DNA from: Nitrospina sp.
GTDB taxonomy: Bacteria > Nitrospinota > Nitrospinia > Nitrospinales > JACRGP01
Assembly (NCBI GenBank): GCA_024648695.1
Contig: JACAVV010000005.1
Location: 124,001 to 188,000 of the forward strand
DNA length: 64,000 nt
Reading direction: 5' to 3'
Numbering within the stretch: the first letter of the stretch is position 1; the number at the start of each line of letters is the position of its first letter. Positions 1 through 64,000 of this stretch are shown piece by piece. The position numbers were made by a program, and so were the translations under genes. The notes below the pieces were generated by a model. The model had not been told where the DNA came from. It searched no databases and was given only the letters and a program-made list of their open reading frames with translations.

Positions 1-2
1 TG

Positions 3-1454
3 AGGTATGGAGGTGCCCTTGGAGAGACGGCCGGCTTCCGGGTCTATGGCAAGTATTATGACCGGGACGAATTCGAAAAACGCGATCCGCTCAACCCGCC
101 GGAAGACGGTTGGAACTCAGGTAGAGGCGGATTTCGCATCGATTGGGACGCTTCCGAAAATAATGCCTTCACCTTTCAAGGCGATTATTACAATGGCACC
201 AGCGATCAAAGAGTTCAGGGTGTGGTGAGTTCTTTAACCGCCCCTTTTACTCAGTCCAGGGATCAAGAGGTCGATATTGAAGGAGGCAATTTTTTGTTGC
301 GGTGGAACCGGAAAATTTCAGAAACCTCCGACTTTAAGTTGCAAACGTATTACAACAATCAACAACGCTCCGGGGATTCTGAAGATTTCAGTTTAAAAAT
401 TGATACATTCGATGTCGATTTTCAGCATCGGTTTGCATTGGGGTCGCGTAACGAGATTGTTTGGGGCGCCGGGAGCCGATTGATCTGGGACACTGAAAAC
501 ACCACCTTCCAATTGTCGATTGACCCGGATGATGATTTCAATTACAGGTACGACGGATTCATTCAGGATAAACTTTCCCTGATCCCGGACCAGTTGGCTT
601 TGACCGTAGGATCCAAATTCGAGATCAATTCCTTCACCGGTTTCGAATTTCAACCCAACGCCCGATTGTCCTGGACTCCTGACGACAAACATATCCTCTG
701 GGCATCTGTATCCCGTGCGGTGCGGACTCCCAGCCGATCCCAGGACGCATTGAGAAGCAACCTGGAAGTACGTTCCCAGGGGAATAATTTAACTCTGGTT
801 TCCTTAATGAGTAATGCCGGTTTTGATTCGGAAGACTTGCTGGCAATTGAAGCCGGATTCCGATGGAAACCCCTCCCAAAAGTCTTTTTTGACATCTCTG
901 CTTTCTACAATTTTTATGAGGATCTGCTAACGCTGGAGCAAGGCTCGATATTTTTGGAATCCAGTCCGGCCCCGCTCCACGCAGTGGTTCCGATCACCTT
1001 CGATAATAAAGGTTCCGGTGAAACCTATGGCCTGGAAATGGTTGCCCGATGGAAACCCTTTTCCTGGTGGGATCTTGAGTCCACCTTCACCTGGCTGGAA
1101 ATGAACCTCGATTCTGATAGAAGCAGTACGGACGATACTTTGACCAAGGTGACGGAAGACCGCAATCCGAACTTTCAGGGAACCCTGAGGTCCATGATCG
1201 ATCTACCCCACAACCTGGAGTTCGATACAAATCTGTATTTTGTGGACAAGCTGGATAAGATGGATGTTCCCGCCTATACTCGAGTCGATCTGCGATTGGG
1301 TTGGAAACCTGTGAAAAACCTGGAATGGAGCCTCGCCCTGTTGAATCTGCAGGATTCGCAACATGCGGAATTCAATTCTCAACGACTATCCAACCTGACA
1401 CTCTCGGAAGTCCCTCGAAGCGTTTACAGTAAACTCACCTGGAGATTCGAGTAG
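3..1454 (+). CDS. TonB-dependent outer-membrane receptor, C-terminal part (5' end outside window)
   Basis: The reading frame is open from base 3, beginning R-Y-G-G-A-L-G-E, so the gene starts upstream of the window; the first in-frame start at 222 is internal. About 483 residues are visible. They alternate aromatic and polar residues in the way of outer-membrane beta strands, with phrases typical of TonB-dependent receptor barrels: GGFRIDWDASENNAFTFQGD, WASVSRAVRTPSR and LLAIEAGFRWKP. It ends S-K-L-T-W-R-F-E, a barrel-like last strand. The plug and TonB box are not visible. The family imports chelated metals, cofactors or other scarce substrates across the outer membrane using TonB energy. 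The substrate cannot be told from this part. It is followed by a convergent gene on the other strand with no clear terminator between them. Confidence 0.9.
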   Translation, partial: RYGGALGETAGFRVYGKYYDRDEFEKRDPLNPPEDGWNSGRGGFRIDWDASENNAFTFQGDYYNGTSDQRVQGVVSSLTAPFTQSRDQEVDIEGGNFLLRWNRKISETSDFKLQTYYNNQQRSGDSEDFSLKIDTFDVDFQHRFALGSRNEIVWGAGSRLIWDTENTTFQLSIDPDDDFNYRYDGFIQDKLSLIPDQLALTVGSKFEINSFTGFEFQPNARLSWTPDDKHILWASVSRAVRTPSRSQDALRSNLEVRSQGNNLTLVSLMSNAGFDSEDLLAIEAGFRWKPLPKVFFDISAFYNFYEDLLTLEQGSIFLESSPAPLHAVVPITFDNKGSGETYGLEMVARWKPFSWWDLESTFTWLEMNLDSDRSSTDDTLTKVTEDRNPNFQGTLRSMIDLPHNLEFDTNLYFVDKLDKMDVPAYTRVDLRLGWKPVKNLEWSLALLNLQDSQHAEFNSQRLSNLTLSEVPRSVYSKLTWRFE

Positions 1455-1502
1455 TCTCTCCCCTAAGGCAGAACAAAATTCCATTCAAAGATCAGGGTGT
1501 CT

Positions 1503-2219
1503 TCATGTCAGAACTTTAAAACTCACTTCCTTGACTTTTAGGGGCAACAAGGATAGTAAAGCGTAGAGGAAGATGGCCATACCCAGCATTTCCAGGCTTT
1601 CCTCAATAGTGGTCATCACCGTGTAAAGAAGGCTCATGGTTTCGGTGGTTTCATTATACAACCATCTGATATAGGCGCCGATCATCTCAAATCCCAAACA
1701 GCCTGAGATATAAACACCGCCAGCAACCGTGCAAAGCATACCGATGCGTTGGGGCAGAGCTTTTAAAAATTTATAATAAAACGCATACAACAATGGGAGA
1801 GCAATTAATGCGGGAATGACCCAGGCAAAATAAAAGGGCCCTGTGGCATGAAGTTCTCTTCGCAAGGGACTATTCAGGGTTTCATGAATGGTTGCGATTT
1901 CATCAAACGCCAGAAACAAGAATATAAAGGAAAGGGCGGTCCAGTGAAGCAAAAATTTTCTGCCATTATTTTTGCAATGAATGGTAATCACAAATAAAAT
2001 GAATGCATTGATCAATATAATAAAGGCAGAAAATGCCGTGGGTAAATTCGATTCGGCATTTAAAAATACGAGACGCGAAAAACCATGCAGGTTATTATCG
2101 CCAAAACCATACTTCGCAATTACAGCAATAGCGTTGAAGACGAACAAAATCCCAATACAAATCAAATGAAGCTTCAATACCTTTTTTGGAGGAATTTGTA
2201 ATTCCATATCTAATGTCAT
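1503..2219 (-). CDS. Uncharacterised integral membrane protein, about six TM segments
   Basis: A 238-residue hydrophobic protein with probable membrane segments near residues 15-37, 60-82, 88-108, 127-150, 160-178 and 207-228. The conserved-looking charged stretch F-D-E-I-A-T-I-H-E (about residues 104-112) follows the third segment, and an acidic T-T-I-E-E-S-L-E-M-L stretch precedes the last one. Acidic and histidine residues buried in or beside membrane helices can indicate ion or metal handling, but I do not recognise the family and assign no function. The start at 2219 has only a weak AGG about 12 bases upstream; a second ATG lies four codons in. It stands alone, convergent with the receptor gene and divergent from the acylation operon. 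Confidence 0.7.
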   Translation of the reverse strand: MTLDMELQIPPKKVLKLHLICIGILFVFNAIAVIAKYGFGDNNLHGFSRLVFLNAESNLPTAFSAFIILINAFILFVITIHCKNNGRKFLLHWTALSFIFLFLAFDEIATIHETLNSPLRRELHATGPFYFAWVIPALIALPLLYAFYYKFLKALPQRIGMLCTVAGGVYISGCLGFEMIGAYIRWLYNETTETMSLLYTVMTTIEESLEMLGMAIFLYALLSLLPLKVKEVSFKVLT

Positions 2220-2526
2220 TTTTTAATAAAAACCTGCATAAAAATTAAATATTATGCTTCAAAACTGCAAAAGTAAAGATTTTTGAAACTAATTTAAAAA
2301 AATCCTATTAAAAAACCCGAAACACAATAGTACCCTGAAATAGGCAAATGAGATGAAATACTATAATCTTAAAAATTTAGATTTCAAAGTAAATTTAATG
2401 TTTTTCTAACAAAATTCAAAAAAAATTTCAAAAAAAGTGCAAGAAATATTATTAAAGACCTTAAATAATAGGGAAATTTGATCTTCTCTAACAAAATACT
2501 GATTAACATAAACTTCTAAGAATATC
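2220..2526. other. AT-rich divergent intergenic region
   Basis: About 300 bases of strongly AT-rich sequence lie between the divergently transcribed membrane protein and the acylation operon. It must hold the promoter of the operon and probably that of the membrane protein. I see no convincing -35/-10 pair, operator palindrome or RNA motif. Short frames here look like chance products of the low GC content. Confidence 0.5.
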
Positions 2527-5451
2527 GTGAAAAATGAAACCATAAAATCCTTATCATGTCCTATTTGCGGTATAATTTTTGAGATGCTCTCAAGAAAAGA
2601 AGAAAGGGAGTGCGTCATTTACGGATTGCTATTTTGTCCGCAATGCTTTGCCTCTGTCCCTGTTTTTAGCGGATTTCCAGTATTTTCCGAGATGAGTCCT
2701 TTAACAGGGGAACCCTCCCTTCAAGATTTAATGGATTGGGAAACACGTCTTTTTGGGCAAAGTAGAGAATATTCCCTGTTTCTGAATCAAAAACGGAACC
2801 GCCGGTCTTTTGATACCTTCGCCCTGTTTCATCCCTTCAATCCGATTTGCCGTACCTGGTTCAGTTTGTTCGAAGTATTGCGAAAAACCATTCGGCCCGG
2901 ACAATTGATCCTCGACACCTGGTGCCGGACGGGATGGTCCGGGGAGGCTTTGGCTTACCTGTTCCCGGAAAACCACATCATTTCAATCTGGGAGAGCAAT
3001 CACAGCATTCTGGGCTTTCGCGGGTTTCGTCATTGGTTGCCGGAACATGAGCGCGCCCCGAACTGGGACCTGATATTCTTCTCGCCCAAACAACGGCTTC
3101 CTTTTCGAACGAATGCGTTTGGCGCCCTGCACGCCCTCGACTCGGTTCACCTGTACCCGTTTTTTCCCTTTTTACCGGAATGCTTCAGGGTGACCGATCC
3201 AGACGGACTCCTCATTTTCCCGCACGTGCATTTAACTGATGGCAACCCGGATGCCTTTATCGCTGAAGAACGTGGCGGCCATATGCATCCTGCCAAAGAA
3301 TACGAGGATTACTTTTCAAGGATCTTGCAAGACGATGACCGGCGAATATTCATTATGTCCGAAATCGATTTGTTCAATGCCCGGGACGAATTTCAAATTT
3401 ACAATGATCCTCACCTGTCCCATTACAACGGCTTGTTTCTGGTCACTGACAAGAGGTGGCTGGGACAGGTAGCAGAGATTCCCGATTTCAAGGATGAATG
3501 GGATGAAACTTGGCGGGTGTTGAAGAATCCGCTGGTGGATATCGATCTTCATACCGGAGCCATTCCCTTTTCCTATGATGCTGTGGAGGGGCTTTGCGAT
3601 ACTTTATTACGGCTCCACCCAATTTACGCTGAGCGCATACAGGGAATAGAAAATGTGATTTTAAGCACGCGCCAATGCCAGATCATCTACTGGGCTCAGC
3701 GTTTACTTACTCTGGGTGAAATTTCTGAACGCACCGGTTTTTCGATGGAAACGATTAAGGAAGAGTTGGCCTTTCTACGAGACAATGAACTGGTGCAGGT
3801 CCATAAAACCACAGCGGCCATGACTCGTTTGCAAAACTATTACGGCACCCTGGAATTCGGGCCGGCCCATGCGGAAAACACTTTTTGCGAACTATGGAAA
3901 TCCGTGGCCTTGCGCTATGGATCCCGGCCTCTTCTCACCTGTGAAGATGGCAGTGCGTTCGATTTCGAGGATGCGGATACCCTGGTTCAGGCGCTGACCC
4001 GATTGTTCCATCAGCACGGACTGGAGCAAGGCGACCGTTTACTGATTCAGGCACACCCTCATCCTGAATACTGTTTCAGCATTTGGGCCGCTCTTCTGCA
4101 GGGTTTGACGGTCGTTCCCATCGATCCCGACTGGCCGGCAGGCCACATTGAAGATGCTGTTTCCCGTTCACAGGCGAAACTGATTCTTTGCGACGTTGCG
4201 AGTTACCGCCACCATTGCGATTCCTCCATTCCTCTCATGGTGTTTGATGAGATCAGGGAAAGTCCGGGAAGTGAGTTGGAATCCATTCCCGAAGAAATCT
4301 TTTTCAATAACCTGGTGAGCCCCTGTCTGGACAGTCCGCCGGCACCCGCCGTCCTGATGGATGAAAGTACACCCGCGGCTATCCTGTTCACTTCAGGAAC
4401 ACAGGGACGAAGCAAGGGAGTCGTTTTATCGCATGGTGCCCTGTACCGCTCTGGAAAGTCCATGGCTCAAATATTTGATTGGCGTGAATCCGACACCCTC
4501 CTGAATCTTGCCGGGATGCACACGATGAGCGGATTCCGTAATCCCTGTTTCAGTGCACTTCATAGCGGCACAACGATCTCCGTACCCGAGCCCGGTCTGG
4601 CGGATCACCCGGTGGCAGTGGCGGAAACAATTCGTTCCGGAAAAATCACCTTGCTGTTTTGTGTTCCCACATTCCTTGATCGCTTGTACGCCCAGAAATC
4701 CCGGTTAGCTCCCGGAGCTCTTTCGAGTCTGCAGAGGATCATGTGTACGGGAAGCCCACTTCGTGTTCAAACCGTGCAAAATTTTGAAACCGGATTTAAA
4801 ATTCCGGTGCGCAACTATTATGGCCTGACCGAGACGTGTGGTTTCTGCCTTGCGGTTCCCCTGGTGAATAGCGAACCGGAAGAAGGGAACCTTGGAATTC
4901 CTTCGGGAGCCATTATCCACATTGTGGATAATTCGGGCAAGGCCCTTCCCTGTAGCCAGACCGGCGAAATCGTGATATATAGCGACAACCTGATGCTGGG
5001 CTATCTGGATAATCCCGATCTGACGAACCGGATCCTGAAAAATGGGTGGTTACAAACGGGAGACTTTGGATACCGGAAAGAAAACGGGCATATTGTTTTA
5101 GTCGGGCGCAAGGACGACAGAATCAAGGACAAACGGGGTGAAATCGTTTATCCCGGTGAAATCGAAATCGCGCTGTTAAAACATCCGGACGTTAAGGAGG
5201 CGTCGGTTTTGAGTTATCCGGATAAAGACCGGGGCCAGCGTCTGGCGGCATTTCTTGTTACAGATTTGGCCGGGAGCGGTCAGGCTTCCCTGATCGATTC
5301 CCTGGAATCGCATATACAAACACAGCTGGGAATTCATAAGGTTCCCGCACGTTTCGAGTTGGTGCCTGAGATCCCGCGCACCTCCAATGGTAAAGTCGAT
5401 GTTCAACAATTAAGAAATACAGTGATCGATGCCACATCCAGACAGCAATAA
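2527..5451 (+). CDS. Methyltransferase-like / winged-helix-like / acyl-adenylating (ANL) fusion protein
   Basis: A 974-residue multidomain enzyme, first gene of the acylation operon. The GTG start is chosen because a zinc-ribbon-like pair, C-P-I-C-G and C-P-Q-C, would be lost or split by the next ATG at 2584. Residues about 95-310 resemble a class I SAM methyltransferase, with motif I as ILDTWCRTGWSGE near residue 127; the usual GxG is reduced to T-G, so activity is uncertain. Residues about 375-425 look like a helix-turn-helix or winged-helix segment (LTLGEISERTGFSMETIKEE). Residues about 435-965 form an ANL adenylation domain: P-loop LFTSGTQGRSKG near 619-630, NYYGLTE, QTGDFG, GRKDDRIKDKRGE and the C-terminal PRTSNGK with the catalytic lysine. 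The domain should activate a carboxylic acid as an acyl-AMP. There is no carrier domain; one is present on the next gene product, which overlaps this gene by 23 bases. Confidence 0.85.
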   Translation: MKNETIKSLSCPICGIIFEMLSRKEERECVIYGLLFCPQCFASVPVFSGFPVFSEMSPLTGEPSLQDLMDWETRLFGQSREYSLFLNQKRNRRSFDTFALFHPFNPICRTWFSLFEVLRKTIRPGQLILDTWCRTGWSGEALAYLFPENHIISIWESNHSILGFRGFRHWLPEHERAPNWDLIFFSPKQRLPFRTNAFGALHALDSVHLYPFFPFLPECFRVTDPDGLLIFPHVHLTDGNPDAFIAEERGGHMHPAKEYEDYFSRILQDDDRRIFIMSEIDLFNARDEFQIYNDPHLSHYNGLFLVTDKRWLGQVAEIPDFKDEWDETWRVLKNPLVDIDLHTGAIPFSYDAVEGLCDTLLRLHPIYAERIQGIENVILSTRQCQIIYWAQRLLTLGEISERTGFSMETIKEELAFLRDNELVQVHKTTAAMTRLQNYYGTLEFGPAHAENTFCELWKSVALRYGSRPLLTCEDGSAFDFEDADTLVQALTRLFHQHGLEQGDRLLIQAHPHPEYCFSIWAALLQGLTVVPIDPDWPAGHIEDAVSRSQAKLILCDVASYRHHCDSSIPLMVFDEIRESPGSELESIPEEIFFNNLVSPCLDSPPAPAVLMDESTPAAILFTSGTQGRSKGVVLSHGALYRSGKSMAQIFDWRESDTLLNLAGMHTMSGFRNPCFSALHSGTTISVPEPGLADHPVAVAETIRSGKITLLFCVPTFLDRLYAQKSRLAPGALSSLQRIMCTGSPLRVQTVQNFETGFKIPVRNYYGLTETCGFCLAVPLVNSEPEEGNLGIPSGAIIHIVDNSGKALPCSQTGEIVIYSDNLMLGYLDNPDLTNRILKNGWLQTGDFGYRKENGHIVLVGRKDDRIKDKRGEIVYPGEIEIALLKHPDVKEASVLSYPDKDRGQRLAAFLVTDLAGSGQASLIDSLESHIQTQLGIHKVPARFELVPEIPRTSNGKVDVQQLRNTVIDATSRQQ

Positions 5452-7309
5452 TCTGCCTCCTTTAAACCAGGGCGCAAAAGAACAAAAACCCGACAAACTG
5501 TTTTTGTCCGCGGGTTCAAGTTTGTCCTACGGAAAACTGGAAGAGACGATACACAAGCTTTCTACCTGGTATCGCCAAAAAGGGATGACATCTGGCCAGC
5601 GCACAATTTTGGCGTGTCAGGACGATCAGATTTCAGCCATATTTTTTCTGTCCATGTTACGCAATGGCCTGGTGCCTGTACTGATCGATCCCGAGTTGAC
5701 CGACCGCGAGTTCAGGGAAATCATCGAGTTTTCCGAACCTGAAGGGATCGTGGCCGACGTGGGCCTGCTAAAAACCTGGAATCGTGATAGCTGGATTTCC
5801 GAAAGGACAATAATGCTTCCGGTTGTTCAGAAAACCAGACAAAGCGGCAATCTGTTCAATAAACTACTGGGCAAGAAAAAAGCGGATCGCGTGGAACCTG
5901 AAAACCCCGATGCCTACCCGCATATCCTGGAAGCGCTCGAAGAATCCGGTCCCGGAGGCGTCCAGGACGCCAGTCAGCTGGCCTATATTCTGTTCACCTC
6001 CGGAACCACTTCCAGGCCGAAGGGTGTTGAGATCAGCCACGGTGCCCTGATGGCGCACTTGCAAACTCTGAGAAACCAGTTTGGGTATAACGAGCAAACG
6101 CGCCTGCTCAATCTGCTTCCATTAAACCATGTGGATGGAATGATTCACGGTCCGGTGCTCAGCTATTTTTGCGGAGCCAGTTTGTTCCGACCCTGCCAGT
6201 TCCAGCCCCAGTCGGTCCAGTTGGTCTGGGACACTCTTTATGCTGAACGCATCACCCATTTCCTGGCCGTCCCCACCATGTTCGCCCTGCTCATACAAAT
6301 GGAGGACACGAACCACCCTCCCCTGAATTGTGAAGACCTGCAATGTCTGATCTCAACAGGTGCAGGCATGCCTGAATCGCTTTGGAAACAATTGGAAGAG
6401 CGGTTTCAAATGCCTCTATGCAATTTTTACGGTATGACAGAAACCGTCACCGGCGGACTTTTCTGCGGACCCGATAGCGACACCCGTAAAATGGGTACCG
6501 TGGGCAAGCCCGTCGACTGCGAAATTCGTATTGTTGACGATTCTGGGGCAGAAGTTTCCCAGGGTACTGCTGGAGAATTGTGGATTCGGGGGGCTAATAT
6601 CATGACCGCCTATCACCGTGCGCCGGACGAAACGCAAAAAGTTCTGCGGGACGGATGGCTGGTTACAGGAGATCTGGCGCAACAGGATCCCTGTGGCTTC
6701 GTTTCAATCGTGGGCAGGAAAAAGAATCTGATCATTACCGGCGGACGCAATGTGAATCCGGAAGAGGTGGCGCGTGTGTTATGCCAGCATGAAGCAGTGG
6801 CCACCGCTACTGTAGTCGGTTTGGACGACCCGGTGTGGGGCGAATCGGTTTCTGCCTGTGTGGTGCCCGGGAATAATCATTTGCCGGACGAGACGTCACT
6901 GATAGAATTTTCGCGCAAGCTGTTGGCCCCGTATAAAGTTCCCCGGCAAATCCTGATTGTGGATGAGTTACCAAAAGGCAAGTCCGGAAAGGTTGCCCTG
7001 CAAAAAGTGAAGGATCTGTTTTTGAACAGGGCGTCTGCAAACGCCAAGGTTGCAATCGATCTGGAGCAAACCGTTTTCGATCTGGCCGCAAGCAGTTTTA
7101 ATACGCAACCGGACAAACTCAATCTCGCATCGCGGCCGGAAAATACGCCTGGCTGGGACTCCTTCGCACACATGAATTTGATCATGGCCCTGGAGCAAAG
7201 CTTTAACATATCCCTCAATGCCCGCGAGGTGATGGGCGTCCAGTGTCTGGAAGATGCCGTGACCACTGTGCGCAAACTCACCGGTTCCGGCCCAGACCCC
7301 GAATTGTGA
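5429..7309 (+). CDS. Acyl-adenylating enzyme fused to a C-terminal acyl carrier protein domain
   Basis: A 626-residue protein with an N-terminal ANL adenylation domain: P-loop LFTSGTTSRPKG near residues 187-198, with S replacing a usual G, then NFYGMTET, VTGDLA, GRKKNLIITGGRNV, and GKSGKV holding the C-terminal lysine. Residues about 545-620 form an acyl carrier protein-like domain with P-G-W-D-S-F-A-H-M-N; the serine near residue 577 sits where phosphopantetheine is attached in ACP/DltC proteins (usual motif DSL, here DSF). This is the combination of DltA plus DltC in one chain: activate an acid, then load it on the attached carrier. The start overlaps the previous gene by 23 bases, and the stop overlaps the next GTG start by 4, so translation is probably coupled. 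The substrate, an amino acid, acetate-like or longer acid, is not evident from sequence. Confidence 0.87.
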   Translation: MPHPDSNNLPPLNQGAKEQKPDKLFLSAGSSLSYGKLEETIHKLSTWYRQKGMTSGQRTILACQDDQISAIFFLSMLRNGLVPVLIDPELTDREFREIIEFSEPEGIVADVGLLKTWNRDSWISERTIMLPVVQKTRQSGNLFNKLLGKKKADRVEPENPDAYPHILEALEESGPGGVQDASQLAYILFTSGTTSRPKGVEISHGALMAHLQTLRNQFGYNEQTRLLNLLPLNHVDGMIHGPVLSYFCGASLFRPCQFQPQSVQLVWDTLYAERITHFLAVPTMFALLIQMEDTNHPPLNCEDLQCLISTGAGMPESLWKQLEERFQMPLCNFYGMTETVTGGLFCGPDSDTRKMGTVGKPVDCEIRIVDDSGAEVSQGTAGELWIRGANIMTAYHRAPDETQKVLRDGWLVTGDLAQQDPCGFVSIVGRKKNLIITGGRNVNPEEVARVLCQHEAVATATVVGLDDPVWGESVSACVVPGNNHLPDETSLIEFSRKLLAPYKVPRQILIVDELPKGKSGKVALQKVKDLFLNRASANAKVAIDLEQTVFDLAASSFNTQPDKLNLASRPENTPGWDSFAHMNLIMALEQSFNISLNAREVMGVQCLEDAVTTVRKLTGSGPDPEL

Positions 7310-8250
7310 AACCTGAAAGAGCGGCTCCCTGGTCCGTCTGGATCGGAGCCCTGTTTTTTACAAGTCTGTTTTTTCTTTTGAAGCCTTTACTCCTTGCCTG
7401 GTTTCCTGTAGAGAATGCCGGATTGATGAACCGCGGCTTCCTGAAGTTCAACCGGGACCGGCTGGTTAAACTTCAAAGCGGCCTCACAGGTTCGAATAAC
7501 ACAACCATACTGGCTTTGGGGACTTCAACCCTGATTTCAGCCATCATTCCTGATCCCGAATTTCAAAATCGGCTGGAACAGAAAGGGAACATGCCCAACC
7601 CGGGCTGGATGCGGATCGTCATGCAGGGCGGAACTTTCCATATATACCGGCAATTGCTTCCGGACTTGATTAAATCCAAAGCAGATGTCGTGATAATTGA
7701 ATCTCATTTGTTCAAGGAAAACATCTGGTCCTTTACCTGGAGATACCGCCTGTTTTATTCGCGATTGGTCACCTATATTAAATCTCGTCTACTGGAATCC
7801 CGTCCTGAGAGTCCCTGGGAGAAACAATTGGCTTTCCAGGCCTGGCTTCAAAATTTGATTCTTGAAGAATGCCCTGAAAAACCCGATTCCTACCAATACC
7901 TCCAGCAAGTACGTCGGGTCGTCGAAACCCGAAGAAAGGTTTTCGTTGAAGACGAATTTACTTCCGCCAAAGCTTTTTTAAGGTCCCTGACGGAAGCGGG
8001 GATTCATGTGATCCTTCTGGATCTGGCCTACCATCCCAAAGTCGAGGGAGGGGCTCCCTACCTTTCCGAGTGGCGTTCCCGTCTGAAAAGTATATCAGAC
8101 ACCACATCAGGGCTTGAATATGTCCCGCTGGGCCATACACTTGCGGCCTCACATTTTTGTGATGTGCGTCATTACAATCACTCGGGAAGAGAACAGATCA
8201 GTGAACGTTTGATCGAGGTTTTGAATCAAATAAAGGACGGCGCCTCATGA
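7306..8250 (+). CDS. Membrane-anchored SGNH/DltD-like acyl-transfer protein
   Basis: 314 residues from the GTG at 7306, which forms a GTGA stop-start overlap with the previous gene; the longer frame from 7243 would run 67 bases into that gene. One N-terminal membrane segment (about residues 10-31) is followed by a probable periplasmic SGNH-hydrolase-like domain. The candidate nucleophile is S74 in L-A-L-G-T-S-T-L. The C-terminal D286-x-x-H289 in C-D-V-R-H-Y-N-H-S-G is the Asp-His pair of this fold. DltD and AlgJ/AlgX-type proteins of this kind work beside an MBOAT protein in O-acylation of surface polymers. The next gene is an MBOAT, overlapping by ATGA. Overall sequence similarity to DltD is not visible by eye; the role is inferred from motifs and context. 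Confidence 0.8.
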   Translation: MKPERAAPWSVWIGALFFTSLFFLLKPLLLAWFPVENAGLMNRGFLKFNRDRLVKLQSGLTGSNNTTILALGTSTLISAIIPDPEFQNRLEQKGNMPNPGWMRIVMQGGTFHIYRQLLPDLIKSKADVVIIESHLFKENIWSFTWRYRLFYSRLVTYIKSRLLESRPESPWEKQLAFQAWLQNLILEECPEKPDSYQYLQQVRRVVETRRKVFVEDEFTSAKAFLRSLTEAGIHVILLDLAYHPKVEGGAPYLSEWRSRLKSISDTTSGLEYVPLGHTLAASHFCDVRHYNHSGREQISERLIEVLNQIKDGAS

Positions 8251-9404
8251 TGGACCTGACTGTTCATTCCCTTCAATACCTCCTGTGGATTGCCGGTACC
8301 CTTGCGGCGTACTGGATGTGTCCGCCCAGGGCACGGGCCTGGATGCTGATTGGAATATCCGCCCTGTTCCTGGCTATTTATTCATGGGATTCGCTACTGG
8401 CGCTGACTGGTCTGGCCCTACTGGGATACTTTGCGGTCAACATGGCTTCTTCGAGTTCATCGCGGTGGGGAGACGCGGGATTATTGGGTCTGGCAGTCAT
8501 TTTCCTTGTCTATAAAAGTTTCATTTCTGTAGAAGGAGCCGGAATACATCAGGGATTTTTTCTTTTGGGCTTCTCTTACTATATATTGCGAATCCTGCAT
8601 GTGATGGAAGATACCCGGCGCGGCAACCTGCCCCAATATTCGCTGGAACAATACCTGCGCTATCTGTTTTTCCTGCCCACACTGCTGGTGGGTCCAATAC
8701 ACCGGTTCAGTGAATTTTTACGCGATACCGGGCGAGTGCGCTGGAATGGAGCCATGGTATCTGAGGGCCTCGAACGCATACTTTACGGATATGCCAAAAT
8801 TGTCATACTGGCCAACTATCTGATTGTGAGCAAACTGTCGTTATTGGCAGGGACCCCCGGACCGGAACACGAAGCGTTGAAAGCGTATTTCTCCTGCCTG
8901 CTGTACGGGATGAATCTCTATCTTCAATTTGCAGGATTTTCTGATGTAGCGATCGGTTTTTCCCTGTGCCTGGGTTACCGTGTGATGGAAAATTTCAATT
9001 GGCCTTTCTTTCAGCACAATATTTCCGAATTTTGGCGGTCCTGGCACATTTCATTGTCTTCCTGGTGCCGCGATTATATCTATATGCCCGTTCTGGCTAT
9101 TACAAGAAAACCGGGTTTCGCCGCATTTTGCGCCATGGTGGGGATTGGTATCTGGCATGAACTGTCCTTACGTTACTTGCTGTGGGGGGCCTATCATGGC
9201 CTGGGAATTCTCGTTTGGCAAACGTGGCAAGGATGGAAAACCCGGCTACCTGAAATCCGGCATCCCCTGGCCCGGTGGAGTTTGAAGGTGCTGTCGGTCT
9301 TGTTGACCCTTCATTTTGTGATGCTGGGATTCATGCTGACGAAGGAAGAAACCCTGATGGAGTCCTGGAAGGGTTACCAGGTCCTGTTTTCAGGAGTGTT
9401 TTGA
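8247..9404 (+). CDS. MBOAT-family membrane-bound O-acyltransferase (AlgI/DltB-like)
   Basis: 385 residues, polytopic. MBOAT hallmarks are clear: F-L-P-T-L-L-V-G-P-I-H-R-F-S-E-F near residues 141-156, A-G-F-S-D-V-A-I-G-F near 230-239, F-W-R-S-W-H-I-S-L-S with H267, and the invariant membrane histidine H317 in L-L-W-G-A-Y-H-G. In DltB and AlgI this fold passes an acyl group from a cytoplasmic carrier through the membrane. The length is somewhat shorter than AlgI (about 470-520) and near DltB (about 400). It overlaps the SGNH gene by 4 bases and is followed 2 bases after its stop by a 45-residue membrane microprotein. The acyl donor is probably the carrier domain of the 5429 gene product. Confidence 0.92.
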   Translation: MMDLTVHSLQYLLWIAGTLAAYWMCPPRARAWMLIGISALFLAIYSWDSLLALTGLALLGYFAVNMASSSSSRWGDAGLLGLAVIFLVYKSFISVEGAGIHQGFFLLGFSYYILRILHVMEDTRRGNLPQYSLEQYLRYLFFLPTLLVGPIHRFSEFLRDTGRVRWNGAMVSEGLERILYGYAKIVILANYLIVSKLSLLAGTPGPEHEALKAYFSCLLYGMNLYLQFAGFSDVAIGFSLCLGYRVMENFNWPFFQHNISEFWRSWHISLSSWCRDYIYMPVLAITRKPGFAAFCAMVGIGIWHELSLRYLLWGAYHGLGILVWQTWQGWKTRLPEIRHPLARWSLKVLSVLLTLHFVMLGFMLTKEETLMESWKGYQVLFSGVF

Positions 9405-9406
9405 CC

Positions 9407-9544
9407 ATGTACGCCTGGCTTTCCAGAACATTTCCCGTTCCCGTGGCAAAAACCCTGGCCGCTTTATGGTACGCCCTGTTGATGTTTATGGTTTTTATGC
9501 TTTGGGATATACCCACCGGAGTATTTGGTTATCTCAACTTGTAA
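9407..9544 (+). CDS. 45-residue single-pass membrane microprotein, DltX-like candidate
   Basis: The frame starts with ATG two bases after the MBOAT stop and ends with TAA at 9542-9544. It encodes a basic N-terminus with aromatic residues, one membrane helix (about residues 14-34) and a short tail ending G-V-F-G-Y-L-N-L. Small single-pass proteins of about 50 residues called DltX accompany DltB in Gram-positive dlt operons and carry a conserved C-terminal motif with an aromatic residue and a tyrosine needed for acyl transfer. The F-x-Y placement three to six residues from this C-terminus resembles that motif. The resemblance is by size, topology, position in the operon and tail motif only. It could also be a chance hydrophobic frame, but the spacing and uninterrupted coding argue for a real gene. 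No strong ribosome site is seen, which fits coupling to the MBOAT. Confidence 0.65.
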   Translation: MYAWLSRTFPVPVAKTLAALWYALLMFMVFMLWDIPTGVFGYLNL

Positions 9545-9562
9545 ATCAGACGGGATTGAAAT

Positions 9563-10288
9563 TCAACTCAGAGCCGAAGCAATCTCGTCGAGAATTTTCC
9601 GAGCCGCCTCTTTGGGGTCAGTTGCCTTGCGAATAGGGCGACCCACTACCAGGTAGTCGGCTCCATCGCGGATGGCCTCTGTTGGCGTGGTGATGCGGGA
9701 CTGATCGTCTTTATCCAACCGGCTCCATTCCGGCCGAATTCCAGGAACCACCAGATGAAGTCCATCTCCAACGGCCTGACGAATGGCCGATACCTCTTTT
9801 CCGGAGCACACCACTCCGGCGCAACCGGCCTCTTTTGCAAACACGGCTCTTTGGACTGCAAGGCGAGACAAGGTCAAACCTTCTTGAATTCCCAGAGCCT
9901 GCAAATCGTTTCCCGACAGACTGGTGAGCACGGAAACGGCCAGAATCTCCAATCCTGCGGAACTCAACTCCTCAGTGGTTTTGGACAGCACTTCCCCTTC
10001 CTGACAATGAACCGTCACGAATCTCACTCCGTGCCGGGCGGCGGAACGTAAGGCACCACGCATGGTTGCCGGGATGTCATGAAGTTTCAAATCCAGAAAA
10101 ATATCCGCGTCACTGAGTTCCTGAATAGCATCTATGACAGAGGGGCCTTCACTGATGAAGAGTTCCAGGCCGACCTTGAAACATCCAACAAGGCCATTCA
10201 ATTGCTTGACACTGGAAAGCGCCCTTTCGCGATCGGGAAAATCCAGGGCGAATATGAGTCGGTCTTTGGCTTGGGAGGGAACGATCAT
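9563..10288 (-). CDS. pyrF: Orotidine 5'-phosphate decarboxylase
   Basis: About 241 residues from ATG 10288; a TTG three codons upstream (10297) is an alternative, and neither has a good Shine-Dalgarno. The catalytic signature F-L-D-L-K-L-H-D-I-P-A-T-M is present (the D-x-K-x-x-D pattern of all orotidylate decarboxylases). The N-terminal L-I-F-A-L-D-F strand, V-V-P-G-I-R-P-E phosphate-binding loop and C-terminal Y-L-V-V-G-R-P-I-R are also present. It decarboxylates OMP to UMP, the last step of pyrimidine synthesis, in the cytoplasm. The length is normal for the PyrF1 type. It lies 46 bases downstream of the TPR gene on the same strand, with a GC-rich hairpin between them, and converges on the acylation operon. 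Confidence 0.96.
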   Translation of the reverse strand: MIVPSQAKDRLIFALDFPDRERALSSVKQLNGLVGCFKVGLELFISEGPSVIDAIQELSDADIFLDLKLHDIPATMRGALRSAARHGVRFVTVHCQEGEVLSKTTEELSSAGLEILAVSVLTSLSGNDLQALGIQEGLTLSRLAVQRAVFAKEAGCAGVVCSGKEVSAIRQAVGDGLHLVVPGIRPEWSRLDKDDQSRITTPTEAIRDGADYLVVGRPIRKATDPKEAARKILDEIASALS

Positions 10289-10300
10289 GGAGAGCAAACA

Positions 10301-10318
10301 GGCGGCCAGGTGGCCGCC
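10301..10318 (-). promoter_or_regulatory. GC-rich hairpin between the TPR gene and pyrF
   Basis: A perfect 7-bp inverted repeat, GGCGGCC and GGCCGCC, separated by four bases, lies 17 bases after the TPR stop and 4-13 bases before the possible pyrF starts. On the minus strand it is followed only by TGTTTG, so it is a weak terminator at best. It could fold over the pyrF initiation region or protect the 3' end of the TPR mRNA. Function is unproved. Confidence 0.35.
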
Positions 10319-10334
10319 CTGAAAAAATCAATAA

Positions 10335-11561
10335 TTATTGGGATTGCAAATAATCAAGCTGATCTTTGGCCACTGAAAGATTTGGGTTCAGGTCCAAAGC
10401 TTTTTGATAATGCTGAATGGCCTGGTCTTTCTGCTTGATGTTTTGATACATCGCTCCCAAATTATAGAAGGCCTCTGCCGAATCAGGATTCAGTTCCGTA
10501 GCTTTCTGAAAATGGACCAGGGCGCCATCGTTGAATCCTTTCTCGCCGTAGCAAACGCCAAGGTTATAATGGTATTCAAATGTATCGGGCGACAGACGTA
10601 AAGCTTCTTTCAAGGGTGCAATGGCATCCTTGTACATGGACAGTTCCAGGTATATCCGGGCCAACACCACATGAGCGCTTAAATTATCCGCATTCAATTT
10701 GATGGCGGTCTTGAGAGGCTTGATCGCTCCTACTCGAAACCCTGCATTATAATAAGCTTGCCCCAGCAAAGACTGCACATGCTCGTCCTGGGGATGGGCA
10801 CGGCCGAGAATGATCATGGCGCTCAGAACCTCCTGGTAGTCTCCCAGGTTTTCGTAAGCAATTGCAATAGTCCAGAACGCATCCAGCAAATTCGGGTTGA
10901 GAGTCACCGCTTCGCTTGCATGTTTCGCCCCTTCCGAATAGTTGCCCAGACTGTTGTAGGCCATGGCCAGATTGTGATGAGCCTCCGCAAACTTCGGGTT
11001 TTTATTGATCGACCACTTAAAATACTTAACCGCCTGCTCGTAAGCACCGCGGTTGGCATGGTACAACCCTTTCTGGAAATTGGAATCGCCACCGTCGGAG
11101 GACACCGGAGCCATGGTCTTCGTGTCCATTTGCGCAGGCTGTGCGACCGGGGCCTTTCCGGCCGAAGGTTCGGAGCTTGCAGAACCTGCCTGTTTGAGCG
11201 TGTTTTTAGCTTCCTGCAAAAACGGATCCAGTTTCAGGGCCTTTTCTGCGTACTCTACAGCCATGCCCTTGTTGCCCATTTTTAAATAAGCGAGACCCAG
11301 TTCATTCAAGGCTTTGAGATGCCGGGGATAGTGCTGGACCGCTTTGCGGAGGTGTTCAACCGCCTTGTCATAGTCTCCTTTTGCGCCATAGGCCGATCCC
11401 AGAAGGTAATGCGATTCGGAATCGGTGGAATCTTTTTCGACGGCTTTTATATATCCTTGAATCCGGCCATCATCCGCCTTTGTGAATCCCGCTTCCGCAT
11501 TCAATCCGGAACCTATTAATAGAAGAACAGACCCCATAAGCCATGGGAATTTTTTTAGCAT
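10335..11561 (-). CDS. Secreted (periplasmic) TPR-repeat protein
   Basis: 408 residues from ATG 11561, chosen because a GGAGG (11569-11573 on the complementary strand) sits 7 bases upstream; an ATG at 11588 lacks this. A signal peptide (about residues 1-23, MLKKFPWLMG then a hydrophobic core ending A-E-A) directs it to the periplasm. Two TPR blocks follow. One has about three repeats (residues 45-125). After a low-complexity Ala/Pro/Ser linker, a second block has about seven (residues 160-405), with units such as A-E-A-F-Y-N-L-G-A-M-Y-Q and A-I-Q-H-Y-Q-K-A-L-D-L-N-P. TPR proteins act as scaffolds for protein complexes; the partner is unknown. It is upstream of pyrF on the same strand, probably without functional linkage. 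Confidence 0.88.
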   Translation of the reverse strand: MLKKFPWLMGSVLLLIGSGLNAEAGFTKADDGRIQGYIKAVEKDSTDSESHYLLGSAYGAKGDYDKAVEHLRKAVQHYPRHLKALNELGLAYLKMGNKGMAVEYAEKALKLDPFLQEAKNTLKQAGSASSEPSAGKAPVAQPAQMDTKTMAPVSSDGGDSNFQKGLYHANRGAYEQAVKYFKWSINKNPKFAEAHHNLAMAYNSLGNYSEGAKHASEAVTLNPNLLDAFWTIAIAYENLGDYQEVLSAMIILGRAHPQDEHVQSLLGQAYYNAGFRVGAIKPLKTAIKLNADNLSAHVVLARIYLELSMYKDAIAPLKEALRLSPDTFEYHYNLGVCYGEKGFNDGALVHFQKATELNPDSAEAFYNLGAMYQNIKQKDQAIQHYQKALDLNPNLSVAKDQLDYLQSQ

Positions 11562-11637
11562 TTCAAAGCCTCCGCTGGTAATATTCAATAAATCCTTCTA
11601 ACTATATGATTTTTTTGATGTTTTGTAAACCCCGGAT

Positions 11638-12600
11638 TCAATCATCCATCATAAACCCATCATGAAAACGCGATAAGACGGAACCGTTTTTTACAGAACC
11701 CTTTAGCCCGGTCAGGCTTTGGCCAGTTAGTTCATGCCAAATCAGGCCAGGAAAATCTGCACCTGCCAGAATGGAATGCACTGACCCGCTACCAAAACGC
11801 AGATTGATATCGGTAAAATGAAACCGCCCGTCACGATCCAGAATTCCCTGCAAATTGGCAGGACCCTGAAGTTGCAAAGCGCTGGCCGCTTCCTTTACAC
11901 GCTGGATGAGCGTTTCATTCATCTCAATTTTGCTGATCCATACTTCGCCATTTTTGACAGACAATCGTTCCCTGGGAACCACCAAAAGATGTTCGCCTGA
12001 ACGGGCAGAAAACCAGTCCACAGTGTATTCACAACCTTCGATGAAGGTTTGTGCAATGTGAGCCGGGAACTTGGAACGGTAGTATTCCAGATCGGTGTTA
12101 TCTTGAATTTTAAAGACCTGCTGGCTACCTTCCCCGACACGGGGTTTAGCGATCCAGGGAAAGTCAGCAAAGGGTTTGGCAGACGAAAGCAATTGGGCCG
12201 GGGGCATTGCGATGGACGCTCGATCGAAGAATTCTACTAGCTTTAGCTTGTCGTGGCAAATCTTTATCGCATCCGATCCCGAAATATAAAGGTGGATCCC
12301 CTGCTTTTGAAAGGGATCCCGGTGGGTGTCCAGAAATTCCACCGACTTGTTCGTGAGAGGAATGATCGCGCCGACTTGACCGTCATCGCAAATTTCCAGC
12401 ACGCGTTGCAAACATTCCGGCTGATTGAACAGGGGAATTTGAAAAGCCCGGTCACACTCTTTCAGACTGGGGGAGTATGCATTGCTGTCGGCACAGAGGA
12501 TTTGGGCATCGATCCCCCAAGTCTGCCTTGACCGTTTAAATAGTCTAAGCAAAGACACACGCCAATGTGGGGCCAAAAACAGCAGGTTCCATCGGTCCAT
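11638..12600 (-). CDS. ATP-grasp domain protein (carboxylate-amine ligase type)
   Basis: 320 residues; ATG 12600 has GGAG 8-11 bases upstream. The N-terminal third resembles the pre-ATP-grasp Rossmann-like domain (V-G-A-I-I-P-L-T-N-K-S-V-E-F). The middle binds ATP (D-F-P-W-I-A-K-P-R-V-G-E-G-S-Q, lysine in the W-I-A-K-P strand). The end carries the metal-binding segment F-T-D-I-N-L-R-F-G-S-G-S-V-H-S, corresponding to E-I-N-P-R-F-G-G in related carbamoyl-phosphate-synthase-like ligases, with D in place of the usual E. Such enzymes join a carboxylate to an amine using ATP. The substrate is unknown. It is monocistronic, with the TPR gene downstream on the same strand 76 bases away. Confidence 0.85.
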   Translation of the reverse strand: MDRWNLLFLAPHWRVSLLRLFKRSRQTWGIDAQILCADSNAYSPSLKECDRAFQIPLFNQPECLQRVLEICDDGQVGAIIPLTNKSVEFLDTHRDPFQKQGIHLYISGSDAIKICHDKLKLVEFFDRASIAMPPAQLLSSAKPFADFPWIAKPRVGEGSQQVFKIQDNTDLEYYRSKFPAHIAQTFIEGCEYTVDWFSARSGEHLLVVPRERLSVKNGEVWISKIEMNETLIQRVKEAASALQLQGPANLQGILDRDGRFHFTDINLRFGSGSVHSILAGADFPGLIWHELTGQSLTGLKGSVKNGSVLSRFHDGFMMDD

Positions 12601-12951
12601 TTATACTCCAGGCCTGAATGGGCAAAAATTATTTTAAAAGGAAGTTAGAAAAATTACAGGTATGGAAGAGCCATTGATTTCGAAGAAATTTGAAAGCGAA
12701 TTACCTATTGTTAACTCTGACTATCAATAAAAGCAAAGGTTATTGTATCAAAATTTTTTCCACTTTACGAAACAGCGCCCAAAAAAACGGATCCGTTTGA
12801 AAAGAGGATTATAAACGGCGGGTTCTCCTGATATGATAATAAGTGAACAAATAAAAAATCCTCTGCTGTTAAAAGCAGAGGAGTCTCATCTTGATTGCAA
12901 TTTTTGTTATTACTTTTTAAAAATTCCTGGAATCTTCAAAAAGGAACATTC
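12601..12951. other. Intergenic region between divergent ATP-grasp and SDR genes
   Basis: About 350 bases of AT-rich sequence with promoters expected in both directions. The one clear structure is the stem-loop at 12859-12882. A 44-codon frame at 12833-12967 runs through the stem-loop and into the SDR gene; I do not regard it as a gene. Confidence 0.5.
12859..12882 (-). terminator. Intrinsic terminator-like stem-loop on the minus strand
   Basis: Nine-base perfect inverted repeat TCCTCTGCT / AGCAGAGGA with a six-base loop. On the minus strand the stem is followed directly by TTTTTT (12858-12853), the layout of a rho-independent terminator. No minus-strand gene lies upstream of it until 17126, so it would stop antisense or small-RNA transcription rather than a known mRNA. 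Confidence 0.55.
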
Positions 12952-13674
12952 ATGGCCACAGCCATAGTCACCGGAGCCAGCGTTCGTTTAGGCAAAGCCA
13001 TGGCTTGCCACCTGGCGTCCCGTGGATTTAATATTGCCTTGCACCATCATTCTTCTGAACCTGAGGATACAAAACAGGAAATCGAACACCAGGGTGTCTC
13101 TTGCAAAACCTACCGTCTGGACCTGTCCAGTTTACAGGAAGTGGAAGGCTGGATCGCTGAAGTTCAAAAAGACTTTCAGGACATCGAGTTATTGATCAAC
13201 TCTGCCGCCAATTTCGTACAGGAAAATGTGGAGCAGACGCAAACTTCTACCCTGATCAAAACCATGAACCTTAACCTGAACGCTCCTTATTTGCTGATGC
13301 GCGACTATAAACACCTCATCGGCAGGGGCATGGTCATAAATATTACCGATCAACGAGTGATGAAAAACATTCCGACTTTCGCGGCTTACTCCGTAGCCAA
13401 GGTGGGACTCCAACACCTCACTCATCTGGCCGCGATGGAATGGGGGAAAACGGTGCGTGTGAATGCTATTGCCCCCGGGTTGATTCTTCCTCCTCCAGGC
13501 GGCACCGAGGAATATCTCAAACGCGAAGGCCCCAAAGTTCCTGTGGGAACGCATGGGATGGTGAAAGACATTCTGCATGCTTTAGATTATTTGCTGGACA
13601 GTTCATTTGTGAATGGGGAAACCCTGTTTGTGGACGGAGGCGAATCCAGGTCCAGTAAACAAACCCTGTATTAG
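12952..13674 (+). CDS. Short-chain dehydrogenase, FolM / pteridine-reductase-like
   Basis: 240 residues from ATG 12952, which is preceded by AAAGGAA; the TTG at 12895 would add a non-conserved leader. The Rossmann motif reads T-G-A-S-V-R-L-G-K-A, with Arg where most SDRs have G in the TGxxxGxG loop; this R-L-G form marks pteridine reductases and FolM dihydromonapterin reductases. N-S-A-A-N (the NNAG equivalent), the catalytic Y-S-V-A-K, and V-N-A-I-A-P-G-L-I-L-P are present. It probably reduces a dihydropterin with NAD(P)H in the cytoplasm. No folate gene is adjacent (folD is 24 kb away). The next gene starts 11 bases after the stop. Confidence 0.82.
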   Translation: MATAIVTGASVRLGKAMACHLASRGFNIALHHHSSEPEDTKQEIEHQGVSCKTYRLDLSSLQEVEGWIAEVQKDFQDIELLINSAANFVQENVEQTQTSTLIKTMNLNLNAPYLLMRDYKHLIGRGMVINITDQRVMKNIPTFAAYSVAKVGLQHLTHLAAMEWGKTVRVNAIAPGLILPPPGGTEEYLKREGPKVPVGTHGMVKDILHALDYLLDSSFVNGETLFVDGGESRSSKQTLY

Positions 13675-13685
13675 GCGGCTTTGCT

Positions 13686-14609
13686 TTGATTATTCCGGTT
13701 GCGCTCATCCATTCAGTTTATCTGTTGCAATTGGCAGACATTCAACCGTCTCCAATAGGAGGCGACCGCTGGATCTGGAGTTGCCTTTTGTTTCTTCCAA
13801 TGATTGTGATCACCACCTGGATGGGTGGAGGCTATGGTTTGTTAACACGAAAAAATCAGGGAATGGGTTTTTATATTGGGCGCAAAGTTTTTATCATCGT
13901 ATGTATTATCACTTTCGGGATTTTATTGAATTCGCATCGATTTCATTATGCTTACCTGATGGCGGCATTTACTCTTTATGGCCTTTACCGTGCGCGGCAG
14001 TTTGTTAGATGGGGATTGCAAAGCAAACGGGGACCCTCGCAAACAGGGAACCCGGCCAAAAAGCAGTTTGCCTCGGCAGGGGCTTTGTTTATCCTTTCAG
14101 CCTACCTTTGGGTTCTGCCATTTTATTTGCCCGGATTGACCTTGAGCGGTGCGGTGGCCAACGGTAACTTGAGTCAAGTTCGCTTCCTGAAGACCTGGGG
14201 CGCTAATGTGAATGCTACGGACAAGCTGGGGCAAACCCCGCTTCATAAGGCCCTCAACGCTGAGGATAAAATTCAGCAAATCAGCCTGTACCTGTTAAAG
14301 AAGGGCGCGAAACCCAATGTTTCGGATTTCAGTGGGAACACGCCTCTTCATCTTGCCGCGTATTACGGTAGAGAAGAAGCGGCCAAAGCGCTCATCGAAT
14401 ATGGTGCCACAATCGATCCCCAAAACAGGTTCAAGCGCACGCCCCTGATGGAAGCCTTTTTGACGCGTCATTTTGGGCTTGCCCTGTTTCTGATTGAGAA
14501 TCATGCCGCACTCGATACCCGTGACCTGCAAGGGATGACTCCCCGAAAATGGGCGGAAAAGAATGCCCCAACATACATATTCAAGTTGATGAGCAGGAAA
14601 AATAATTGA
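13686..14609 (+). CDS. Membrane protein with C-terminal ankyrin repeats
   Basis: 307 residues from a TTG start with AGGCGG about 8 bases upstream, just after the SDR stop, so the two are probably cotranscribed. The N-terminal half has about five hydrophobic segments (near residues 3-18, 29-48, 61-80, 86-101 and 122-143). The C-terminal half (about 150-305) has four ankyrin repeats with the typical G-Q-T-P-L-H-K-A, G-N-T-P-L-H-L-A-A-Y-Y-G and R-T-P-L-M-E-A turns. Ankyrin repeats bind proteins; the topology and partner are unknown. I assign no enzymatic role. Confidence 0.75.
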   Translation: MIIPVALIHSVYLLQLADIQPSPIGGDRWIWSCLLFLPMIVITTWMGGGYGLLTRKNQGMGFYIGRKVFIIVCIITFGILLNSHRFHYAYLMAAFTLYGLYRARQFVRWGLQSKRGPSQTGNPAKKQFASAGALFILSAYLWVLPFYLPGLTLSGAVANGNLSQVRFLKTWGANVNATDKLGQTPLHKALNAEDKIQQISLYLLKKGAKPNVSDFSGNTPLHLAAYYGREEAAKALIEYGATIDPQNRFKRTPLMEAFLTRHFGLALFLIENHAALDTRDLQGMTPRKWAEKNAPTYIFKLMSRKNN

Positions 14610-14767
14610 ACCCTGTTCCGGTAAAAACCTATAAAGTGGAAACTCAGAACCCCGAAAATATTTGTCTGATGAAAATTAAATTCAGATTCCATACAATATA
14701 AGTATTGCTTCATCAAACTGGGTTTGGTGGCAAAGAATTTTAAAAAACTATCAACAGGGAGTAATTT

Positions 14768-15118
14768 ATGTTTATAAACTGGAAACACGTAGTCATGATC
14801 TTTACTTTAATCGGTTTTTTGTCAGGAGTCGCCTGGGCCGGCGGGGCTCAATTGACTGAGGACGACGGTTCCATGGTCCAAATCACTTCACCCAAGGATG
14901 GAGCGGTGGTAGGGGATACGGTAAGGGTTGTTTATGAGTTTAAAAGAGGATCACAAGCGGATCATGTCCATACTTATGTTGACGGCAAATATCAAAAAGG
15001 GTTCAAGGGCTTTCTGAAAGGCCTGAGTGAGGGAACGCATAAAATTACTTTAAAAGTTGCCAATCAGGATCACGATTTATTGCCCGCAACCCACTCGGTA
15101 AACATTACCGTTAAATAG
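14768..15118 (+). CDS. Small secreted protein with an Ig-like / DUF4399-like domain
   Basis: 116 residues with AGGGAG 7 bases upstream of the ATG. A signal peptide (about residues 1-24, ending G-V-A-W-A) precedes a compact beta-rich domain: V-Q-I-T-S-P-K-D-G-A-V-V-G-D-T-V-R-V, then H-V-H-T-Y-V-D-G-K, then G-T-H-K-I-T-L-K-V-A-N-Q-D-H. The order of an S-P-x-D-G strand, a histidine-rich V-D-G strand and a G-x-H-x-x-x-L strand resembles small periplasmic domains such as DUF4399/DUF6130. The histidines (H-V-H and D-H-D) could bind metal, but this is a guess. It is free-standing. Confidence 0.7.
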   Translation: MFINWKHVVMIFTLIGFLSGVAWAGGAQLTEDDGSMVQITSPKDGAVVGDTVRVVYEFKRGSQADHVHTYVDGKYQKGFKGFLKGLSEGTHKITLKVANQDHDLLPATHSVNITVK

Positions 15119-15142
15119 TTCCTGCTATAAATACCTGGAAAT

Positions 15143-15176
15143 CTTACCCTAAAAATTTGCCTGTTTGGGGTAAGAA
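15143..15176. repeat. Inverted repeat downstream of the small secreted protein gene
   Basis: CTTACCC and GGGTAAG form a perfect 7-bp inverted repeat with a long (about 19-base) loop, 25-58 bases after the stop at 15118. No T-run follows on either strand, so it is not a standard terminator. It may be an operator or transcript-end structure ahead of the kinase gene. Confidence 0.3.
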
Positions 15177-15329
15177 AACTCCATATGCCAGATTGTTTCT
15201 GTTATAATATTTGAGTTTTGGTAAACTAAGGAACAAATTTATTGTCCTGAACCTGTGGTCTTTAAATAGCCCAAACGAATGGCCAAAAATGCTCAGGACA
15301 TGTTCTTCCTGAGTGCAGGTTAATATTAA

Positions 15330-17093
15330 ATGGATACCCCTAATTCCATTCCATCCAGGCGTTTAATTCGCAAGCCGAAAAATCGGGCCAAACCCAAACC
15401 GGTTTCCACCTTAAATTATAAAGCTTTGTTTTCCAGCCTTTATACTATTGTGGATGGATGTTCTTCCACTTTTACCAGCAATGAGTTTTTCACATCCCTG
15501 GTCAAGAGCCTTGCCAAAGCCCTGAAAGTACGCTACGCCTTTGTGACCGAATGTTTGGAACTAGATAGCAAGATCGTCAGGACATTGGGTGTGTGGGGCG
15601 GCGATGATTATCTGGAAAATTTTGAGTATTTTCTGCAAGGCACTCCATGTGAACATGTAATGGGTAAAGCAAAGTATTTTTGCAACAAAGGTTTGCAAAA
15701 ACTGTTTCCCGATGATCAGATATTGGTGGATTTAAATGTAGAAAGTTATTTGGGCGTTCCTTTCTTCAATCAATATCAGGATCCCCTGGGCCATATCGCC
15801 ATTATGCATACGCGGCCCTTAAGGCATGCTGAAGAAGCTGAAAAGATTTTAAATTTGTTTGCGGACCTGTCTGCATCTGCCGTCCTGAGAAGACGAGACG
15901 AAATGTGGAAGAATGGGCAAAACCTCGTGTTGGAAAAATTGAGCACAAAGAGGCCTTTGCCGGAAATCCTGAAAACCCTGTCACAGGTAGCAGAAGAACA
16001 GTTTCCTCATATGAGGTGCCAGGTTTTCATTAAAAAATTGCCCCTCCATCCCGAAAAAAAAGTCCGCCGGAAAAAAACTGACTGGAACGCTTTCAAAGAC
16101 AAAATAGCGGTTCCCAATTCGAACAAACCGGCTTTATCTGAAGCGCCTCTATTAATGATAAGCAATACGTTCAAACATGATTTGAAGGACCGGTTTGGAA
16201 AAATAAACCGTTTTCGCAACTTGAAAACTGCCTGGGTGAAACCTCTCCTGAGCCCAAAGGGAGAGGTGTTGGGAAACCTTTCAATTTACAGGAATGAATT
16301 CAGGTTACCCTCCCGGACGGAAACCAGGTTAATCCAATCCTTTTCCTGGTTGGCCGGTTTAGCCATTCTAACCAAACAATCCGATTCCCGACTGGAAGCC
16401 TATTCCAGGAAACTGGAACTGAATAATCAGGATCTCAGGGATTTTGTCAACATTGCCGCTCATGACTTGAATGAACCGTTACGTAAAATTCTTTTTTATG
16501 GGAATTTCCTGAAATCCCAACTAGGTTCCCCCGAACCCAAAGCGGAAAATTATCTGGACAAGATCCAAACCTCGACTCACAGGTTGATTCAACTGATTGA
16601 AGATCTTCTGACATTGACCCGAATCGATAATGAACCCAAACCCAAAACAAAAACCGATTTGTTGGAGGTGGTAGAAAAGGTCCTCGAAGAACTGGAATTG
16701 GTGATTCAGGAAACCGGAGCCCAAATCATTGTTAAACAATTGCCTGTGGTAAAAGCGGAAGCTTTGGAAATGTACCTGTTATTTTTCAATCTCATCGGCA
16801 ACGCGGTTAAATTCAGAAAAAAGGATGTTCCACCGGTTGTGACCCTGGATACCAGGTATGCAAACGATGGGTCCATTGAAATACGGGTTGAAGATAACGG
16901 GATCGGGATTGATAAAAAATATTTCGACAAAATTATTAAACCTTTTCACCGCCTGCATCCACGCGAGTCCTATAAAGGGACCGGAATCGGTTTGTCCATT
17001 TGCGACAAAATCGTAAAACACCATAATGGCGTTTTGAAGATTGATAGCGAGCCGGGGAAAGGGTCTACCTTTTCCATTATTTTATTTGATTGA
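15330..17093 (+). CDS. GAF-domain sensor histidine kinase
   Basis: 587 residues, no membrane segment, so cytoplasmic. A first GAF domain covers about residues 35-200 (including E-S-Y-L-G-V-P-F-F). A second, degenerate GAF-like region covers about 205-350 with a basic insert. The phosphoacceptor is H378 in I-A-A-H-D-L-N-E-P-L-R-K-I. The ATPase domain has N-L-I-G-N-A-V-K-F (N box), V-E-D-N-G-I-G-I (G1) and G-T-G-I-G-L-S-I-C (G2). The A-H-D-L-N-E-P-L-R form of the H box is typical of phytochrome-like kinases. No response regulator gene is next to it, so it is an orphan kinase, possibly signalling to one of the nearby hybrid proteins. Confidence 0.92.
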   Translation: MDTPNSIPSRRLIRKPKNRAKPKPVSTLNYKALFSSLYTIVDGCSSTFTSNEFFTSLVKSLAKALKVRYAFVTECLELDSKIVRTLGVWGGDDYLENFEYFLQGTPCEHVMGKAKYFCNKGLQKLFPDDQILVDLNVESYLGVPFFNQYQDPLGHIAIMHTRPLRHAEEAEKILNLFADLSASAVLRRRDEMWKNGQNLVLEKLSTKRPLPEILKTLSQVAEEQFPHMRCQVFIKKLPLHPEKKVRRKKTDWNAFKDKIAVPNSNKPALSEAPLLMISNTFKHDLKDRFGKINRFRNLKTAWVKPLLSPKGEVLGNLSIYRNEFRLPSRTETRLIQSFSWLAGLAILTKQSDSRLEAYSRKLELNNQDLRDFVNIAAHDLNEPLRKILFYGNFLKSQLGSPEPKAENYLDKIQTSTHRLIQLIEDLLTLTRIDNEPKPKTKTDLLEVVEKVLEELELVIQETGAQIIVKQLPVVKAEALEMYLLFFNLIGNAVKFRKKDVPPVVTLDTRYANDGSIEIRVEDNGIGIDKKYFDKIIKPFHRLHPRESYKGTGIGLSICDKIVKHHNGVLKIDSEPGKGSTFSIILFD

Positions 17094-17125
17094 AAAACAA
17101 GAGCCCCCTTCGTAAGAAACCCAAC

Positions 17126-17818
17126 TCAGCTTGTTTCCATTTTGGACTTGTTTTCCCGATGCTTTAAAGTTTTTTCTATGTATTCCACTGCATCCGGAGT
17201 GGTGCATTCGGTTTCTCCATGATCGACTTCGACTAATCCGATCCGATCCGCAATTTCGACAGCTTTTTGCTCCAGGGCGGGGTTGCGAACACCGATGGCT
17301 ATCAGGGCATTGTTCATGGAGTGTTTGACCCGGTTTTTACTTTGATGGATTCTTTTCTGAATAATGTTCAAAAACTCATGAAAGTATTCGTCAGACAGTG
17401 AATTGTTTTCCATGGCCAATTCAGCGAGGACATTCCAACCCGCACTGCAAACCCATTCCCCTTTATCCTGAATCCATTTTTCCATACAGCGCTGACCGCG
17501 CGGGCTCTTGCTAGCCATTTTGGAAAATGCATCCGTAATAATGTAGTTATTGAGACGTTTGACCCAGGCCTTTAAATAACCTGAATTCATTTGAACCGGA
17601 TCCGCAATCATGGTTGCCAAAACACGAGCATCGTGGTTACCCGTTTCCCATAACTCAAAAGCCAGATTCTGGTCCGTTTGGATGGATTTGTGCAACTTTT
17701 TCAGGTTTGCGAAGCTTACGCCAAATAGTTCATCCCGAACTCCATGACGAGTATACACCTTACGGTTCTGGGCAGTGCCCATCTCCTGTAACTTTTTCAG
17801 GACTGCTGATTTTGTCAT
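17126..17818 (-). CDS. DNA alkylation repair protein (AlkD-like HEAT-repeat glycosylase)
   Basis: 230 residues from ATG 17818, which has GGGGTAG upstream; the ATG at 17836 has no such site. The N-terminal segment R-K-V-Y-T-R-H-G-V-R-D-E-L-F-G-V-S and following helical repeats match the AlkC/AlkD DNA alkylation repair family, built of HEAT-like helices. Those enzymes excise N3- and N7-alkylated bases without base flipping. Conserved tryptophans and the D-x-x-x-D pair expected in AlkD should be checked by alignment: W-E-T-G-N-H-D-A-R-V-L-A-T-M and I-T-D-A-F are visible. The gene is convergent with the kinase, only 32 bases apart, and divergent from the Amt-kinase gene. Confidence 0.82.
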   Translation of the reverse strand: MTKSAVLKKLQEMGTAQNRKVYTRHGVRDELFGVSFANLKKLHKSIQTDQNLAFELWETGNHDARVLATMIADPVQMNSGYLKAWVKRLNNYIITDAFSKMASKSPRGQRCMEKWIQDKGEWVCSAGWNVLAELAMENNSLSDEYFHEFLNIIQKRIHQSKNRVKHSMNNALIAIGVRNPALEQKAVEIADRIGLVEVDHGETECTTPDAVEYIEKTLKHRENKSKMETS

Positions 17819-18240
17819 TTTAAATCTACCCCACATTTATCAATAAGTTCCTTTTGGCTCCAGATGGAGAATTGTTTTTCTGGTTACTTCCATTTTAAGG
17901 TATAGGAAGAGATCATTTCCACATGCAACGGATGTCATCTTTTCTATTAAAAATGGATAATAATATAATTGTAAAAGAAATGAATTTGAATAGGAATTTT
18001 CCTAAAATTTTTTGTCCATAAACTTTGTATCACTGAAAAAGGGACCGTTTAATTTTCTACCAGAATCAAAAATTCATGCTAAGGAGCGGAAAGGCTAACT
18101 TTGATAAAGCTTTAATTGACAATTATCCGGTAAATGATTGACATAATGACAAAATAGGGCAAAAATAATTACAGTTACCGTGTGTTTAATTTTAAATGGA
18201 TATCAATTGACACTTTCTCTCAATACCTTTTTGCAATTTT
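17819..18240. other. AT-rich divergent intergenic region upstream of the Amt-kinase
   Basis: About 420 bases with no coding frame of note. Two TTGACA hexamers (18116-18121 and 18138-18143) lie upstream of the Amt-kinase start but neither has a well-spaced -10 box. No clear Shine-Dalgarno precedes ATG 18241. Confidence 0.4.
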
Positions 18241-21200
18241 ATGGAACACAATAACCTTGATGTTATTTGGCTAATAAATGCGACAGGTATCGTTCTTCTG
18301 ATGCAGGCGGGGTTTTGCTGTTTGGAAAGCGGTTTGGTTCGTAAAAAAAACACCCTGAATGTTGCTATTAAAAATTTTGTCGACTTTTCCCTCTGCTCCC
18401 TGATCTTCTGGATGTTCGGTTTTGCCTTGATGTTTGGTGAAACCCAGGGGATTTGGGCTCGAGATGAATTATTTTTCTTTAGCGGCCAGGACTCCTGGGG
18501 CCAGGCGTTTTTTCTTTTCCAGATGGTGTTCTGTGGAACTGCAGTCACCATCATTTCCGGAGCGGTTGCCGAACGCATTCGATTTTCGGCCTATCTCATA
18601 ATCTGCTTGATGGTATCCGCTTTAATTTATCCCACATTTGGCCATTGGGCCTGGGGTGGATTGGAAGCCCAAAAACAAACAGGTTGGCTGGCGCAAATAG
18701 GATTCGTGGATTTTGCAGGATCCACCATCGTCCATTCCGTTGGGGGTTGGGTCGCTCTCGCCACCATTTTGATCATTGGACCCCGGGTCGGCCGTTTTAA
18801 CGAAGACAAGTCACCGAACGAAATTCAACCGTCTAATTTACCGCTTTCTATAATTGGCGCCTTTCTGTTATGGATTGGCTGGTTTGGGTTCAACGGCGGC
18901 AGTACCCTGGCCTGGACAGACAAGATTCCTGGAATTCTGGTCAATACAGTTTTAGCAGGTATCGCCGGATCCCTGTCCGTAATGCTTATATCCTGGAAAA
19001 CGTCCAGCAAACCCAGAGTCGATTCTATTTTTAATGGAGCTTTGGCGGGGCTGGTCAGCGTCACTGCAAACTGCAATAGCACAGACGCATTGGATGCTTT
19101 GATTATTGGTATGGTTGGAGGCACCATCAGTATTTACCTGGCGCGTTTGCTGGAACGTTTCAGGATTGACGATACTGTCAATTCGGTTCCTGTTCATTGC
19201 GGGCCAGGGGTTTGGGGAACTCTGGCAGTGGCGCTGTTTGGTAATCCGGAAACCTGGGGCAACGGCCACACTCGCCTGGAGCAACTTGGCGTTCAAGCAT
19301 TAGGCGTCGGTATAGCCTTTGTCTGGGCTTTTGGCCTGAGTTTTATTTTATTGAAATTGGTTAACCGGATTTTTCCGCTTCGTGTGACCGCGCGCGAAGA
19401 GAGAATCGGCCTGGATGTTTCCGAACACAGCCGCGAGCATTTGGAAGCAAAAATTCAAAAAGACGAAACCCTCATTGCCGCCATGCTGGATAATGTCGGG
19501 GATGGCATTCTAACGGTCGATCCCCAAGGCAAAATTGAATCATTCAATCCGGCGGCACAGTCCATTTTGGGTTATCCCGGTGAGGAAACGTCAAATCTTC
19601 CGATCACAAACGTTTTTCAACTGCCCCACGATCAGGCCCAGGACAGTATGGGTTCTTCATCAACGGATGATCCACCTTTCCTGGAACTATTCCGGCATTA
19701 CAAGAACAAAGAGCTCGAACTGGAAGGGATCAAAAAAGATGGTTCCAGGGTACCTTTAGGAATCAGAATCAGCGAAATGAATCTGGACGGCCACATTTTT
19801 TTCACTTGTATCTTTCAAGACATCACCGAACGGCAATTAGCTCGCGCACAAATGGAAGAAAACAAAGCTTACCTGGAAAACCTGGTGGACCAACGGACCC
19901 GGGATTTGGTTCTGGCAAATGATGAACTGAAAGACAAGAGCGGAATGATCCAGTTGCACAAGGACATTGCTGTTTGGGTCAATGAGGATAATCCGATAGA
20001 AAAAGCGATGGAAATTTCAATCCGGACCATTTGCGAATATACCGAATGGCCTGTCGGGCACTATTATGCGCTGGCCTCCGAACCATGGAAAGGCCTGGTT
20101 CCCTCAAATATCTGGTATCAAAAAGATCCTGCCAGATTTGAAGAGTTCCGACTGGTTACCGAACAGACACCCCTACCACCCGGGGTGGGTTTACCGGGGC
20201 GGGTTTTGCAACAGGGAGAACCGGCCTGGATTATGGATGTCCTGCAAGATTCCAATTTTCCGCGCGCACGAGATGGCAGGGACATTGGGGTTCGTGCCGG
20301 ATTTGCATTCCCCGTTTTGAACAGAAACCGTGTGATGGGAGTGCTTGAGTTTTTTTCTCCCGAATTGATTGAACCCAATGAAAAATTGCTGGATACAATG
20401 CGAAGTATTGGCGCTCTCCTGGGCCGTGTCCTCGAACGATGGGAATCTGATGAAAAGCTCCTGGAAGCCAAGCAGGAGGCGGAAAGCGCCAACACAGCCA
20501 AATCGGAATTCCTGTCCAGAATGACCCATGAACTGCGCACTCCTTTAAACGCTATTCTCGGTTATGCCCAAATTCTGGAACGCAGGGAACATCTGGAAAA
20601 TCCCATTCGTGAACCCATAGCCAACATTCATAAAGCGGGCAAACATTTGTTATCCTTGATCAACGATATTCTGGATATATCAAAAATTGAAGCCGGGGCC
20701 ATGGAGTTGAAACCTGTAAATTTTGATTTATGTTTTTTGGGGGAAGAAGCGCAAACCCTGTTCAAAGAAAGGTGCGAGGACAAAGCTCTTTCGCTGAATA
20801 TTGAAATGCCTGAAAGGAACCCGATTTGGGTGCAAGTTGATGAGGTCAAGATTCGGCAAATCATGATCAACCTCCTTGGTAACGCTTTACGGTTCACCGA
20901 TACAGGAGGTTTGACCTTCAGAATTCTGGATGAAGGCTGTGACCGATACCGATTCGAATTTTCAGATACCGGTCCCGGAATCGCCAAAGATATTCAGGCA
21001 AAAATATTCGAACCGTTTACTCAGGATAAAGCGTCCCTGGCAAAAGGAGGAACCGGATTGGGCCTGGCCATTGTCAAACAACTGTTAGAGTTGATGGGGA
21101 GTGAACTGCAACTGGACTCAAATATCGGGCAGGGTACCCGATTCACTTTTTCCCTGTTACTGCCTCCTTCCGATAAACCAGGACAGCGATCTCTCCCCTC

Positions 21201-21876
21201 CAAAAAAGTGAAACATCTCGCTGAAGGTTTTCATGTGAATGCTTTGGTTGTTGACGATAATAAAATGAACCGTGAGGTATTGAGTGAATTGCTACAGAGT
21301 ATTGGTGTTCGGGTTTTCACTGCTGTGGACGGAAAGGATGGTATCGAGAAAATCAGAAAAAACCAACCCGATATAGTATTTATGGATATGCGCATGCCGG
21401 TCATGGCAGGAGATGAGGCCATTCGGATTATTCACAACGAGTTTCCTGACAATCAAATAAAAATTGCAGTCATCACTGCTTCGGTTTTTGAACATCAACG
21501 GGAATTTATTGATCAATTGCAAATAGACGGTTTTGTCCCGAAACCCTTTCAGGACCAGGAAGTTTTTAAATGTATTGCTGACAATTTAAACGTAGACTTT
21601 GTATACGAAGAAACCGACGCATCCAATGTCCTGGGGGAACCAAAGCAGAATTCGGGTTTTCCATTGATGAATATTGAACTGCCCGACGGAATGTATAACT
21701 CAATAATTTATGCGGCCGAACTGGGCAATCTGACAGACCTGGAAGAGGCATTGGAAACTCTGGATTCTTCAGAAATTGAGGGTCATCGCTTATTGTCCAA
21801 ACATCTGAGACAATCATTGGCTACGTTCAATATGGGTGAAATAATGGATACCCTTAAGACTATGTCGGCATCTTGA
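18241..21876 (+). CDS. Ammonium transporter-sensor histidine kinase fusion (Amt-PAS-GAF-HisKA-HATPase-REC)
   Basis: 1211 residues. Residues 1 to about 385 are a full Amt/MEP/Rh domain with G-A-V-A-E-R-I-R-F, D157 in V-D-F-A-G-S-T-I-V-H, and the pore twin histidines H165 and H319 (V-P-V-H-C-G-P-G-V-W-G), near-identical in position to E. coli AmtB H168/H318. A PAS domain (about 405-525), coiled coil (530-565), GAF domain (about 570-720), HisKA with H763 (M-T-H-E-L-R-T-P-L-N), HATPase (S-D-T-G-P-G-I, G-T-G-L-G-L-A) and a receiver with D1049 (F-M-D-M-R-M-P) follow. The protein ends in a helical tail of about 90 residues. Fused Amt-kinases have been described in anammox bacteria as ammonium sensors. 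Retention of pore residues leaves transport possible. No GlnK gene is adjacent. Confidence 0.95.
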   Translation: MEHNNLDVIWLINATGIVLLMQAGFCCLESGLVRKKNTLNVAIKNFVDFSLCSLIFWMFGFALMFGETQGIWARDELFFFSGQDSWGQAFFLFQMVFCGTAVTIISGAVAERIRFSAYLIICLMVSALIYPTFGHWAWGGLEAQKQTGWLAQIGFVDFAGSTIVHSVGGWVALATILIIGPRVGRFNEDKSPNEIQPSNLPLSIIGAFLLWIGWFGFNGGSTLAWTDKIPGILVNTVLAGIAGSLSVMLISWKTSSKPRVDSIFNGALAGLVSVTANCNSTDALDALIIGMVGGTISIYLARLLERFRIDDTVNSVPVHCGPGVWGTLAVALFGNPETWGNGHTRLEQLGVQALGVGIAFVWAFGLSFILLKLVNRIFPLRVTAREERIGLDVSEHSREHLEAKIQKDETLIAAMLDNVGDGILTVDPQGKIESFNPAAQSILGYPGEETSNLPITNVFQLPHDQAQDSMGSSSTDDPPFLELFRHYKNKELELEGIKKDGSRVPLGIRISEMNLDGHIFFTCIFQDITERQLARAQMEENKAYLENLVDQRTRDLVLANDELKDKSGMIQLHKDIAVWVNEDNPIEKAMEISIRTICEYTEWPVGHYYALASEPWKGLVPSNIWYQKDPARFEEFRLVTEQTPLPPGVGLPGRVLQQGEPAWIMDVLQDSNFPRARDGRDIGVRAGFAFPVLNRNRVMGVLEFFSPELIEPNEKLLDTMRSIGALLGRVLERWESDEKLLEAKQEAESANTAKSEFLSRMTHELRTPLNAILGYAQILERREHLENPIREPIANIHKAGKHLLSLINDILDISKIEAGAMELKPVNFDLCFLGEEAQTLFKERCEDKALSLNIEMPERNPIWVQVDEVKIRQIMINLLGNALRFTDTGGLTFRILDEGCDRYRFEFSDTGPGIAKDIQAKIFEPFTQDKASLAKGGTGLGLAIVKQLLELMGSELQLDSNIGQGTRFTFSLLLPPSDKPGQRSLPSKKVKHLAEGFHVNALVVDDNKMNREVLSELLQSIGVRVFTAVDGKDGIEKIRKNQPDIVFMDMRMPVMAGDEAIRIIHNEFPDNQIKIAVITASVFEHQREFIDQLQIDGFVPKPFQDQEVFKCIADNLNVDFVYEETDASNVLGEPKQNSGFPLMNIELPDGMYNSIIYAAELGNLTDLEEALETLDSSEIEGHRLLSKHLRQSLATFNMGEIMDTLKTMSAS

Positions 21877-22198
21877 ATGGATCAAAACTCATAAACCAAC
21901 AATAAATACTCTATGGGGAAAAATAAGGTTGAAGGCCAACATTACAGAGTCCTTATATAATGTTTTTATAAATTTAAACCGTTATATTGGAATCTTTTCC
22001 TTATCCGTAACCTGAGTTTTGAAGAGATTTTTTCTTAACTTAACGGCCATGATCCATAACTCGGTTTAAAAGCAACTTTCCCCAAAAACTTATCCAAACA
22101 GGGTTGTTTTCACATATACTTGTAAAGTGGCTTTTAATTTTCCGGATTTCAATTGGAAAGAATAACCTTGCCCCAAAATTTCGGCCAGGAAAAGCATA
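21877..22198. other. Intergenic region between the two hybrid kinase genes
   Basis: About 320 AT-rich bases with no coding frame I can support. It separates the Amt-kinase from the next hybrid kinase on the same strand, so the second gene probably has its own promoter. No terminator hairpin or RNA motif is obvious. Confidence 0.4.
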
Positions 22199-24193
22199 AT
22201 GCCTGAATCCATCCAAGACCCCTCATCTCATCAGATTCTCATTGTGGACGATGAACCCACGAATATTGATGTGCTGTATCGCCTTATGAAGGACCAGGGT
22301 TATCGTGTTTCCGTGGCTTCTGATGGTCCTACAGCCCTGCGGGTGGCTTCTGCCTCTCTCCCGGACCTGATATTGCTGGATATCGTTATGCCAGTTATGG
22401 ATGGTTACGCAATCTGTCAAGAACTCAAACAGGATCATATAACCTCAGAAATTCCGGTGATCTTTATAACGGGGACCAACCAATCGGACGCAATAAACCA
22501 GGCTTTTGCCACCGGTGGTACGGACTATATTGTAAAACCCATTCGAAGAGAAGAGGTTTTGACCCGGGTGAAGTTCCATCTTGAAAGGCAAATGTTATTA
22601 AAACGCAATAAGGATTTAATTGGTCATTTGCGTGATATCAATCTGAATCTAAAATCCAGCCAAACCCGACTTCATGCCATTATGGACCATGTCGCCGACG
22701 GTATCCTGGTCGCGAATAGTGAAGGGATCATCGACACCCTCAATCCGGCAGCCCTCAAGATATTGGGTTATTCCCGGGAGGAAATCCTGTCCCATACCCT
22801 GGACCATTTTATTCATGAGTCCAATTCGACTGAAATACAGGCAAATATTTTTAATAGCATTAAAACGGGACAAGGTTTGCTGGATGGTAAGCGTGTCGAA
22901 CTGGTCGGAAGACGCAAGGATGGGTCCGGGGTTCCCCTGGAAATGTCTTTGAGTCAAATGATATTGGAAGAAAATAAATACCTGGTGGGTATTTTTAACG
23001 ATATCTCGAATCGAAAACTATGGGAAAGGGAATTGATTTCTGCCAGAGAGGAAGCTGAGCAAAACAGTAAGGCCAAATCCGAATTCCTGTCGCGAATGAG
23101 CCATGAACTTCGAACCCCTATGAATTCCATTCTGGGGTTCACTCAATTAATGGAAATGAACGAGGTATCCCCTCTCACCGGTATGCAAAAGCAAAACCTG
23201 CAACGGGTATCCTCGGCGGCTCATCATTTGTTATCCCTCATCGATGAAATTCTCGACCTTTCCAGAATTGAGTCAGGGCAACTGAAAGTTTCTTTAGGGC
23301 CGGTAGATTTGAACCGGTTGATAGATGGAGTGGTTTCCATTCTAAAGCCTATGGCAAAAGACCATAAAATCTCTCTAAAGGTTGCACTGGGTGACCTTCA
23401 ATCAATTTTTGTTCAGGCCGATTTACTTCGTCTGAAACAGGTATTATTAAACCTGGTTTCTAATGGGATCAAATACAATAAGGAAAACGGCTCAGTAATC
23501 CTTTCCGCCACCCGCACAATAGAAGGAAGGATTCGGATAAATGTACAGGATACGGGCCTGGGCATATCCAAAGAATATCAAGCTTTGGTCTTTCAGAATT
23601 TTCAAAGATTGGGCGCGGAGTCCACTTCTATCGAAGGGACCGGTATTGGCCTCGCTATCACCAAAGGGCTTGTGGAACTTATGAACGGGACTATTGGATT
23701 TGAGAGTGAGGAGGGAACGGGTAGTTGTTTTTATTTTGAACTGCCAGCCGGGGAAAATTCCCATTTTTCAAACAAGGAAGCAAAAGAAGGAAATGTAGTC
23801 TCCATTCCGAAAAGTGGAGCGACCGCAAAAAAAACCACCATTTTGTATGTTGAAGATAACCCGGTCAATATAGAATTAATGCGACAAATTCTTTCAAACA
23901 GGCCGCAAATTGAATTGACGGTGGTTAAGACTGCAATAACAGGAATTCAAAAGGCACAAGCCCTTTCACCTGATTTGATTTTAATGGATATTCAATTGCC
24001 GGATATGGATGGCCTGACCGCATTCAAAAAATTAAAAGACGACCCCAAAACCAAAGATATCCCCGTTATTGCCATTACCGCAAATGCCATGCTTTATCAG
24101 GCGTCCTCTGCATTGGATATGGGGTTTGCCGCCTATATCACGAAACCGATAGATGTGATTTCGTTTCTAAGGATCATCGATAATGCCATATAA
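22199..24193 (+). CDS. Hybrid histidine kinase / response regulator (REC-PAS-HisKA-HATPase-REC)
   Basis: 664 residues, soluble, with CCAGGA upstream of the ATG. The N-terminal receiver has the acidic pair D17-D18 and phosphoacceptor D61 (I-L-L-D-I-V-M-P-V-M-D-G). A PAS domain spans about 150-275 (D-G-I-L-V-A-N-S-E-G-I-I-D-T-L-N-P). HisKA carries H302 (M-S-H-E-L-R-T-P-M-N-S-I-L-G). The HATPase domain has N-G-I-K-Y-N, V-Q-D-T-G-L-G-I and G-T-G-I-G-L-A. A second receiver at the C-terminus carries D597 (L-M-D-I-Q-L-P-D-M-D-G). The two receivers let it take phosphate from another kinase and pass it on. The adjacent Amt-kinase and GAF-kinase are the obvious candidates, but a link is inferred only from proximity. 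No DNA-binding output domain is present. Confidence 0.94.
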   Translation: MPESIQDPSSHQILIVDDEPTNIDVLYRLMKDQGYRVSVASDGPTALRVASASLPDLILLDIVMPVMDGYAICQELKQDHITSEIPVIFITGTNQSDAINQAFATGGTDYIVKPIRREEVLTRVKFHLERQMLLKRNKDLIGHLRDINLNLKSSQTRLHAIMDHVADGILVANSEGIIDTLNPAALKILGYSREEILSHTLDHFIHESNSTEIQANIFNSIKTGQGLLDGKRVELVGRRKDGSGVPLEMSLSQMILEENKYLVGIFNDISNRKLWERELISAREEAEQNSKAKSEFLSRMSHELRTPMNSILGFTQLMEMNEVSPLTGMQKQNLQRVSSAAHHLLSLIDEILDLSRIESGQLKVSLGPVDLNRLIDGVVSILKPMAKDHKISLKVALGDLQSIFVQADLLRLKQVLLNLVSNGIKYNKENGSVILSATRTIEGRIRINVQDTGLGISKEYQALVFQNFQRLGAESTSIEGTGIGLAITKGLVELMNGTIGFESEEGTGSCFYFELPAGENSHFSNKEAKEGNVVSIPKSGATAKKTTILYVEDNPVNIELMRQILSNRPQIELTVVKTAITGIQKAQALSPDLILMDIQLPDMDGLTAFKKLKDDPKTKDIPVIAITANAMLYQASSALDMGFAAYITKPIDVISFLRIIDNAI

Positions 24194-24273
24194 AACTATA
24201 CTTTTAAAAGTGAGACACAATTTTTTTATCGATGGTTATCGTCAATGATATTTTCAATTAACAATACTGTTAT

Positions 24274-25158
24274 TTAATCAAAACTAATAACTTTCGACTT
24301 AGAACTAGAATAGCGACCGTATCCTTTTTTCATTTCCGGCAGGCCACCTTCTGAGGATTCCACAAACCGTAAGTTGGCTTCCAGGTTAAAAGATTTCCCC
24401 ACAAGTCCTTTTTGAATGCGATCGATTTGCCGGGAACCAACTTTTAAGGTCAATCGTGATGTAAAGGATTTGGGAAGGAAATCGATGACCCAGTAACTCA
24501 ACAATCGAAATCGTTCATAAGGCTTCTTTTTGAAATAGATGTTGGGGTGTTGTGGATTTAACGCCATGGTTGCCTCGGCGGTTTTTCCATGTTGCGATTC
24601 CGTCTCATAATGTGCCGAAAGGGCCAGGGAATAGGTTCCAAACACGGGATTCTCCGGAGCAAGGTTGAGGGTCACCATCATCCTTTTTTCTTCATCGATT
24701 TGCGCTTCCAGCCTGGTAATGGTGACTATGTTCTCCGGGCTGATTTTAGGAGCGGCCTGATCTTTTTGGCTTAGTCGAATTATCGCCTTGCAGGTATGCG
24801 GGGAATAATAGGAGCCATCAAAGAAGAAAGATTTTCTTTCCAGGACCGAATCGCACATCTCTGATTTTTGTTCCTGTAAAGCCAAATCCATATAACATTG
24901 TGAGCGATAATAGTAAGTTTTCATTCCATCGGGATTGAACAACAAACCGGTAGGGCCACATTCGGCGGGTATGGCCCGACACCTCGCTTCTCCCTTTAAT
25001 TCCGGGGGGAAAACTTTGTGCAGGGAATTGATGTTTTCCTTGTACTGCTTACAAGATACCAAACCCGGTTCCCCGCCCCAGGCTGGGGAATAGGGCACCA
25101 CCAGTTGCAGAAACAAGCTTAACTTTAGTATTAAAAAAGTTGCCCAAACGGATCTCAT
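24274..25158 (-). CDS. Uncharacterised secreted protein, cysteine-containing
   Basis: 294 residues with a signal peptide (about residues 1-29, ending P-A-W-G). The N-terminal part contains eight cysteines, seven of them after the signal peptide in the segments S-C-K-Q-Y, A-R-C-R-A-I-P-A-E-C-G, S-Q-C-Y-M-D, E-M-C-D-S and H-T-C-K-A-I, suggesting disulfides. The second half (about 145-294) is beta-rich and basic at its end. I do not recognise the family. It stands between two signalling genes on the opposite strand and is divergent from the diguanylate cyclase 124 bases away, so the two may share a promoter region. Confidence 0.65.
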   Translation of the reverse strand: MRSVWATFLILKLSLFLQLVVPYSPAWGGEPGLVSCKQYKENINSLHKVFPPELKGEARCRAIPAECGPTGLLFNPDGMKTYYYRSQCYMDLALQEQKSEMCDSVLERKSFFFDGSYYSPHTCKAIIRLSQKDQAAPKISPENIVTITRLEAQIDEEKRMMVTLNLAPENPVFGTYSLALSAHYETESQHGKTAEATMALNPQHPNIYFKKKPYERFRLLSYWVIDFLPKSFTSRLTLKVGSRQIDRIQKGLVGKSFNLEANLRFVESSEGGLPEMKKGYGRYSSSKSKVISFD

Positions 25159-25282
25159 ATTCTTTGCTTAACTATTTTAAATTTCACTGTTATTCTGAAA
25201 ATCAGAGCTTGAAGTTTATATCCGACTCTAGTCATTTTTATTTTATATCACCTTGTTATAAACAATTGACTTCATATTTTTA

Positions 25283-27160
25283 ATGAAACTAAACATTCAA
25301 AGTCAAACCAAATGGGTATTGGTTATCGGGATCGTTCTCACCTTCCTGGTTTTTCGCCTGTCCACTCTCTGGGAACAGCAAAAATGGAAGGACCGTTTTA
25401 ATGGATATGTCCACGATGCCACTCTGATCCTGACGGGTAAACTGGAGGTAAACAAACAGGTACTCATAAGCGTCCGTTCGCTTTTCGATGCCTCCCGCCA
25501 TGTGGACCGGCAAGAGTTTCGTGTATTTGTAAAGCCTCTCCTGGAAGGGAACAGGTACATCCAGGCTTTGGGATGGATTCCCAAAGTGACGGCCTCGGAA
25601 AGACCAATAATTGAAGCCCAGGCCCAAAAAGACGGCTTTCCACAGTTTCAAATTTCGCAAAGATTCAAACAGGGAGAAATGATCCGTGAAACAGACCGGT
25701 CTGAATATTTTCCTGTGTTTTACCTGGAACCTTATAGCGGAAACGAAATGGCCCTGGGATTCGATCTGACCAGCAATCTTGTACGAATGGAATCCCTGGA
25801 CCTTGCCAGGGACACCGGCCGACCGGTTGCGACTCGAAGAATCTTCCTGGTTCAGGAGAAACAACGGCAAGCGGGGACCCTGGTATTAGTTCCTGTATAC
25901 AAAAACAGAGATGTTCCGAATGAGATAGAGGCGAGGCAAAGCAACCTTAAGGGCTTCATTGTGGGGACTTACCGAATGGACGACATGATGAAGCAGATCA
26001 TTGTGCCGCATTTGGAGAAAGGCATGAACCTTGTCGTTTATGGAGAAGACGAGTCCCATGAAGAGAACATTCTCTTTGGAAAATTTCAACCGCAAGCAAG
26101 CTTCGAAGTGCGTAACAGTCTGAAATTTTCCGGCCAGCAATGGAATTTATTATGGCAGGCCTTGCCCGAGTTTTCCAGGGAGTATGCCACCTCTTCACCC
26201 CAATGGTTTGCTGTTGGGTTTTTATTGTTTTTTTTGTTTCTCGCGGTTATTGCTGAAATCAATGTATCAAGAAACAGGGTTCGCAAGGTCATTCAAAATA
26301 CCTGGAACGGCATACTCACTATGGACTCCGATGGGACGATAGAAACCTTCAACTCTGCCACGATCCGCCTGTTTGGTTACAAGCCCCGGGATTTGAAGGG
26401 AAAAAATTTGTCCCATCTCATTCCCGAACTCAATGCCAATCAACCCGGCGAGTTTTTCAAACATCATTTTCCCAGCGATCAGGATATGATTGTCGGTTCA
26501 CTCAGGGAAGTCCAGGCGCAAAGAAAAGACGGCACCCGGTTCCCGGTTGAGATCGGCGTGACCGAAATTAAAAGTGAAGGCGAGTCTTTGTTCACTGCGG
26601 TCATCCACGACGTTACTAATAGAAAGCAAATTGAAAAAGACCTTGAAGCGCTCTCTCAAACAGATGGCCTGACGGGTATCCACAACCGCCGGTATTTCGA
26701 CAGTATGATCCGAAGCGAATGGAACCGTGCCGCCCGTGAAAGCAATCCATTGTCTCTGATCATGATGGATATCGACCACTTTAAAAAGTATAACGATCAT
26801 TACGGTCACCCACAAGGCGACCATTGTTTGAAACAGGTAGCCCAGACAATGAGCAATCATTTGAGGCGACCGGGTGACGTTCTGGCACGTTATGGCGGCG
26901 AAGAATTTGTTGCGTTGATCCCCGGAATGGAAGCTTCCAAAGCCATGCAGTTTGCAGAGTTTTTGCGCCAGGAGGTCGAAGACCTTCGCCTGGAACACAA
27001 GAAAAGTGATACCAGCGAAAATGTCACTATAAGTCTGGGCGTGGTTTCTCTTAATGACCCCAATAACTATTCATTGGAGAATTTCATTAAAACCGCCGAC
27101 AAAGCATTGTATCTGGCCAAATCAGAGGGCCGCAACCGGTTTAGGTATTTAACCATGTGA
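25283..27160 (+). CDS. CHASE-PAS-GGDEF membrane diguanylate cyclase
   Basis: 625 residues. Two membrane segments (about 10-28 and 308-328) enclose a periplasmic CHASE sensor domain (Y-I-Q-A-L-G-W-I-P-K-V, typical of CHASE). A PAS domain (about 332-455) and a GGDEF domain follow. The active motif is G-G-E-E-F at residues 538-542, the form competent for making c-di-GMP from two GTP. An R-x-x-D product-inhibition site (R-P-G-D) lies five residues before it, so feedback control by c-di-GMP is expected. The substrate-coordinating D-I-D-H-F-K-K-Y-N-D-H-Y-G-H is intact. No EAL domain is present. The ligand of the CHASE domain is unknown. Confidence 0.95.
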   Translation: MKLNIQSQTKWVLVIGIVLTFLVFRLSTLWEQQKWKDRFNGYVHDATLILTGKLEVNKQVLISVRSLFDASRHVDRQEFRVFVKPLLEGNRYIQALGWIPKVTASERPIIEAQAQKDGFPQFQISQRFKQGEMIRETDRSEYFPVFYLEPYSGNEMALGFDLTSNLVRMESLDLARDTGRPVATRRIFLVQEKQRQAGTLVLVPVYKNRDVPNEIEARQSNLKGFIVGTYRMDDMMKQIIVPHLEKGMNLVVYGEDESHEENILFGKFQPQASFEVRNSLKFSGQQWNLLWQALPEFSREYATSSPQWFAVGFLLFFLFLAVIAEINVSRNRVRKVIQNTWNGILTMDSDGTIETFNSATIRLFGYKPRDLKGKNLSHLIPELNANQPGEFFKHHFPSDQDMIVGSLREVQAQRKDGTRFPVEIGVTEIKSEGESLFTAVIHDVTNRKQIEKDLEALSQTDGLTGIHNRRYFDSMIRSEWNRAARESNPLSLIMMDIDHFKKYNDHYGHPQGDHCLKQVAQTMSNHLRRPGDVLARYGGEEFVALIPGMEASKAMQFAEFLRQEVEDLRLEHKKSDTSENVTISLGVVSLNDPNNYSLENFIKTADKALYLAKSEGRNRFRYLTM

Positions 27161-27298
27161 TCTCTGTTCAAACCGGGCACACAGCTAAGGTTGGTCCTTG
27201 TGCAGACATCCGACTGCTTTCCCGCCGTTTGCAAAATCCACCCCATTCCCTTAAAATCCAGGGATCATTCCAAACAAAATTCGAAACAGGAGGGAGCC

Positions 27299-27679
27299 AT
27301 GCCCAGGATATGGTGTAGCCGATACATATTTTTTCTCCTCTTGATCTATTCTGGAACCGCCACAGCTTACACCGAAAAGGAGTATCAAAAGGTATGGTGC
27401 GACAGGCTCAATGGCAAACCGGAATACCGCCTGAGGGGCGGCTCACGTGTCGGGTGCCTCACCTCAAAGTATGCCGTGGAATTTGCCAAAGGACCCAAGT
27501 GGGCCGAAGCCATAGGCCAGGCCTTGTTTTATGGCGTCGAAACCAACCGCCACCCTGCGGTAGTATTAATCCAGGAAGACCCCAGGGAAGAACGCTATTG
27601 GAAACGGTTGAAACAAGTCTCCGACAAGTTGAAAACGAAACGTTTCATCTTGAAAATCTGGAAATTCAGTAAAGGCTAG
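27299..27679 (+). CDS. Small secreted protein, possible nuclease-like fold
   Basis: 126 residues from ATG 27299 with AGGAGGG 4 bases upstream; the longer frame from 27191 lacks a signal and a ribosome site. A signal peptide spans about residues 1-23 (ending T-A-T-A). The mature part reads W-C-D-R-L-N-G-K-P-E-Y-R-L then G-G-S-R-V-G-C-L-T, A-V-E-F, K-W-A-E-A-I-G-Q-A-L-F-Y-G and P-A-V-V-L-I. This order of strands and a K-W-A-E-A-I-G-Q-A-L helix recalls small proteins of the PD-(D/E)XK nuclease-like fold, which usually show D-C-L-T where this one has G-C-L-T. A missing acidic residue would argue against catalysis. The family match is from memory and uncertain. Confidence 0.65.
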   Translation: MPRIWCSRYIFFLLLIYSGTATAYTEKEYQKVWCDRLNGKPEYRLRGGSRVGCLTSKYAVEFAKGPKWAEAIGQALFYGVETNRHPAVVLIQEDPREERYWKRLKQVSDKLKTKRFILKIWKFSKG

Positions 27680-27726
27680 TATGAATACATAGAAAAATAC
27701 AACCAGTTTCCCGAAAGGTTCAGACG

Positions 27727-28197
27727 ATGAAAGTTCTGATATGTGTATGGGCCATCCTACTGACAAGCACGCCTGTTTGGGCAGAAATGTATAAGTGGAC
27801 CGACAACAACGGCACAGTCCACTTTACCGACAATCCTTCCAATATACCCAGGAAAACCAAAGCCAAAACCCTGTCTCGCATGAAATCAAGGTTGGATGCC
27901 GAGGCGTACCGCAACCAGGCAGAGTTTCATTATGAGGAGATCGAAAAGATCGAAGCCCGCATTGCCGAAATAGAAAAAATCGCCACGGCAAAAAAGAAAA
28001 GAGCGGAAGGGTATATAGAAAAACTCAAAAAGAATCCTAATGATCGCGGAGTCCTCAACAGATTATTCGAAGAGAGTCACCCGACCCTGGATATGACGGA
28101 ATTAAAAATCTACCGCGACGAATTGAAATCGCTAGAAACGCAAAAGTCCTACCACGAAGCGCAAGCCACCAAGGCTTTGGAAAAGGCGAGGAAGTAG
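27727..28197 (+). CDS. Secreted DUF4124-containing protein with coiled coil
   Basis: 156 residues with a signal peptide (about residues 1-19, ending V-W-A). The DUF4124 signature Y-K-W-T-D-N-N-G-T-V-H-F-T-D-N-P (residues 22-37) follows. The rest, about 50-156, is highly charged and helical (E-E-I-E-K-I-E-A-R-I-A-E-I), probably a coiled coil. DUF4124 proteins are periplasmic or envelope proteins of unknown role. It follows the preceding small secreted protein by 47 bases on the same strand and converges on rtcA. Confidence 0.8.
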   Translation: MKVLICVWAILLTSTPVWAEMYKWTDNNGTVHFTDNPSNIPRKTKAKTLSRMKSRLDAEAYRNQAEFHYEEIEKIEARIAEIEKIATAKKKRAEGYIEKLKKNPNDRGVLNRLFEESHPTLDMTELKIYRDELKSLETQKSYHEAQATKALEKARK

Positions 28198-28225
28198 CAG
28201 GATCTCACCTTTAAAGCTATTTCTC

Positions 28226-29242
28226 TCATACCACATCCACGCGGTATAAGAAATCCTTCTCTTTGGTGATTTTCAAATCCACATCCAGAAACATTTTTAT
28301 GATGTCCATGTTGGTTGTGCAATGCAGGTTGGGTTTTACTGTTTTAAAGCTTCCACTTCCAGCCAGGGCAAATGGGAGCAGAAGCTGATCCGCCAGATAA
28401 GGACCTACAGGCGCGTCTGAACGTAAATACTCCTTAGCGTATTGGCACGCACGTGTGGCGACGGTTTCTGCCGGAACTCCTTTTTCGCCGAAGCCGATAA
28501 ACACTTCAGTCACGTGCTCATACTCCAGGGTAATGGCAACGAGATTACCAGGACCGGGAGAATTTTTCACCTGCCGTGTTTTCAATTCGGAGGCGGCAAA
28601 GGACATCTTTTTGCGAATCGTATTCAATTCGCGTTCAGCAATATTGATGTCGATATGACTCAAAAACGATTCTCCCAATTGCAAACACAGTTTTCCACGT
28701 TCCAGCAGGTCAATGGGCTTTAAGGTTTTTTTGGGTTCAATGTGAATGCTCACTTTACCACCGCCCGCCGGAAAAAACCCGAAACGTTCGATCGTCATTT
28801 CAAGGCGCGGTCCCATGCGTTGAAGGATTGGCGCGAAAGATTTCTCGATAAAGCTGAATGGCGGTGCCAAAGGATTGTGCGTGCCTCCTTCGAGTGTGAG
28901 CGTGCTGGGTTTCGATGCCAGTATCAATGCCGGGAGCACCGCTTGAAACACCAGAGACGTGCTCCCGGCAGTTCCTACAGAAAAATGGTATTCGCCGCCT
29001 CGCACCGTATGGGGAACAAACTCCAATTCCTGGGAACCGATTTTATCGCCGCGCACTTCAGCGCTGGAGATGCTTTTCGCCGCTTGCACACAGGTGAGAT
29101 GTTGCCGCATCAGGCCCGGCTTTTTCCTGCCCGCGCGAATGTTTTCGATGCGGAAAGGTTCACCCGTAATCATTGAGAGCGCCAGGGCGGTGCGTAGAAT
29201 TTGTCCACCACCTTCACCCTGTGACCCGTCAATATGTTTCAT
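28226..29242 (-). CDS. rtcA: RNA 3'-terminal phosphate cyclase
   Basis: 338 residues, the usual RtcA length. The N-terminal I-D-G-S-Q-G-E-G-G-G-Q-I-L-R is the family signature. R-A-G-R-K-K-P-G-L and the C-terminal A-D-Q-L-L-L-P-F-A-L-A-G-S-G-S-F are also characteristic, and H307 in N-L-H-C-T-T-N matches the catalytic histidine that is adenylylated. The enzyme uses ATP to turn RNA 3'-phosphate ends into 2',3'-cyclic phosphates. In many bacteria it is paired with the RtcB ligase under a sigma-54 RtcR activator; here no rtcB or rtcR is adjacent. It lies 25 bases downstream of the TMTC-like operon on the same strand. Confidence 0.95.
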   Translation of the reverse strand: MKHIDGSQGEGGGQILRTALALSMITGEPFRIENIRAGRKKPGLMRQHLTCVQAAKSISSAEVRGDKIGSQELEFVPHTVRGGEYHFSVGTAGSTSLVFQAVLPALILASKPSTLTLEGGTHNPLAPPFSFIEKSFAPILQRMGPRLEMTIERFGFFPAGGGKVSIHIEPKKTLKPIDLLERGKLCLQLGESFLSHIDINIAERELNTIRKKMSFAASELKTRQVKNSPGPGNLVAITLEYEHVTEVFIGFGEKGVPAETVATRACQYAKEYLRSDAPVGPYLADQLLLPFALAGSGSFKTVKPNLHCTTNMDIIKMFLDVDLKITKEKDFLYRVDVV

Positions 29243-29267
29243 CGGAATGTTTTTATTTAAACAGGTT

Positions 29268-31016
29268 TCACTTCAAAAGACGTCGCAACTTTTCTGCCTG
29301 CGGTTGATTGGGCGCTAATTCCAGAGAGCGCTTGAAATATACCCGCGCCTGCCTGGAATCTTTCAGGTGATAAAAATAGAGGACGCCCAAATTTAGAAAC
29401 GCAATATCATAATTGGGGTCCAGTTCCACAGCCCGTTTTAAATGGCGTTCGGCCAACGCGAATTCCTTTTCTCCCATATAAATTTCCCCCAATCGACCCT
29501 GTATTTCCGGGACTTCCGGTTTAAGCACCGCGGCATATTTCAAGTGTTGTAATGCATCCTGAATCCTGCCGAGTTCCATATACAAATCCGCCAGATTATA
29601 ATGCGGCTGAAACAGGTTCGACTTCACACTTAAGGCCTTTTCATAAAGCTGAATCGCTGACAAGGCGTCTCCCGACATAGTGTAACCACGGGCCAGGTTG
29701 ATCAAGGGCCTGACTTTATTCGGTGATTTCTTTGCGGCATCCTGCCAAAGCATTTCCTCGCTTTTCCACACTTCCAGTCTTAGCAGGGTTGCCACGAAAA
29801 AAAATATCAGAATCCCCACAAACAGCGTTGGTCCCAACAGGGTGGATATTCCGGAACCCTTCTTTCGGCCCCCCTTCGAAGCTAAGCCTGCCAGAGGAAC
29901 CACAGCCAGGAAAAATCCGATCGACGCCAAATACACCCGGTGTTCTGCGGCCAGGTCCTGCAAGGTAATGATAGACGAAGATGGCGACAGAACAGCAATA
30001 AACCAGAATAGCCCAAACAGGCAAATAACACGATATCTGGAAAAATACAGAGCGGATGCTAAAACCGCCACGCAGGCCAGAGACGCCCACAACTCAAACT
30101 GCGCGGGATGCATGATGGGCGAAATGTCGGGATCGACATTCAAATTAAAGGGAAATAACAGTAGCCTTATGTAATAAAAACAGATGACCCAGGGCTGGGT
30201 CATCATATAGGGTTTTCTTCCCACCATGGACTCCGGCGAGGCGGGTCCCAATAGAAAACTTTCATCCGAAAACAATTTGCGGAAAAACGGAATCATCACT
30301 GCCAAAAGCGCAACCAGAAGGATCCATTTATATCGTTTGATGAGGGTCCACAATGAGGATTGGGGTCCCGCTACCAGCAAACCGTAAACCAGGGCTATGG
30401 CGGGAAAGGTGATCAATGTTTTTTTTATACTGAAACCGAGAACCCAAATCAAACAAACCGCCACGCAGGCTCCCAGTCCTTTAAGGTCCCATTTCTTACT
30501 CCATCCCATCCAATTTTGAAACACCCAAAAAGCCGCCAGATAAAAGCTTCCAGCCAAAACCTCCGACCGGCTGATGATATAGGCCACCGATTCCGTTTGA
30601 ATGGGATGTACCAAAAACACCAGCGCTGTAAAACACGGCAAACGCCAGCTGTTTTCAAGACCCTTTGGATCGCCCTGGAAAAACAACTGCTGATATCCTT
30701 TTTGGCAAATGTTAAGAACCAGAATCGCGTTGAGAGTATGAAATAGCAAGTTAAACAAATGATACCCAAAGGGCGAATCCCCTCCCAACAGTTTGTTTAA
30801 TGCAAAAGACATGAACAACAAGCCGCGGGAAAAATATCCGTTTATAAAATAATCCCAGGTTAAAAGCGATTGGGGATCCCGAAGTTTGAGGTTGTTGGCG
30901 ATAAAGGCCACACCGTCATATTGAAAGGGACCCGTAAAATGCTGAAAATAAGCCAGGATTCCGGAAATACAAATCAGGGCAAAAACAGTAACTCGTGTTG
31001 GGATCCGGGTTTTCAT
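29268..31016 (-). CDS. TMTC-like membrane protein with C-terminal TPRs (third of three paralogues)
   Basis: 582 residues. About ten membrane segments (residues 10 to about 410) precede four TPR units (about 430-580, for example A-I-Q-L-Y-E-K-A-L-S-V-K-S-N). The first extracytoplasmic loop F-Q-Y-D-G-V-A-F-I-A-N-N corresponds to the F-x-x-D-D-x-x-x-I-x-x-N segment of TMTC/PMT-like proteins, with G in place of the second D. Eukaryotic TMTC proteins O-mannosylate other proteins; bacterial members are mostly unstudied. It overlaps its upstream neighbour by 4 bases (ATGA), the last in a three-gene set, with rtcA following. A glycosyltransferase role is an inference from architecture. Confidence 0.83.
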   Translation of the reverse strand: MKTRIPTRVTVFALICISGILAYFQHFTGPFQYDGVAFIANNLKLRDPQSLLTWDYFINGYFSRGLLFMSFALNKLLGGDSPFGYHLFNLLFHTLNAILVLNICQKGYQQLFFQGDPKGLENSWRLPCFTALVFLVHPIQTESVAYIISRSEVLAGSFYLAAFWVFQNWMGWSKKWDLKGLGACVAVCLIWVLGFSIKKTLITFPAIALVYGLLVAGPQSSLWTLIKRYKWILLVALLAVMIPFFRKLFSDESFLLGPASPESMVGRKPYMMTQPWVICFYYIRLLLFPFNLNVDPDISPIMHPAQFELWASLACVAVLASALYFSRYRVICLFGLFWFIAVLSPSSSIITLQDLAAEHRVYLASIGFFLAVVPLAGLASKGGRKKGSGISTLLGPTLFVGILIFFFVATLLRLEVWKSEEMLWQDAAKKSPNKVRPLINLARGYTMSGDALSAIQLYEKALSVKSNLFQPHYNLADLYMELGRIQDALQHLKYAAVLKPEVPEIQGRLGEIYMGEKEFALAERHLKRAVELDPNYDIAFLNLGVLYFYHLKDSRQARVYFKRSLELAPNQPQAEKLRRLLK

Positions 31017-32959
31017 GGTTGGGGCACGTCTTTCATAGTTTGGGCAATTTTCATCAGTTTTTGGGTTTTCTCGTCATCGGGTTTCATTTGCAATACACGT
31101 TCAAGATGCACGCTGGCTTCTTCATACCGCTTCTGCACCAGATACACATTGGCCAGATTGGCGTGGCCTTCCAGACTGTCGTCTTCAAGGGCCAACGATT
31201 TTTTAAATGCTTCTTCAGCAAGGTCCAGCGATTTGATGTTCCAGAAAATCACGCCGATGTTGTTTTGCGCGGAGGCGTATTCCGGCCTCAACGCCAAAGC
31301 CTTGCGAAACATTTTCAAAGCGGAATCGTTACGCTTTGTGTGCATCAGCGCATTGCCCAGAGCAAAATAAAACTCCGGCACCTCCGATTTCATTCGTATC
31401 GCGCGCTGAAGCAAAGGAATAGCTTCGTCATAACGCTTTACCATATTGCGCGCCAAACCGGCATTATAAAATGCCCAGGGGTCCTTGGATCCCGAGAAAA
31501 TGGCTTCGTCAAATTTTTTGATGGCGGATTCCCAATCATTGCGCTTGGCCATCAAATTGCCCAAATTGACCAATGCATAAGAATAATAGGGATTCAATTT
31601 GAGGACCGCCTGCAATACCCGTTCGGCATCGCCATAGCGCTCCTCCTTTATATAATTGCTTGCAAGATTGTTAAAAACCAAAATCTTTTGCGGTGACTTT
31701 TTTAACGTGTCTTCCCAAATCTGAATCCGCGATCTGAAATCAAGGCTCCGGTGCACTGTGAGCAGGGAAAATATAATTAAGAAAGAGAAAAACACCGGCC
31801 GCACTGTGGGAATCGTTTGACTAAAACGTAGCCAAACCCCTGCGAGAATGATTTCCAATCCAATGCCCGGAAGGAAAGCCCGGTGCTCGGTCACCACCTG
31901 CTTCAAGGGAATGATGCTGGATGTGGGCAAAATGCAAATTCCCGCCCATATCCAGGCAAACCACAACCACTTTTGCCGACTCCGAAAAATGGCGACATTC
32001 AAAACCAATAAAACGCCCAAACTGGTAATTACAAATGGATCGCTCCACCCTTCCACCAAACGGGTGTCGGACTCGAAATTAAGTCCTACCGGAATCCATT
32101 GCTTCAACAGATAATAAAACGTCATAAACTTTATCTGCGAAAACAGGTACAGGTCTCTGGGTATCAATTGAAATGAGGGATCGGCCGGAAGAGAAAACAG
32201 CACACCCAAACGATAATAACGAAACCCCAAATACAGGAGGATTAAACCGGTCAGGAGTGCCCCGGCCTTTACTATCCCTGCTTTCATCCCAGCGGTATCG
32301 CGCAGGCATAAGTAAATGAAAACCATCACCGGTAAAGTGACGATGGTTTCCTTCACTCCGGCTCCCATCACAAATCCCAAAATGCCACAAACCAAAAGTA
32401 GGAGGGAAGGCTTTTTTTCAACCCCAGCCTGGCCCGTGAAGTATCGTATCAAACAAAAAAATGAGAGTAGATAGAATGCGGTTACCAGCAAGGCGGAACG
32501 GCTGGACAGGTAAGTGACCGCCTGCACCGAAAGCGGGTTCACAGAATGGATCAAAGTGGTCGCAAGGGGCAGAGACTTTTTAAATGCGGGGTCCAGACCA
32601 GAATCCAGCTTCATGCACTCCTTCGCCAACAGGTACACCAGTATACTCACGCAGACATGAAGAATAACGTTGAGCAAGTGGTATCCGAACACATTCTCCC
32701 CGCCCAGGGCAAAATTGACCGCCCAGCTCAACAGCAAAACCGAACGGTTGAACAGGTTGCCGATCCCCACCACCTGTTGGAATTCGGCCAGATTTTTTAT
32801 GTAAGGATTGCCAACGATAGCGTGGGCATCGTCGTAAACGAAGGGAGCCTGAAAGGTTCCGAAATACACAAAAATACCCGAACAGGCGATTACCATGAAG
32901 GCATTCACATGCCTCGAAAATGTTCTTGGGAAGAAGTGGTTTCGTTCGGATAAATTCAA
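31013..32959 (-). CDS. TMTC-like membrane protein with C-terminal TPRs (second of three paralogues)
   Basis: 648 residues with the same layout as its neighbours: an N-terminal polytopic part (to about residue 400) and a TPR part (about 425-640, roughly six units such as A-S-A-Q-N-N-I-G-V-I-F-W and A-Y-N-A-like A-F-Y-N-A-G-L-A-R-N). The first loop reads F-V-Y-D-D-A-H-A-I-V-G-N-P, the only one of the three to keep both acidic residues expected in TMTC/PMT-type enzymes. This makes it the likeliest catalytically active member. The ATGA overlaps on both sides indicate translational coupling. The substrate (lipid-linked sugar or other) is unknown. Confidence 0.83.
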   Translation of the reverse strand: MNLSERNHFFPRTFSRHVNAFMVIACSGIFVYFGTFQAPFVYDDAHAIVGNPYIKNLAEFQQVVGIGNLFNRSVLLLSWAVNFALGGENVFGYHLLNVILHVCVSILVYLLAKECMKLDSGLDPAFKKSLPLATTLIHSVNPLSVQAVTYLSSRSALLVTAFYLLSFFCLIRYFTGQAGVEKKPSLLLLVCGILGFVMGAGVKETIVTLPVMVFIYLCLRDTAGMKAGIVKAGALLTGLILLYLGFRYYRLGVLFSLPADPSFQLIPRDLYLFSQIKFMTFYYLLKQWIPVGLNFESDTRLVEGWSDPFVITSLGVLLVLNVAIFRSRQKWLWFAWIWAGICILPTSSIIPLKQVVTEHRAFLPGIGLEIILAGVWLRFSQTIPTVRPVFFSFLIIFSLLTVHRSLDFRSRIQIWEDTLKKSPQKILVFNNLASNYIKEERYGDAERVLQAVLKLNPYYSYALVNLGNLMAKRNDWESAIKKFDEAIFSGSKDPWAFYNAGLARNMVKRYDEAIPLLQRAIRMKSEVPEFYFALGNALMHTKRNDSALKMFRKALALRPEYASAQNNIGVIFWNIKSLDLAEEAFKKSLALEDDSLEGHANLANVYLVQKRYEEASVHLERVLQMKPDDEKTQKLMKIAQTMKDVPQP

Positions 32960-35235
32960 GATGCAGACAATTCTTCGATGAGGCGGACCAGTTCGTCGGC
33001 ACGCTCCTGATTGGGATTGAGCTTCAAAGCCCGTTTCAGGTGGCTCAACGCGGCCGGTTTATCTTTCCGTACCTGCCAGAGCAGTGTTCCCAACTGCCGG
33101 TGAAGCTGATGGATTCCTGGATCGCGGGCAACCGCCTCCTGGAAAAGCTCAATCGCCGGATCGTATTTCCCATCCTGCATATAGACACCGGCAAGGTTAA
33201 TCCGCGCCTTATTATACCCCGGATCGAAGGCCAGGGCTTTATTATAATATTCCCTGGCCCGGTCCCAGTGTTCCAGGTTCTGATGGCTCCAACCCAGATT
33301 AAAATACGCTTGCGCCGAAGCCCCGGAAACCTCCAGCAGAGTTTCCAACTCGCGGATGGAACGCACCCACTGCCGGGTCGCCTGGTACAAGTACGACAGG
33401 TTAAACCTGGCTTTGTCGAAACCAGGATCGTGTTTCAAACATTCCCGATACGCAGATTCTGCCTGCACCATATCGCCTAATTGGGCGTATGCGACTCCTT
33501 TATTGAAGTGGGCCTGCACCATATTGGGTTGATGCTTAAGCGCTATCTCCCATTCGGCCAGGGCGTCTCTCATTCTCCCCTGCTTGCCGTAAACCTCGCC
33601 GATATTCAGTCGCGCCATCGGGTAATCGAGCGCCCCGATAGCCTGCTGTTTTTCAATCGACCTGCGATATTGCCTTACAGCCTTCTCGTATCGGCCCGTC
33701 TGGTTGTACACCGAACCCAGACTGAAATAGGCGTTCGTGTGATCGGGGTTCAATTGCAAAACGGTTTTCAATTCCGCTTCGGCTTCACCGTATTTTTTTT
33801 GATCCAGATACAAGTTGCCCAAATTATAATGCGGCTCGGGAAAAAGTGAAAACAGGCTGATGCTTTTTTTAAACAGCGCCTCCGCTTTGTCCCATTCCTG
33901 AATTTCGTAATACGCCTTGCCCAGGTTGCTATAGGGCCGCGACTTTTCAGGTGACTTCTCCGTAGCGTCGGCCCACAATTTGAGGGTGGAACTCCAAACC
34001 AGGTTGCGGTCTGCCGTCGCTACCGACAGACACACCACCACCATCACACTCGCTGATTTTAGAAAGGTTGAAATCCTATGGCCGCGATTTGATTTCCAAA
34101 GCCACATGATCGCTGAGGAAAAAATAAACGCAACTCCCAGAAATGGAAGATACACACGGTGCTCTGCTGACAAATCGTACAGGGTCACAATGGAGGACGA
34201 AGGTGAAACGACAATAAAAAACCAGCACACAAAGAAAAAATATATCTTGTTGCGAAATCCGCGAAAACTGATTAAAAAACTCAAAATGATCACAGCCAGA
34301 GGAATCAGCAAGTGCAGAGAATACCAGGTGTGGACAATCGGAACGTCGGGATCGACATTCAAATTGAAAGGAAACAGCATCAAGCGCAAATAATAAAAAA
34401 TCACTACCGAGGGCTGACTCATCATATAGTTTTGCCGCCCGATCCAGAGTCCCGCCGTTGAAGGTCCGGTCAAAAACGATTCATCACTCAACAATTTCCA
34501 GAACAAGGCAACAAGGAACACCATGCCCGCCAGCGCAATCCCTTTCCACCAGCGCTTTAAATTTTTAATGGGTTTCGATTCCGCTGGCAAAATACACAGC
34601 CAGTACAAAACCAGGATTGCAGGAAAAGTGGCGACCGATTGCTTGAAGCCGAATCCAAGGATTCCAGCCAGAACGACCCCGGCCATTAAAAAAATCCCTC
34701 TTACACGGCGGCGGTCCGCTCCCAGCTCAAGCCATCGCTGAAACCCGTAAACACCCAACAGAAAAAAGGTTGCTGAAAACACTTCCGAACGGCTGATCAC
34801 ATAAATCACCGATTCGGTCTGAATCGGGTGTACCAGGAAAATCATGGCGGTCAATAAAGCGAGCGACTGACGCCCAGGCGGTTCGGACTCACAGCTTTCT
34901 GAAAAGTGGACCTGCGCCTTTCGTATTACCTGATACACCAGCAAGGCATTGAACCCGTGAAAAACCAGATTCATCAGGTGAAATCCGAAAGTTTGGAGTC
35001 CACCCAAAACGGCATTGATCCCCAAACTGAACCAAAGCAAGCCGCGAGAAAAATATCCCCCCAAAGCAAACTCCGGTTTGAGGGTATCTTCCGGATGATT
35101 CAACCAGGGGTTATCTTGTATGTGAGGAATGCTATCGAATTGAAACGGATTCTGCAGGTGATTTGCGAAAACACCTATAGTCAAAAAAGCTAGGACAATG
35201 CTGGCCAAAAATGTAGAGTGAGCAAAAATGCGCAT
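32956..35235 (-). CDS. TMTC-like membrane protein with long TPR tail (first of three paralogues)
   Basis: 759 residues and first in the three-gene operon. Membrane segments occupy residues 1 to about 410. The first loop reads F-Q-F-D-S-I-P-H-I-Q-D-N-P, keeping one acidic residue of the usual pair. The TPR tail (about 430-755) is the longest of the three, with about nine units (for example A-H-F-N-K-G-V-A-Y-A-Q-L-G and A-Y-F-N-L-G-W-S-H-Q). The tail probably faces the periplasm and binds acceptor proteins. No good Shine-Dalgarno precedes ATG 35235. It is divergent from the sigma-54 activator gene across a 404-base gap. Confidence 0.83.
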   Translation of the reverse strand: MRIFAHSTFLASIVLAFLTIGVFANHLQNPFQFDSIPHIQDNPWLNHPEDTLKPEFALGGYFSRGLLWFSLGINAVLGGLQTFGFHLMNLVFHGFNALLVYQVIRKAQVHFSESCESEPPGRQSLALLTAMIFLVHPIQTESVIYVISRSEVFSATFFLLGVYGFQRWLELGADRRRVRGIFLMAGVVLAGILGFGFKQSVATFPAILVLYWLCILPAESKPIKNLKRWWKGIALAGMVFLVALFWKLLSDESFLTGPSTAGLWIGRQNYMMSQPSVVIFYYLRLMLFPFNLNVDPDVPIVHTWYSLHLLIPLAVIILSFLISFRGFRNKIYFFFVCWFFIVVSPSSSIVTLYDLSAEHRVYLPFLGVAFIFSSAIMWLWKSNRGHRISTFLKSASVMVVVCLSVATADRNLVWSSTLKLWADATEKSPEKSRPYSNLGKAYYEIQEWDKAEALFKKSISLFSLFPEPHYNLGNLYLDQKKYGEAEAELKTVLQLNPDHTNAYFSLGSVYNQTGRYEKAVRQYRRSIEKQQAIGALDYPMARLNIGEVYGKQGRMRDALAEWEIALKHQPNMVQAHFNKGVAYAQLGDMVQAESAYRECLKHDPGFDKARFNLSYLYQATRQWVRSIRELETLLEVSGASAQAYFNLGWSHQNLEHWDRAREYYNKALAFDPGYNKARINLAGVYMQDGKYDPAIELFQEAVARDPGIHQLHRQLGTLLWQVRKDKPAALSHLKRALKLNPNQERADELVRLIEELSAS

Positions 35236-35639
35236 AAGAGTAAAAACTTTAGGGAAGACACCTTATTTTAGAGTCATACCTGGCAAAAATAGGTAAAATA
35301 GAAGAGAAATTAAGTTTTTTTATGACCAAAGAGGCTAGTTTTATAATAATTGAGACGAAACTTTGTAGCACATGGTTTTATATCTTCCCTGCATTAAAAA
35401 CAGATGTTGATTTTTAAGGACATATCTTCAAATGTGAATATTTTCTTTCAAAAATCCAGGAAAATGTGTAAAATAATTCAGAAAATCACTGCAGATTTTC
35501 AACTCCTTTACGTTGCCCCTTTAAAAGCGTCTATTAAATTCAAATTTTGCTAAAAATTTTAACTATTTGACAAATTTTTCACCAAGTTTGTCGTCTCAAC
35601 GGATACCCTTTCAGGTATCCCAATCAACCTGATTTTGCG
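35236..35639. other. AT-rich divergent promoter region
   Basis: About 400 bases between the TMTC-like operon and the sigma-54 activator gene. No frame, hairpin or recognisable -24/-12 pair stands out to me. It should hold promoters for both directions. Confidence 0.4.
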
Positions 35640-37127
35640 ATGAAACAAATAGACAATCAAGCCAATATACTGACTCTTAGAAAAATATCCAGTCTGTTCG
35701 CGGAAACGTATACCGGACTCGACACGCTTCTCAACCTGGTGTTGACAGTGGCGACAGATTTGGTGGGGGGGAAAAATGCGTCCTTGCTCTTGCTGGACGA
35801 AACCACCAACAACCTGCAGTTTTATCAGGCCTCGGGTAAACAGCAGGGCGAATTGAAACAGTTTGAGATCCCGGCCGGACTCGGCATCGCGGGAACGGTT
35901 GCCAGCACTGGCGAAGCCATTATATCCAATGACGTACAAAACGACCACCGATGGTTGAGAGCGGTGAGCGACGCGGTAAAAATCACCGTCAATTGCATCG
36001 CCTGTTTTCCGCTTAAAGTGGAAGACAAACTTTTGGGCGTGGTGCAGTTTCTGGACAAAAATAATGGCGAGCCCTTCACTGAAGACGATACAGAAATTCT
36101 CAAACGGTTTTCTGAAATGATGGCGCAGTTCTTCGTCGTCACCCGGTCCAAGGATGAACTGGGCCGGGAATTCGACCGCCTCAAGGAAAAGTACCTTCAA
36201 CAATACACCATCGTCGGAGAAAGCGATGCGGTCAGACGCTGTATTCAGCAAGCGGAAAAGGTCGCCAATTCAAAGGCCGCCATCCTCATCACCGGAGAAA
36301 GCGGTACGGGTAAGGAACTGTTCGCGCATCTGATCCACGAGCGCAGTCCTCGTCAGAACGGCCCCTTCATCTCCGTCAGTTGTGGTGCCCTGCCTGCATC
36401 CATTCTGGAACGTGAGTTATTCGGACACGAAAAAGGCGCATTCACAGGTGCCGACACGCGCAAGATCGGCCTGTTCGAAGCCGCGGACAAGGGCACGTTG
36501 TTTCTCGACGAAATCGGCGAGATGCCCCTGGACATGCAAGTGAAGTTATTGCGCGTGATTCAGGAAGAATCATTCATGCGCCTCGGAGGCACCACCACCA
36601 TCAAAGTGGACGTACGCATCATTTCGGCGACGCATCAAGACCTGGAAAAATGGGTGCGCGAAGGCAAGTTTCGCCAGGACCTGTTTTACCGCATTAACGT
36701 CATCAACCTGAAACTCCCGGCCCTGCGCGAACGGTCGGAAGACATTGCCGATCTCGTGAAATTTTTTGTCAAAAAGCACGCAATAGATAATCATCCGCCT
36801 AAAAAACTGGCCAAAGGATTGCTCACGCATTTAACGGGATACTCCTGGCCTGGCAACATCCGGCAATTGGAAAACTCCATTGAACGCGCCATCGTGTTGT
36901 CCGAGGGTGATGAGTTGGACAAGGATTCCTTTCCTTTCGAGGACTATCAGCCGCCCATCGAAGTAAATGTGGGCGCAACCCTGAAAGACGCCAACGATGC
37001 GTTTCGAAAAACGTTTATAAAAAATACGTTGAAGTCTACCGGTGGCAACCGCACTCAAGCGGCGAAGATCCTGGACGTTCAACGGTCTTACCTGTCCCGG
37101 TTGATCAAAGAACTGGAAATCGATTAG
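35640..37127 (+). CDS. GAF-domain sigma-54-dependent transcriptional activator
   Basis: 495 residues. The GAF sensor domain covers about 10-165 ([14 protein letters not shown]). The central AAA+ domain has Walker A G-E-S-G-T-G-K-E starting at residue 219, the sigma-54 contact loop G-A-F-T-G-A at 266-271, and Walker [11 protein letters not shown]. The Fis-type helix-turn-helix is at the C-terminus ([12 protein letters not shown]). It remodels RNA polymerase-sigma-54 at promoters it binds. The GAF domain is of the NifA type, which can bind small ligands. There is no receiver domain, so it is not a two-component regulator. It lies 7 bases before folD; targets are unknown, and the divergent TMTC-like operon is one candidate. 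Confidence 0.95.
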
Positions 37128-37134
37128 AGGTAAT

Positions 37135-37992
37135 ATGACGACACAAATCATCGACGGCAAACAAACCGCCAAAGACCTGCGCGCGGAAATTGCCAAAGAA
37201 GTGGAATCCATAAAAAGCAAAACAGGCAAGGTCCCTGGCCTGGCGACGGTGCTGGTGGGCGAAGACCCTGCATCGGCGGTTTACGTGCGTAACAAAAACA
37301 AGGTGTGCAAGGAACTCGGTTTCGAATCGTTCCAGCACACTCTGCCCGCCGAGACCACAGAATCGGAACTCCTCGACTTGGTGGAGAGTTTAAACGCGAA
37401 TCCAGGCGTCAACGGTATTCTCGTTCAACTTCCTTTGCCGGACCACATCGACTCCAATAAAATACTCAACGCCATTCTTCCTGAAAAAGATGTGGACGGA
37501 TTCCATCCGCACAACGTCGGCCTGCTCACAGGCGGCACCGCATTGCTTGCGCCCTGTACACCGGCTGGGATCATCCATATGCTCGACCGGTATGACATTC
37601 CCATCGAAGGCAAACACGCTGTGGTGATCGGACGCAGTAACATCGTCGGCAAACCCATCGCCATGCTGTTACTGCATCGCAACGCGACGGTCACCATCTG
37701 CCATTCACGCACCAAAGACTTGCCCCAAATGGCGGCCTCGGCAGACATTCTGATCGCCGCCATCGGACGCGCTCATTTTGTTACCGCTGATATGGTGAAG
37801 GACGGTGCTGTAGTGATCGATGTCGGCATCAATCGTGTCGATGGCAAATTGACCGGAGACGTGGATTTCGAAACGGTCTCGCCCAAAACGTCCTACATCA
37901 CTCCAGTACCCGGCGGCGTCGGCCCCATGACCATCGCCATGCTGATGAGCAATACCTTGAAGGCGTTTAAAAATGTGAATTCGATTTCTTAA
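37135..37992 (+). CDS. folD: Methylenetetrahydrofolate dehydrogenase / cyclohydrolase
   Basis: 285 residues, standard length. AGAGGT lies before the ATG. FolD hallmarks: Y-V-R-N-K-N-K with the catalytic lysine (near residue 56), G-I-L-V-Q-L-P-L-P, D-V-D-G-F-H-P-H-N-V-G, P-C-T-P-A-G-I, the NADP site V-I-G-R-S-N-I-V-G-K-P, and P-V-P-G-G-V-G-P-M-T. It interconverts 5,10-methylene-, methenyl- and 10-formyl-tetrahydrofolate in the cytoplasm. It begins 7 bases after the sigma-54 activator stop and probably shares its transcript. xseA follows after a 77-base gap that contains a palindromic repeat. Confidence 0.98.
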   Translation: MTTQIIDGKQTAKDLRAEIAKEVESIKSKTGKVPGLATVLVGEDPASAVYVRNKNKVCKELGFESFQHTLPAETTESELLDLVESLNANPGVNGILVQLPLPDHIDSNKILNAILPEKDVDGFHPHNVGLLTGGTALLAPCTPAGIIHMLDRYDIPIEGKHAVVIGRSNIVGKPIAMLLLHRNATVTICHSRTKDLPQMAASADILIAAIGRAHFVTADMVKDGAVVIDVGINRVDGKLTGDVDFETVSPKTSYITPVPGGVGPMTIAMLMSNTLKAFKNVNSIS

Positions 37993-37993
37993 G

Positions 37994-38047
37994 TAACCCA
38001 GGTTTTGGGTAAGAATATCCCTTCTCCCGCCAGTGGAGAGGGGGAAT
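37994..38047. repeat. Dispersed palindromic repeat, copy 1
   Basis: Immediately after folD, a small hairpin ACCCA-GGTTT-TGGGT is followed by an imperfect palindrome CTTCTCCC / GGAGAGGGGG. The arrangement and much of the first 25 bases recur at 42900-42962. Palindromes of the CCCTCTCC/GGAGAGGG type are common intergenic repeats in many bacterial genomes. Confidence 0.5.
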
Positions 38048-38069
38048 CCAATTTTTTAAATACAATTCC

Positions 38070-39602
38070 ATGTATCCCAGTTCCCCAGATTACATACCTT
38101 CCGAATCCGAAGAATCGGTGCAACCGAGGATCTACACCGTTTCCGAAATCACTCAGGATATCCAAACCATCCTCGAAGCGGCCTTCGATACGGTTTGGCT
38201 GGAAGGAGAAATTTCCAACTTGCGTGTCGCCGCATCCAAACACGCTTACTTTGTACTGAAGGACGAAAAAACACAAATCCGGTGCGTCCAGTTCCGAGGC
38301 TCGCGGGCGGGCATGAAGTTTCAGCCGGAGGACGGCGATCAGGTTTTGTTGTTTGGCCGCGTGACGGTGTACGGCGCGCGAGGCGAGTATCAAATCATCG
38401 TCGAAACGATGGAGCCGCGCGGTCTGGGTGCCCTTCAAAAAGCGTTTGAGCAACTAAAGGAAAAGCTGGACAAGGAAGGCCTGTTCCACGAACGCCATAA
38501 AAAAGAACTGCCACCCGTTCCCTGGAAAATTGGCGTCATCACCTCACCCACAGGTGCGGTGGTGCGCGACATCATCCATGTGAGCAGAAGAAGAAGCCGG
38601 TACGTTTCCATTTTATTGAATCCCGTTAAAGTCCAGGGCGAAGGCGCGGCGGAGGAAATCGCTCAAGCCATTGTCGATATGAATCGTCTGGACGATATCG
38701 ATATCCTGATCGTGGGCCGCGGCGGCGGTTCCATAGAAGACCTGTGGGCCTTCAACGAAGAAATCGTTGCGCGCGCAATACACGCCTCGCGCATTCCGGT
38801 GATTTCTGCTGTCGGACACGAAGTCGATTTCACCATCGCCGATTTCGTTGCCGATGTTCGCGCACCCACGCCGTCGGCCGCCGCAGAGATCGCGGTTCCT
38901 TTGGGAAGCGACCTGGAACAGCGGGTGAGCGACGCGACGCGTCAGATGATAGACGGTATGAACGAGGTGGTACAGGATCACCGCCAAACCCTGAAACATT
39001 TCATGGACCGCCGCTTTTTTCGCGAACCCCACCGCATTCTGGAAGCACCTGCCCAGCGCCTCGACGAAATGGGACAGCGGCTCATGCGTGGACTCGCAAG
39101 TTGGCGGCAAGTACAGACCGAACGTCTGCGCAACAAGATCGCGCAACTGATTCAGGCCTCACCGACCAGACTTCTCCAGCGCAACCGCGACAAACTGGAA
39201 TCCTTTTACGGGCGTCTCGGGCAATCCCTCAAAAGCAAAGCCGCAATGGACCGTCAGCGTCTGACAGGAAAAACCACGCAATTGTTCCAGCTATCGCCGG
39301 GGAAACAGTTGCCGCATCTGGAGGAGAGGCGCGCCAACCTGAACCAAAAGCTGGTCAACGAAATTCAGCAAACCATTCGATTTCGTAAAGAAAGCTTTGT
39401 GGGCAACCTGAAAAATTTAAACGCGCTCAATCCACTGGCCATTCTCGAACGCGGCTACAGCATCTGCAAATCACAAAAAACCGGCAAAGCCCTGACCCAA
39501 AGTAAAGACGCCCAGTCAGGCGATTCCGTAGAGATCCGCCTTGCAAAGGGGTCGCTGGAATGTGAGGTAAAGAAGGTCAAGGCGTCTCAAAATAAAACAT
39601 AA
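38070..39602 (+). CDS. xseA: Exodeoxyribonuclease VII large subunit
   Basis: 510 residues, slightly longer than usual because of a short N-terminal extension. The OB-fold domain (about residues 20-125, V-S-E-I-T-Q-D-I-Q, V-W-L-E-G-E-I-S-N, H-A-Y-F-V-L-K-D) precedes the catalytic region: I-G-V-I-T-S-P-T-G-A-V-V-R-D-I, I-L-I-V-G-R-G-G-G-S-I-E-D-L-W, and I-S-A-V-G-H-E-V-D-F-T-I-A-D, all diagnostic. A long helical region and the C-terminal L-N-A-L-N-P-L-A-I-L-E-R-G-Y segment follow. With XseB it degrades single-stranded DNA from both ends. No Shine-Dalgarno is evident before ATG 38070, but no other conserved start is available. It is followed by xseB 20 bases on. Confidence 0.97.
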   Translation: MYPSSPDYIPSESEESVQPRIYTVSEITQDIQTILEAAFDTVWLEGEISNLRVAASKHAYFVLKDEKTQIRCVQFRGSRAGMKFQPEDGDQVLLFGRVTVYGARGEYQIIVETMEPRGLGALQKAFEQLKEKLDKEGLFHERHKKELPPVPWKIGVITSPTGAVVRDIIHVSRRRSRYVSILLNPVKVQGEGAAEEIAQAIVDMNRLDDIDILIVGRGGGSIEDLWAFNEEIVARAIHASRIPVISAVGHEVDFTIADFVADVRAPTPSAAAEIAVPLGSDLEQRVSDATRQMIDGMNEVVQDHRQTLKHFMDRRFFREPHRILEAPAQRLDEMGQRLMRGLASWRQVQTERLRNKIAQLIQASPTRLLQRNRDKLESFYGRLGQSLKSKAAMDRQRLTGKTTQLFQLSPGKQLPHLEERRANLNQKLVNEIQQTIRFRKESFVGNLKNLNALNPLAILERGYSICKSQKTGKALTQSKDAQSGDSVEIRLAKGSLECEVKKVKASQNKT

Positions 39603-39622
39603 TAAACCCAAGTGAGGTCCTT

Positions 39623-39877
39623 ATGCCTGAAATCAAATTTGAAACCGCAATGAAAAAACTCGAAAAAATTGTCGAGGAACTGGAAAAGGGTGAACTCGAC
39701 ATCGACAAGTCCCTGGAAATTTTTGAAGAGGGCATCAAAATGTCACGCGTCTGTTCCAAAAAACTCACCGAAGCGGAACAAAAAATCGAGAAACTGACCA
39801 AGGGCGAAAACGGTCAACTCGTCGCCGAATTGTTCCCCACCGAAACCGACTCGCAAGACGATGACATCCCCTTCTAA
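39623..39877 (+). CDS. xseB: Exodeoxyribonuclease VII small subunit
   Basis: 84 residues, standard size. GTGAGG precedes the ATG. The core F-E-T-A-M-K-K-L-E-K-I-V-E-E-L-E-K-G-E-L is the XseB signature, followed by S-L-E-I-F-E-E-G-I and helical heptads. Several copies bind XseA to form the nuclease. Its last 17 bases overlap the tlyA start at 39861, a coupling often seen in this gene order. Confidence 0.97.
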   Translation: MPEIKFETAMKKLEKIVEELEKGELDIDKSLEIFEEGIKMSRVCSKKLTEAEQKIEKLTKGENGQLVAELFPTETDSQDDDIPF

Positions 39878-40663
39878 CAAACTGCGGCTCGACTTACTGC
39901 TGGTAAAAAAAAACTCGTCTCCAGCCGGGAACGCGCGCAAAGCCTGATCCTGCAAGGGAAAGTCCGCGTCGATAACCAGGTGGCCGACAAACCCGGCCAC
40001 GCCTATCCGGAGTCCTGCACCCCGATCGTGCTGGAAGACGATCTCCCCTACGTCAGTCGCGGGGGCCTGAAACTGAAACACGCCCTGGATACGTTTAACG
40101 TTTCACCCAAAGGACAGGTGGTCCTGGACATCGGCTCCTCCACCGGCGGATTCGCCGACTGTGTTTTACAGGAAGGAGCAAAAACAATTTTCGCCGTCGA
40201 CGTGGGGTACGGACAACTCGACTGGAAAATCCGCGAGCATCCCCGCGTAGTTGTCATGGAACGCACCAACGCCCGTTACCTGAAACCCGAAGACCTCGAC
40301 GTCACACCCAATCTTGCCGTCATCGATGTGTCTTTCATCTCGCTCAAAAAAATATTGCCCGCCGTGTTCGACGTGTTGGACTCAGAAGGCCAAATCATCG
40401 CCCTGGTCAAACCCCAGTTTGAAGTGGGAAAAGACCAGATGGAAAACAAAGGCATCATCAAGTCCCCGCAAAAACATGTGGACGTTCTCTCATCCTTATC
40501 AACCTTTCTCACCGAATCCGGATGGCACTTGACGGATCTAACCGCCTCCCCCATATTAGGACAAAAAGGCAACCGCGAATTTTTGATTCACGGAACAGCG
40601 CAAGCAACAAATAAAAATGTTTCCACCGAGGATATAAAGAGAGTTGTTTTTGATACAAATTAG
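39861..40663 (+). CDS. tlyA: TlyA-type rRNA 2'-O-methyltransferase, frame broken in an A9 run
   Basis: The protein would be about 267 residues if read with a -1 shift at 39905-39913. From ATG 39861 the frame encodes M-T-S-P-S-N-K-L-R-L-D-L-L-L-V-K-K, the start of an S4 RNA-binding domain, then meets nine A residues and goes out of frame. The -1 frame continues K-L-V-S-S-R-E-R-A-Q-S-L-I-L-Q-G-K-V, exactly the rest of the S4 domain. It then runs through the FtsJ/RrmJ-like methyltransferase (Y-V-S-R-G-G-L-K-L, V-L-D-I-G-S-S-T-G-G-F, N-L-A-V-I-D-V-S-F-I-S-L, V-K-P-Q-F-E). The only in-frame start downstream is GTG 39980, which would delete the S4 core. TlyA methylates 16S and 23S rRNA. Whether the break is a real mutation, slippage that restores the frame, or a sequencing error cannot be decided here. 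Confidence 0.88.
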
Positions 40664-40723
40664 AAGGCTATCTCTTTAACTTCAGTATCCAGATCAATCC
40701 CTCCTGATGAAAGTTTTTAGTTA

Positions 40724-42874
40724 ATGAATAAAAGTTATTTCATTTTGCTTGCGGTATTTATGGGCTTGTGGTTTTTGTTTACGCCATTTGGCAATTACAA
40801 GGACCCTATGGAAGGCATTCATGGCTTTTACCATGTGCAAAGGATCGACCCCGGAGACGATACGGGATACTATGCTTACCTTCGTTCCGGGTTTATTGAG
40901 GGAGACTTTGATTTCTATAATGAGGAACACTATTTTCACTTCAATAAAATCACCGACACCGGTTACACAGCAAATTACTGGTACATTGGGGCACCCATCA
41001 TCTGGTTCCCCTTTTTCCTGCTGGGACATATCGTTGCCCTGATCTACTTGGCACTTGGGTTTCCTGTGGCCCTGGACGGATATTCATTCCCCTATTATGC
41101 CTTCACCTCAATCGCCTCCAGCCTTGAGGTATTCGCGGGCCTGGTCCTTTGCTACAAAATTATCGCCGACCGATACGGAAAAAGCGTGAGCCTGGCGGTC
41201 ACCGTGTTGGTCCTCGCCGCCACCTGCCTGCCCTACTTTGCCTTTGTCCGCAACCGGATGAGCCATTCGGGTGACTTTTTGGTGGCGTTTCTGTTTTTCT
41301 GGACCTTTTTGAAGTTTCGCGAACGGCCGAATCAATCGATCTGGTTTTTCATCATGTGGGGGGCTCTGGCCGGACTGCTGGCCGACCTTCGTTACATCAG
41401 CGTGATCTGGTGCGCCTTTCCTCTGGGATTTTTGATCAAGACCCTGCTGGACAAGGGCACAACCAGCGATGACAGAGCGCGTCTGCTGAAAAACTACCTG
41501 TTCGCTTTTCTGGCGTTTCTGGTGGTCGTTTCGCCGCAGTTGGCTTCCTGGAAAATGTTGCACGGGGTGTTTTCCTCGCTGAACCCCTACACCAATGTGG
41601 TGTCGGATTTTGGCTCTCTGTTTCAATCGATCTGGAACGTGTTTCTGGGAGCGAAACGGGGCCTCTTTCTGGTAGAGCCCGTTTGGGCGTTAGGGCTCAT
41701 TGGCCTGTTCATGCTGATGAGAAAAGATCCCTGGCTGGGCGGTGTGTGCTGGGTGGTGTTCTTGGGATTTCTCACCGCACCTGTTATCATCGGCGATCCG
41801 GCGACTTTTGGTCAACGCTATCTGATTCCCGCCTTCCCCCTATTGGCGTTGGGACTGGGAGAATGTCTCGCTCCTCTGTTCAAAAAGCGGCCCGCAACCT
41901 GGTTCCGGCCGGTGGGAGCCCTTCTGTGTTTCTGGATGTATTTCATGACTTTCAGTTTCAACCTGGTGATTCCCTTTAAAAATCAGAATTTCGTTCCCGA
42001 AGCGTTGAGCCGGTTTGCCGAGGTGATCCACACGAACCGTTTTCTCTGGCCGACAAGTTATCTGGACCTGATTCTGAAAGGAAAGTTTCAGTTACTGGAT
42101 TATCGGGATTATTTTTTTCTGATCGGCTTGCCCCTTTTGGAGATCCTGTTTTGCTTCGCGGCCCTGTTCCTGATTCTGCGAGTCATCCCCTGCCTGACCG
42201 CGGAACCCGGAAGGACAAGCGCGCTTAAGTGGAGTTCCCTCGGCTTCCTTACATGCATGGTCTGTTTGACAGCGTTTATAGTGCTGAATCACCCTGAACT
42301 GCCTGCATATGAAAAAAAGAACCGGTTGCAGTCTGCGGCCATCAACGAGTTTTACAGGGAGTATCCGAGCCTGACCCGATTCAAGGAAAACATTGAGCGG
42401 TCCCAAAAAGCGGGAGCGCCGGACGCGAAAGATTATGCCTTGTTGGCAGACGCCAGTTTCCTCAGTCAATCGTTTAAAGAAGCTACTTTTTATTACAAAA
42501 AAGCCCAAAGATTGCACGACTCCCCCTCGCGGGCTTTGCAGTTGGAACGGTTGGCTTATTTAACCGGCCAGAGGAAATACCCGAAAGTGGATGTGTCTCA
42601 ATTTGATATGGATAAAGATGGAAGCCTGCATCGCAACCTGGGATTGTATTTCCTGGACTCGCAGAACGACATTACGCGGGCCACAGTGTTTTTGCTGGAA
42701 AGCATAAAAATCAATCCACAGCAAAAGCTTGCGGGAGGGATCAAACTGCTGATCTCACAGGCCTACCGACTGAACAGCAAGCTTGGTCGGGAAAAGAAAA
42801 CATTCAAGGACATTCCCAAAGGGTACGGATTGATGCTGAACACCCAACTCTTCACCACCGAATTGACCGGTTGA
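40724..42874 (+). CDS. Polytopic membrane protein, GT-C glycosyltransferase-like
   Basis: 716 residues with about 11-12 membrane segments (from residue 5 to about 500) and a soluble C-terminal part (about 530-716). That part has helix pairs resembling TPR units (A-L-L-A-D-A-S-F-L-S-Q-S-F and R-A-T-V-F-L-L-E-S-I-K-I-N-P). The first long loop contains D-P-G-D-D-T-G-Y-Y-A-Y-L-R-S, like the D-D-x-x-Y-Y-A-Y motif of GT-C enzymes that transfer sugars from lipid-linked donors in the periplasm. The loop F-G-Q-R-Y-L-I-P before a late helix is also common in that superfamily. Function as a glycosyltransferase is inferred; the substrate is unknown. It stands alone on its strand with a palindromic repeat after the stop. 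Confidence 0.72.
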   Translation: MNKSYFILLAVFMGLWFLFTPFGNYKDPMEGIHGFYHVQRIDPGDDTGYYAYLRSGFIEGDFDFYNEEHYFHFNKITDTGYTANYWYIGAPIIWFPFFLLGHIVALIYLALGFPVALDGYSFPYYAFTSIASSLEVFAGLVLCYKIIADRYGKSVSLAVTVLVLAATCLPYFAFVRNRMSHSGDFLVAFLFFWTFLKFRERPNQSIWFFIMWGALAGLLADLRYISVIWCAFPLGFLIKTLLDKGTTSDDRARLLKNYLFAFLAFLVVVSPQLASWKMLHGVFSSLNPYTNVVSDFGSLFQSIWNVFLGAKRGLFLVEPVWALGLIGLFMLMRKDPWLGGVCWVVFLGFLTAPVIIGDPATFGQRYLIPAFPLLALGLGECLAPLFKKRPATWFRPVGALLCFWMYFMTFSFNLVIPFKNQNFVPEALSRFAEVIHTNRFLWPTSYLDLILKGKFQLLDYRDYFFLIGLPLLEILFCFAALFLILRVIPCLTAEPGRTSALKWSSLGFLTCMVCLTAFIVLNHPELPAYEKKNRLQSAAINEFYREYPSLTRFKENIERSQKAGAPDAKDYALLADASFLSQSFKEATFYYKKAQRLHDSPSRALQLERLAYLTGQRKYPKVDVSQFDMDKDGSLHRNLGLYFLDSQNDITRATVFLLESIKINPQQKLAGGIKLLISQAYRLNSKLGREKKTFKDIPKGYGLMLNTQLFTTELTG

Positions 42875-42899
42875 TTAGATACCGATTAATCACCTTACA

Positions 42900-42962
42900 T
42901 AACCCGAGTTATGGTTAATAAATCACCCTCTCCTCTGGAGGGAGAAAGGCGGGGTGAGAGGG
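42900..42962. repeat. Dispersed palindromic repeat, copy 2
   Basis: Begins TAACC-(8 bases)-GGTTA, followed by CACCCTCTCC and, after an inner GGAGGGAGA, the pairing arm GGGTGAGAGGG (with one mismatch region). It matches copy 1 at 37994-38047 in order and partly in sequence. It lies between the convergent GT-C-like and transglutaminase-like genes, so it may also act as a bidirectional transcript end. Confidence 0.5.
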
Positions 42963-43015
42963 TTTGCTTATCAAAAACTGGAGTTAACCTCAAGTATCCT
43001 TGCATTTCGAGTCGC

Positions 43016-44503
43016 TTACTGGGAAACCACCTTGATGGCCAGTTTGCCGATAAACTCCATCAACTTGAATTGCGTGGACTCATTGCCTGCGGCTAATTTG
43101 ATGTGAGTCGCATCCACCGTGGTTTGACCGAAGGTCGGGTCGAGAGCCCTCCATTCGCCAACATAAACCTCCGGCCAGGCGTGGTAAACAAATCCCTCAA
43201 AGTCGCGGGAATACACCAGTCCGTTCACGATTCGTGTCGGAATACCGGCGGCACGGGCGATGGCGGTAAACAGATTGGTGTGGCTTTGGCATTCCCCACG
43301 CCTCGATCGCAGTGCGTCTAAAGCGGTGAAGTTGTCAACCAAGGCCTTCTCCAGATTGTTGAATACCCAGTCATTGATGGCTCGGGCCGCATCCCATGAG
43401 CTTTTCTTATCCTTTACCAGTTCTCGGGCAAGCGTCCGTATGAGGATGTGCTCGGACTGGATTTCTGACGAGTCTGCCAAAAACTCCGGCGATTCGAATC
43501 CCCTGACCGGAAAGGGAGCGGCTTTCTTCACTTGCCGGGGCTCGGTTCGGATTCGAATAGTGGAGGCGTATTCCTTATCTTTCAGGAACTCGGACTTGAG
43601 AACCTTTTGGCGGTGGTCATTGGGAATGGAATCCGGTCTGTTTAAATGCGACACCTTGAGAGTGAGGTCCTTTGCCGACCGCGGCCGTTTGATGTTGCCC
43701 TCCAGTTTCACCCGGCTGAGTGTAATGAAACTGCCCACAGACAAAGCGCCATCGGGCATCGACTGCGCCACTTCTTCCGATTCGCTCCGGGATTCGAATC
43801 CCTGGTTCGACACCTCGCGAATGACTGTGCCATCTTCCGCAACCCAAAGCGTTGACTGCAATCCGCTCAACTTTTGGTCGATGACGAAAGCATTTACCAT
43901 GTCGCCTTTAAACGCGGTTTTCTCTTTTCTCAAAACGCGGTATTTCAATTCCGTGGTCATTTGGAACGGTTCGACGAACAGAGGAAACTTTCCGTGATTG
44001 CCTACTTTTAAACCGGCCTTATAAATATTCAGTAGATAGGTGGTAGACAGAAACCAGTCGGGAGAGAAGCTGATGGTCTTTTCTTTATCGTAGCCAACCG
44101 ACGATGTTTTTATGATGAGTTTGTTTTGCTCCAGTCGCGCTTCCACCTTTTGACGGTTGCCGGATATTTCCTGAAGCAGTAAAAACTTTCTCAGCTTGAG
44201 ATCGGGCGTCAATTCTGTCTGTTGCGTGAATGAGGTGACCTGGCTCTGACCCATTAGCTCCAGCCTCATATAAGTTTTCGAATTCACCAGAATGGCGTCC
44301 GGTTGAACCCGCACCCGCACATGCGAAAAGCCCAGCTTTTTACCCTTGAAATAGGTCCCCGCCCAATCGTCACGGTCTGTGATCGCAGGATAAACTGCCT
44401 CAGAATCCGCTGTAACGCTTGAGGGTTGCAAAAGAAAAAGAATGAAAAGGACTTTGATGAAGCTTTTTAACGGGATTCGAGTCATGATGGGCAGGGCTTT
44501 CAT
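43016..44503 (-). CDS. Secreted transglutaminase-like cysteine protease-fold protein
   Basis: 495 residues. A signal peptide (about residues 1-32, ending S-S-V-T-A) precedes a long beta-rich N-terminal region. A transglutaminase-like domain occupies about 350-480. The Cys is in R-R-G-E-C-Q-S-H-T, the His in F-V-Y-H-A-W-P-E-V-Y, and the Asp in W-R-A-L-D-P-T-F-G-Q: a complete Cys-His-Asp triad. Bacterial proteins of this type are periplasmic peptidases or amidases, some acting in adhesin processing or peptide crosslinking. The target is unknown. The start at 44503 lacks a strong ribosome site; ATG 44485 would still leave a signal peptide. It is monocistronic. Confidence 0.87.
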   Translation of the reverse strand: MKALPIMTRIPLKSFIKVLFILFLLQPSSVTADSEAVYPAITDRDDWAGTYFKGKKLGFSHVRVRVQPDAILVNSKTYMRLELMGQSQVTSFTQQTELTPDLKLRKFLLLQEISGNRQKVEARLEQNKLIIKTSSVGYDKEKTISFSPDWFLSTTYLLNIYKAGLKVGNHGKFPLFVEPFQMTTELKYRVLRKEKTAFKGDMVNAFVIDQKLSGLQSTLWVAEDGTVIREVSNQGFESRSESEEVAQSMPDGALSVGSFITLSRVKLEGNIKRPRSAKDLTLKVSHLNRPDSIPNDHRQKVLKSEFLKDKEYASTIRIRTEPRQVKKAAPFPVRGFESPEFLADSSEIQSEHILIRTLARELVKDKKSSWDAARAINDWVFNNLEKALVDNFTALDALRSRRGECQSHTNLFTAIARAAGIPTRIVNGLVYSRDFEGFVYHAWPEVYVGEWRALDPTFGQTTVDATHIKLAAGNESTQFKLMEFIGKLAIKVVSQ

Positions 44504-45099
44504 TTAATGGAGTGATCGGTGAGGACCTGATAGAGTCTTTCAGGCTGTATACAAACAACTTCAGGCTATCACAAATTTTTTAGAACCACTACTCTGGTCT
44601 AATGCCTGGAGTTTGGTTCTTAGGAAGAGTCTCTAGTAAAATATTTATTTAGCTGTAAACCCTGGTTATCCCCATAAAATCTTCTTTGTGATAAAATTTG
44701 CATTCGATTCAGGGGCATGCTGTCGAAGACAAGTCTTTCTTGAGTAAAATTGTTTACTGAAGATTCTTCACCGTGATCCACCTTTAAATAATTACAACTG
44801 AATGTAGAAATTGGTTCTTCTTCAGGGTGACATTCTTCGCTATTAACAGTAGAAGATTATTTAACGTGAGCTAACCGTTCAGAACCCTTATGTCTTTGCT
44901 CCGAATATACCTCGTGCTGATCATTTAGTGGCGGCAACCAGCATTTGGCCCGATTCGAAAACGTGGTCTTAATAAACGTAGAATCAAAGATGCACGGGCA
45001 GTGCATTAGACATATGGGAGATCATTTAGCTTACACCCGTAAACCGTTTCTAAGGTCGGTATGGGGTCTTAGATTGTCCAAAAAAAAAGAAAGACTTTG
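44504..45099. other. Long intergenic region with no recognised feature
   Basis: About 600 bases lie between two minus-strand genes. It includes a 60-codon plus-strand frame (44945-45127) that shows no motif and overlaps the end of the giant gene, which I do not count as a gene. A nine-base A run lies at 45079-45087, giving a T run on the minus strand shortly after the giant gene's stop but without a strong hairpin. It may contain eroded sequence, but I recognise no transposase or RNA. Confidence 0.4.
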
Positions 45100-48000
45100 T
45101 CAATTCACTCCACTAAATTGGGGTTGATTTAATGCCCGGGAATCCTGGGCATCGCCCACGAATTCCATTGCGAAACCCGTACTGGTGGCTTGCACCACCA
45201 CTGCTCCCCAAAAATTCAACATCGTGATATCAGGATAGCCGCTGTTTTGAATGGTCTCCGTATTGCTGGCTTTAGCCGCTATGGCGAGTTGACCGTGCTT
45301 GCCTGACGTGGTTCCAACAATAAACTCCGCATTGGGTACGGTGGCCGGATTGATAACCGGGTTATTCGTGCCTACAATGAAAACTCTTCGCGTGCTGTTC
45401 GCTGAAACCGTGAACTCTGCCGCCGGGCCAAAGGGTGCCTGGTCAGACTGGACGGCATTCATTACCAGGCCGACCTCGGAACTGATGTCCTGTAATCCGG
45501 GATGGGTTACGGCAATGAAAGTGTATGTGGCGTTATCGGCCTGCCAATAGGGAGAGATCACCCGGTTCTTTTTAGCCGTCTGGAACGGATCCGGCATCAG
45601 GGTTAAGTCAAGGGCCACGGTTCCCAACTCTTCGCCAGTGCCCTGGTCAGTCACCTTAACCGATGTGCTGTGAATTCCGTTCTCAAGGTTGCCTATGCCC
45701 GCATTAATGACCATGGTGAAGGTTGCCGTTTGGCCAGGATCCAGCGTTACCGGCACCGTATCTGCCTGAACCGGAGCCAGGTCATGCCGAATGGCGACAT
45801 CGAGGGAGACTGGATGATCAGTGATCTGGGGATTGGGATCGACATTGAACCAGGTGCTGATCGGCGTTACACCAAAAATTTTCTGTGCGTCAAAATTATT
45901 CGTGATTGAAAATTTACTTTGTGACTGGTTGCACCGGCCTAGAAAACAGGACGGATTGAACGGCCTTTTGTCGATGGTTATATTGGGGTTATTAATAAAC
46001 CCTATATTGGGTCCGATTTGCACGTCTACCGATCCAGTAGCAAAAGCTAGCATGTCGTTAGTCACATCGACGGAAAGTGTGCAGGTCTGGATGATTCCCG
46101 TGGTGTTATCGGGTGCGGGCCAAAGAGTACTGGGTCCAAACCCTACAAATCCGTTATTGCCGCCACCCCAGGACAGGCAATTCGCGTTCCAGGTGTAACC
46201 CAGAGGTCGACCTGCCGAATCTTCAGCCGTCACGCTTAAAACTACCGGACTGCGTGGATTAACCGTTTCCGGATTTGCTGTAGGACCATTGGTAATTGTA
46301 ATAGTTTGGTCCGCCGGGGTCAGTGTAAAGGTGGTCGTGGCGGAGCGATGGTCCAGTTCAACCTTTACGGTGACATTATGTGTTCCTGCCGTTGGGTTTG
46401 GCCACGTGACTCTGCCCGTTGAAGGATCAACCACCATCCCCGCAGGCCCGGATTCCAAAGTCCAAATAGGGCTACCCCCCTGATCGTTAGCAAGGTAATC
46501 CTCAATCAAAACACCCTCTGGAGAATCCCATGTACCACCTTTTGCCTTCATCTCATTCACGATAGCACTCCAGCAGGCCCTGGTTTTGCAGGGTTTACCG
46601 ACATGGGATTTAATTGCTTCCGTTAAGGCATTGGATGATTTTAAAGTCCACGCACCCTGTCTGACGTTTAAAATGTTTTGTGTGGAATGACAGAAAGTAC
46701 AAAAAGACTCCACCTCGGCCTGTCCGTTTCCAGGGGGCAGGTCGGCTCCGGGAGCAATACCGAGAACAGGAGTGATACTACTGTATGCGAAATGTTCAGA
46801 AAATGTGCTATCAGTCAAACCGAAAACAAGAAGGGCATTCAATACATCAAAACTTTCCGTGGCGATAGCGTCGGATACTTCTAGTGAAAAGCTGGCAGTC
46901 GCCTCCCTGTTATCCTTCACTGCCTTAACTGTAATGCTGTGAGTACCTTCCGTGGGACTGGCCCAGTTTATCACTCCTGTGGTGCTGTCAATTGTCATTT
47001 CTGCTGGACCTGATTCCAGTGACCAGACCGTAGCCGTATCTTTATCGTTGGAGAGGTAATCGACTATCAAAGTGCCCACCTCGGTACTCCAGGTACCACC
47101 ATTGTCGACCATGGCGTCAACTATATCCTGCCAGCAGGTACGCGTTTTACACTTGTCTCCCTGGTTGTGGTTGGGCAAGGCCAGGGTGGTTCCATTGGAG
47201 TGAACCTCAAGAATCTTTTCAGTACCATGACAGGAAGTGCAATTGGTGTTCACTTCGGCCAGTCCATCCCCGGGAGGCAATTCAGTGCCCGTAATGGTGT
47301 CAGCAGAAGGTGTGGCGCTTTGAAATGGAGCGGTTGTGAAAGCGTTTTCGGTAGTATCACTAAAACCCGCAATCACCAGGGTGTCCAATAAATCCGGGTT
47401 CTTGACGACGGGTCGGGTCGCTGTGATCACAAAAGTTTCTGTATCTTCACGATGATCGGTAACGGCTTTAATCGTGACAGAATGAATGCCCGGTTTGGGT
47501 GTGGCCCAACTGACCACTCCGGTAGTACTATCAATGGTCATGCCGTCGGGCCCTGAAACCAGCGACCAAACCGTGGCCGTTCCTTTATCATTGGCCAGAT
47601 AATCAACCATCAATACGCCATCTCCTGCGCTCCAGCTTCCGCCTTCAGCGACCATGTCGTCGATAATATCCTGCCAGCAAGCGCGCGTCATACATTTATC
47701 CCCCAGGGTGTGGTTCGGCAAGGCGCGCGTGGTTCCGTTGGCGTGGACCTCAAGAATCACTTCGCTGACTGTGGGGTCGGGAGCGCTATGACAACTGGCG
47801 CAATTGGATTTTAATTCGGCAAGGCCCGGTCCAGGGGGTAACTCGGTGCCATCAAGCACAATGATAGAGGGGATCAAGCTGGTAAACACCGAGTCAGTAG
47901 TGATCGACACATCGCCCAGGGGGGCAATGAAGACCAAATTCAACAAGTTCGGTTGTACTGAAATCACAGGGCTCACCACAGTCAGACTAAAGCTGGCGGT

Positions 48001-51000
48001 ATCATCCCTGTGATCTTTCACTGCTTTTATGGTGATTTCTTGGGTGCCCACGGTGGGTTCGGGCCAAATCACAACCCCCGTGGAGCTATCGATTATCATG
48101 TCAGCAGGTCCCGATTCGAGCGACCAAATGGTAGCCGTCCCTTTATCGTTGGATAAATAATCAACCATTAAAATTTCATCGCCTGCACTCCAGGATCCCC
48201 CTTCGTTCTCCATATCATCCATAATGTCTTGCCAGCAAGTTCGCGTTGTGCATCTGTCTCCCAGAGTGTGATTCGGCAACGCCCGGTTGGTCCCGTTGTT
48301 ATAAACGTCCAGAATTTTTTCTGCGATGGTGGGAGAGCTATGGCAACTAACGCAATTGGTTGTCAACTCCGCCAGCCCATTTCCACTTGGCAGGTCCAGT
48401 CCGGATGTGGTCGTTGTTTCCGGTTGCTGGCTCAGGAAAGCCAAACCCTGCACTAAAGAATCGTCGGCCATATCGGAGATGGTCAGCGTATCCAGCAAAT
48501 CAAAAGTGATGGGGGTGGTGCTGATTGTTAAATTGACATTACGCGCAATGGTGATGTTATTGGTCGTGTCCTGGAAGGTGATCGAATCTATAAACGGAGA
48601 CTGAGCCGTATCGAGATTTGTCGTCTCACCGCTATTGATGGACGCGGCGATCACCGTATTAGCCCCCGGGGCCAGAGTACCGGAAGTCGAACCAGAGAGC
48701 GTCAACCAGGTTTCATTTTTAGTGACACTGTAATCCAGTGAAGTACCGCCATTATTTGTAAGGGTATAATCCATCGTCAGCGGAAAGTCCCCTCCGGCTA
48801 CTCCAACGGGATCAAAATCTGTAATGGGGCTGACGTCTAAAGAGCCAAGCGAAGCCACTGTCAGGACCACTCCCCGGTTATGACTGACGTTATTGGTGGT
48901 ATCCGTAAAAACGATAACGTCAAAAAATGGAGACGCCCCGGAACTGAGGCTGTTTGCGGTGTTATTGATAGTCACATCAACCGTGGTGGTAGCCCCGGCT
49001 GACAGAGTTCCGGTTCCGTTGTCAGTGACGGTAACCCAACTTTCGGAGTTGGACACGCTGTAATTAATAGAGGTGCCTCCGGTGTTTTCCAGGGTATAGC
49101 TTTTTGAAGCCGGGCTGAATGCCCCCCCTTCGGAGCCCGTCGGTAAAAAATTATCACTGGTGACCGTGAGTACATCCAGGCCTTTGACTTCCAGGTTGAC
49201 GTTGCGGGTAACGATGCTGGCATCATCGGTGTTGGTAAAAGTGATCGTGTCGGAATACGGACCCACCGCCAGGGAATCGGCCTGGCTGTTTATTTCTACC
49301 ATTACCGTTGTGTTGGCATCGGCATTGGTGCTGTTGGTAGTCCAGAAACTGCTGAAAAAACTGCTTTCAAAGCCTTCGTAAAATGGAAACGAGGCCACCG
49401 ACCCGCCCGGTTTCAATTCGATGTCGTCGAAGGCGAACCCCGAGTCAGGTATATGGGCAAAGTCAAATTGTTGAAATTTGATTTGAAAGGCACTGTTAAA
49501 ACTGATTCCCGCGTTGCTGGCGGCGGCATCCAAATCCACGAAAAATTGTTTGTAATTGGTGCTGGTACCATCCAGGCTGGTCAAGCCCTGGATCTTGTGC
49601 CAAGTATTTCCATCTGCACTGATGGCCACCCCGTCACTAGCTTCGGTCCCTGTGAAACTGGCGGACATTACGTCATCACTTTCATTGCCAAATATTTTGT
49701 GAAAAAACGAGAGCACGACATCTTTTTGCCCGGTCAGGTCAATGTTTAAAACTAGTTCATTGATGGCCGAATCCGCAAGACTCGCACTACTGTCCGACAG
49801 GGTGATATGCCGAATGCCGCCATTGGGTGTATTGCCGGTGCCTATCTTGATACTGCCACCATTGGTGCTGTTGGATGCCCAGAAACTGTCGAGGACACCG
49901 GATTCAAAATCCTCCACGAAGGGAAAGGGAGCGACGCTTGCGCCGGGTTTCAATTCAATGTCATCAAAGGCGAAACCATCGGTATTTATTCCGTAGTTAT
50001 CGTATTGTTGAAATTTGATTTGAAACGAGCTGTTGAAACTAATTCCCGCAGTGCTCGCGGCGGCATCCAAATCGACCGTAAACTTTTGGTAACCCGAGGT
50101 GATGCCGTCGACACTGGTCAAGCCCTGAACCTTATGCCAGGTCGTGCCATCTTCGCTGATCGCAACCCCATCAGTGTTTTCCGAACCGGTGAAGGAGGTT
50201 GACATGATGTGGTTTTCGTCTCCAAATTCTTTATGGAAAAATGAAAGTTCCACATCGTTTTGGTTGGAAAGGTCGATCGTTAAAACCAGTTCGTTCAGCG
50301 AGTTGGAGGATGCGTCCACAGAGTCATCCATGGTGATATGATATGTGCCGGTATTGGGAAAATCAGAGTCAGTCACCAGAATCCGGCCTTCATTTGAGGA
50401 GGAAGTTGCCCAATAAGAGGCCAGGAAGCCTCTTTCGAAACCATCGAAAAAAGGAAAGCTCGCAACATCACCCGGCCTGACTTCTATATCGTCAAACGTG
50501 AAGCCATCCGAACTGTCATCGATTCCAAAATCGTCGTATTGCTGGAACTTGATCTTAAAGTTGCTGTTAAAACTGATTCCCGCGGAGGCGGCGGCCTCGT
50601 CCAGATCCACTTCAAATTGTTTATAATCACTGCTGATGTTGGCGCCTGTCAAGTTTTCCACCCGGCTCCAGTTGATACCGTCTTCACTAATAGCCACGCC
50701 GTCGCTGTTTTCGGAGCCAATGAAGGAGGTTGACATTTTATGGTCCTCGTCCACGAATTCCTTATGAAAGAAAGTGAGATCCACATCGCTTTGCCCGGCC
50801 AGGTCGATGTTTAAAATCATTTCGTTCAGTGAAAAAAGTGATCCTCCGACGGAATCGTCCAGAGCGGCGTGAAATTCGCCCCGGTTTGGGAAGTAACTTC
50901 CTGTCACCAGAATCCGGCCTTCATTTTCCGGCGACGAAAGGGTACCTGTGCCATTATCCGTCAGTGTCGTCCAGGCTTCATTTTTGCTAACAGTATAATC

Positions 51001-52113
51001 GAGGGACCCAGTGCCGGTATTAGCCACAAAATAAGTTTGGGAATTAGGGTTGAAAGCTCCGCCCTCCAGTCCGGAGGAATTCAGGTCCGTCGCTGGCGTC
51101 ACTGTAAGAACACCTGCCGCTTTGGCATTTACAGTCAGGGTCGCCTTGCGCGTTTGTGTATCGCTGTTGGTGGTATCGGTGAAGGTGATGGTGTCGGAAT
51201 AGGGTGAAGAGCCCGGACTCAGGCTGTTGGCGTTGGCATTGATACTGGCCGTCACTTGAGTACTTGCTCCAGCCGCCAGGGTTCCTCCGTTATCGTCCAG
51301 GTCCAGCCATGTTTGCGTCTTGGAAACCGAATAGTTGATGGATACGCCACCTACATTCTCCAAAGTGTATATGATTGAAGCAGGGGTGAAGGGTCCGCCT
51401 TCTACTCCTGTTGGATTGTAGTCGGTAACCGGAGTCACCGAAAGCGACCCGGCCAATTCTACAGTCAAGGTCCAGGATTCGGTGTCTTCTCTATGATCAT
51501 TTACTGCTTTAATGGTTATGGTGTGATCACCCACCGTGGGGGTGGTCCAGGTCACAACACCGGTGGCACTGTCGATAGTCATCCCGCTGGGGTTTTCGGT
51601 CAATGACCAGACGGTGGTAGCGGCATCATTGTCGTTGGACAGGTAATCCACCATCAGGGTGCCCTGGCTGGCATTCCAACTTCCGCCAAAGGAATCCATT
51701 TGATCGATTAGATCCTGCCAGCAAGCGCGTTCTTGAGCAATATCGTTCCAATCGCTACATTCTGACGGAGTCGTAAAATAAGTTTCTATCCTGGTTTCGA
51801 CATTGGCGTGGCAATTGATACAACCGCCATTTGCATTGGTCTCCTTTAATTGCGATAAGCCGTTTCCTGCAGGCAAGGGTGGAATATTGCTTAGTGACTC
51901 CGTGCCCAGCGTGGCAGTTGGCGTGGAGCTCGTATAAGTGGAACCTGTGCTGATGGTTTCGTCGCCAATGGCGGTAATGGAAAGATTATCCAAAAGGGTG
52001 GCAAAAGCAGGAGAACTGAAAAGGATAAAAAGCGATACAAGGAGGAAACCCGTTAAAAAAAATTTTGCTTTTTGAGAAAAGATGTTCCATTGGTTTATTA
52101 GCGCAAAAAACAT
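45100..52113 (-). CDS. Giant secreted five-haem cytochrome c / Ig-like / BACON-like protein
   Basis: 2337 residues from ATG 52113, which has GGAGG (52120-52124, complementary strand) 6 bases upstream and a signal peptide ending S-P-A-F-A; the frame extends upstream to 52290 but without these. Five C-x-x-C-H haem sites start at residues 98, 1254, 1438, 1625 and 1805. Each lies in a small cytochrome c module (L-P-P-G-x-G-x-A-E before the haem, C-W-Q-D-I-x-D-x-M after it, x-D-Y-L-S-N-D at the end) joined to a He_PIG/cadherin-like Ig domain (G-x-M-x-I-D-S-x-T-G-V-x-x-W). Between modules 1 and 2 lie several BACON-like domains, one interrupted by three tandem jelly-roll-like units. The C-terminal 153 residues (2185-2337) match the C-terminus of the 54233 product. 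It probably lies at the cell surface and may carry electrons. Not found in any family I can name. Confidence 0.88.
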   Translation of the reverse strand: MFFALINQWNIFSQKAKFFLTGFLLVSLFILFSSPAFATLLDNLSITAIGDETISTGSTYTSSTPTATLGTESLSNIPPLPAGNGLSQLKETNANGGCINCHANVETRIETYFTTPSECSDWNDIAQERACWQDLIDQMDSFGGSWNASQGTLMVDYLSNDNDAATTVWSLTENPSGMTIDSATGVVTWTTPTVGDHTITIKAVNDHREDTESWTLTVELAGSLSVTPVTDYNPTGVEGGPFTPASIIYTLENVGGVSINYSVSKTQTWLDLDDNGGTLAAGASTQVTASINANANSLSPGSSPYSDTITFTDTTNSDTQTRKATLTVNAKAAGVLTVTPATDLNSSGLEGGAFNPNSQTYFVANTGTGSLDYTVSKNEAWTTLTDNGTGTLSSPENEGRILVTGSYFPNRGEFHAALDDSVGGSLFSLNEMILNIDLAGQSDVDLTFFHKEFVDEDHKMSTSFIGSENSDGVAISEDGINWSRVENLTGANISSDYKQFEVDLDEAAASAGISFNSNFKIKFQQYDDFGIDDSSDGFTFDDIEVRPGDVASFPFFDGFERGFLASYWATSSSNEGRILVTDSDFPNTGTYHITMDDSVDASSNSLNELVLTIDLSNQNDVELSFFHKEFGDENHIMSTSFTGSENTDGVAISEDGTTWHKVQGLTSVDGITSGYQKFTVDLDAAASTAGISFNSSFQIKFQQYDNYGINTDGFAFDDIELKPGASVAPFPFVEDFESGVLDSFWASNSTNGGSIKIGTGNTPNGGIRHITLSDSSASLADSAINELVLNIDLTGQKDVVLSFFHKIFGNESDDVMSASFTGTEASDGVAISADGNTWHKIQGLTSLDGTSTNYKQFFVDLDAAASNAGISFNSAFQIKFQQFDFAHIPDSGFAFDDIELKPGGSVASFPFYEGFESSFFSSFWTTNSTNADANTTVMVEINSQADSLAVGPYSDTITFTNTDDASIVTRNVNLEVKGLDVLTVTSDNFLPTGSEGGAFSPASKSYTLENTGGTSINYSVSNSESWVTVTDNGTGTLSAGATTTVDVTINNTANSLSSGASPFFDVIVFTDTTNNVSHNRGVVLTVASLGSLDVSPITDFDPVGVAGGDFPLTMDYTLTNNGGTSLDYSVTKNETWLTLSGSTSGTLAPGANTVIAASINSGETTNLDTAQSPFIDSITFQDTTNNITIARNVNLTISTTPITFDLLDTLTISDMADDSLVQGLAFLSQQPETTTTSGLDLPSGNGLAELTTNCVSCHSSPTIAEKILDVYNNGTNRALPNHTLGDRCTTRTCWQDIMDDMENEGGSWSAGDEILMVDYLSNDKGTATIWSLESGPADMIIDSSTGVVIWPEPTVGTQEITIKAVKDHRDDTASFSLTVVSPVISVQPNLLNLVFIAPLGDVSITTDSVFTSLIPSIIVLDGTELPPGPGLAELKSNCASCHSAPDPTVSEVILEVHANGTTRALPNHTLGDKCMTRACWQDIIDDMVAEGGSWSAGDGVLMVDYLANDKGTATVWSLVSGPDGMTIDSTTGVVSWATPKPGIHSVTIKAVTDHREDTETFVITATRPVVKNPDLLDTLVIAGFSDTTENAFTTAPFQSATPSADTITGTELPPGDGLAEVNTNCTSCHGTEKILEVHSNGTTLALPNHNQGDKCKTRTCWQDIVDAMVDNGGTWSTEVGTLIVDYLSNDKDTATVWSLESGPAEMTIDSTTGVINWASPTEGTHSITVKAVKDNREATASFSLEVSDAIATESFDVLNALLVFGLTDSTFSEHFAYSSITPVLGIAPGADLPPGNGQAEVESFCTFCHSTQNILNVRQGAWTLKSSNALTEAIKSHVGKPCKTRACWSAIVNEMKAKGGTWDSPEGVLIEDYLANDQGGSPIWTLESGPAGMVVDPSTGRVTWPNPTAGTHNVTVKVELDHRSATTTFTLTPADQTITITNGPTANPETVNPRSPVVLSVTAEDSAGRPLGYTWNANCLSWGGGNNGFVGFGPSTLWPAPDNTTGIIQTCTLSVDVTNDMLAFATGSVDVQIGPNIGFINNPNITIDKRPFNPSCFLGRCNQSQSKFSITNNFDAQKIFGVTPISTWFNVDPNPQITDHPVSLDVAIRHDLAPVQADTVPVTLDPGQTATFTMVINAGIGNLENGIHSTSVKVTDQGTGEELGTVALDLTLMPDPFQTAKKNRVISPYWQADNATYTFIAVTHPGLQDISSEVGLVMNAVQSDQAPFGPAAEFTVSANSTRRVFIVGTNNPVINPATVPNAEFIVGTTSGKHGQLAIAAKASNTETIQNSGYPDITMLNFWGAVVVQATSTGFAMEFVGDAQDSRALNQPQFSGVN
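49320..50931 (-). repeat. Three tandem units of about 179 codons inside the giant gene
   Basis: Three similar units encode a segment ending F-P-F-F-D-G-F-E-R-G-F and beginning N-E-G-R-I-L-V-T. Each has I-D-L-x-x-Q-x-D-V-x-L-x-F-F-H-K, G-V-A-I-S-x-D-G and F-x-F-D-D-I-E-L-K-P-G in order. At DNA level, a 24-base stretch containing CCAGAATCCGGCCTTCATTT recurs near 50374 and 50902. The array sits between two halves of a BACON-like domain (T-L-S-S before it, N-T-T-V-M-V-E-I-N after it). Confidence 0.7.
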
Positions 52114-52522
52114 TGTGTTCCTCCATTGGAAGCCCAACGATATTATCCTTTTTGGAATTAAACCTTCAAATTCCTTTAATTTCAAAAGGCGGGAATGTGC
52201 AATCAGACTAATTAGAAACCAGCATCTGGAATATGGGAATATTGTTCTGTCAAAATTATACAGAAATAATTTTCTTAACCTACATCCCAATAGATTAATT
52301 TTTGAAACAGCTTGATTAACCCTTTTAAATCAATGATGAGTTTTGATCCGAAATTAAATTTCGCCAGATAAAATTATCAGAGTTATGAACATCGAGTGGG
52401 AGTCTTAAGTTCTAAAAAATGGATGGGAAGATTTGATGGCGGTGGTGGAATTGGGATATTTTAACATTCAATAGAAAGGGAGCACGCAGGATCAAATTAG
52501 TTAAGCTAATTTAAAAGGGAAA
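52114..52522. other. Leader and intergenic region upstream of the giant gene
   Basis: About 410 AT-rich bases upstream of the giant gene and downstream of the LMF-like gene on the same strand. The promoter of the giant gene should lie here. I see no hairpin terminator or operator I can support. Confidence 0.4.
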
Positions 52523-54133
52523 TTATTGGAGGATTACCATTCCCCGGTCGCTTAGGTACTTTCGTAAATTAGGGTTGTTCAGTGCCAGTGGCGATAACCA
52601 GTTACCCAGGTATTTGCGTTCCCAATAGATGCCTTCGTTACTACCAGGTTCGACCAGGTGATATTCGTAGATGTCGACTTTGATAAATTTTGGCGCGACG
52701 TCGGGAAAAGGGTTCGTGGCGATCAAGGATAAGGTACCGGGGTCGTTCTGAAGCAGTTTCCAGATCATGTGAATCAGCCAGGGCTGGCTATTGGGTTGTG
52801 ACATAGCGGCGAACCAGATCTGCCAATCGACGCGATGATGATAAGGCGATATCCACGGATGCGGCCGGTTGGGGTCGCCAGGCTTGGCTTTGAACTCGTA
52901 AGACTGCCACACGGTATTTTTGTCGATTTTGGCATCGGTGGTGCCTTTAAGGATGAGTTCCTTGCGTACCTTCCCCACGCTTCCGAATGCTCCATAGGTG
53001 TTTACAAGATGAAGTGGATTGAAGGACGTGTTCATCAATTGTCCCTTGGAAACCAGGTTCTGGATCACCGGAAAGCTCAACCAGGCAATCAACAGAACCA
53101 GTGCCCAGGAAAGGCGATTGCGTGATTTGGAAACGACCGTTATACGGCTTTGTGAATCAATCCAGCGCAACATTTTTTTCGGGAGCAGGGCGCGCCAGAA
53201 GGCGTCGTCGAAGCAAGCCAGAGCGGGTAGGATGGTGAGCCAGTTGAGAAACGACAGGTTTCCGCTCAGAATTAAAAATATCTGAAACGTTACCAGCAGA
53301 ACGCCTGCAACATATCGGGCTATACGCGGAAAAAACACAAGAAAGGGCGCGGCCAGTTCGACGAGATGATTCCAGAAGGTTCCGAACTTCAAAGCCCATT
53401 GGGGAAGAAAGTGAAACCACGGTGTAAAAGGATGCGGCAAAGGCTGGGTTTCGAAATGGTAAAACAGGCAAGTCAAATCGCGCCAGCATTCATCGCCGCG
53501 GATTTTGATCAATCCCGCACCCAGGTAAATACGAAACGCCATCCAGCGCAGTAACCAGATCACCTGAATGGGCGGTGGCCTCCTGGGAAAAGGCCGAATT
53601 TCCCAAACAGGGGCCAGAAAGATGGCGAGAAAACCGGTTTCCAACAGCTGAATCTCCCAGCCATAGCCGTACCACCTCTGTCCGATATGGACGAAGGACA
53701 TGTACAGTGCCCACTGTAACGCCAGAATGGGCATATTGGCGAACCCCGCCAGAACTACCAGTGACAAGCTGGCCCCCAGGCAGGCCAGACCAACAATCCA
53801 GTCATCTGAAATCCCCAGCAGGAACAGGGTCGGGCGTTCCATAAATGCGGCTAAAGAGGACCCGTGTCTGGACTCCAGCCAATCGAGATAACGCTCGGCA
53901 GGAAGTATCCCGTTTTCGCCCAGCAGGGGAACGCCTTGATAAACGAGGGTCAAAAATGCGAACAGGTAAACCCATCCCAGCAGGCGCAGAAAAAGGAAGC
54001 GCGTGATCTGGTAGTCGGTTCCCATTTCCGGAATCTTTTCAAGAGCGCTCGAAAAACGGTTGATTTTCGGTACTTCTGCATTCGATGCCACAATGGAATC
54101 CTTCAGGTGGTTTGATGTAAGGTTCAGAGTCAT
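52523..54133 (-). CDS. Lipase maturation factor (LMF1)-like membrane protein
   Basis: 536 residues. A 40-residue polar N-terminus is followed by multiple membrane segments (about 45 to 375) and a soluble C-terminal domain. The stretch G-A-G-L-I-K-I-R-G-D-E-C-W-R-D-L-T-C-L with Y-H-F-E-T-Q-P-L-P is the hallmark of the LMF family. The C-terminal V-W-Q-S-Y-E-F-K, P-W-I-S-P-Y-H-H-R-V-D-W-Q-I-W-F-A-A-M segment is also conserved in it. Vertebrate LMF1 helps lipases fold in the ER. Bacterial members have no established role. It lies between the giant cytochrome gene (same strand, downstream) and the propeller gene (divergent), so a role in maturing secreted proteins is possible but speculative. Confidence 0.88.
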   Translation of the reverse strand: MTLNLTSNHLKDSIVASNAEVPKINRFSSALEKIPEMGTDYQITRFLFLRLLGWVYLFAFLTLVYQGVPLLGENGILPAERYLDWLESRHGSSLAAFMERPTLFLLGISDDWIVGLACLGASLSLVVLAGFANMPILALQWALYMSFVHIGQRWYGYGWEIQLLETGFLAIFLAPVWEIRPFPRRPPPIQVIWLLRWMAFRIYLGAGLIKIRGDECWRDLTCLFYHFETQPLPHPFTPWFHFLPQWALKFGTFWNHLVELAAPFLVFFPRIARYVAGVLLVTFQIFLILSGNLSFLNWLTILPALACFDDAFWRALLPKKMLRWIDSQSRITVVSKSRNRLSWALVLLIAWLSFPVIQNLVSKGQLMNTSFNPLHLVNTYGAFGSVGKVRKELILKGTTDAKIDKNTVWQSYEFKAKPGDPNRPHPWISPYHHRVDWQIWFAAMSQPNSQPWLIHMIWKLLQNDPGTLSLIATNPFPDVAPKFIKVDIYEYHLVEPGSNEGIYWERKYLGNWLSPLALNNPNLRKYLSDRGMVILQ

Positions 54134-54232
54134 CTATGAAAGAGGATGTTTGTCAGAATAACCGATTCTGTAAGTTTCAATGTCGAGTGTAAATCTTTTT
54201 TTAAAACATTAACAAATTATTAAGGTATAATT

Positions 54233-56860
54233 TTGGAAATGGGAACAAGGCAAATTAAAAAATTAATGTACACTCATCTGTCAGAAAATTATCTTCCGCA
54301 AAAAACCGGATTTTCAAAATTTGTACGCATCGCGGTATTTTACCTGGTTCTCATGTCGCCCGTCCCCCTTTGGGCGGACAATTTGTTTGTCGCCGACTCC
54401 ACGACCCTGGACGTGCGCGAGTTTGATAGAACAACAGGAAACGGATTCGAAACTTTCGGGGATACCGGCATGGAACTGGTCTTTCCCGAAGGCGTGGCGG
54501 TCCATCCCACAACCGGTAACCTGTTTGTGGCCGATAGCGATTCGGCTGAAGTCAAGGAATTCGATGGAGATACCGGTGCACTGGTAGGAGTTTTTGGCGA
54601 TACAGACTCGGAATTATTTTTTCCGATGGGCATCGCTTTTCACCCGGATACTGAAAACCTGTTTGTCGTGGATTTTGACCAGGTTATTGAGTTCAATGGC
54701 GACAACGGCAATCTGGTAGGTGTTTTTGGAGACACTAGTACCAATCTCACCGAACCGGTCAATCTTACTTTTCATCCCTCCACGAACAATTTGTTTGTGA
54801 CCGATATCAGCACCCACGATGTGCGCGAATTCGATGGCAGTACCGGTTCCTTTGTCGGTATCTTTGGCGAAACGGCAGACAACCTGGTCGAGCCGGAGGG
54901 ACTGGTCTTCAATCCAGCGGACGAAAACCTGTTGGTCGTGGATTCGAAGAATGGCGATGTGCGCGAGTTCGATGGCAGTACCGGCAACTTTATGAGCTCG
55001 ATGGGGCAAACCGGAGCCAACCTGGAGTTTCCTGTCGCCATTACGTTTCACCCGGACTCAGGGAACTTCCTGGTGACGGATTTGGGAATGGGTAACGGCG
55101 ATGTCCGGGAATTTAATGGGAATACCGCCGCTTTCATTGGCGTTTTTGGCCAAACTGCGGAAAACGTCGAATTCCCGGAAGCGATTGCTATGCATCCCAC
55201 CACCAATCGATTGTATGTCCGCGACTCCCAACTGGCAGAGATTCGAGCGTTTGATGGGACCAATGGATTCATTGAAGCCGGATTTGGAGCCACTGCCGAC
55301 AATTTACAAACACCGAAGGATGTAACGTTTCACCCCGCTACCGGCAATTTGTTTGTGGCCGATTCCGGTACGCGAAGCGTTCTGGAATTCAATGGGACCA
55401 CAGGCGCTTTCGTGGGTGAGTTCGGAGCGACTCGAACGAACCTCATCACGCCGGAATCCCTGGCGTTTCATCCGACGACCGGCCACTTGTTTGTTTCTGA
55501 TTCTAGTGCTGATGATGTGACGGTATTTAATGGTACCAATGGGAACTTGATCGGAGTGTTTGGCGATACCGCGGCTAATCTGGGCAATGCCAAGGGAATC
55601 GCGTTTCACCCGACCAGTGGAAATTTGTTTGTAGCCGATGCAGGAAATGATGATGTCCGAGAATTTGATGGGATCACCGGCACGTTTTTGGGTTCCTTTG
55701 GCCAAACTGCGGGAAATCTTACCGACCCTGAAGATATTTTGATTCACCCCAACACCACCGGTTTTCTGGTTTTGGATACGGTCAATGATTTGATCCGCGA
55801 ATTCAACAAAACCACAGGTGCGCATGTAGGGGTCTTTGGTCAAACCCAATCCAACTTGAGCGATCCGGTTCGCATGGTCCTGAGTCCGGTAGACAGCGAC
55901 ATTCTGGTAGCCGACAGCACTCTGGGCGACATTCGGGAATTCGATGGGGCTTCGGGAAACTTTGAAGGTATTTTCGGGGAAACCGGCAACATTCTGGTTT
56001 CGCCGGTCGGTCTCGATTTCAAACCCGATTCGTTGAGTACCCCTTCAGAAGGTACACTTGTGGTGTCACCGACGACGGATCTTTCCTTCTCCATTTCCGA
56101 GGGACAAACTCCAAACGGTCTTTCTCAAACGTTCAACTTGCAGAACATCGGATCCAATTCCATCAACTACACCGTGTCCAGCACCCAAAGCTGGCTGACC
56201 TTGTCGTCGACTTCGGGGACTTTGGCTTCTTCTGAAGCAACCACAATAGACGCCACGGTCAACGCCCAGGCCGCGGCCCTTGCAATAGGGCAATTCAACG
56301 ATACTGTCAGTTTCACAAACACTACCAACGATAATGGCAACACCTCGGTGGATGTGACGCTGTTTGTGGCGCAAGGCACAACGCCTCCGCTCAGTGTGGT
56401 CTCACCCTATTGGCAATCGGATTCCGGCACCTATACCTTTTTAAGCGTGAACCATCCCGGATTGTCGCAGATGAATTCCCGGATAGGGGTCGTGTTGTCT
56501 GCAATTTTAAAAGACAACAGTCCGCAGGGAATCGTAGAATTCACTGTCAACGCCAACGACAAACAGCAGATTTTTATTGCCGCGCAGAATAATCCAATCA
56601 TCAATTCAACCTCCATACCTTCAGCCAAACACATCACCACCGATCCCGGGGAAACGGTGTTTGGCCGCCTGGTGTTCAGTCCCAATGCACGGAATCCTTT
56701 AATAGCCCAATCGGGCGGGGGCCTTCGGGACATCACCATGTTGAGTATCTGGGGCGCCATCGTGGTACAGTCGAACAGTACCGGATTCGCTATGGAGTTT
56801 GTGGGCGATATGAGCGATTCACGTGCTGTGAGCAGTGCCGCGTTTAGCGGAACCAACTGA
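54233..56860 (+). CDS. Secreted 12-repeat beta-propeller protein with BACON-like and shared C-terminal domains
   Basis: 875 residues from TTG 54233, which has TAAGG 7 bases upstream; ATG 54239 and ATG 54266 are alternatives. A signal peptide ends near residue 48 (L-W-A-D). Twelve repeats of about 46 residues follow (pattern L-F-V-A-D-S-x-x-x-D-V-R-E-F-D-G-x-T-G and then F-H-P-x-T-G-N), NHL/YVTN-like, enough for two six-bladed propellers. A BACON-like domain (about 612-715; W-L-T-L-S-S-T-S-G-T-L) follows. Residues 722-875 form a C-terminal domain, V-V-S-P-Y-W-Q-S-D to A-F-S-G-T-N, closely matching the end of the giant cytochrome protein. It is probably a surface or periplasmic binding protein. 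It is divergent from the LMF-like gene. Confidence 0.87.
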   Translation: MEMGTRQIKKLMYTHLSENYLPQKTGFSKFVRIAVFYLVLMSPVPLWADNLFVADSTTLDVREFDRTTGNGFETFGDTGMELVFPEGVAVHPTTGNLFVADSDSAEVKEFDGDTGALVGVFGDTDSELFFPMGIAFHPDTENLFVVDFDQVIEFNGDNGNLVGVFGDTSTNLTEPVNLTFHPSTNNLFVTDISTHDVREFDGSTGSFVGIFGETADNLVEPEGLVFNPADENLLVVDSKNGDVREFDGSTGNFMSSMGQTGANLEFPVAITFHPDSGNFLVTDLGMGNGDVREFNGNTAAFIGVFGQTAENVEFPEAIAMHPTTNRLYVRDSQLAEIRAFDGTNGFIEAGFGATADNLQTPKDVTFHPATGNLFVADSGTRSVLEFNGTTGAFVGEFGATRTNLITPESLAFHPTTGHLFVSDSSADDVTVFNGTNGNLIGVFGDTAANLGNAKGIAFHPTSGNLFVADAGNDDVREFDGITGTFLGSFGQTAGNLTDPEDILIHPNTTGFLVLDTVNDLIREFNKTTGAHVGVFGQTQSNLSDPVRMVLSPVDSDILVADSTLGDIREFDGASGNFEGIFGETGNILVSPVGLDFKPDSLSTPSEGTLVVSPTTDLSFSISEGQTPNGLSQTFNLQNIGSNSINYTVSSTQSWLTLSSTSGTLASSEATTIDATVNAQAAALAIGQFNDTVSFTNTTNDNGNTSVDVTLFVAQGTTPPLSVVSPYWQSDSGTYTFLSVNHPGLSQMNSRIGVVLSAILKDNSPQGIVEFTVNANDKQQIFIAAQNNPIINSTSIPSAKHITTDPGETVFGRLVFSPNARNPLIAQSGGGLRDITMLSIWGAIVVQSNSTGFAMEFVGDMSDSRAVSSAAFSGTN

Positions 56861-56864
56861 TCCC

Positions 56865-57671
56865 ATGCCGCAACCTCAGTCGGGAACAATTGCTTATCCC
56901 CGTGACCACAAGATGTTGCTGGTTTGCCGGATCAACGATTTGCCCATGAATGCCATGAGCGCCTCGCATCTCGGTGCGATGGTCCCCGGGTGGGTGATGG
57001 AGATCAACAAGAAGAACGCGCAAATCCAAATGGTGGCCACTATCGGGTATTGTCCCATGTCCTGGACCCTGATATGGCAGGGACGGCATCCCCCCGGATT
57101 TGAACTGGAACTTTGGGAAAAAGACGATGACGAGTTCGACGACGGCACGATGTTTTTCTTCATCACCTCGAACTCTGCAGAAGAAAACCGCAACCTGTTC
57201 GATCAAATCAAGCCTTACCTGAGAAAACTGGGTTCGGTGGTTGGCGAATTTCATGGCGAGTCTTTGGAGATAGACCGTGAAGCGTGGGATGAAAAGCTCA
57301 ACACTCTTTCTCCATTAATCGGAAAAGACCATCCAGAATTTTTCAATAGCGCATTTGCCTATTTGCACGGCAACTTCAAAAATGAAACTTCATCGCGAGA
57401 AACCCTGTGCCAGCAGTTGGAATCGGAAGGGGTCTTGACCCGAACCTTCGAAACCCGTTTTGGAACGGAACCCGGGCGCTTACATTTAACCTTAACCGGA
57501 ACACTGGATAATCTCGAAGAATTCGAAGAGCCGGGAACGATTCCACTGAACACGTCCGAATCCCTCACCGTGTCCGATTATTATTTCGTTCCATCGCTGG
57601 AGTTATTAGTGGCTGTCCGAATGGGCACATTGAGAATGGGTGAATTTTCTCCCACCGCCAAATGGAAGTAA
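56865..57671 (+). CDS. Uncharacterised protein, no recognised domain
   Basis: 268 residues from ATG 56865, four bases after the propeller gene stop; a GTG at 56835 inside that gene is the alternative. No signal peptide or membrane segment, so probably cytoplasmic. The sequence is acidic, with W-E-K-D-D-D-E-F-D-D-G and L-D-N-L-E-E-F-E-E-P, and contains M-G-T-L-R-M-G-E-F near the end. I do not recognise the family. The close spacing suggests cotranscription with the propeller gene, but a functional tie to a secreted protein is not obvious. It converges on the FAH-family gene with 12 bases between them. Confidence 0.65.
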   Translation: MPQPQSGTIAYPRDHKMLLVCRINDLPMNAMSASHLGAMVPGWVMEINKKNAQIQMVATIGYCPMSWTLIWQGRHPPGFELELWEKDDDEFDDGTMFFFITSNSAEENRNLFDQIKPYLRKLGSVVGEFHGESLEIDREAWDEKLNTLSPLIGKDHPEFFNSAFAYLHGNFKNETSSRETLCQQLESEGVLTRTFETRFGTEPGRLHLTLTGTLDNLEEFEEPGTIPLNTSESLTVSDYYFVPSLELLVAVRMGTLRMGEFSPTAKWK

Positions 57672-57683
57672 CCTGACCCTGGC

Positions 57684-58340
57684 TCATCCGACCATCGTCC
57701 AGGAAAATTTTCCCAGTTGCGGACTGCCTAAAATAATTTCATCTCCTGGCAGTAACGGTCCGACGCCTTCCGGCGTACCGGTGAATATCAGATCGCCCGG
57801 CACCAGAATCCAATGCTTGCTGAGAAACCGGATCAATGCAGGAATGGGGAAAATCAAATGACGTGTGTTACCTTCTTGCCTTAAAGTTGGACCCACCCGG
57901 CATTCGAATGAAATGGAATCAAGGTTTATGGAATCGTTCAGCATCGTGAAGTTTCCCAGAGGTGCGCTTTGCTCGAAACATTTGGCCTTTTCCCAGGGCA
58001 AACCTTTTTCCTTTAAATTCTTTTGAATGTCCCTCAGCGTGAGGTCCAGTCCCAGAGAAAGTCCGGCAATACAGTCGCGCGCCCTGGCTTCCATGATGTG
58101 TTCGGCACGCTGGCCAATGAGCACCACCACCTCAGCTTCGTGTTGCAGGTTTTGGCCATAGGGAGGGTGACGTAACAACTTTTCCGGTTCAACCAGGCAG
58201 GAGGCGGGTTTCATAAACACCACCGGTTCATCGGGAATAGTATTCCCCAATTCCTTGACGTGCTTATGGTAATTGCGGCCGATACAAAAGACACGGTTGG
58301 CCTGGAAGGTCTGATTTTCAACTTGAATGGAAAAAGCCAA
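57684..58340 (-). CDS. Fumarylacetoacetate hydrolase (FAH) family protein
   Basis: 218 residues from a TTG start with GGAGTGG 9 bases upstream. The family core is clear: C-I-G-R-N-Y-H-K-H, P-V-V-F-M-K-P-A-S, the metal ligands in H-E-A-E-V-V-V-L-I and G-L-D-L-T-L-R-D, and F-T-G-T-P-E-G-V-G-P near the end. This short single-domain form resembles YcgM/FAHD1 acylpyruvate hydrolases or decarboxylases that act on beta-diketo or oxo acids with Mg or Mn. The exact substrate cannot be assigned. It is monocistronic and divergent from the PhoD-like operon. Confidence 0.9.
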   Translation of the reverse strand: MAFSIQVENQTFQANRVFCIGRNYHKHVKELGNTIPDEPVVFMKPASCLVEPEKLLRHPPYGQNLQHEAEVVVLIGQRAEHIMEARARDCIAGLSLGLDLTLRDIQKNLKEKGLPWEKAKCFEQSAPLGNFTMLNDSINLDSISFECRVGPTLRQEGNTRHLIFPIPALIRFLSKHWILVPGDLIFTGTPEGVGPLLPGDEIILGSPQLGKFSWTMVG

Positions 58341-58748
58341 TGGGTTCCACTCCGAAGATTAAGAATGGAAGGGTATCAAATGTTTTGGAAGATATAAAGA
58401 TTAAGGTATAAGAAAATTTTGAACTGGCAAAGCCTGCCGGCTTTAATTAAAATACCTATTGGTTTTTAATTCTTGGACAATGCTTTCATTGCCCATATTG
58501 GCAGGGATGAAAAATGACACTCTCACCCTATATTTCGCCAGAAAAGTTTATACCCGTTTGGAAACGATGCTTTATTCGAAGCACTCGATCCTTTGAAAAA
58601 ATCAATATTCATGAAAATCCTCGGTTTTAATACCTGTGATCACGCACAGGTTTAATCATTTGTACATTCGGGATTAGGAGAAGTTGTTCACCCTGGCACT
58701 CATTAGAAGAACCAAATGGCCAAATCCAAAAATCAAGGGGGGTAAAAA
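58341..58748. other. Divergent intergenic region upstream of the PhoD-like gene
   Basis: About 400 bases with promoters expected in both directions. Near its end a nine-codon frame (58716-58745, M-A-K-S-K-N-Q-G-G) stops three bases before ATG 58749. Its G-run (58737-58742) is also the ribosome site of the next gene. This might be a coupling leader or chance. No other feature is seen. Confidence 0.4.
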
Positions 58749-60434
58749 ATGAGCAAACTACGTGAACCCAATTTGGGCCCCATCGTGGGTCATACCAGTG
58801 AAACCTCGAGCCGTATCTGGATTCGTGGAGAAGACCCCGGAGACAAGGGAGCGAAACTGGTTTCTGAAAGGCGAACGATCGGTATCATCGCCGTTGTGGA
58901 AATCAATGGCAAAGCGGTACCCAATATCATCCCCTACTATTTTCGACTGCACCGGAAACATGACCGGACCGGGACCTTTCATCTGGGAGTCGAATCCTGT
59001 TTGACTTGTCTCGATGAAAAAGGGTCCAATCCCCTGAAACCTGGAACTGAGTACAAGGTGAAGGTCGGGACCCTGACCCTGGACGATCCCTTTGATGATG
59101 GCCAATCGGTTGAGGATGATCATTTCGCCCGCATCCTTCCTCCTGCGGATGTATGGGCCGAAGATTTAAAGGAATTGGACGATACTACATCTGCCGCCAG
59201 ATTCACCACGTTCAAAAAGGGCAATGCCTTAAGCTTTGTCGTGGGGTCCTGTCGCTACCCTGGAATTTTCTGGAAGGTGAAAGATTCCGACCGCATTTTT
59301 GGTCCAATGTTAAAAGAGACCCAGACTCCAGTAAATAAAATCAAACCCAGTTTTGTGTTGATGGTGGGCGATCAGATTTATGCGGATAAACTGAATCGCC
59401 ATGTTCCTCTGGGATTGGCGGATACCTTTGAAGAGTTTCAGGAAAGGTATCTGTCGGCTTTCGGATCTAGAAACATGCGCAAGCTGTTACAAAGTATTCC
59501 CAACTACATGATCCTCGACGATCACGAAATTGAAGACAACTGGAGCCAGGATCGCCTTGGGGAAGCACAAGCGAGAAAAGTTTTTCATCTGGCCATCGGT
59601 TCTTACCGCAGTTACCAATGGTGTCATAGTCCGCGCAATTATGGCGACCGTTTGTATTACGATTTCAATTGCGGAAACTATCCCTTTTTTGTGATCGATA
59701 CGCGAACCCAGCGCTATATGGACGATATCGAAGATGATCTGGCGGATAACCATTTGCTGGGCCGGCCTGCGCAAGATAAAAACGAGCCTAATCAATTGGA
59801 TCTTCTACTTGCCTGGTTGAGTGCACAAGACAAAAAGGTTCCCAAGTTCATAGTCAGTTCCAGCGTATTCGCGCCCAATCCTATTTTTGCCCGTGAGGGA
59901 CGCTTTGAACATTTGGAGGGTGAAGAAAAACTACGCAAAGATGCGAAAGCGAAACAGAAATCCGATTCCTGGCCGGCATTTCCTCATACTCGGCGGGCTA
60001 TTTTGCAGAAGATCGTCGATGAAAATATTCAAAATGTGATTTTTGTTTCAGGCGATATCCATTGTTCCAACGTAGCTGAAATCGAATTTTCGGGCACCCA
60101 GGACGCTAAAAAATTGAAGGCATTTTCAATCACCTCCTCGGCATTCTATTGGCCGTTTCCGTTTGCAGACGGCGATCCCAATAATTTTGTGCACAACTCG
60201 ACCAAAAAGGAAACCAGGGATACCTTTGTTATTCAGGAGAGCGGTGGCGCAAAGCCTCTCATTGAAATGAATTACAAGGCCTGGAATTTTACTCAAAAGG
60301 ATAACTTCTGCCGGGTGGATATCAACAAGAAGCTCAATCAAATCAAGGTCACCCCTTACGACGCTAAGGGAAACATTATTACTAACAGCAAGGGCAAAAA
60401 ACTGGTGTCCACTCTCAAATTGAGTTCCTGGTAA
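58749..60434 (+). CDS. PhoD-like metallophosphatase
   Basis: 561 residues with GGGGGG 6 bases before the ATG. No signal peptide is seen. An N-terminal beta-sandwich (about 1-150, G-P-I-V-G-H-T-S-E-T-S-S-R-I-W-I-R) precedes the phosphoesterase domain. Metal and active-site motifs: V-G-S-C-R-Y-P-G, M-V-G-D-Q-I-Y-A-D, M-I-L-D-D-H-E-I-E-D-N-W and V-S-G-D-I-H-C-S. These match the PhoD family of Ca/Fe-dependent alkaline phosphatases/phosphodiesterases. Lack of a Tat signal suggests a cytoplasmic member or a different export route. It leads a set with the GMC oxidoreductase (26 bases on) and the hydrolase. A role with those, perhaps in sterol-like or lipid chemistry, is an inference. Confidence 0.9.
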   Translation: MSKLREPNLGPIVGHTSETSSRIWIRGEDPGDKGAKLVSERRTIGIIAVVEINGKAVPNIIPYYFRLHRKHDRTGTFHLGVESCLTCLDEKGSNPLKPGTEYKVKVGTLTLDDPFDDGQSVEDDHFARILPPADVWAEDLKELDDTTSAARFTTFKKGNALSFVVGSCRYPGIFWKVKDSDRIFGPMLKETQTPVNKIKPSFVLMVGDQIYADKLNRHVPLGLADTFEEFQERYLSAFGSRNMRKLLQSIPNYMILDDHEIEDNWSQDRLGEAQARKVFHLAIGSYRSYQWCHSPRNYGDRLYYDFNCGNYPFFVIDTRTQRYMDDIEDDLADNHLLGRPAQDKNEPNQLDLLLAWLSAQDKKVPKFIVSSSVFAPNPIFAREGRFEHLEGEEKLRKDAKAKQKSDSWPAFPHTRRAILQKIVDENIQNVIFVSGDIHCSNVAEIEFSGTQDAKKLKAFSITSSAFYWPFPFADGDPNNFVHNSTKKETRDTFVIQESGGAKPLIEMNYKAWNFTQKDNFCRVDINKKLNQIKVTPYDAKGNIITNSKGKKLVSTLKLSSW

Positions 60435-60460
60435 GGGTTCTGAAATAAAGGAGGTTGAAA

Positions 60461-62848
60461 ATGAATCAAGGTTTATCCCACCCCTACCGCTTGATGGAAA
60501 GGCGTTATGAGGTGATTGTGATTGGCTCCGGGTATGGAGGCGGCATTGCCGCAAGCCGACTGGCGCGAGCGGGACAAAAAGTATGTGTTCTGGAGCGGGG
60601 CAAGGAATATTTGCCGCACGATTTTCCCAATGATCTTCCAGGAGCGAATGCGGAAATTCAGGTGGACGCCGGTGAGTCTTTGTTGACCAAGGACAATCCT
60701 CTCGGAATGTTCGATTTCCGCGTGAACAAGGATCTGAATGTTTTGGTGGGATGCGGGTTGGGAGGAACGTCCCTCATCAATGCTAACGTCAGCATTCAAC
60801 CGGACCCGCGCGTTTTTGACGACCCCAGTTGGCCGACCGAAATTCGCGACGATAAGCAATCCCTGCAGGATTTTTACCTGCGCGCGAAGGATATGTTAAA
60901 ACCCAATCCTTATCCGGAAAATACCTTCGGGTACCCGCCTTTAGGAAAAGATGTGGCGCTCGATAAAGGGAGTCAGAATGCCGATGGGAAATACCGCCTG
61001 CTGGATATCAATGTAAATTTTGATATTGAAGGAACCAATCATGTGGGCATGTTGCAACAGCCCTGCGTCAACTGCGGCGACTGCGTTTCGGGATGCCGGT
61101 ACCGGGCGAAAAATACCACCGCCCTCAATTATTTGCCCGATGCAAAAAATCATGGCGCTCATATTTTCACGCAAATCAAAGTTCACTACATTAAAAAACT
61201 GGGAGACCACAATTACCGCGTCTACTACCAACAACAATCGGAAAAAGAGTTCGACGATACGCCTGCCCTGTCCTTTATCGAGGCGGACAGGGTAGTGGTA
61301 GCGGCAGGAAGTCTGGGCTCTACAGAAATTCTTTTAAGGTCGCGGGAGCAGGGACTTTCTATTTCCGACACGGTGGGAAACAGTTTTTCTGGCAACGGGG
61401 ATGTTCTGGCTTTCGGTTACAACACCGACCAGAATGTCGGGTGTGTGGGATTCGGCAAGGATTCTCCGCAGGAGCGCACGCCCGTAGGTCCGTGCATCAC
61501 CTCTGTGAGCGATACGCATGATCCTGGCAAACCGTTGACAGACGGCATGGTGATAGAAGGAGGCATTGCGCCCGGCTTGCTGGGTCCCTTGCTACCGGTG
61601 GCCCTGTCTGCCATATCCCAGGCCAGTGGCGAAGACACCGACAGCGGTATCGCAGACGCCACCAAAGAACGGCTTCGCGAAATTGAAAGCCTGGTGCGCG
61701 GATACAAACATGGGGCGGTGGTCAACACGCTCGTTTACCTGGTAATGAGCCATGATGGCGCAAAAGGTCAGCTGGATCTTAATAACAACCGCCTGGAAGT
61801 GGACTGGCCCGATTATGCGGAACTGCCCGTTTTCAAACTAGTTGAAAAAAATCTGTACGACACCACTGAAGGGTTGGGAGGTACCTTTGTTTCCAATCCA
61901 CTCACCGAAAAGCTTTTGGGTGAAAATCTCATCACCGTTCACCCGCTTGGAGGTTGTTGTATGGGGCAGGACGGCAATGGTGGCGTTGTCGACCATTCCT
62001 GTGAAGTGTTTGACGGCAATGCCGGTGACCCCAGGGCCACCCACAAAGGACTGTATGTGATGGACGGTGCAGTCATCCCCATGTCTCTTGGCGTCAATCC
62101 CCTTTACACGATTTCTGCGGTGGCCGAACGGGCATGTTTTTTGATGGCCAAAAAAGAAGGTTGGAATTTGCCTTATGAGTTTCCCGGTGCGCCGCATGTC
62201 TCTCTGCCGAACTCTCAAATCCCGGACAGCAGTTCCCTGGGCTATTCCTTCACCGAAGTGATGCGCGGGTTTGGCGATAAAGATCCTGCCTTGTCCGAAG
62301 ATGAAGCCTATGCCCAAGGAAAACAGGCGGGAGAGGCCGCAAAGCTGGAATTCAAACTGACCATCACCATCGACAACCTGGACAAGTTCATTCGCGACCC
62401 CAATCATTTGGGGTCTATCACTGGCCATGTGCTCTGTCCGGCCCTCGGCTCAAAACCTTTAGCTGTATCCCAGGGCCGGTTCAATTTGTTCACTCCGGAT
62501 CCTTCCCAAAGCAAAACCCGCAATATGCTTTATTCGTTTGTATTGACCGGTGAGGATGGGACATCATTTTATTTCCAGGGCAAAAAGGATGTGAAAGACG
62601 ATTTGGGTTTTGATGTCTGGAAAGACACGACAACTCTTTTCGTCAAGATTTATTCCGGAATAGAGCCGAAGGGGCCTACGGTTTATCAAGGCAAGCAATT
62701 GATATTCATTCCCGACTTCATGAAGCAATTGCAAACCATGAGTCCGAAGAATGCAAAAGACCCCGCGGAGAAACTCGAAACCCAGGCGAAGTTTGGTCGC
62801 TTCTTCATGGGTAATATCTGGGAAACTTATATGGCAGGTGATTTATGA
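60461..62848 (+). CDS. GMC-family FAD oxidoreductase (cholesterol-oxidase-like)
   Basis: 795 residues from ATG 60461, with AAAGGAGG 6 bases upstream; the TTG at 60455 is not needed. FAD binding: V-I-V-I-G-S-G-Y-G-G-G-I-A-A-S-R-L-A. A cysteine cluster C-V-N-C-G-D-C-V-S-G-C (residues near 203-213) is followed by R-Y-R-A-K-N-T. The GMC C-terminal part includes H-P-L-G-G-C-C-M-G and M-D-G-A-V-I-P-M-S-L-G-V-N-P-L-Y-T-I-S-A. A further domain of about 180 residues (from about 615) has beta-rich sequence and no obvious catalytic motif. The family oxidises alcohols, including sterols. The stop overlaps the hydrolase start (ATGA). In related genomes these two activities can be fused, which supports a joint pathway; the substrate is unknown. 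Confidence 0.92.
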   Translation: MNQGLSHPYRLMERRYEVIVIGSGYGGGIAASRLARAGQKVCVLERGKEYLPHDFPNDLPGANAEIQVDAGESLLTKDNPLGMFDFRVNKDLNVLVGCGLGGTSLINANVSIQPDPRVFDDPSWPTEIRDDKQSLQDFYLRAKDMLKPNPYPENTFGYPPLGKDVALDKGSQNADGKYRLLDINVNFDIEGTNHVGMLQQPCVNCGDCVSGCRYRAKNTTALNYLPDAKNHGAHIFTQIKVHYIKKLGDHNYRVYYQQQSEKEFDDTPALSFIEADRVVVAAGSLGSTEILLRSREQGLSISDTVGNSFSGNGDVLAFGYNTDQNVGCVGFGKDSPQERTPVGPCITSVSDTHDPGKPLTDGMVIEGGIAPGLLGPLLPVALSAISQASGEDTDSGIADATKERLREIESLVRGYKHGAVVNTLVYLVMSHDGAKGQLDLNNNRLEVDWPDYAELPVFKLVEKNLYDTTEGLGGTFVSNPLTEKLLGENLITVHPLGGCCMGQDGNGGVVDHSCEVFDGNAGDPRATHKGLYVMDGAVIPMSLGVNPLYTISAVAERACFLMAKKEGWNLPYEFPGAPHVSLPNSQIPDSSSLGYSFTEVMRGFGDKDPALSEDEAYAQGKQAGEAAKLEFKLTITIDNLDKFIRDPNHLGSITGHVLCPALGSKPLAVSQGRFNLFTPDPSQSKTRNMLYSFVLTGEDGTSFYFQGKKDVKDDLGFDVWKDTTTLFVKIYSGIEPKGPTVYQGKQLIFIPDFMKQLQTMSPKNAKDPAEKLETQAKFGRFFMGNIWETYMAGDL

Positions 62849-63942
62849 AACGTGAAATTCCACTATATACTTTAGAAGGCGTCAAGGACGCCGATATCTC
62901 GCATCATCCCTTCAATACCGGGGATAATCTGGGTTTGAGTATGCTTCGATTCAACCGCAAAGCGTGCGATGATGTGGTGCTCATCATTCATGGACTGACC
63001 ACTTCCTCGGATATGTTCATCATGCCGGAGCACACCGGGCTGGTGCAGTACCTTTTGGATAACGAGTTTACTGATGTGTGGACCCTGGATTTTCGCATGA
63101 GCAACCGGCACATTTATAACCTGGCTCCGCATCAATACAGCATGGATGACATCGCCTTGTTTGACCATCCCAAGGCCGTGGAAACGATGCGTGAAGTGAT
63201 TGGCGACCGCAATATTCATGTCATCTGCCATTGCCTGGGGTCGGTGTCTTTCATGATGAGCCTGTTTGGCAAGGCGGTGACGGGGGTTAAGAGTGTGATT
63301 TCCAACAGTGTTTCCCTGACTCCGCGGGTTCCCGGCTGGTCGAAGGTGAAGTTGACCCTGTTTCCTTTTCTCGCCGAGAATGTGTTCGGAATTGCGTACC
63401 TGGATCCCTTGTGGTCGACCCGTCCCAACTTTTCCATCGGCAAAGTGCTGAATAAGCTGGTGTCCCTGTTTCATCGAGAGTGCGACGTTCCCGCCTGCCA
63501 TATGCTCAGTTTCATGTGGGGCACCGGCTGGCCTGCACTTTACAGTCACGAAAACCTTGCAGAGGTGACTCATCGGCGTGGAGGTGACCTGTATGGCGGG
63601 ACCAGCATGAACTATTACCGGCACGTTCGAAAAATGCTTTCAGCCGACAATTATGCGATCAAGAACCGGCCGGACGATCCTGTATTGAAACCGCTCCCGA
63701 ACCATTATTTCGAATATGCCAGGGAGATTGAGACTCCGGTTTTGTTTATGACCGGGGAGAATAATTTTGTGTTCACAGACTCCAATATCCTTTGTCATCA
63801 GCGCCTGGAAAAAATTGTTCCCGGAAGACATGAATTGCATGTGTTTCCCGGGTACGGGCATCAGGATGTCTTTATGGGTGATAAGGTGCATCAGGATATT
63901 TTTCCGCGGCTTTTGCAATTCCTGCAGAAACATCGTGGCTGA
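62845..63942 (+). CDS. Alpha/beta hydrolase with cysteine at the nucleophile elbow
   Basis: 365 residues, overlapping the GMC gene by 4 bases. Alpha/beta-hydrolase features: V-V-L-I-I-H-G-L-T-T-S (oxyanion region), D-V-W-T-L-D-F-R, the elbow V-I-C-H-C-L-G-S with C130 where Ser is usual (C-H-C-L-G instead of G-x-S-x-G), an acid in T-G-E-N-N, and the final histidine in G-Y-G-H-Q-D-V-F. Cysteine nucleophiles occur in dienelactone hydrolases and some other branches of the fold. No signal peptide. It probably acts on the product of the GMC oxidase, for example on an ester or lactone, but this is inferred from context. Confidence 0.88.
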   Translation: MKREIPLYTLEGVKDADISHHPFNTGDNLGLSMLRFNRKACDDVVLIIHGLTTSSDMFIMPEHTGLVQYLLDNEFTDVWTLDFRMSNRHIYNLAPHQYSMDDIALFDHPKAVETMREVIGDRNIHVICHCLGSVSFMMSLFGKAVTGVKSVISNSVSLTPRVPGWSKVKLTLFPFLAENVFGIAYLDPLWSTRPNFSIGKVLNKLVSLFHRECDVPACHMLSFMWGTGWPALYSHENLAEVTHRRGGDLYGGTSMNYYRHVRKMLSADNYAIKNRPDDPVLKPLPNHYFEYAREIETPVLFMTGENNFVFTDSNILCHQRLEKIVPGRHELHVFPGYGHQDVFMGDKVHQDIFPRLLQFLQKHRG

Positions 63943-64000
63943 GAGACTTGATTTTCCTGGTTTTGGAAAACGATTTCCTCCCCCTGGCGAAAAAAGCCAG

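Follow-up and report, generated by a model that had tools for sequence, protein, structure and literature searches.

Two arrangements of MBOAT-SGNH acylation have been distinguished to date, namely the Dlt pathway, which works with a carrier and the microprotein DltX, and a set of other pathways that use acyl-CoA and carry the shuttle motif fused to the MBOAT itself (PMC12148441, 2025). The mechanism by which a C-terminal hexapeptide holds the acyl group on a Tyr is established for DltX and PatA, and the non-Dlt MBOAT pathways are stated to be devoid of a DltX-like microprotein (PMC12148441). Dlt (DltX, DltA, DltB, DltC and DltD) combines an ANL enzyme, a carrier, a short MBOAT and an SGNH protein with a separate single-pass microprotein bearing the Tyr in its C-terminal hexapeptide, whereas PatA/PatB (peptidoglycan O-acetylation) and the AlgI/WssH-type systems of Gram-negatives pair an MBOAT with an SGNH protein, have the C-terminal Tyr hexapeptide fused to the MBOAT, and draw on acetyl-CoA as donor (PMC12148441). 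The original prediction for the DNA studied here took known dlt operons to act on teichoic acids in Gram-positives; this part has to be corrected, as dlt operons are already reported in Dickeya and Pectobacterium (cited in PMC5541007), and Dlt outside Gram-positives is accordingly not in itself new.

The Nitrospina operon described below, found in a window of 64 kb (the whole stretch of DNA analysed), shares with Dlt all of the parts just listed. It departs from Dlt in having its carrier fused to an ANL enzyme, a second ANL enzyme with a methyltransferase (MTase)-like domain, a microprotein that follows the MBOAT and is unmatched by the DltX model, no DltA-type FDxS site, a separate MBOAT clade with WHE in place of the WHG of Dlt, and diderm hosts. 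From PatA/PatB and AlgI/WssH it differs by placing the motif on a microprotein and by encoding a carrier. The Dickeya and Pectobacterium operons are likewise Dlt-type genes in diderms; they are described as dlt homologues (PMC5541007), and they are set apart here by description only.

Layout and parts of the operon

The five genes (Table 1) overlap by 23, 4 and 4 nt, with a 2-nt gap before the last, so that the tight coupling first predicted matches the ORF coordinates exactly; the start of gene 3 is a GTG at 7306, within the overlap with the TGA of gene 2. A convergent pyrF (9563-10297, minus strand) lies 18 nt past the operon end, and an ORF at 222-1454 encodes a TonB-dependent receptor. Scans for promoters and terminators gave no signals in excess over shuffled sequences. 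The Nitrospinota host is taken here to be a diderm, and teichoic acids are not expected in the diderm hosts of the operon.

Table 1. Coordinates of the operon genes, their key residues and related features; entries with an L number lie in other loci
Feature	Position	Strand	Size or residues
Gene 1: Trm112-like zinc ribbon at the N-terminus, then class-I-methyltransferase-like domain, helical C-terminal segment, ANL1	2527-5451	+	974 aa
Gene 1, ANL1 AMP-binding part	about 3907-5394	+	
Gene 2: ANL2 adenylating enzyme with fused carrier domain	5429-7309	+	626 aa
Gene 2, carrier domain	about 7061-7264	+	phosphopantetheine Ser578 = 7160-7162
Gene 3: membrane-anchored SGNH (DltD/PatB-like) protein	7306-8250	+	314 aa
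Gene 3, catalytic residues		+	Ser74 = 7525-7527; Asp286 = 8161-8163; His289 = 8170-8172
Gene 4: short MBOAT with WHE signature	8247-9404	+	385 aa; His304 = 9156-9158
Gene 5: single-pass microprotein, C-terminal FGYLNL	9407-9544	+	45 aa; candidate shuttle Tyr42 = 9530-9532
Possible accessory gene, divergent: multi-pass membrane protein (membership uncertain)	1503-2219	-	238 aa
Radical-SAM/SPASM gene beside microprotein	L024:10936-11880		
Radical-SAM/SPASM gene beside microprotein	L025:11207-12136	-	
Radical-SAM/SPASM gene beside microprotein	L033:11260-12204		
Radical-SAM/SPASM gene beside microprotein	L062:10615-11568		

The predicted part list of two adenylating domains, a carrier, an MBOAT, an SGNH/DltD-like protein and a DltX-like microprotein is backed by Pfam, alignments and an AlphaFold model. 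Pfam recognizes the AMP-binding and C-terminal domains in both ANL proteins, and both keep the ATP-binding loop, the YG(L/M)TE, GD and GR motifs and the catalytic Lys. The carrier domain reaches only a sub-threshold Pfam match (E 0.025); its Ser, on whose presence the prediction depended, is invariant within a GW(D/T)S motif in all 15 aligned members. For the gene 3 protein no sequence-family match was obtained and BLAST of a DltD against it returned no similarity. Its AlphaFold model (pLDDT 81.9) matches SGNH esterases, DltD and PatB, and model and alignment together reveal an SGNH fold, a catalytic Ser and an Asp-x-x-His motif, with Ser74 and His289 invariant and Asp286 nearly so among 14 members. 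One related operon carries two SGNH-type genes in tandem (L034:5422-6339 and 6332-7219), which suggests two acceptors or a relay.

Further features of the window were noted in passing. The divergent 238-aa membrane protein belongs to no known family and has a relative, 35% identical over 221 aa, just upstream of the operon in a Lewinella MAG (L026:3045-3746), and in no other locus. Farther away lie three tandem ORFs of 582-759 aa (29268-35235, minus strand) that encode apparently paralogous membrane proteins whose N-termini are alike (FQ/VYD... around residue 30), and a single ORF of 2396 aa (45100-52290, minus strand).

The MBOAT and its microprotein

The gene 4 product is an MBOAT (PF03062, E 1.5e-23) that keeps the catalytic-type His when aligned to the solved DltB. 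This His304 is invariant in 27 of 27 WHE-type family members and in the references; the residue that follows it is Glu in all 27 family MBOATs and Gly in two DltB and four AlgI/PatA-type references, making WHE (versus WHG) a possible diagnostic signature of the family. The family MBOATs end where DltB ends, whereas fused-motif MBOATs extend 69-121 residues further, and a C-terminal FxYxxF on extra transmembrane helices was found in 0 of the 27. Two other MBOATs of the source genome are of the fused type, with the endings FIYFQF and FIYYQF; the shuttle motif is missing from the gene 4 MBOAT and the adjoining microprotein gene carries FGYLNL instead. Against TIGR04091, the DltB equivalog model, the gene 4 MBOAT scores 180 bits, short of the 375-bit cut-off, and the two fused-motif MBOATs score 154 and 148. 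In a tree of 33 MBOATs the family separates from both DltB and the fused types (support 100/98), and would thus form a clade outside DltB, a placement that is thinly sampled given that DltB is represented by only two sequences, which sit on a long branch. The description 'Dlt-like' therefore holds for the way in which the system would work and fails as a statement of membership.

A protein of 45-49 aa follows the MBOAT in 26 distinct loci. Trp21 and Tyr42 are invariant in a 24-member alignment, and the Tyr stands at position -4 from the C-terminus in 25 of the 26 microproteins and at -5 in the remaining one (L033). Typical endings are FRYLNI, FTYLNL, FLYLAL and FRYIDY, and two Nitrospinota microproteins end in IVYWDE and IVYWDQ; the hexapeptide is thus looser than FxYxxF, its last residue being L, Y, I, M, F or W. 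Each microprotein has one hydrophobic stretch, preceded in nearly all by a net positive charge, a pattern that fits an N-in/C-out orientation. Because dN/dS lies between 0.09 and 0.44 in the six computable pairs, we regard the microprotein as being under purifying selection. At one locus (L021) it is cut by the contig end, at another (L036) none was found behind the MBOAT, and at the Sulfitobacter plasmid locus (L045), where it is unannotated, the sequence IIYIDL is followed by four further residues.

A blind search of 399 Pseudomonadota genomes with a microprotein profile picked up a single genome other than the seed (E 2e-10), in which the microprotein starts 1 nt past the MBOAT stop within an ANL1/ANL2-carrier/SGNH/MBOAT operon. 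Profile searches of Pfam and PDB that started from the microproteins yielded nothing useful. The DltX family PF12459 matches 0 of 24 microproteins and nothing at the Nitrospina locus, and in neither of the two reference dlt plasmids was a DltX recognized ahead of dltA. A mention of DltX in a Bordetella hinzii paper turned out to abbreviate lung transplantation.

Putative acyl-making modules and occurrence in other genomes

As judged by alignment, the residues at the position of the DltA FDxS site are HxDG in ANL2 and SGxR in ANL1; since both are without FDxS, the acyl group is probably not D-alanine. ANL2 scores as acyl-CoA-ligase-like. The presence of two ANL enzymes and a methyltransferase-like domain was predicted to fall outside the classical dlt set, and indeed these parts have no Dlt counterpart. 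As for the methyltransferase assignment, the fold stands and the cofactor site is altered: the region is modelled with a class-I MTase fold (pLDDT 83.5) and Foldseek matches it to SAM methyltransferases, with modest TM-scores over the whole query, but its motif I, conserved as (D/N)xW(C/D)R(T/S)G (DTWCRTG or a near form) in members covering the motif, is not the usual glycine-rich one, as Trp and Arg replace two SAM-binding glycines. The domain may therefore not methylate. A Trm112-like zinc ribbon sits beside it in several members.

Among loci with ANL1, eleven have the MTase-like domain, four have a radical-SAM/SPASM gene, and none has both; the probability of zero overlap under random assortment is 1/1365, a count that ignores relatedness and leaves out Roseitalea-type ANL1 loci, which have neither module. 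The MTase-like domain is absent genome-wide from two of the radical-SAM genomes (G079 and G081). Other loci are equipped differently again, with a sulfotransferase-family gene between the ANL-carrier and the MBOAT in a Paraglaciecola MAG (L023:9076-9978), or with a long ANL-X-carrier protein preceding the family MBOAT (L013:1585-4107 and L022:7572-9962), the X part of which spans about 250 residues and has no Pfam match. These gene contents suggest that the transfer core is constant and that the acyl-making module varies.

The same gene content, when sought in other genomes as the prediction invited, recurs in unrelated ones. We found the operon core in about 28 loci spread over eight Gram-negative phyla, rearranged in places and incomplete where contigs end, these phyla being the Bacteroidota, Chlamydiota (Waddliaceae), Planctomycetota, Thermodesulfobacteriota, Myxococcota (so labelled in the tree, for a MAG recorded as 'Deltaproteobacteria'), Nitrospirota, Nitrospinota and Pseudomonadota; 24 loci from named organisms came out of a single scan using the MBOAT alignment. 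Cultured bacteria with the operon include Spirosoma panaciterrae, Imperialibacter and Desulfopila. Such recurrence outside the host argues that the arrangement is not due to chance. Within the Nitrospinota the operon is rare and patchy, a close MBOAT being present in 3 of 61 genomes and the MTase-like domain, among 77 genomes searched, only in the source genome and in Nitrospinaceae bacterium OFTM181 (G033), which belongs to the same order. Of approximately 395 Bacteroidota genomes, 2 besides the seed genome have the MTase-like domain, one as a full operon (L058) and one as an ORF at a contig end (L059). The MTase-ANL1 fusion itself occurs in Bacteroidota, Chlamydiota, a gammaproteobacterium and the Nitrospina operon. 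A search of plasmids with the MTase-like domain gave no match; a related ANL/SGNH-like/MBOAT locus does lie on the 72.7-kb Sulfitobacter pontiacus plasmid NZ_CP049347.1 (L045:1108-4932).

Two Nitrospinota loci bear directly on the packaging. In OFTM181 (L007) the gene order is ANL1, ANL2-carrier, SGNH, MBOAT, a 48-aa microprotein and the MTase-like protein, so that ANL1 and the MTase-like protein are separate genes of the same operon, whereas they are fused in the Nitrospina operon. The unusual packaging of gene 1 is thus best read as a fusion of two operon partners, and it is because the domain is fused to ANL1 in one genome and is a separate operon gene in the other that we tie it to the pathway. 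In a further genome (G020, contig 8; L006) the last 30 residues of the SGNH protein remain together with an intact MBOAT and an intact microprotein, and ANL2 is absent from the whole genome; this locus is a decayed remnant and not a system that does without ANL enzymes. It is the sole exception among relatives, in which MBOAT/SGNH pairs are otherwise accompanied by the ANL genes.

Proposed pathway, alternatives and meaning

We consider it likely that the five genes serve a single pathway of envelope acylation, similar to Dlt in its working yet a family of its own rather than a form of Dlt. The parts and their catalytic residues are observed, and every transfer step that follows is drawn from Dlt and PatAB chemistry. 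ANL2 would adenylate an organic acid and load it as a thioester onto Ser578 of its own carrier, with ANL1 and its fused MTase-like domain supplying or tailoring the acid. The MBOAT would carry the acyl group through the inner membrane and place it on Tyr42, within the periplasmic hexapeptide that ends the microprotein. The microprotein would pass it on to Ser74 of the SGNH protein, which is anchored in the membrane and would transfer it to a glycan or lipid acceptor in the periplasm or at the surface. The invariant carrier Ser, and the fact that MBOAT and SGNH travel with the ANL genes, support the single-pathway reading originally put forward; the looser hexapeptide, the Tyr at -5 in L033, the four extra residues in Sulfitobacter and the lack of a microprotein in L036 speak against it.

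A true Dlt pathway acquired from Gram-positives and D-alanylating LPS or another anionic polymer would account for the identical part list and for the 180-bit match of the MBOAT to the DltB model, and the Dlt homologues of some Gram-negatives are thought to act on LPS (PMC5541007). It is nevertheless unlikely, given a score far below 375 bits that the fused-motif paralogues nearly equal, an MBOAT clade placed outside the two DltB sampled, an acyl-CoA-ligase-like ANL2 without FDxS, microproteins that the DltX Pfam model does not match, and two ANL enzymes and an MTase-like domain foreign to Dlt. Quite unlikely, too, is a route in which a secreted small molecule or natural product, rather than an envelope polymer, receives the acyl group. 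The ANL-carrier and MTase-like or radical-SAM parts do resemble natural-product tailoring enzymes. Against this reading, the surroundings of the operon yielded no genes for a synthase, for export or for resistance, and the acylation described for MBOAT-SGNH pairs with a shuttle motif is that of polymers (PMC12148441).

One could also suppose an ordinary PatA/AlgI-type acetylation MBOAT whose C-terminus had been split off by a frameshift or an annotation boundary, given that the motif at the end of the microprotein is similar to the one fused to the genome's other MBOATs. This is highly improbable. The split falls at the same place with a near-constant length of 45 aa in 26 loci of eight phyla, the fused types have 69-121 further residues, and acetyl-CoA needs no dedicated ANL-carrier; the constancy of place and length, together with purifying selection on the microprotein, led us to reject a frameshift-split MBOAT.

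Returning to the reading of a separate envelope-acylation family, we found no description of it in the freely available full-text papers searched. Across eight Gram-negative phyla it is an exception to the rule of no microprotein outside Dlt (PMC12148441). More tentatively, at somewhat less than an even chance, it may represent a third class of MBOAT-SGNH envelope acylation in diderms, with a constant core (ANL-carrier, SGNH, WHE-type MBOAT and 45-aa shuttle microprotein), acyl-making modules that can be exchanged (such as a radical-SAM/SPASM enzyme or a domain of methyltransferase fold that lacks the usual SAM motif) and an acyl group new to bacterial surfaces. The 45-residue peptide, which one annotated record misses, offers a specific handle for finding such pathways, and the exchange of MTase-like and radical-SAM modules makes the identity of the acyl group testable. 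The family points to a candidate new surface decoration among environmental bacteria, some of them related to nitrite oxidisers or to chlamydiae.
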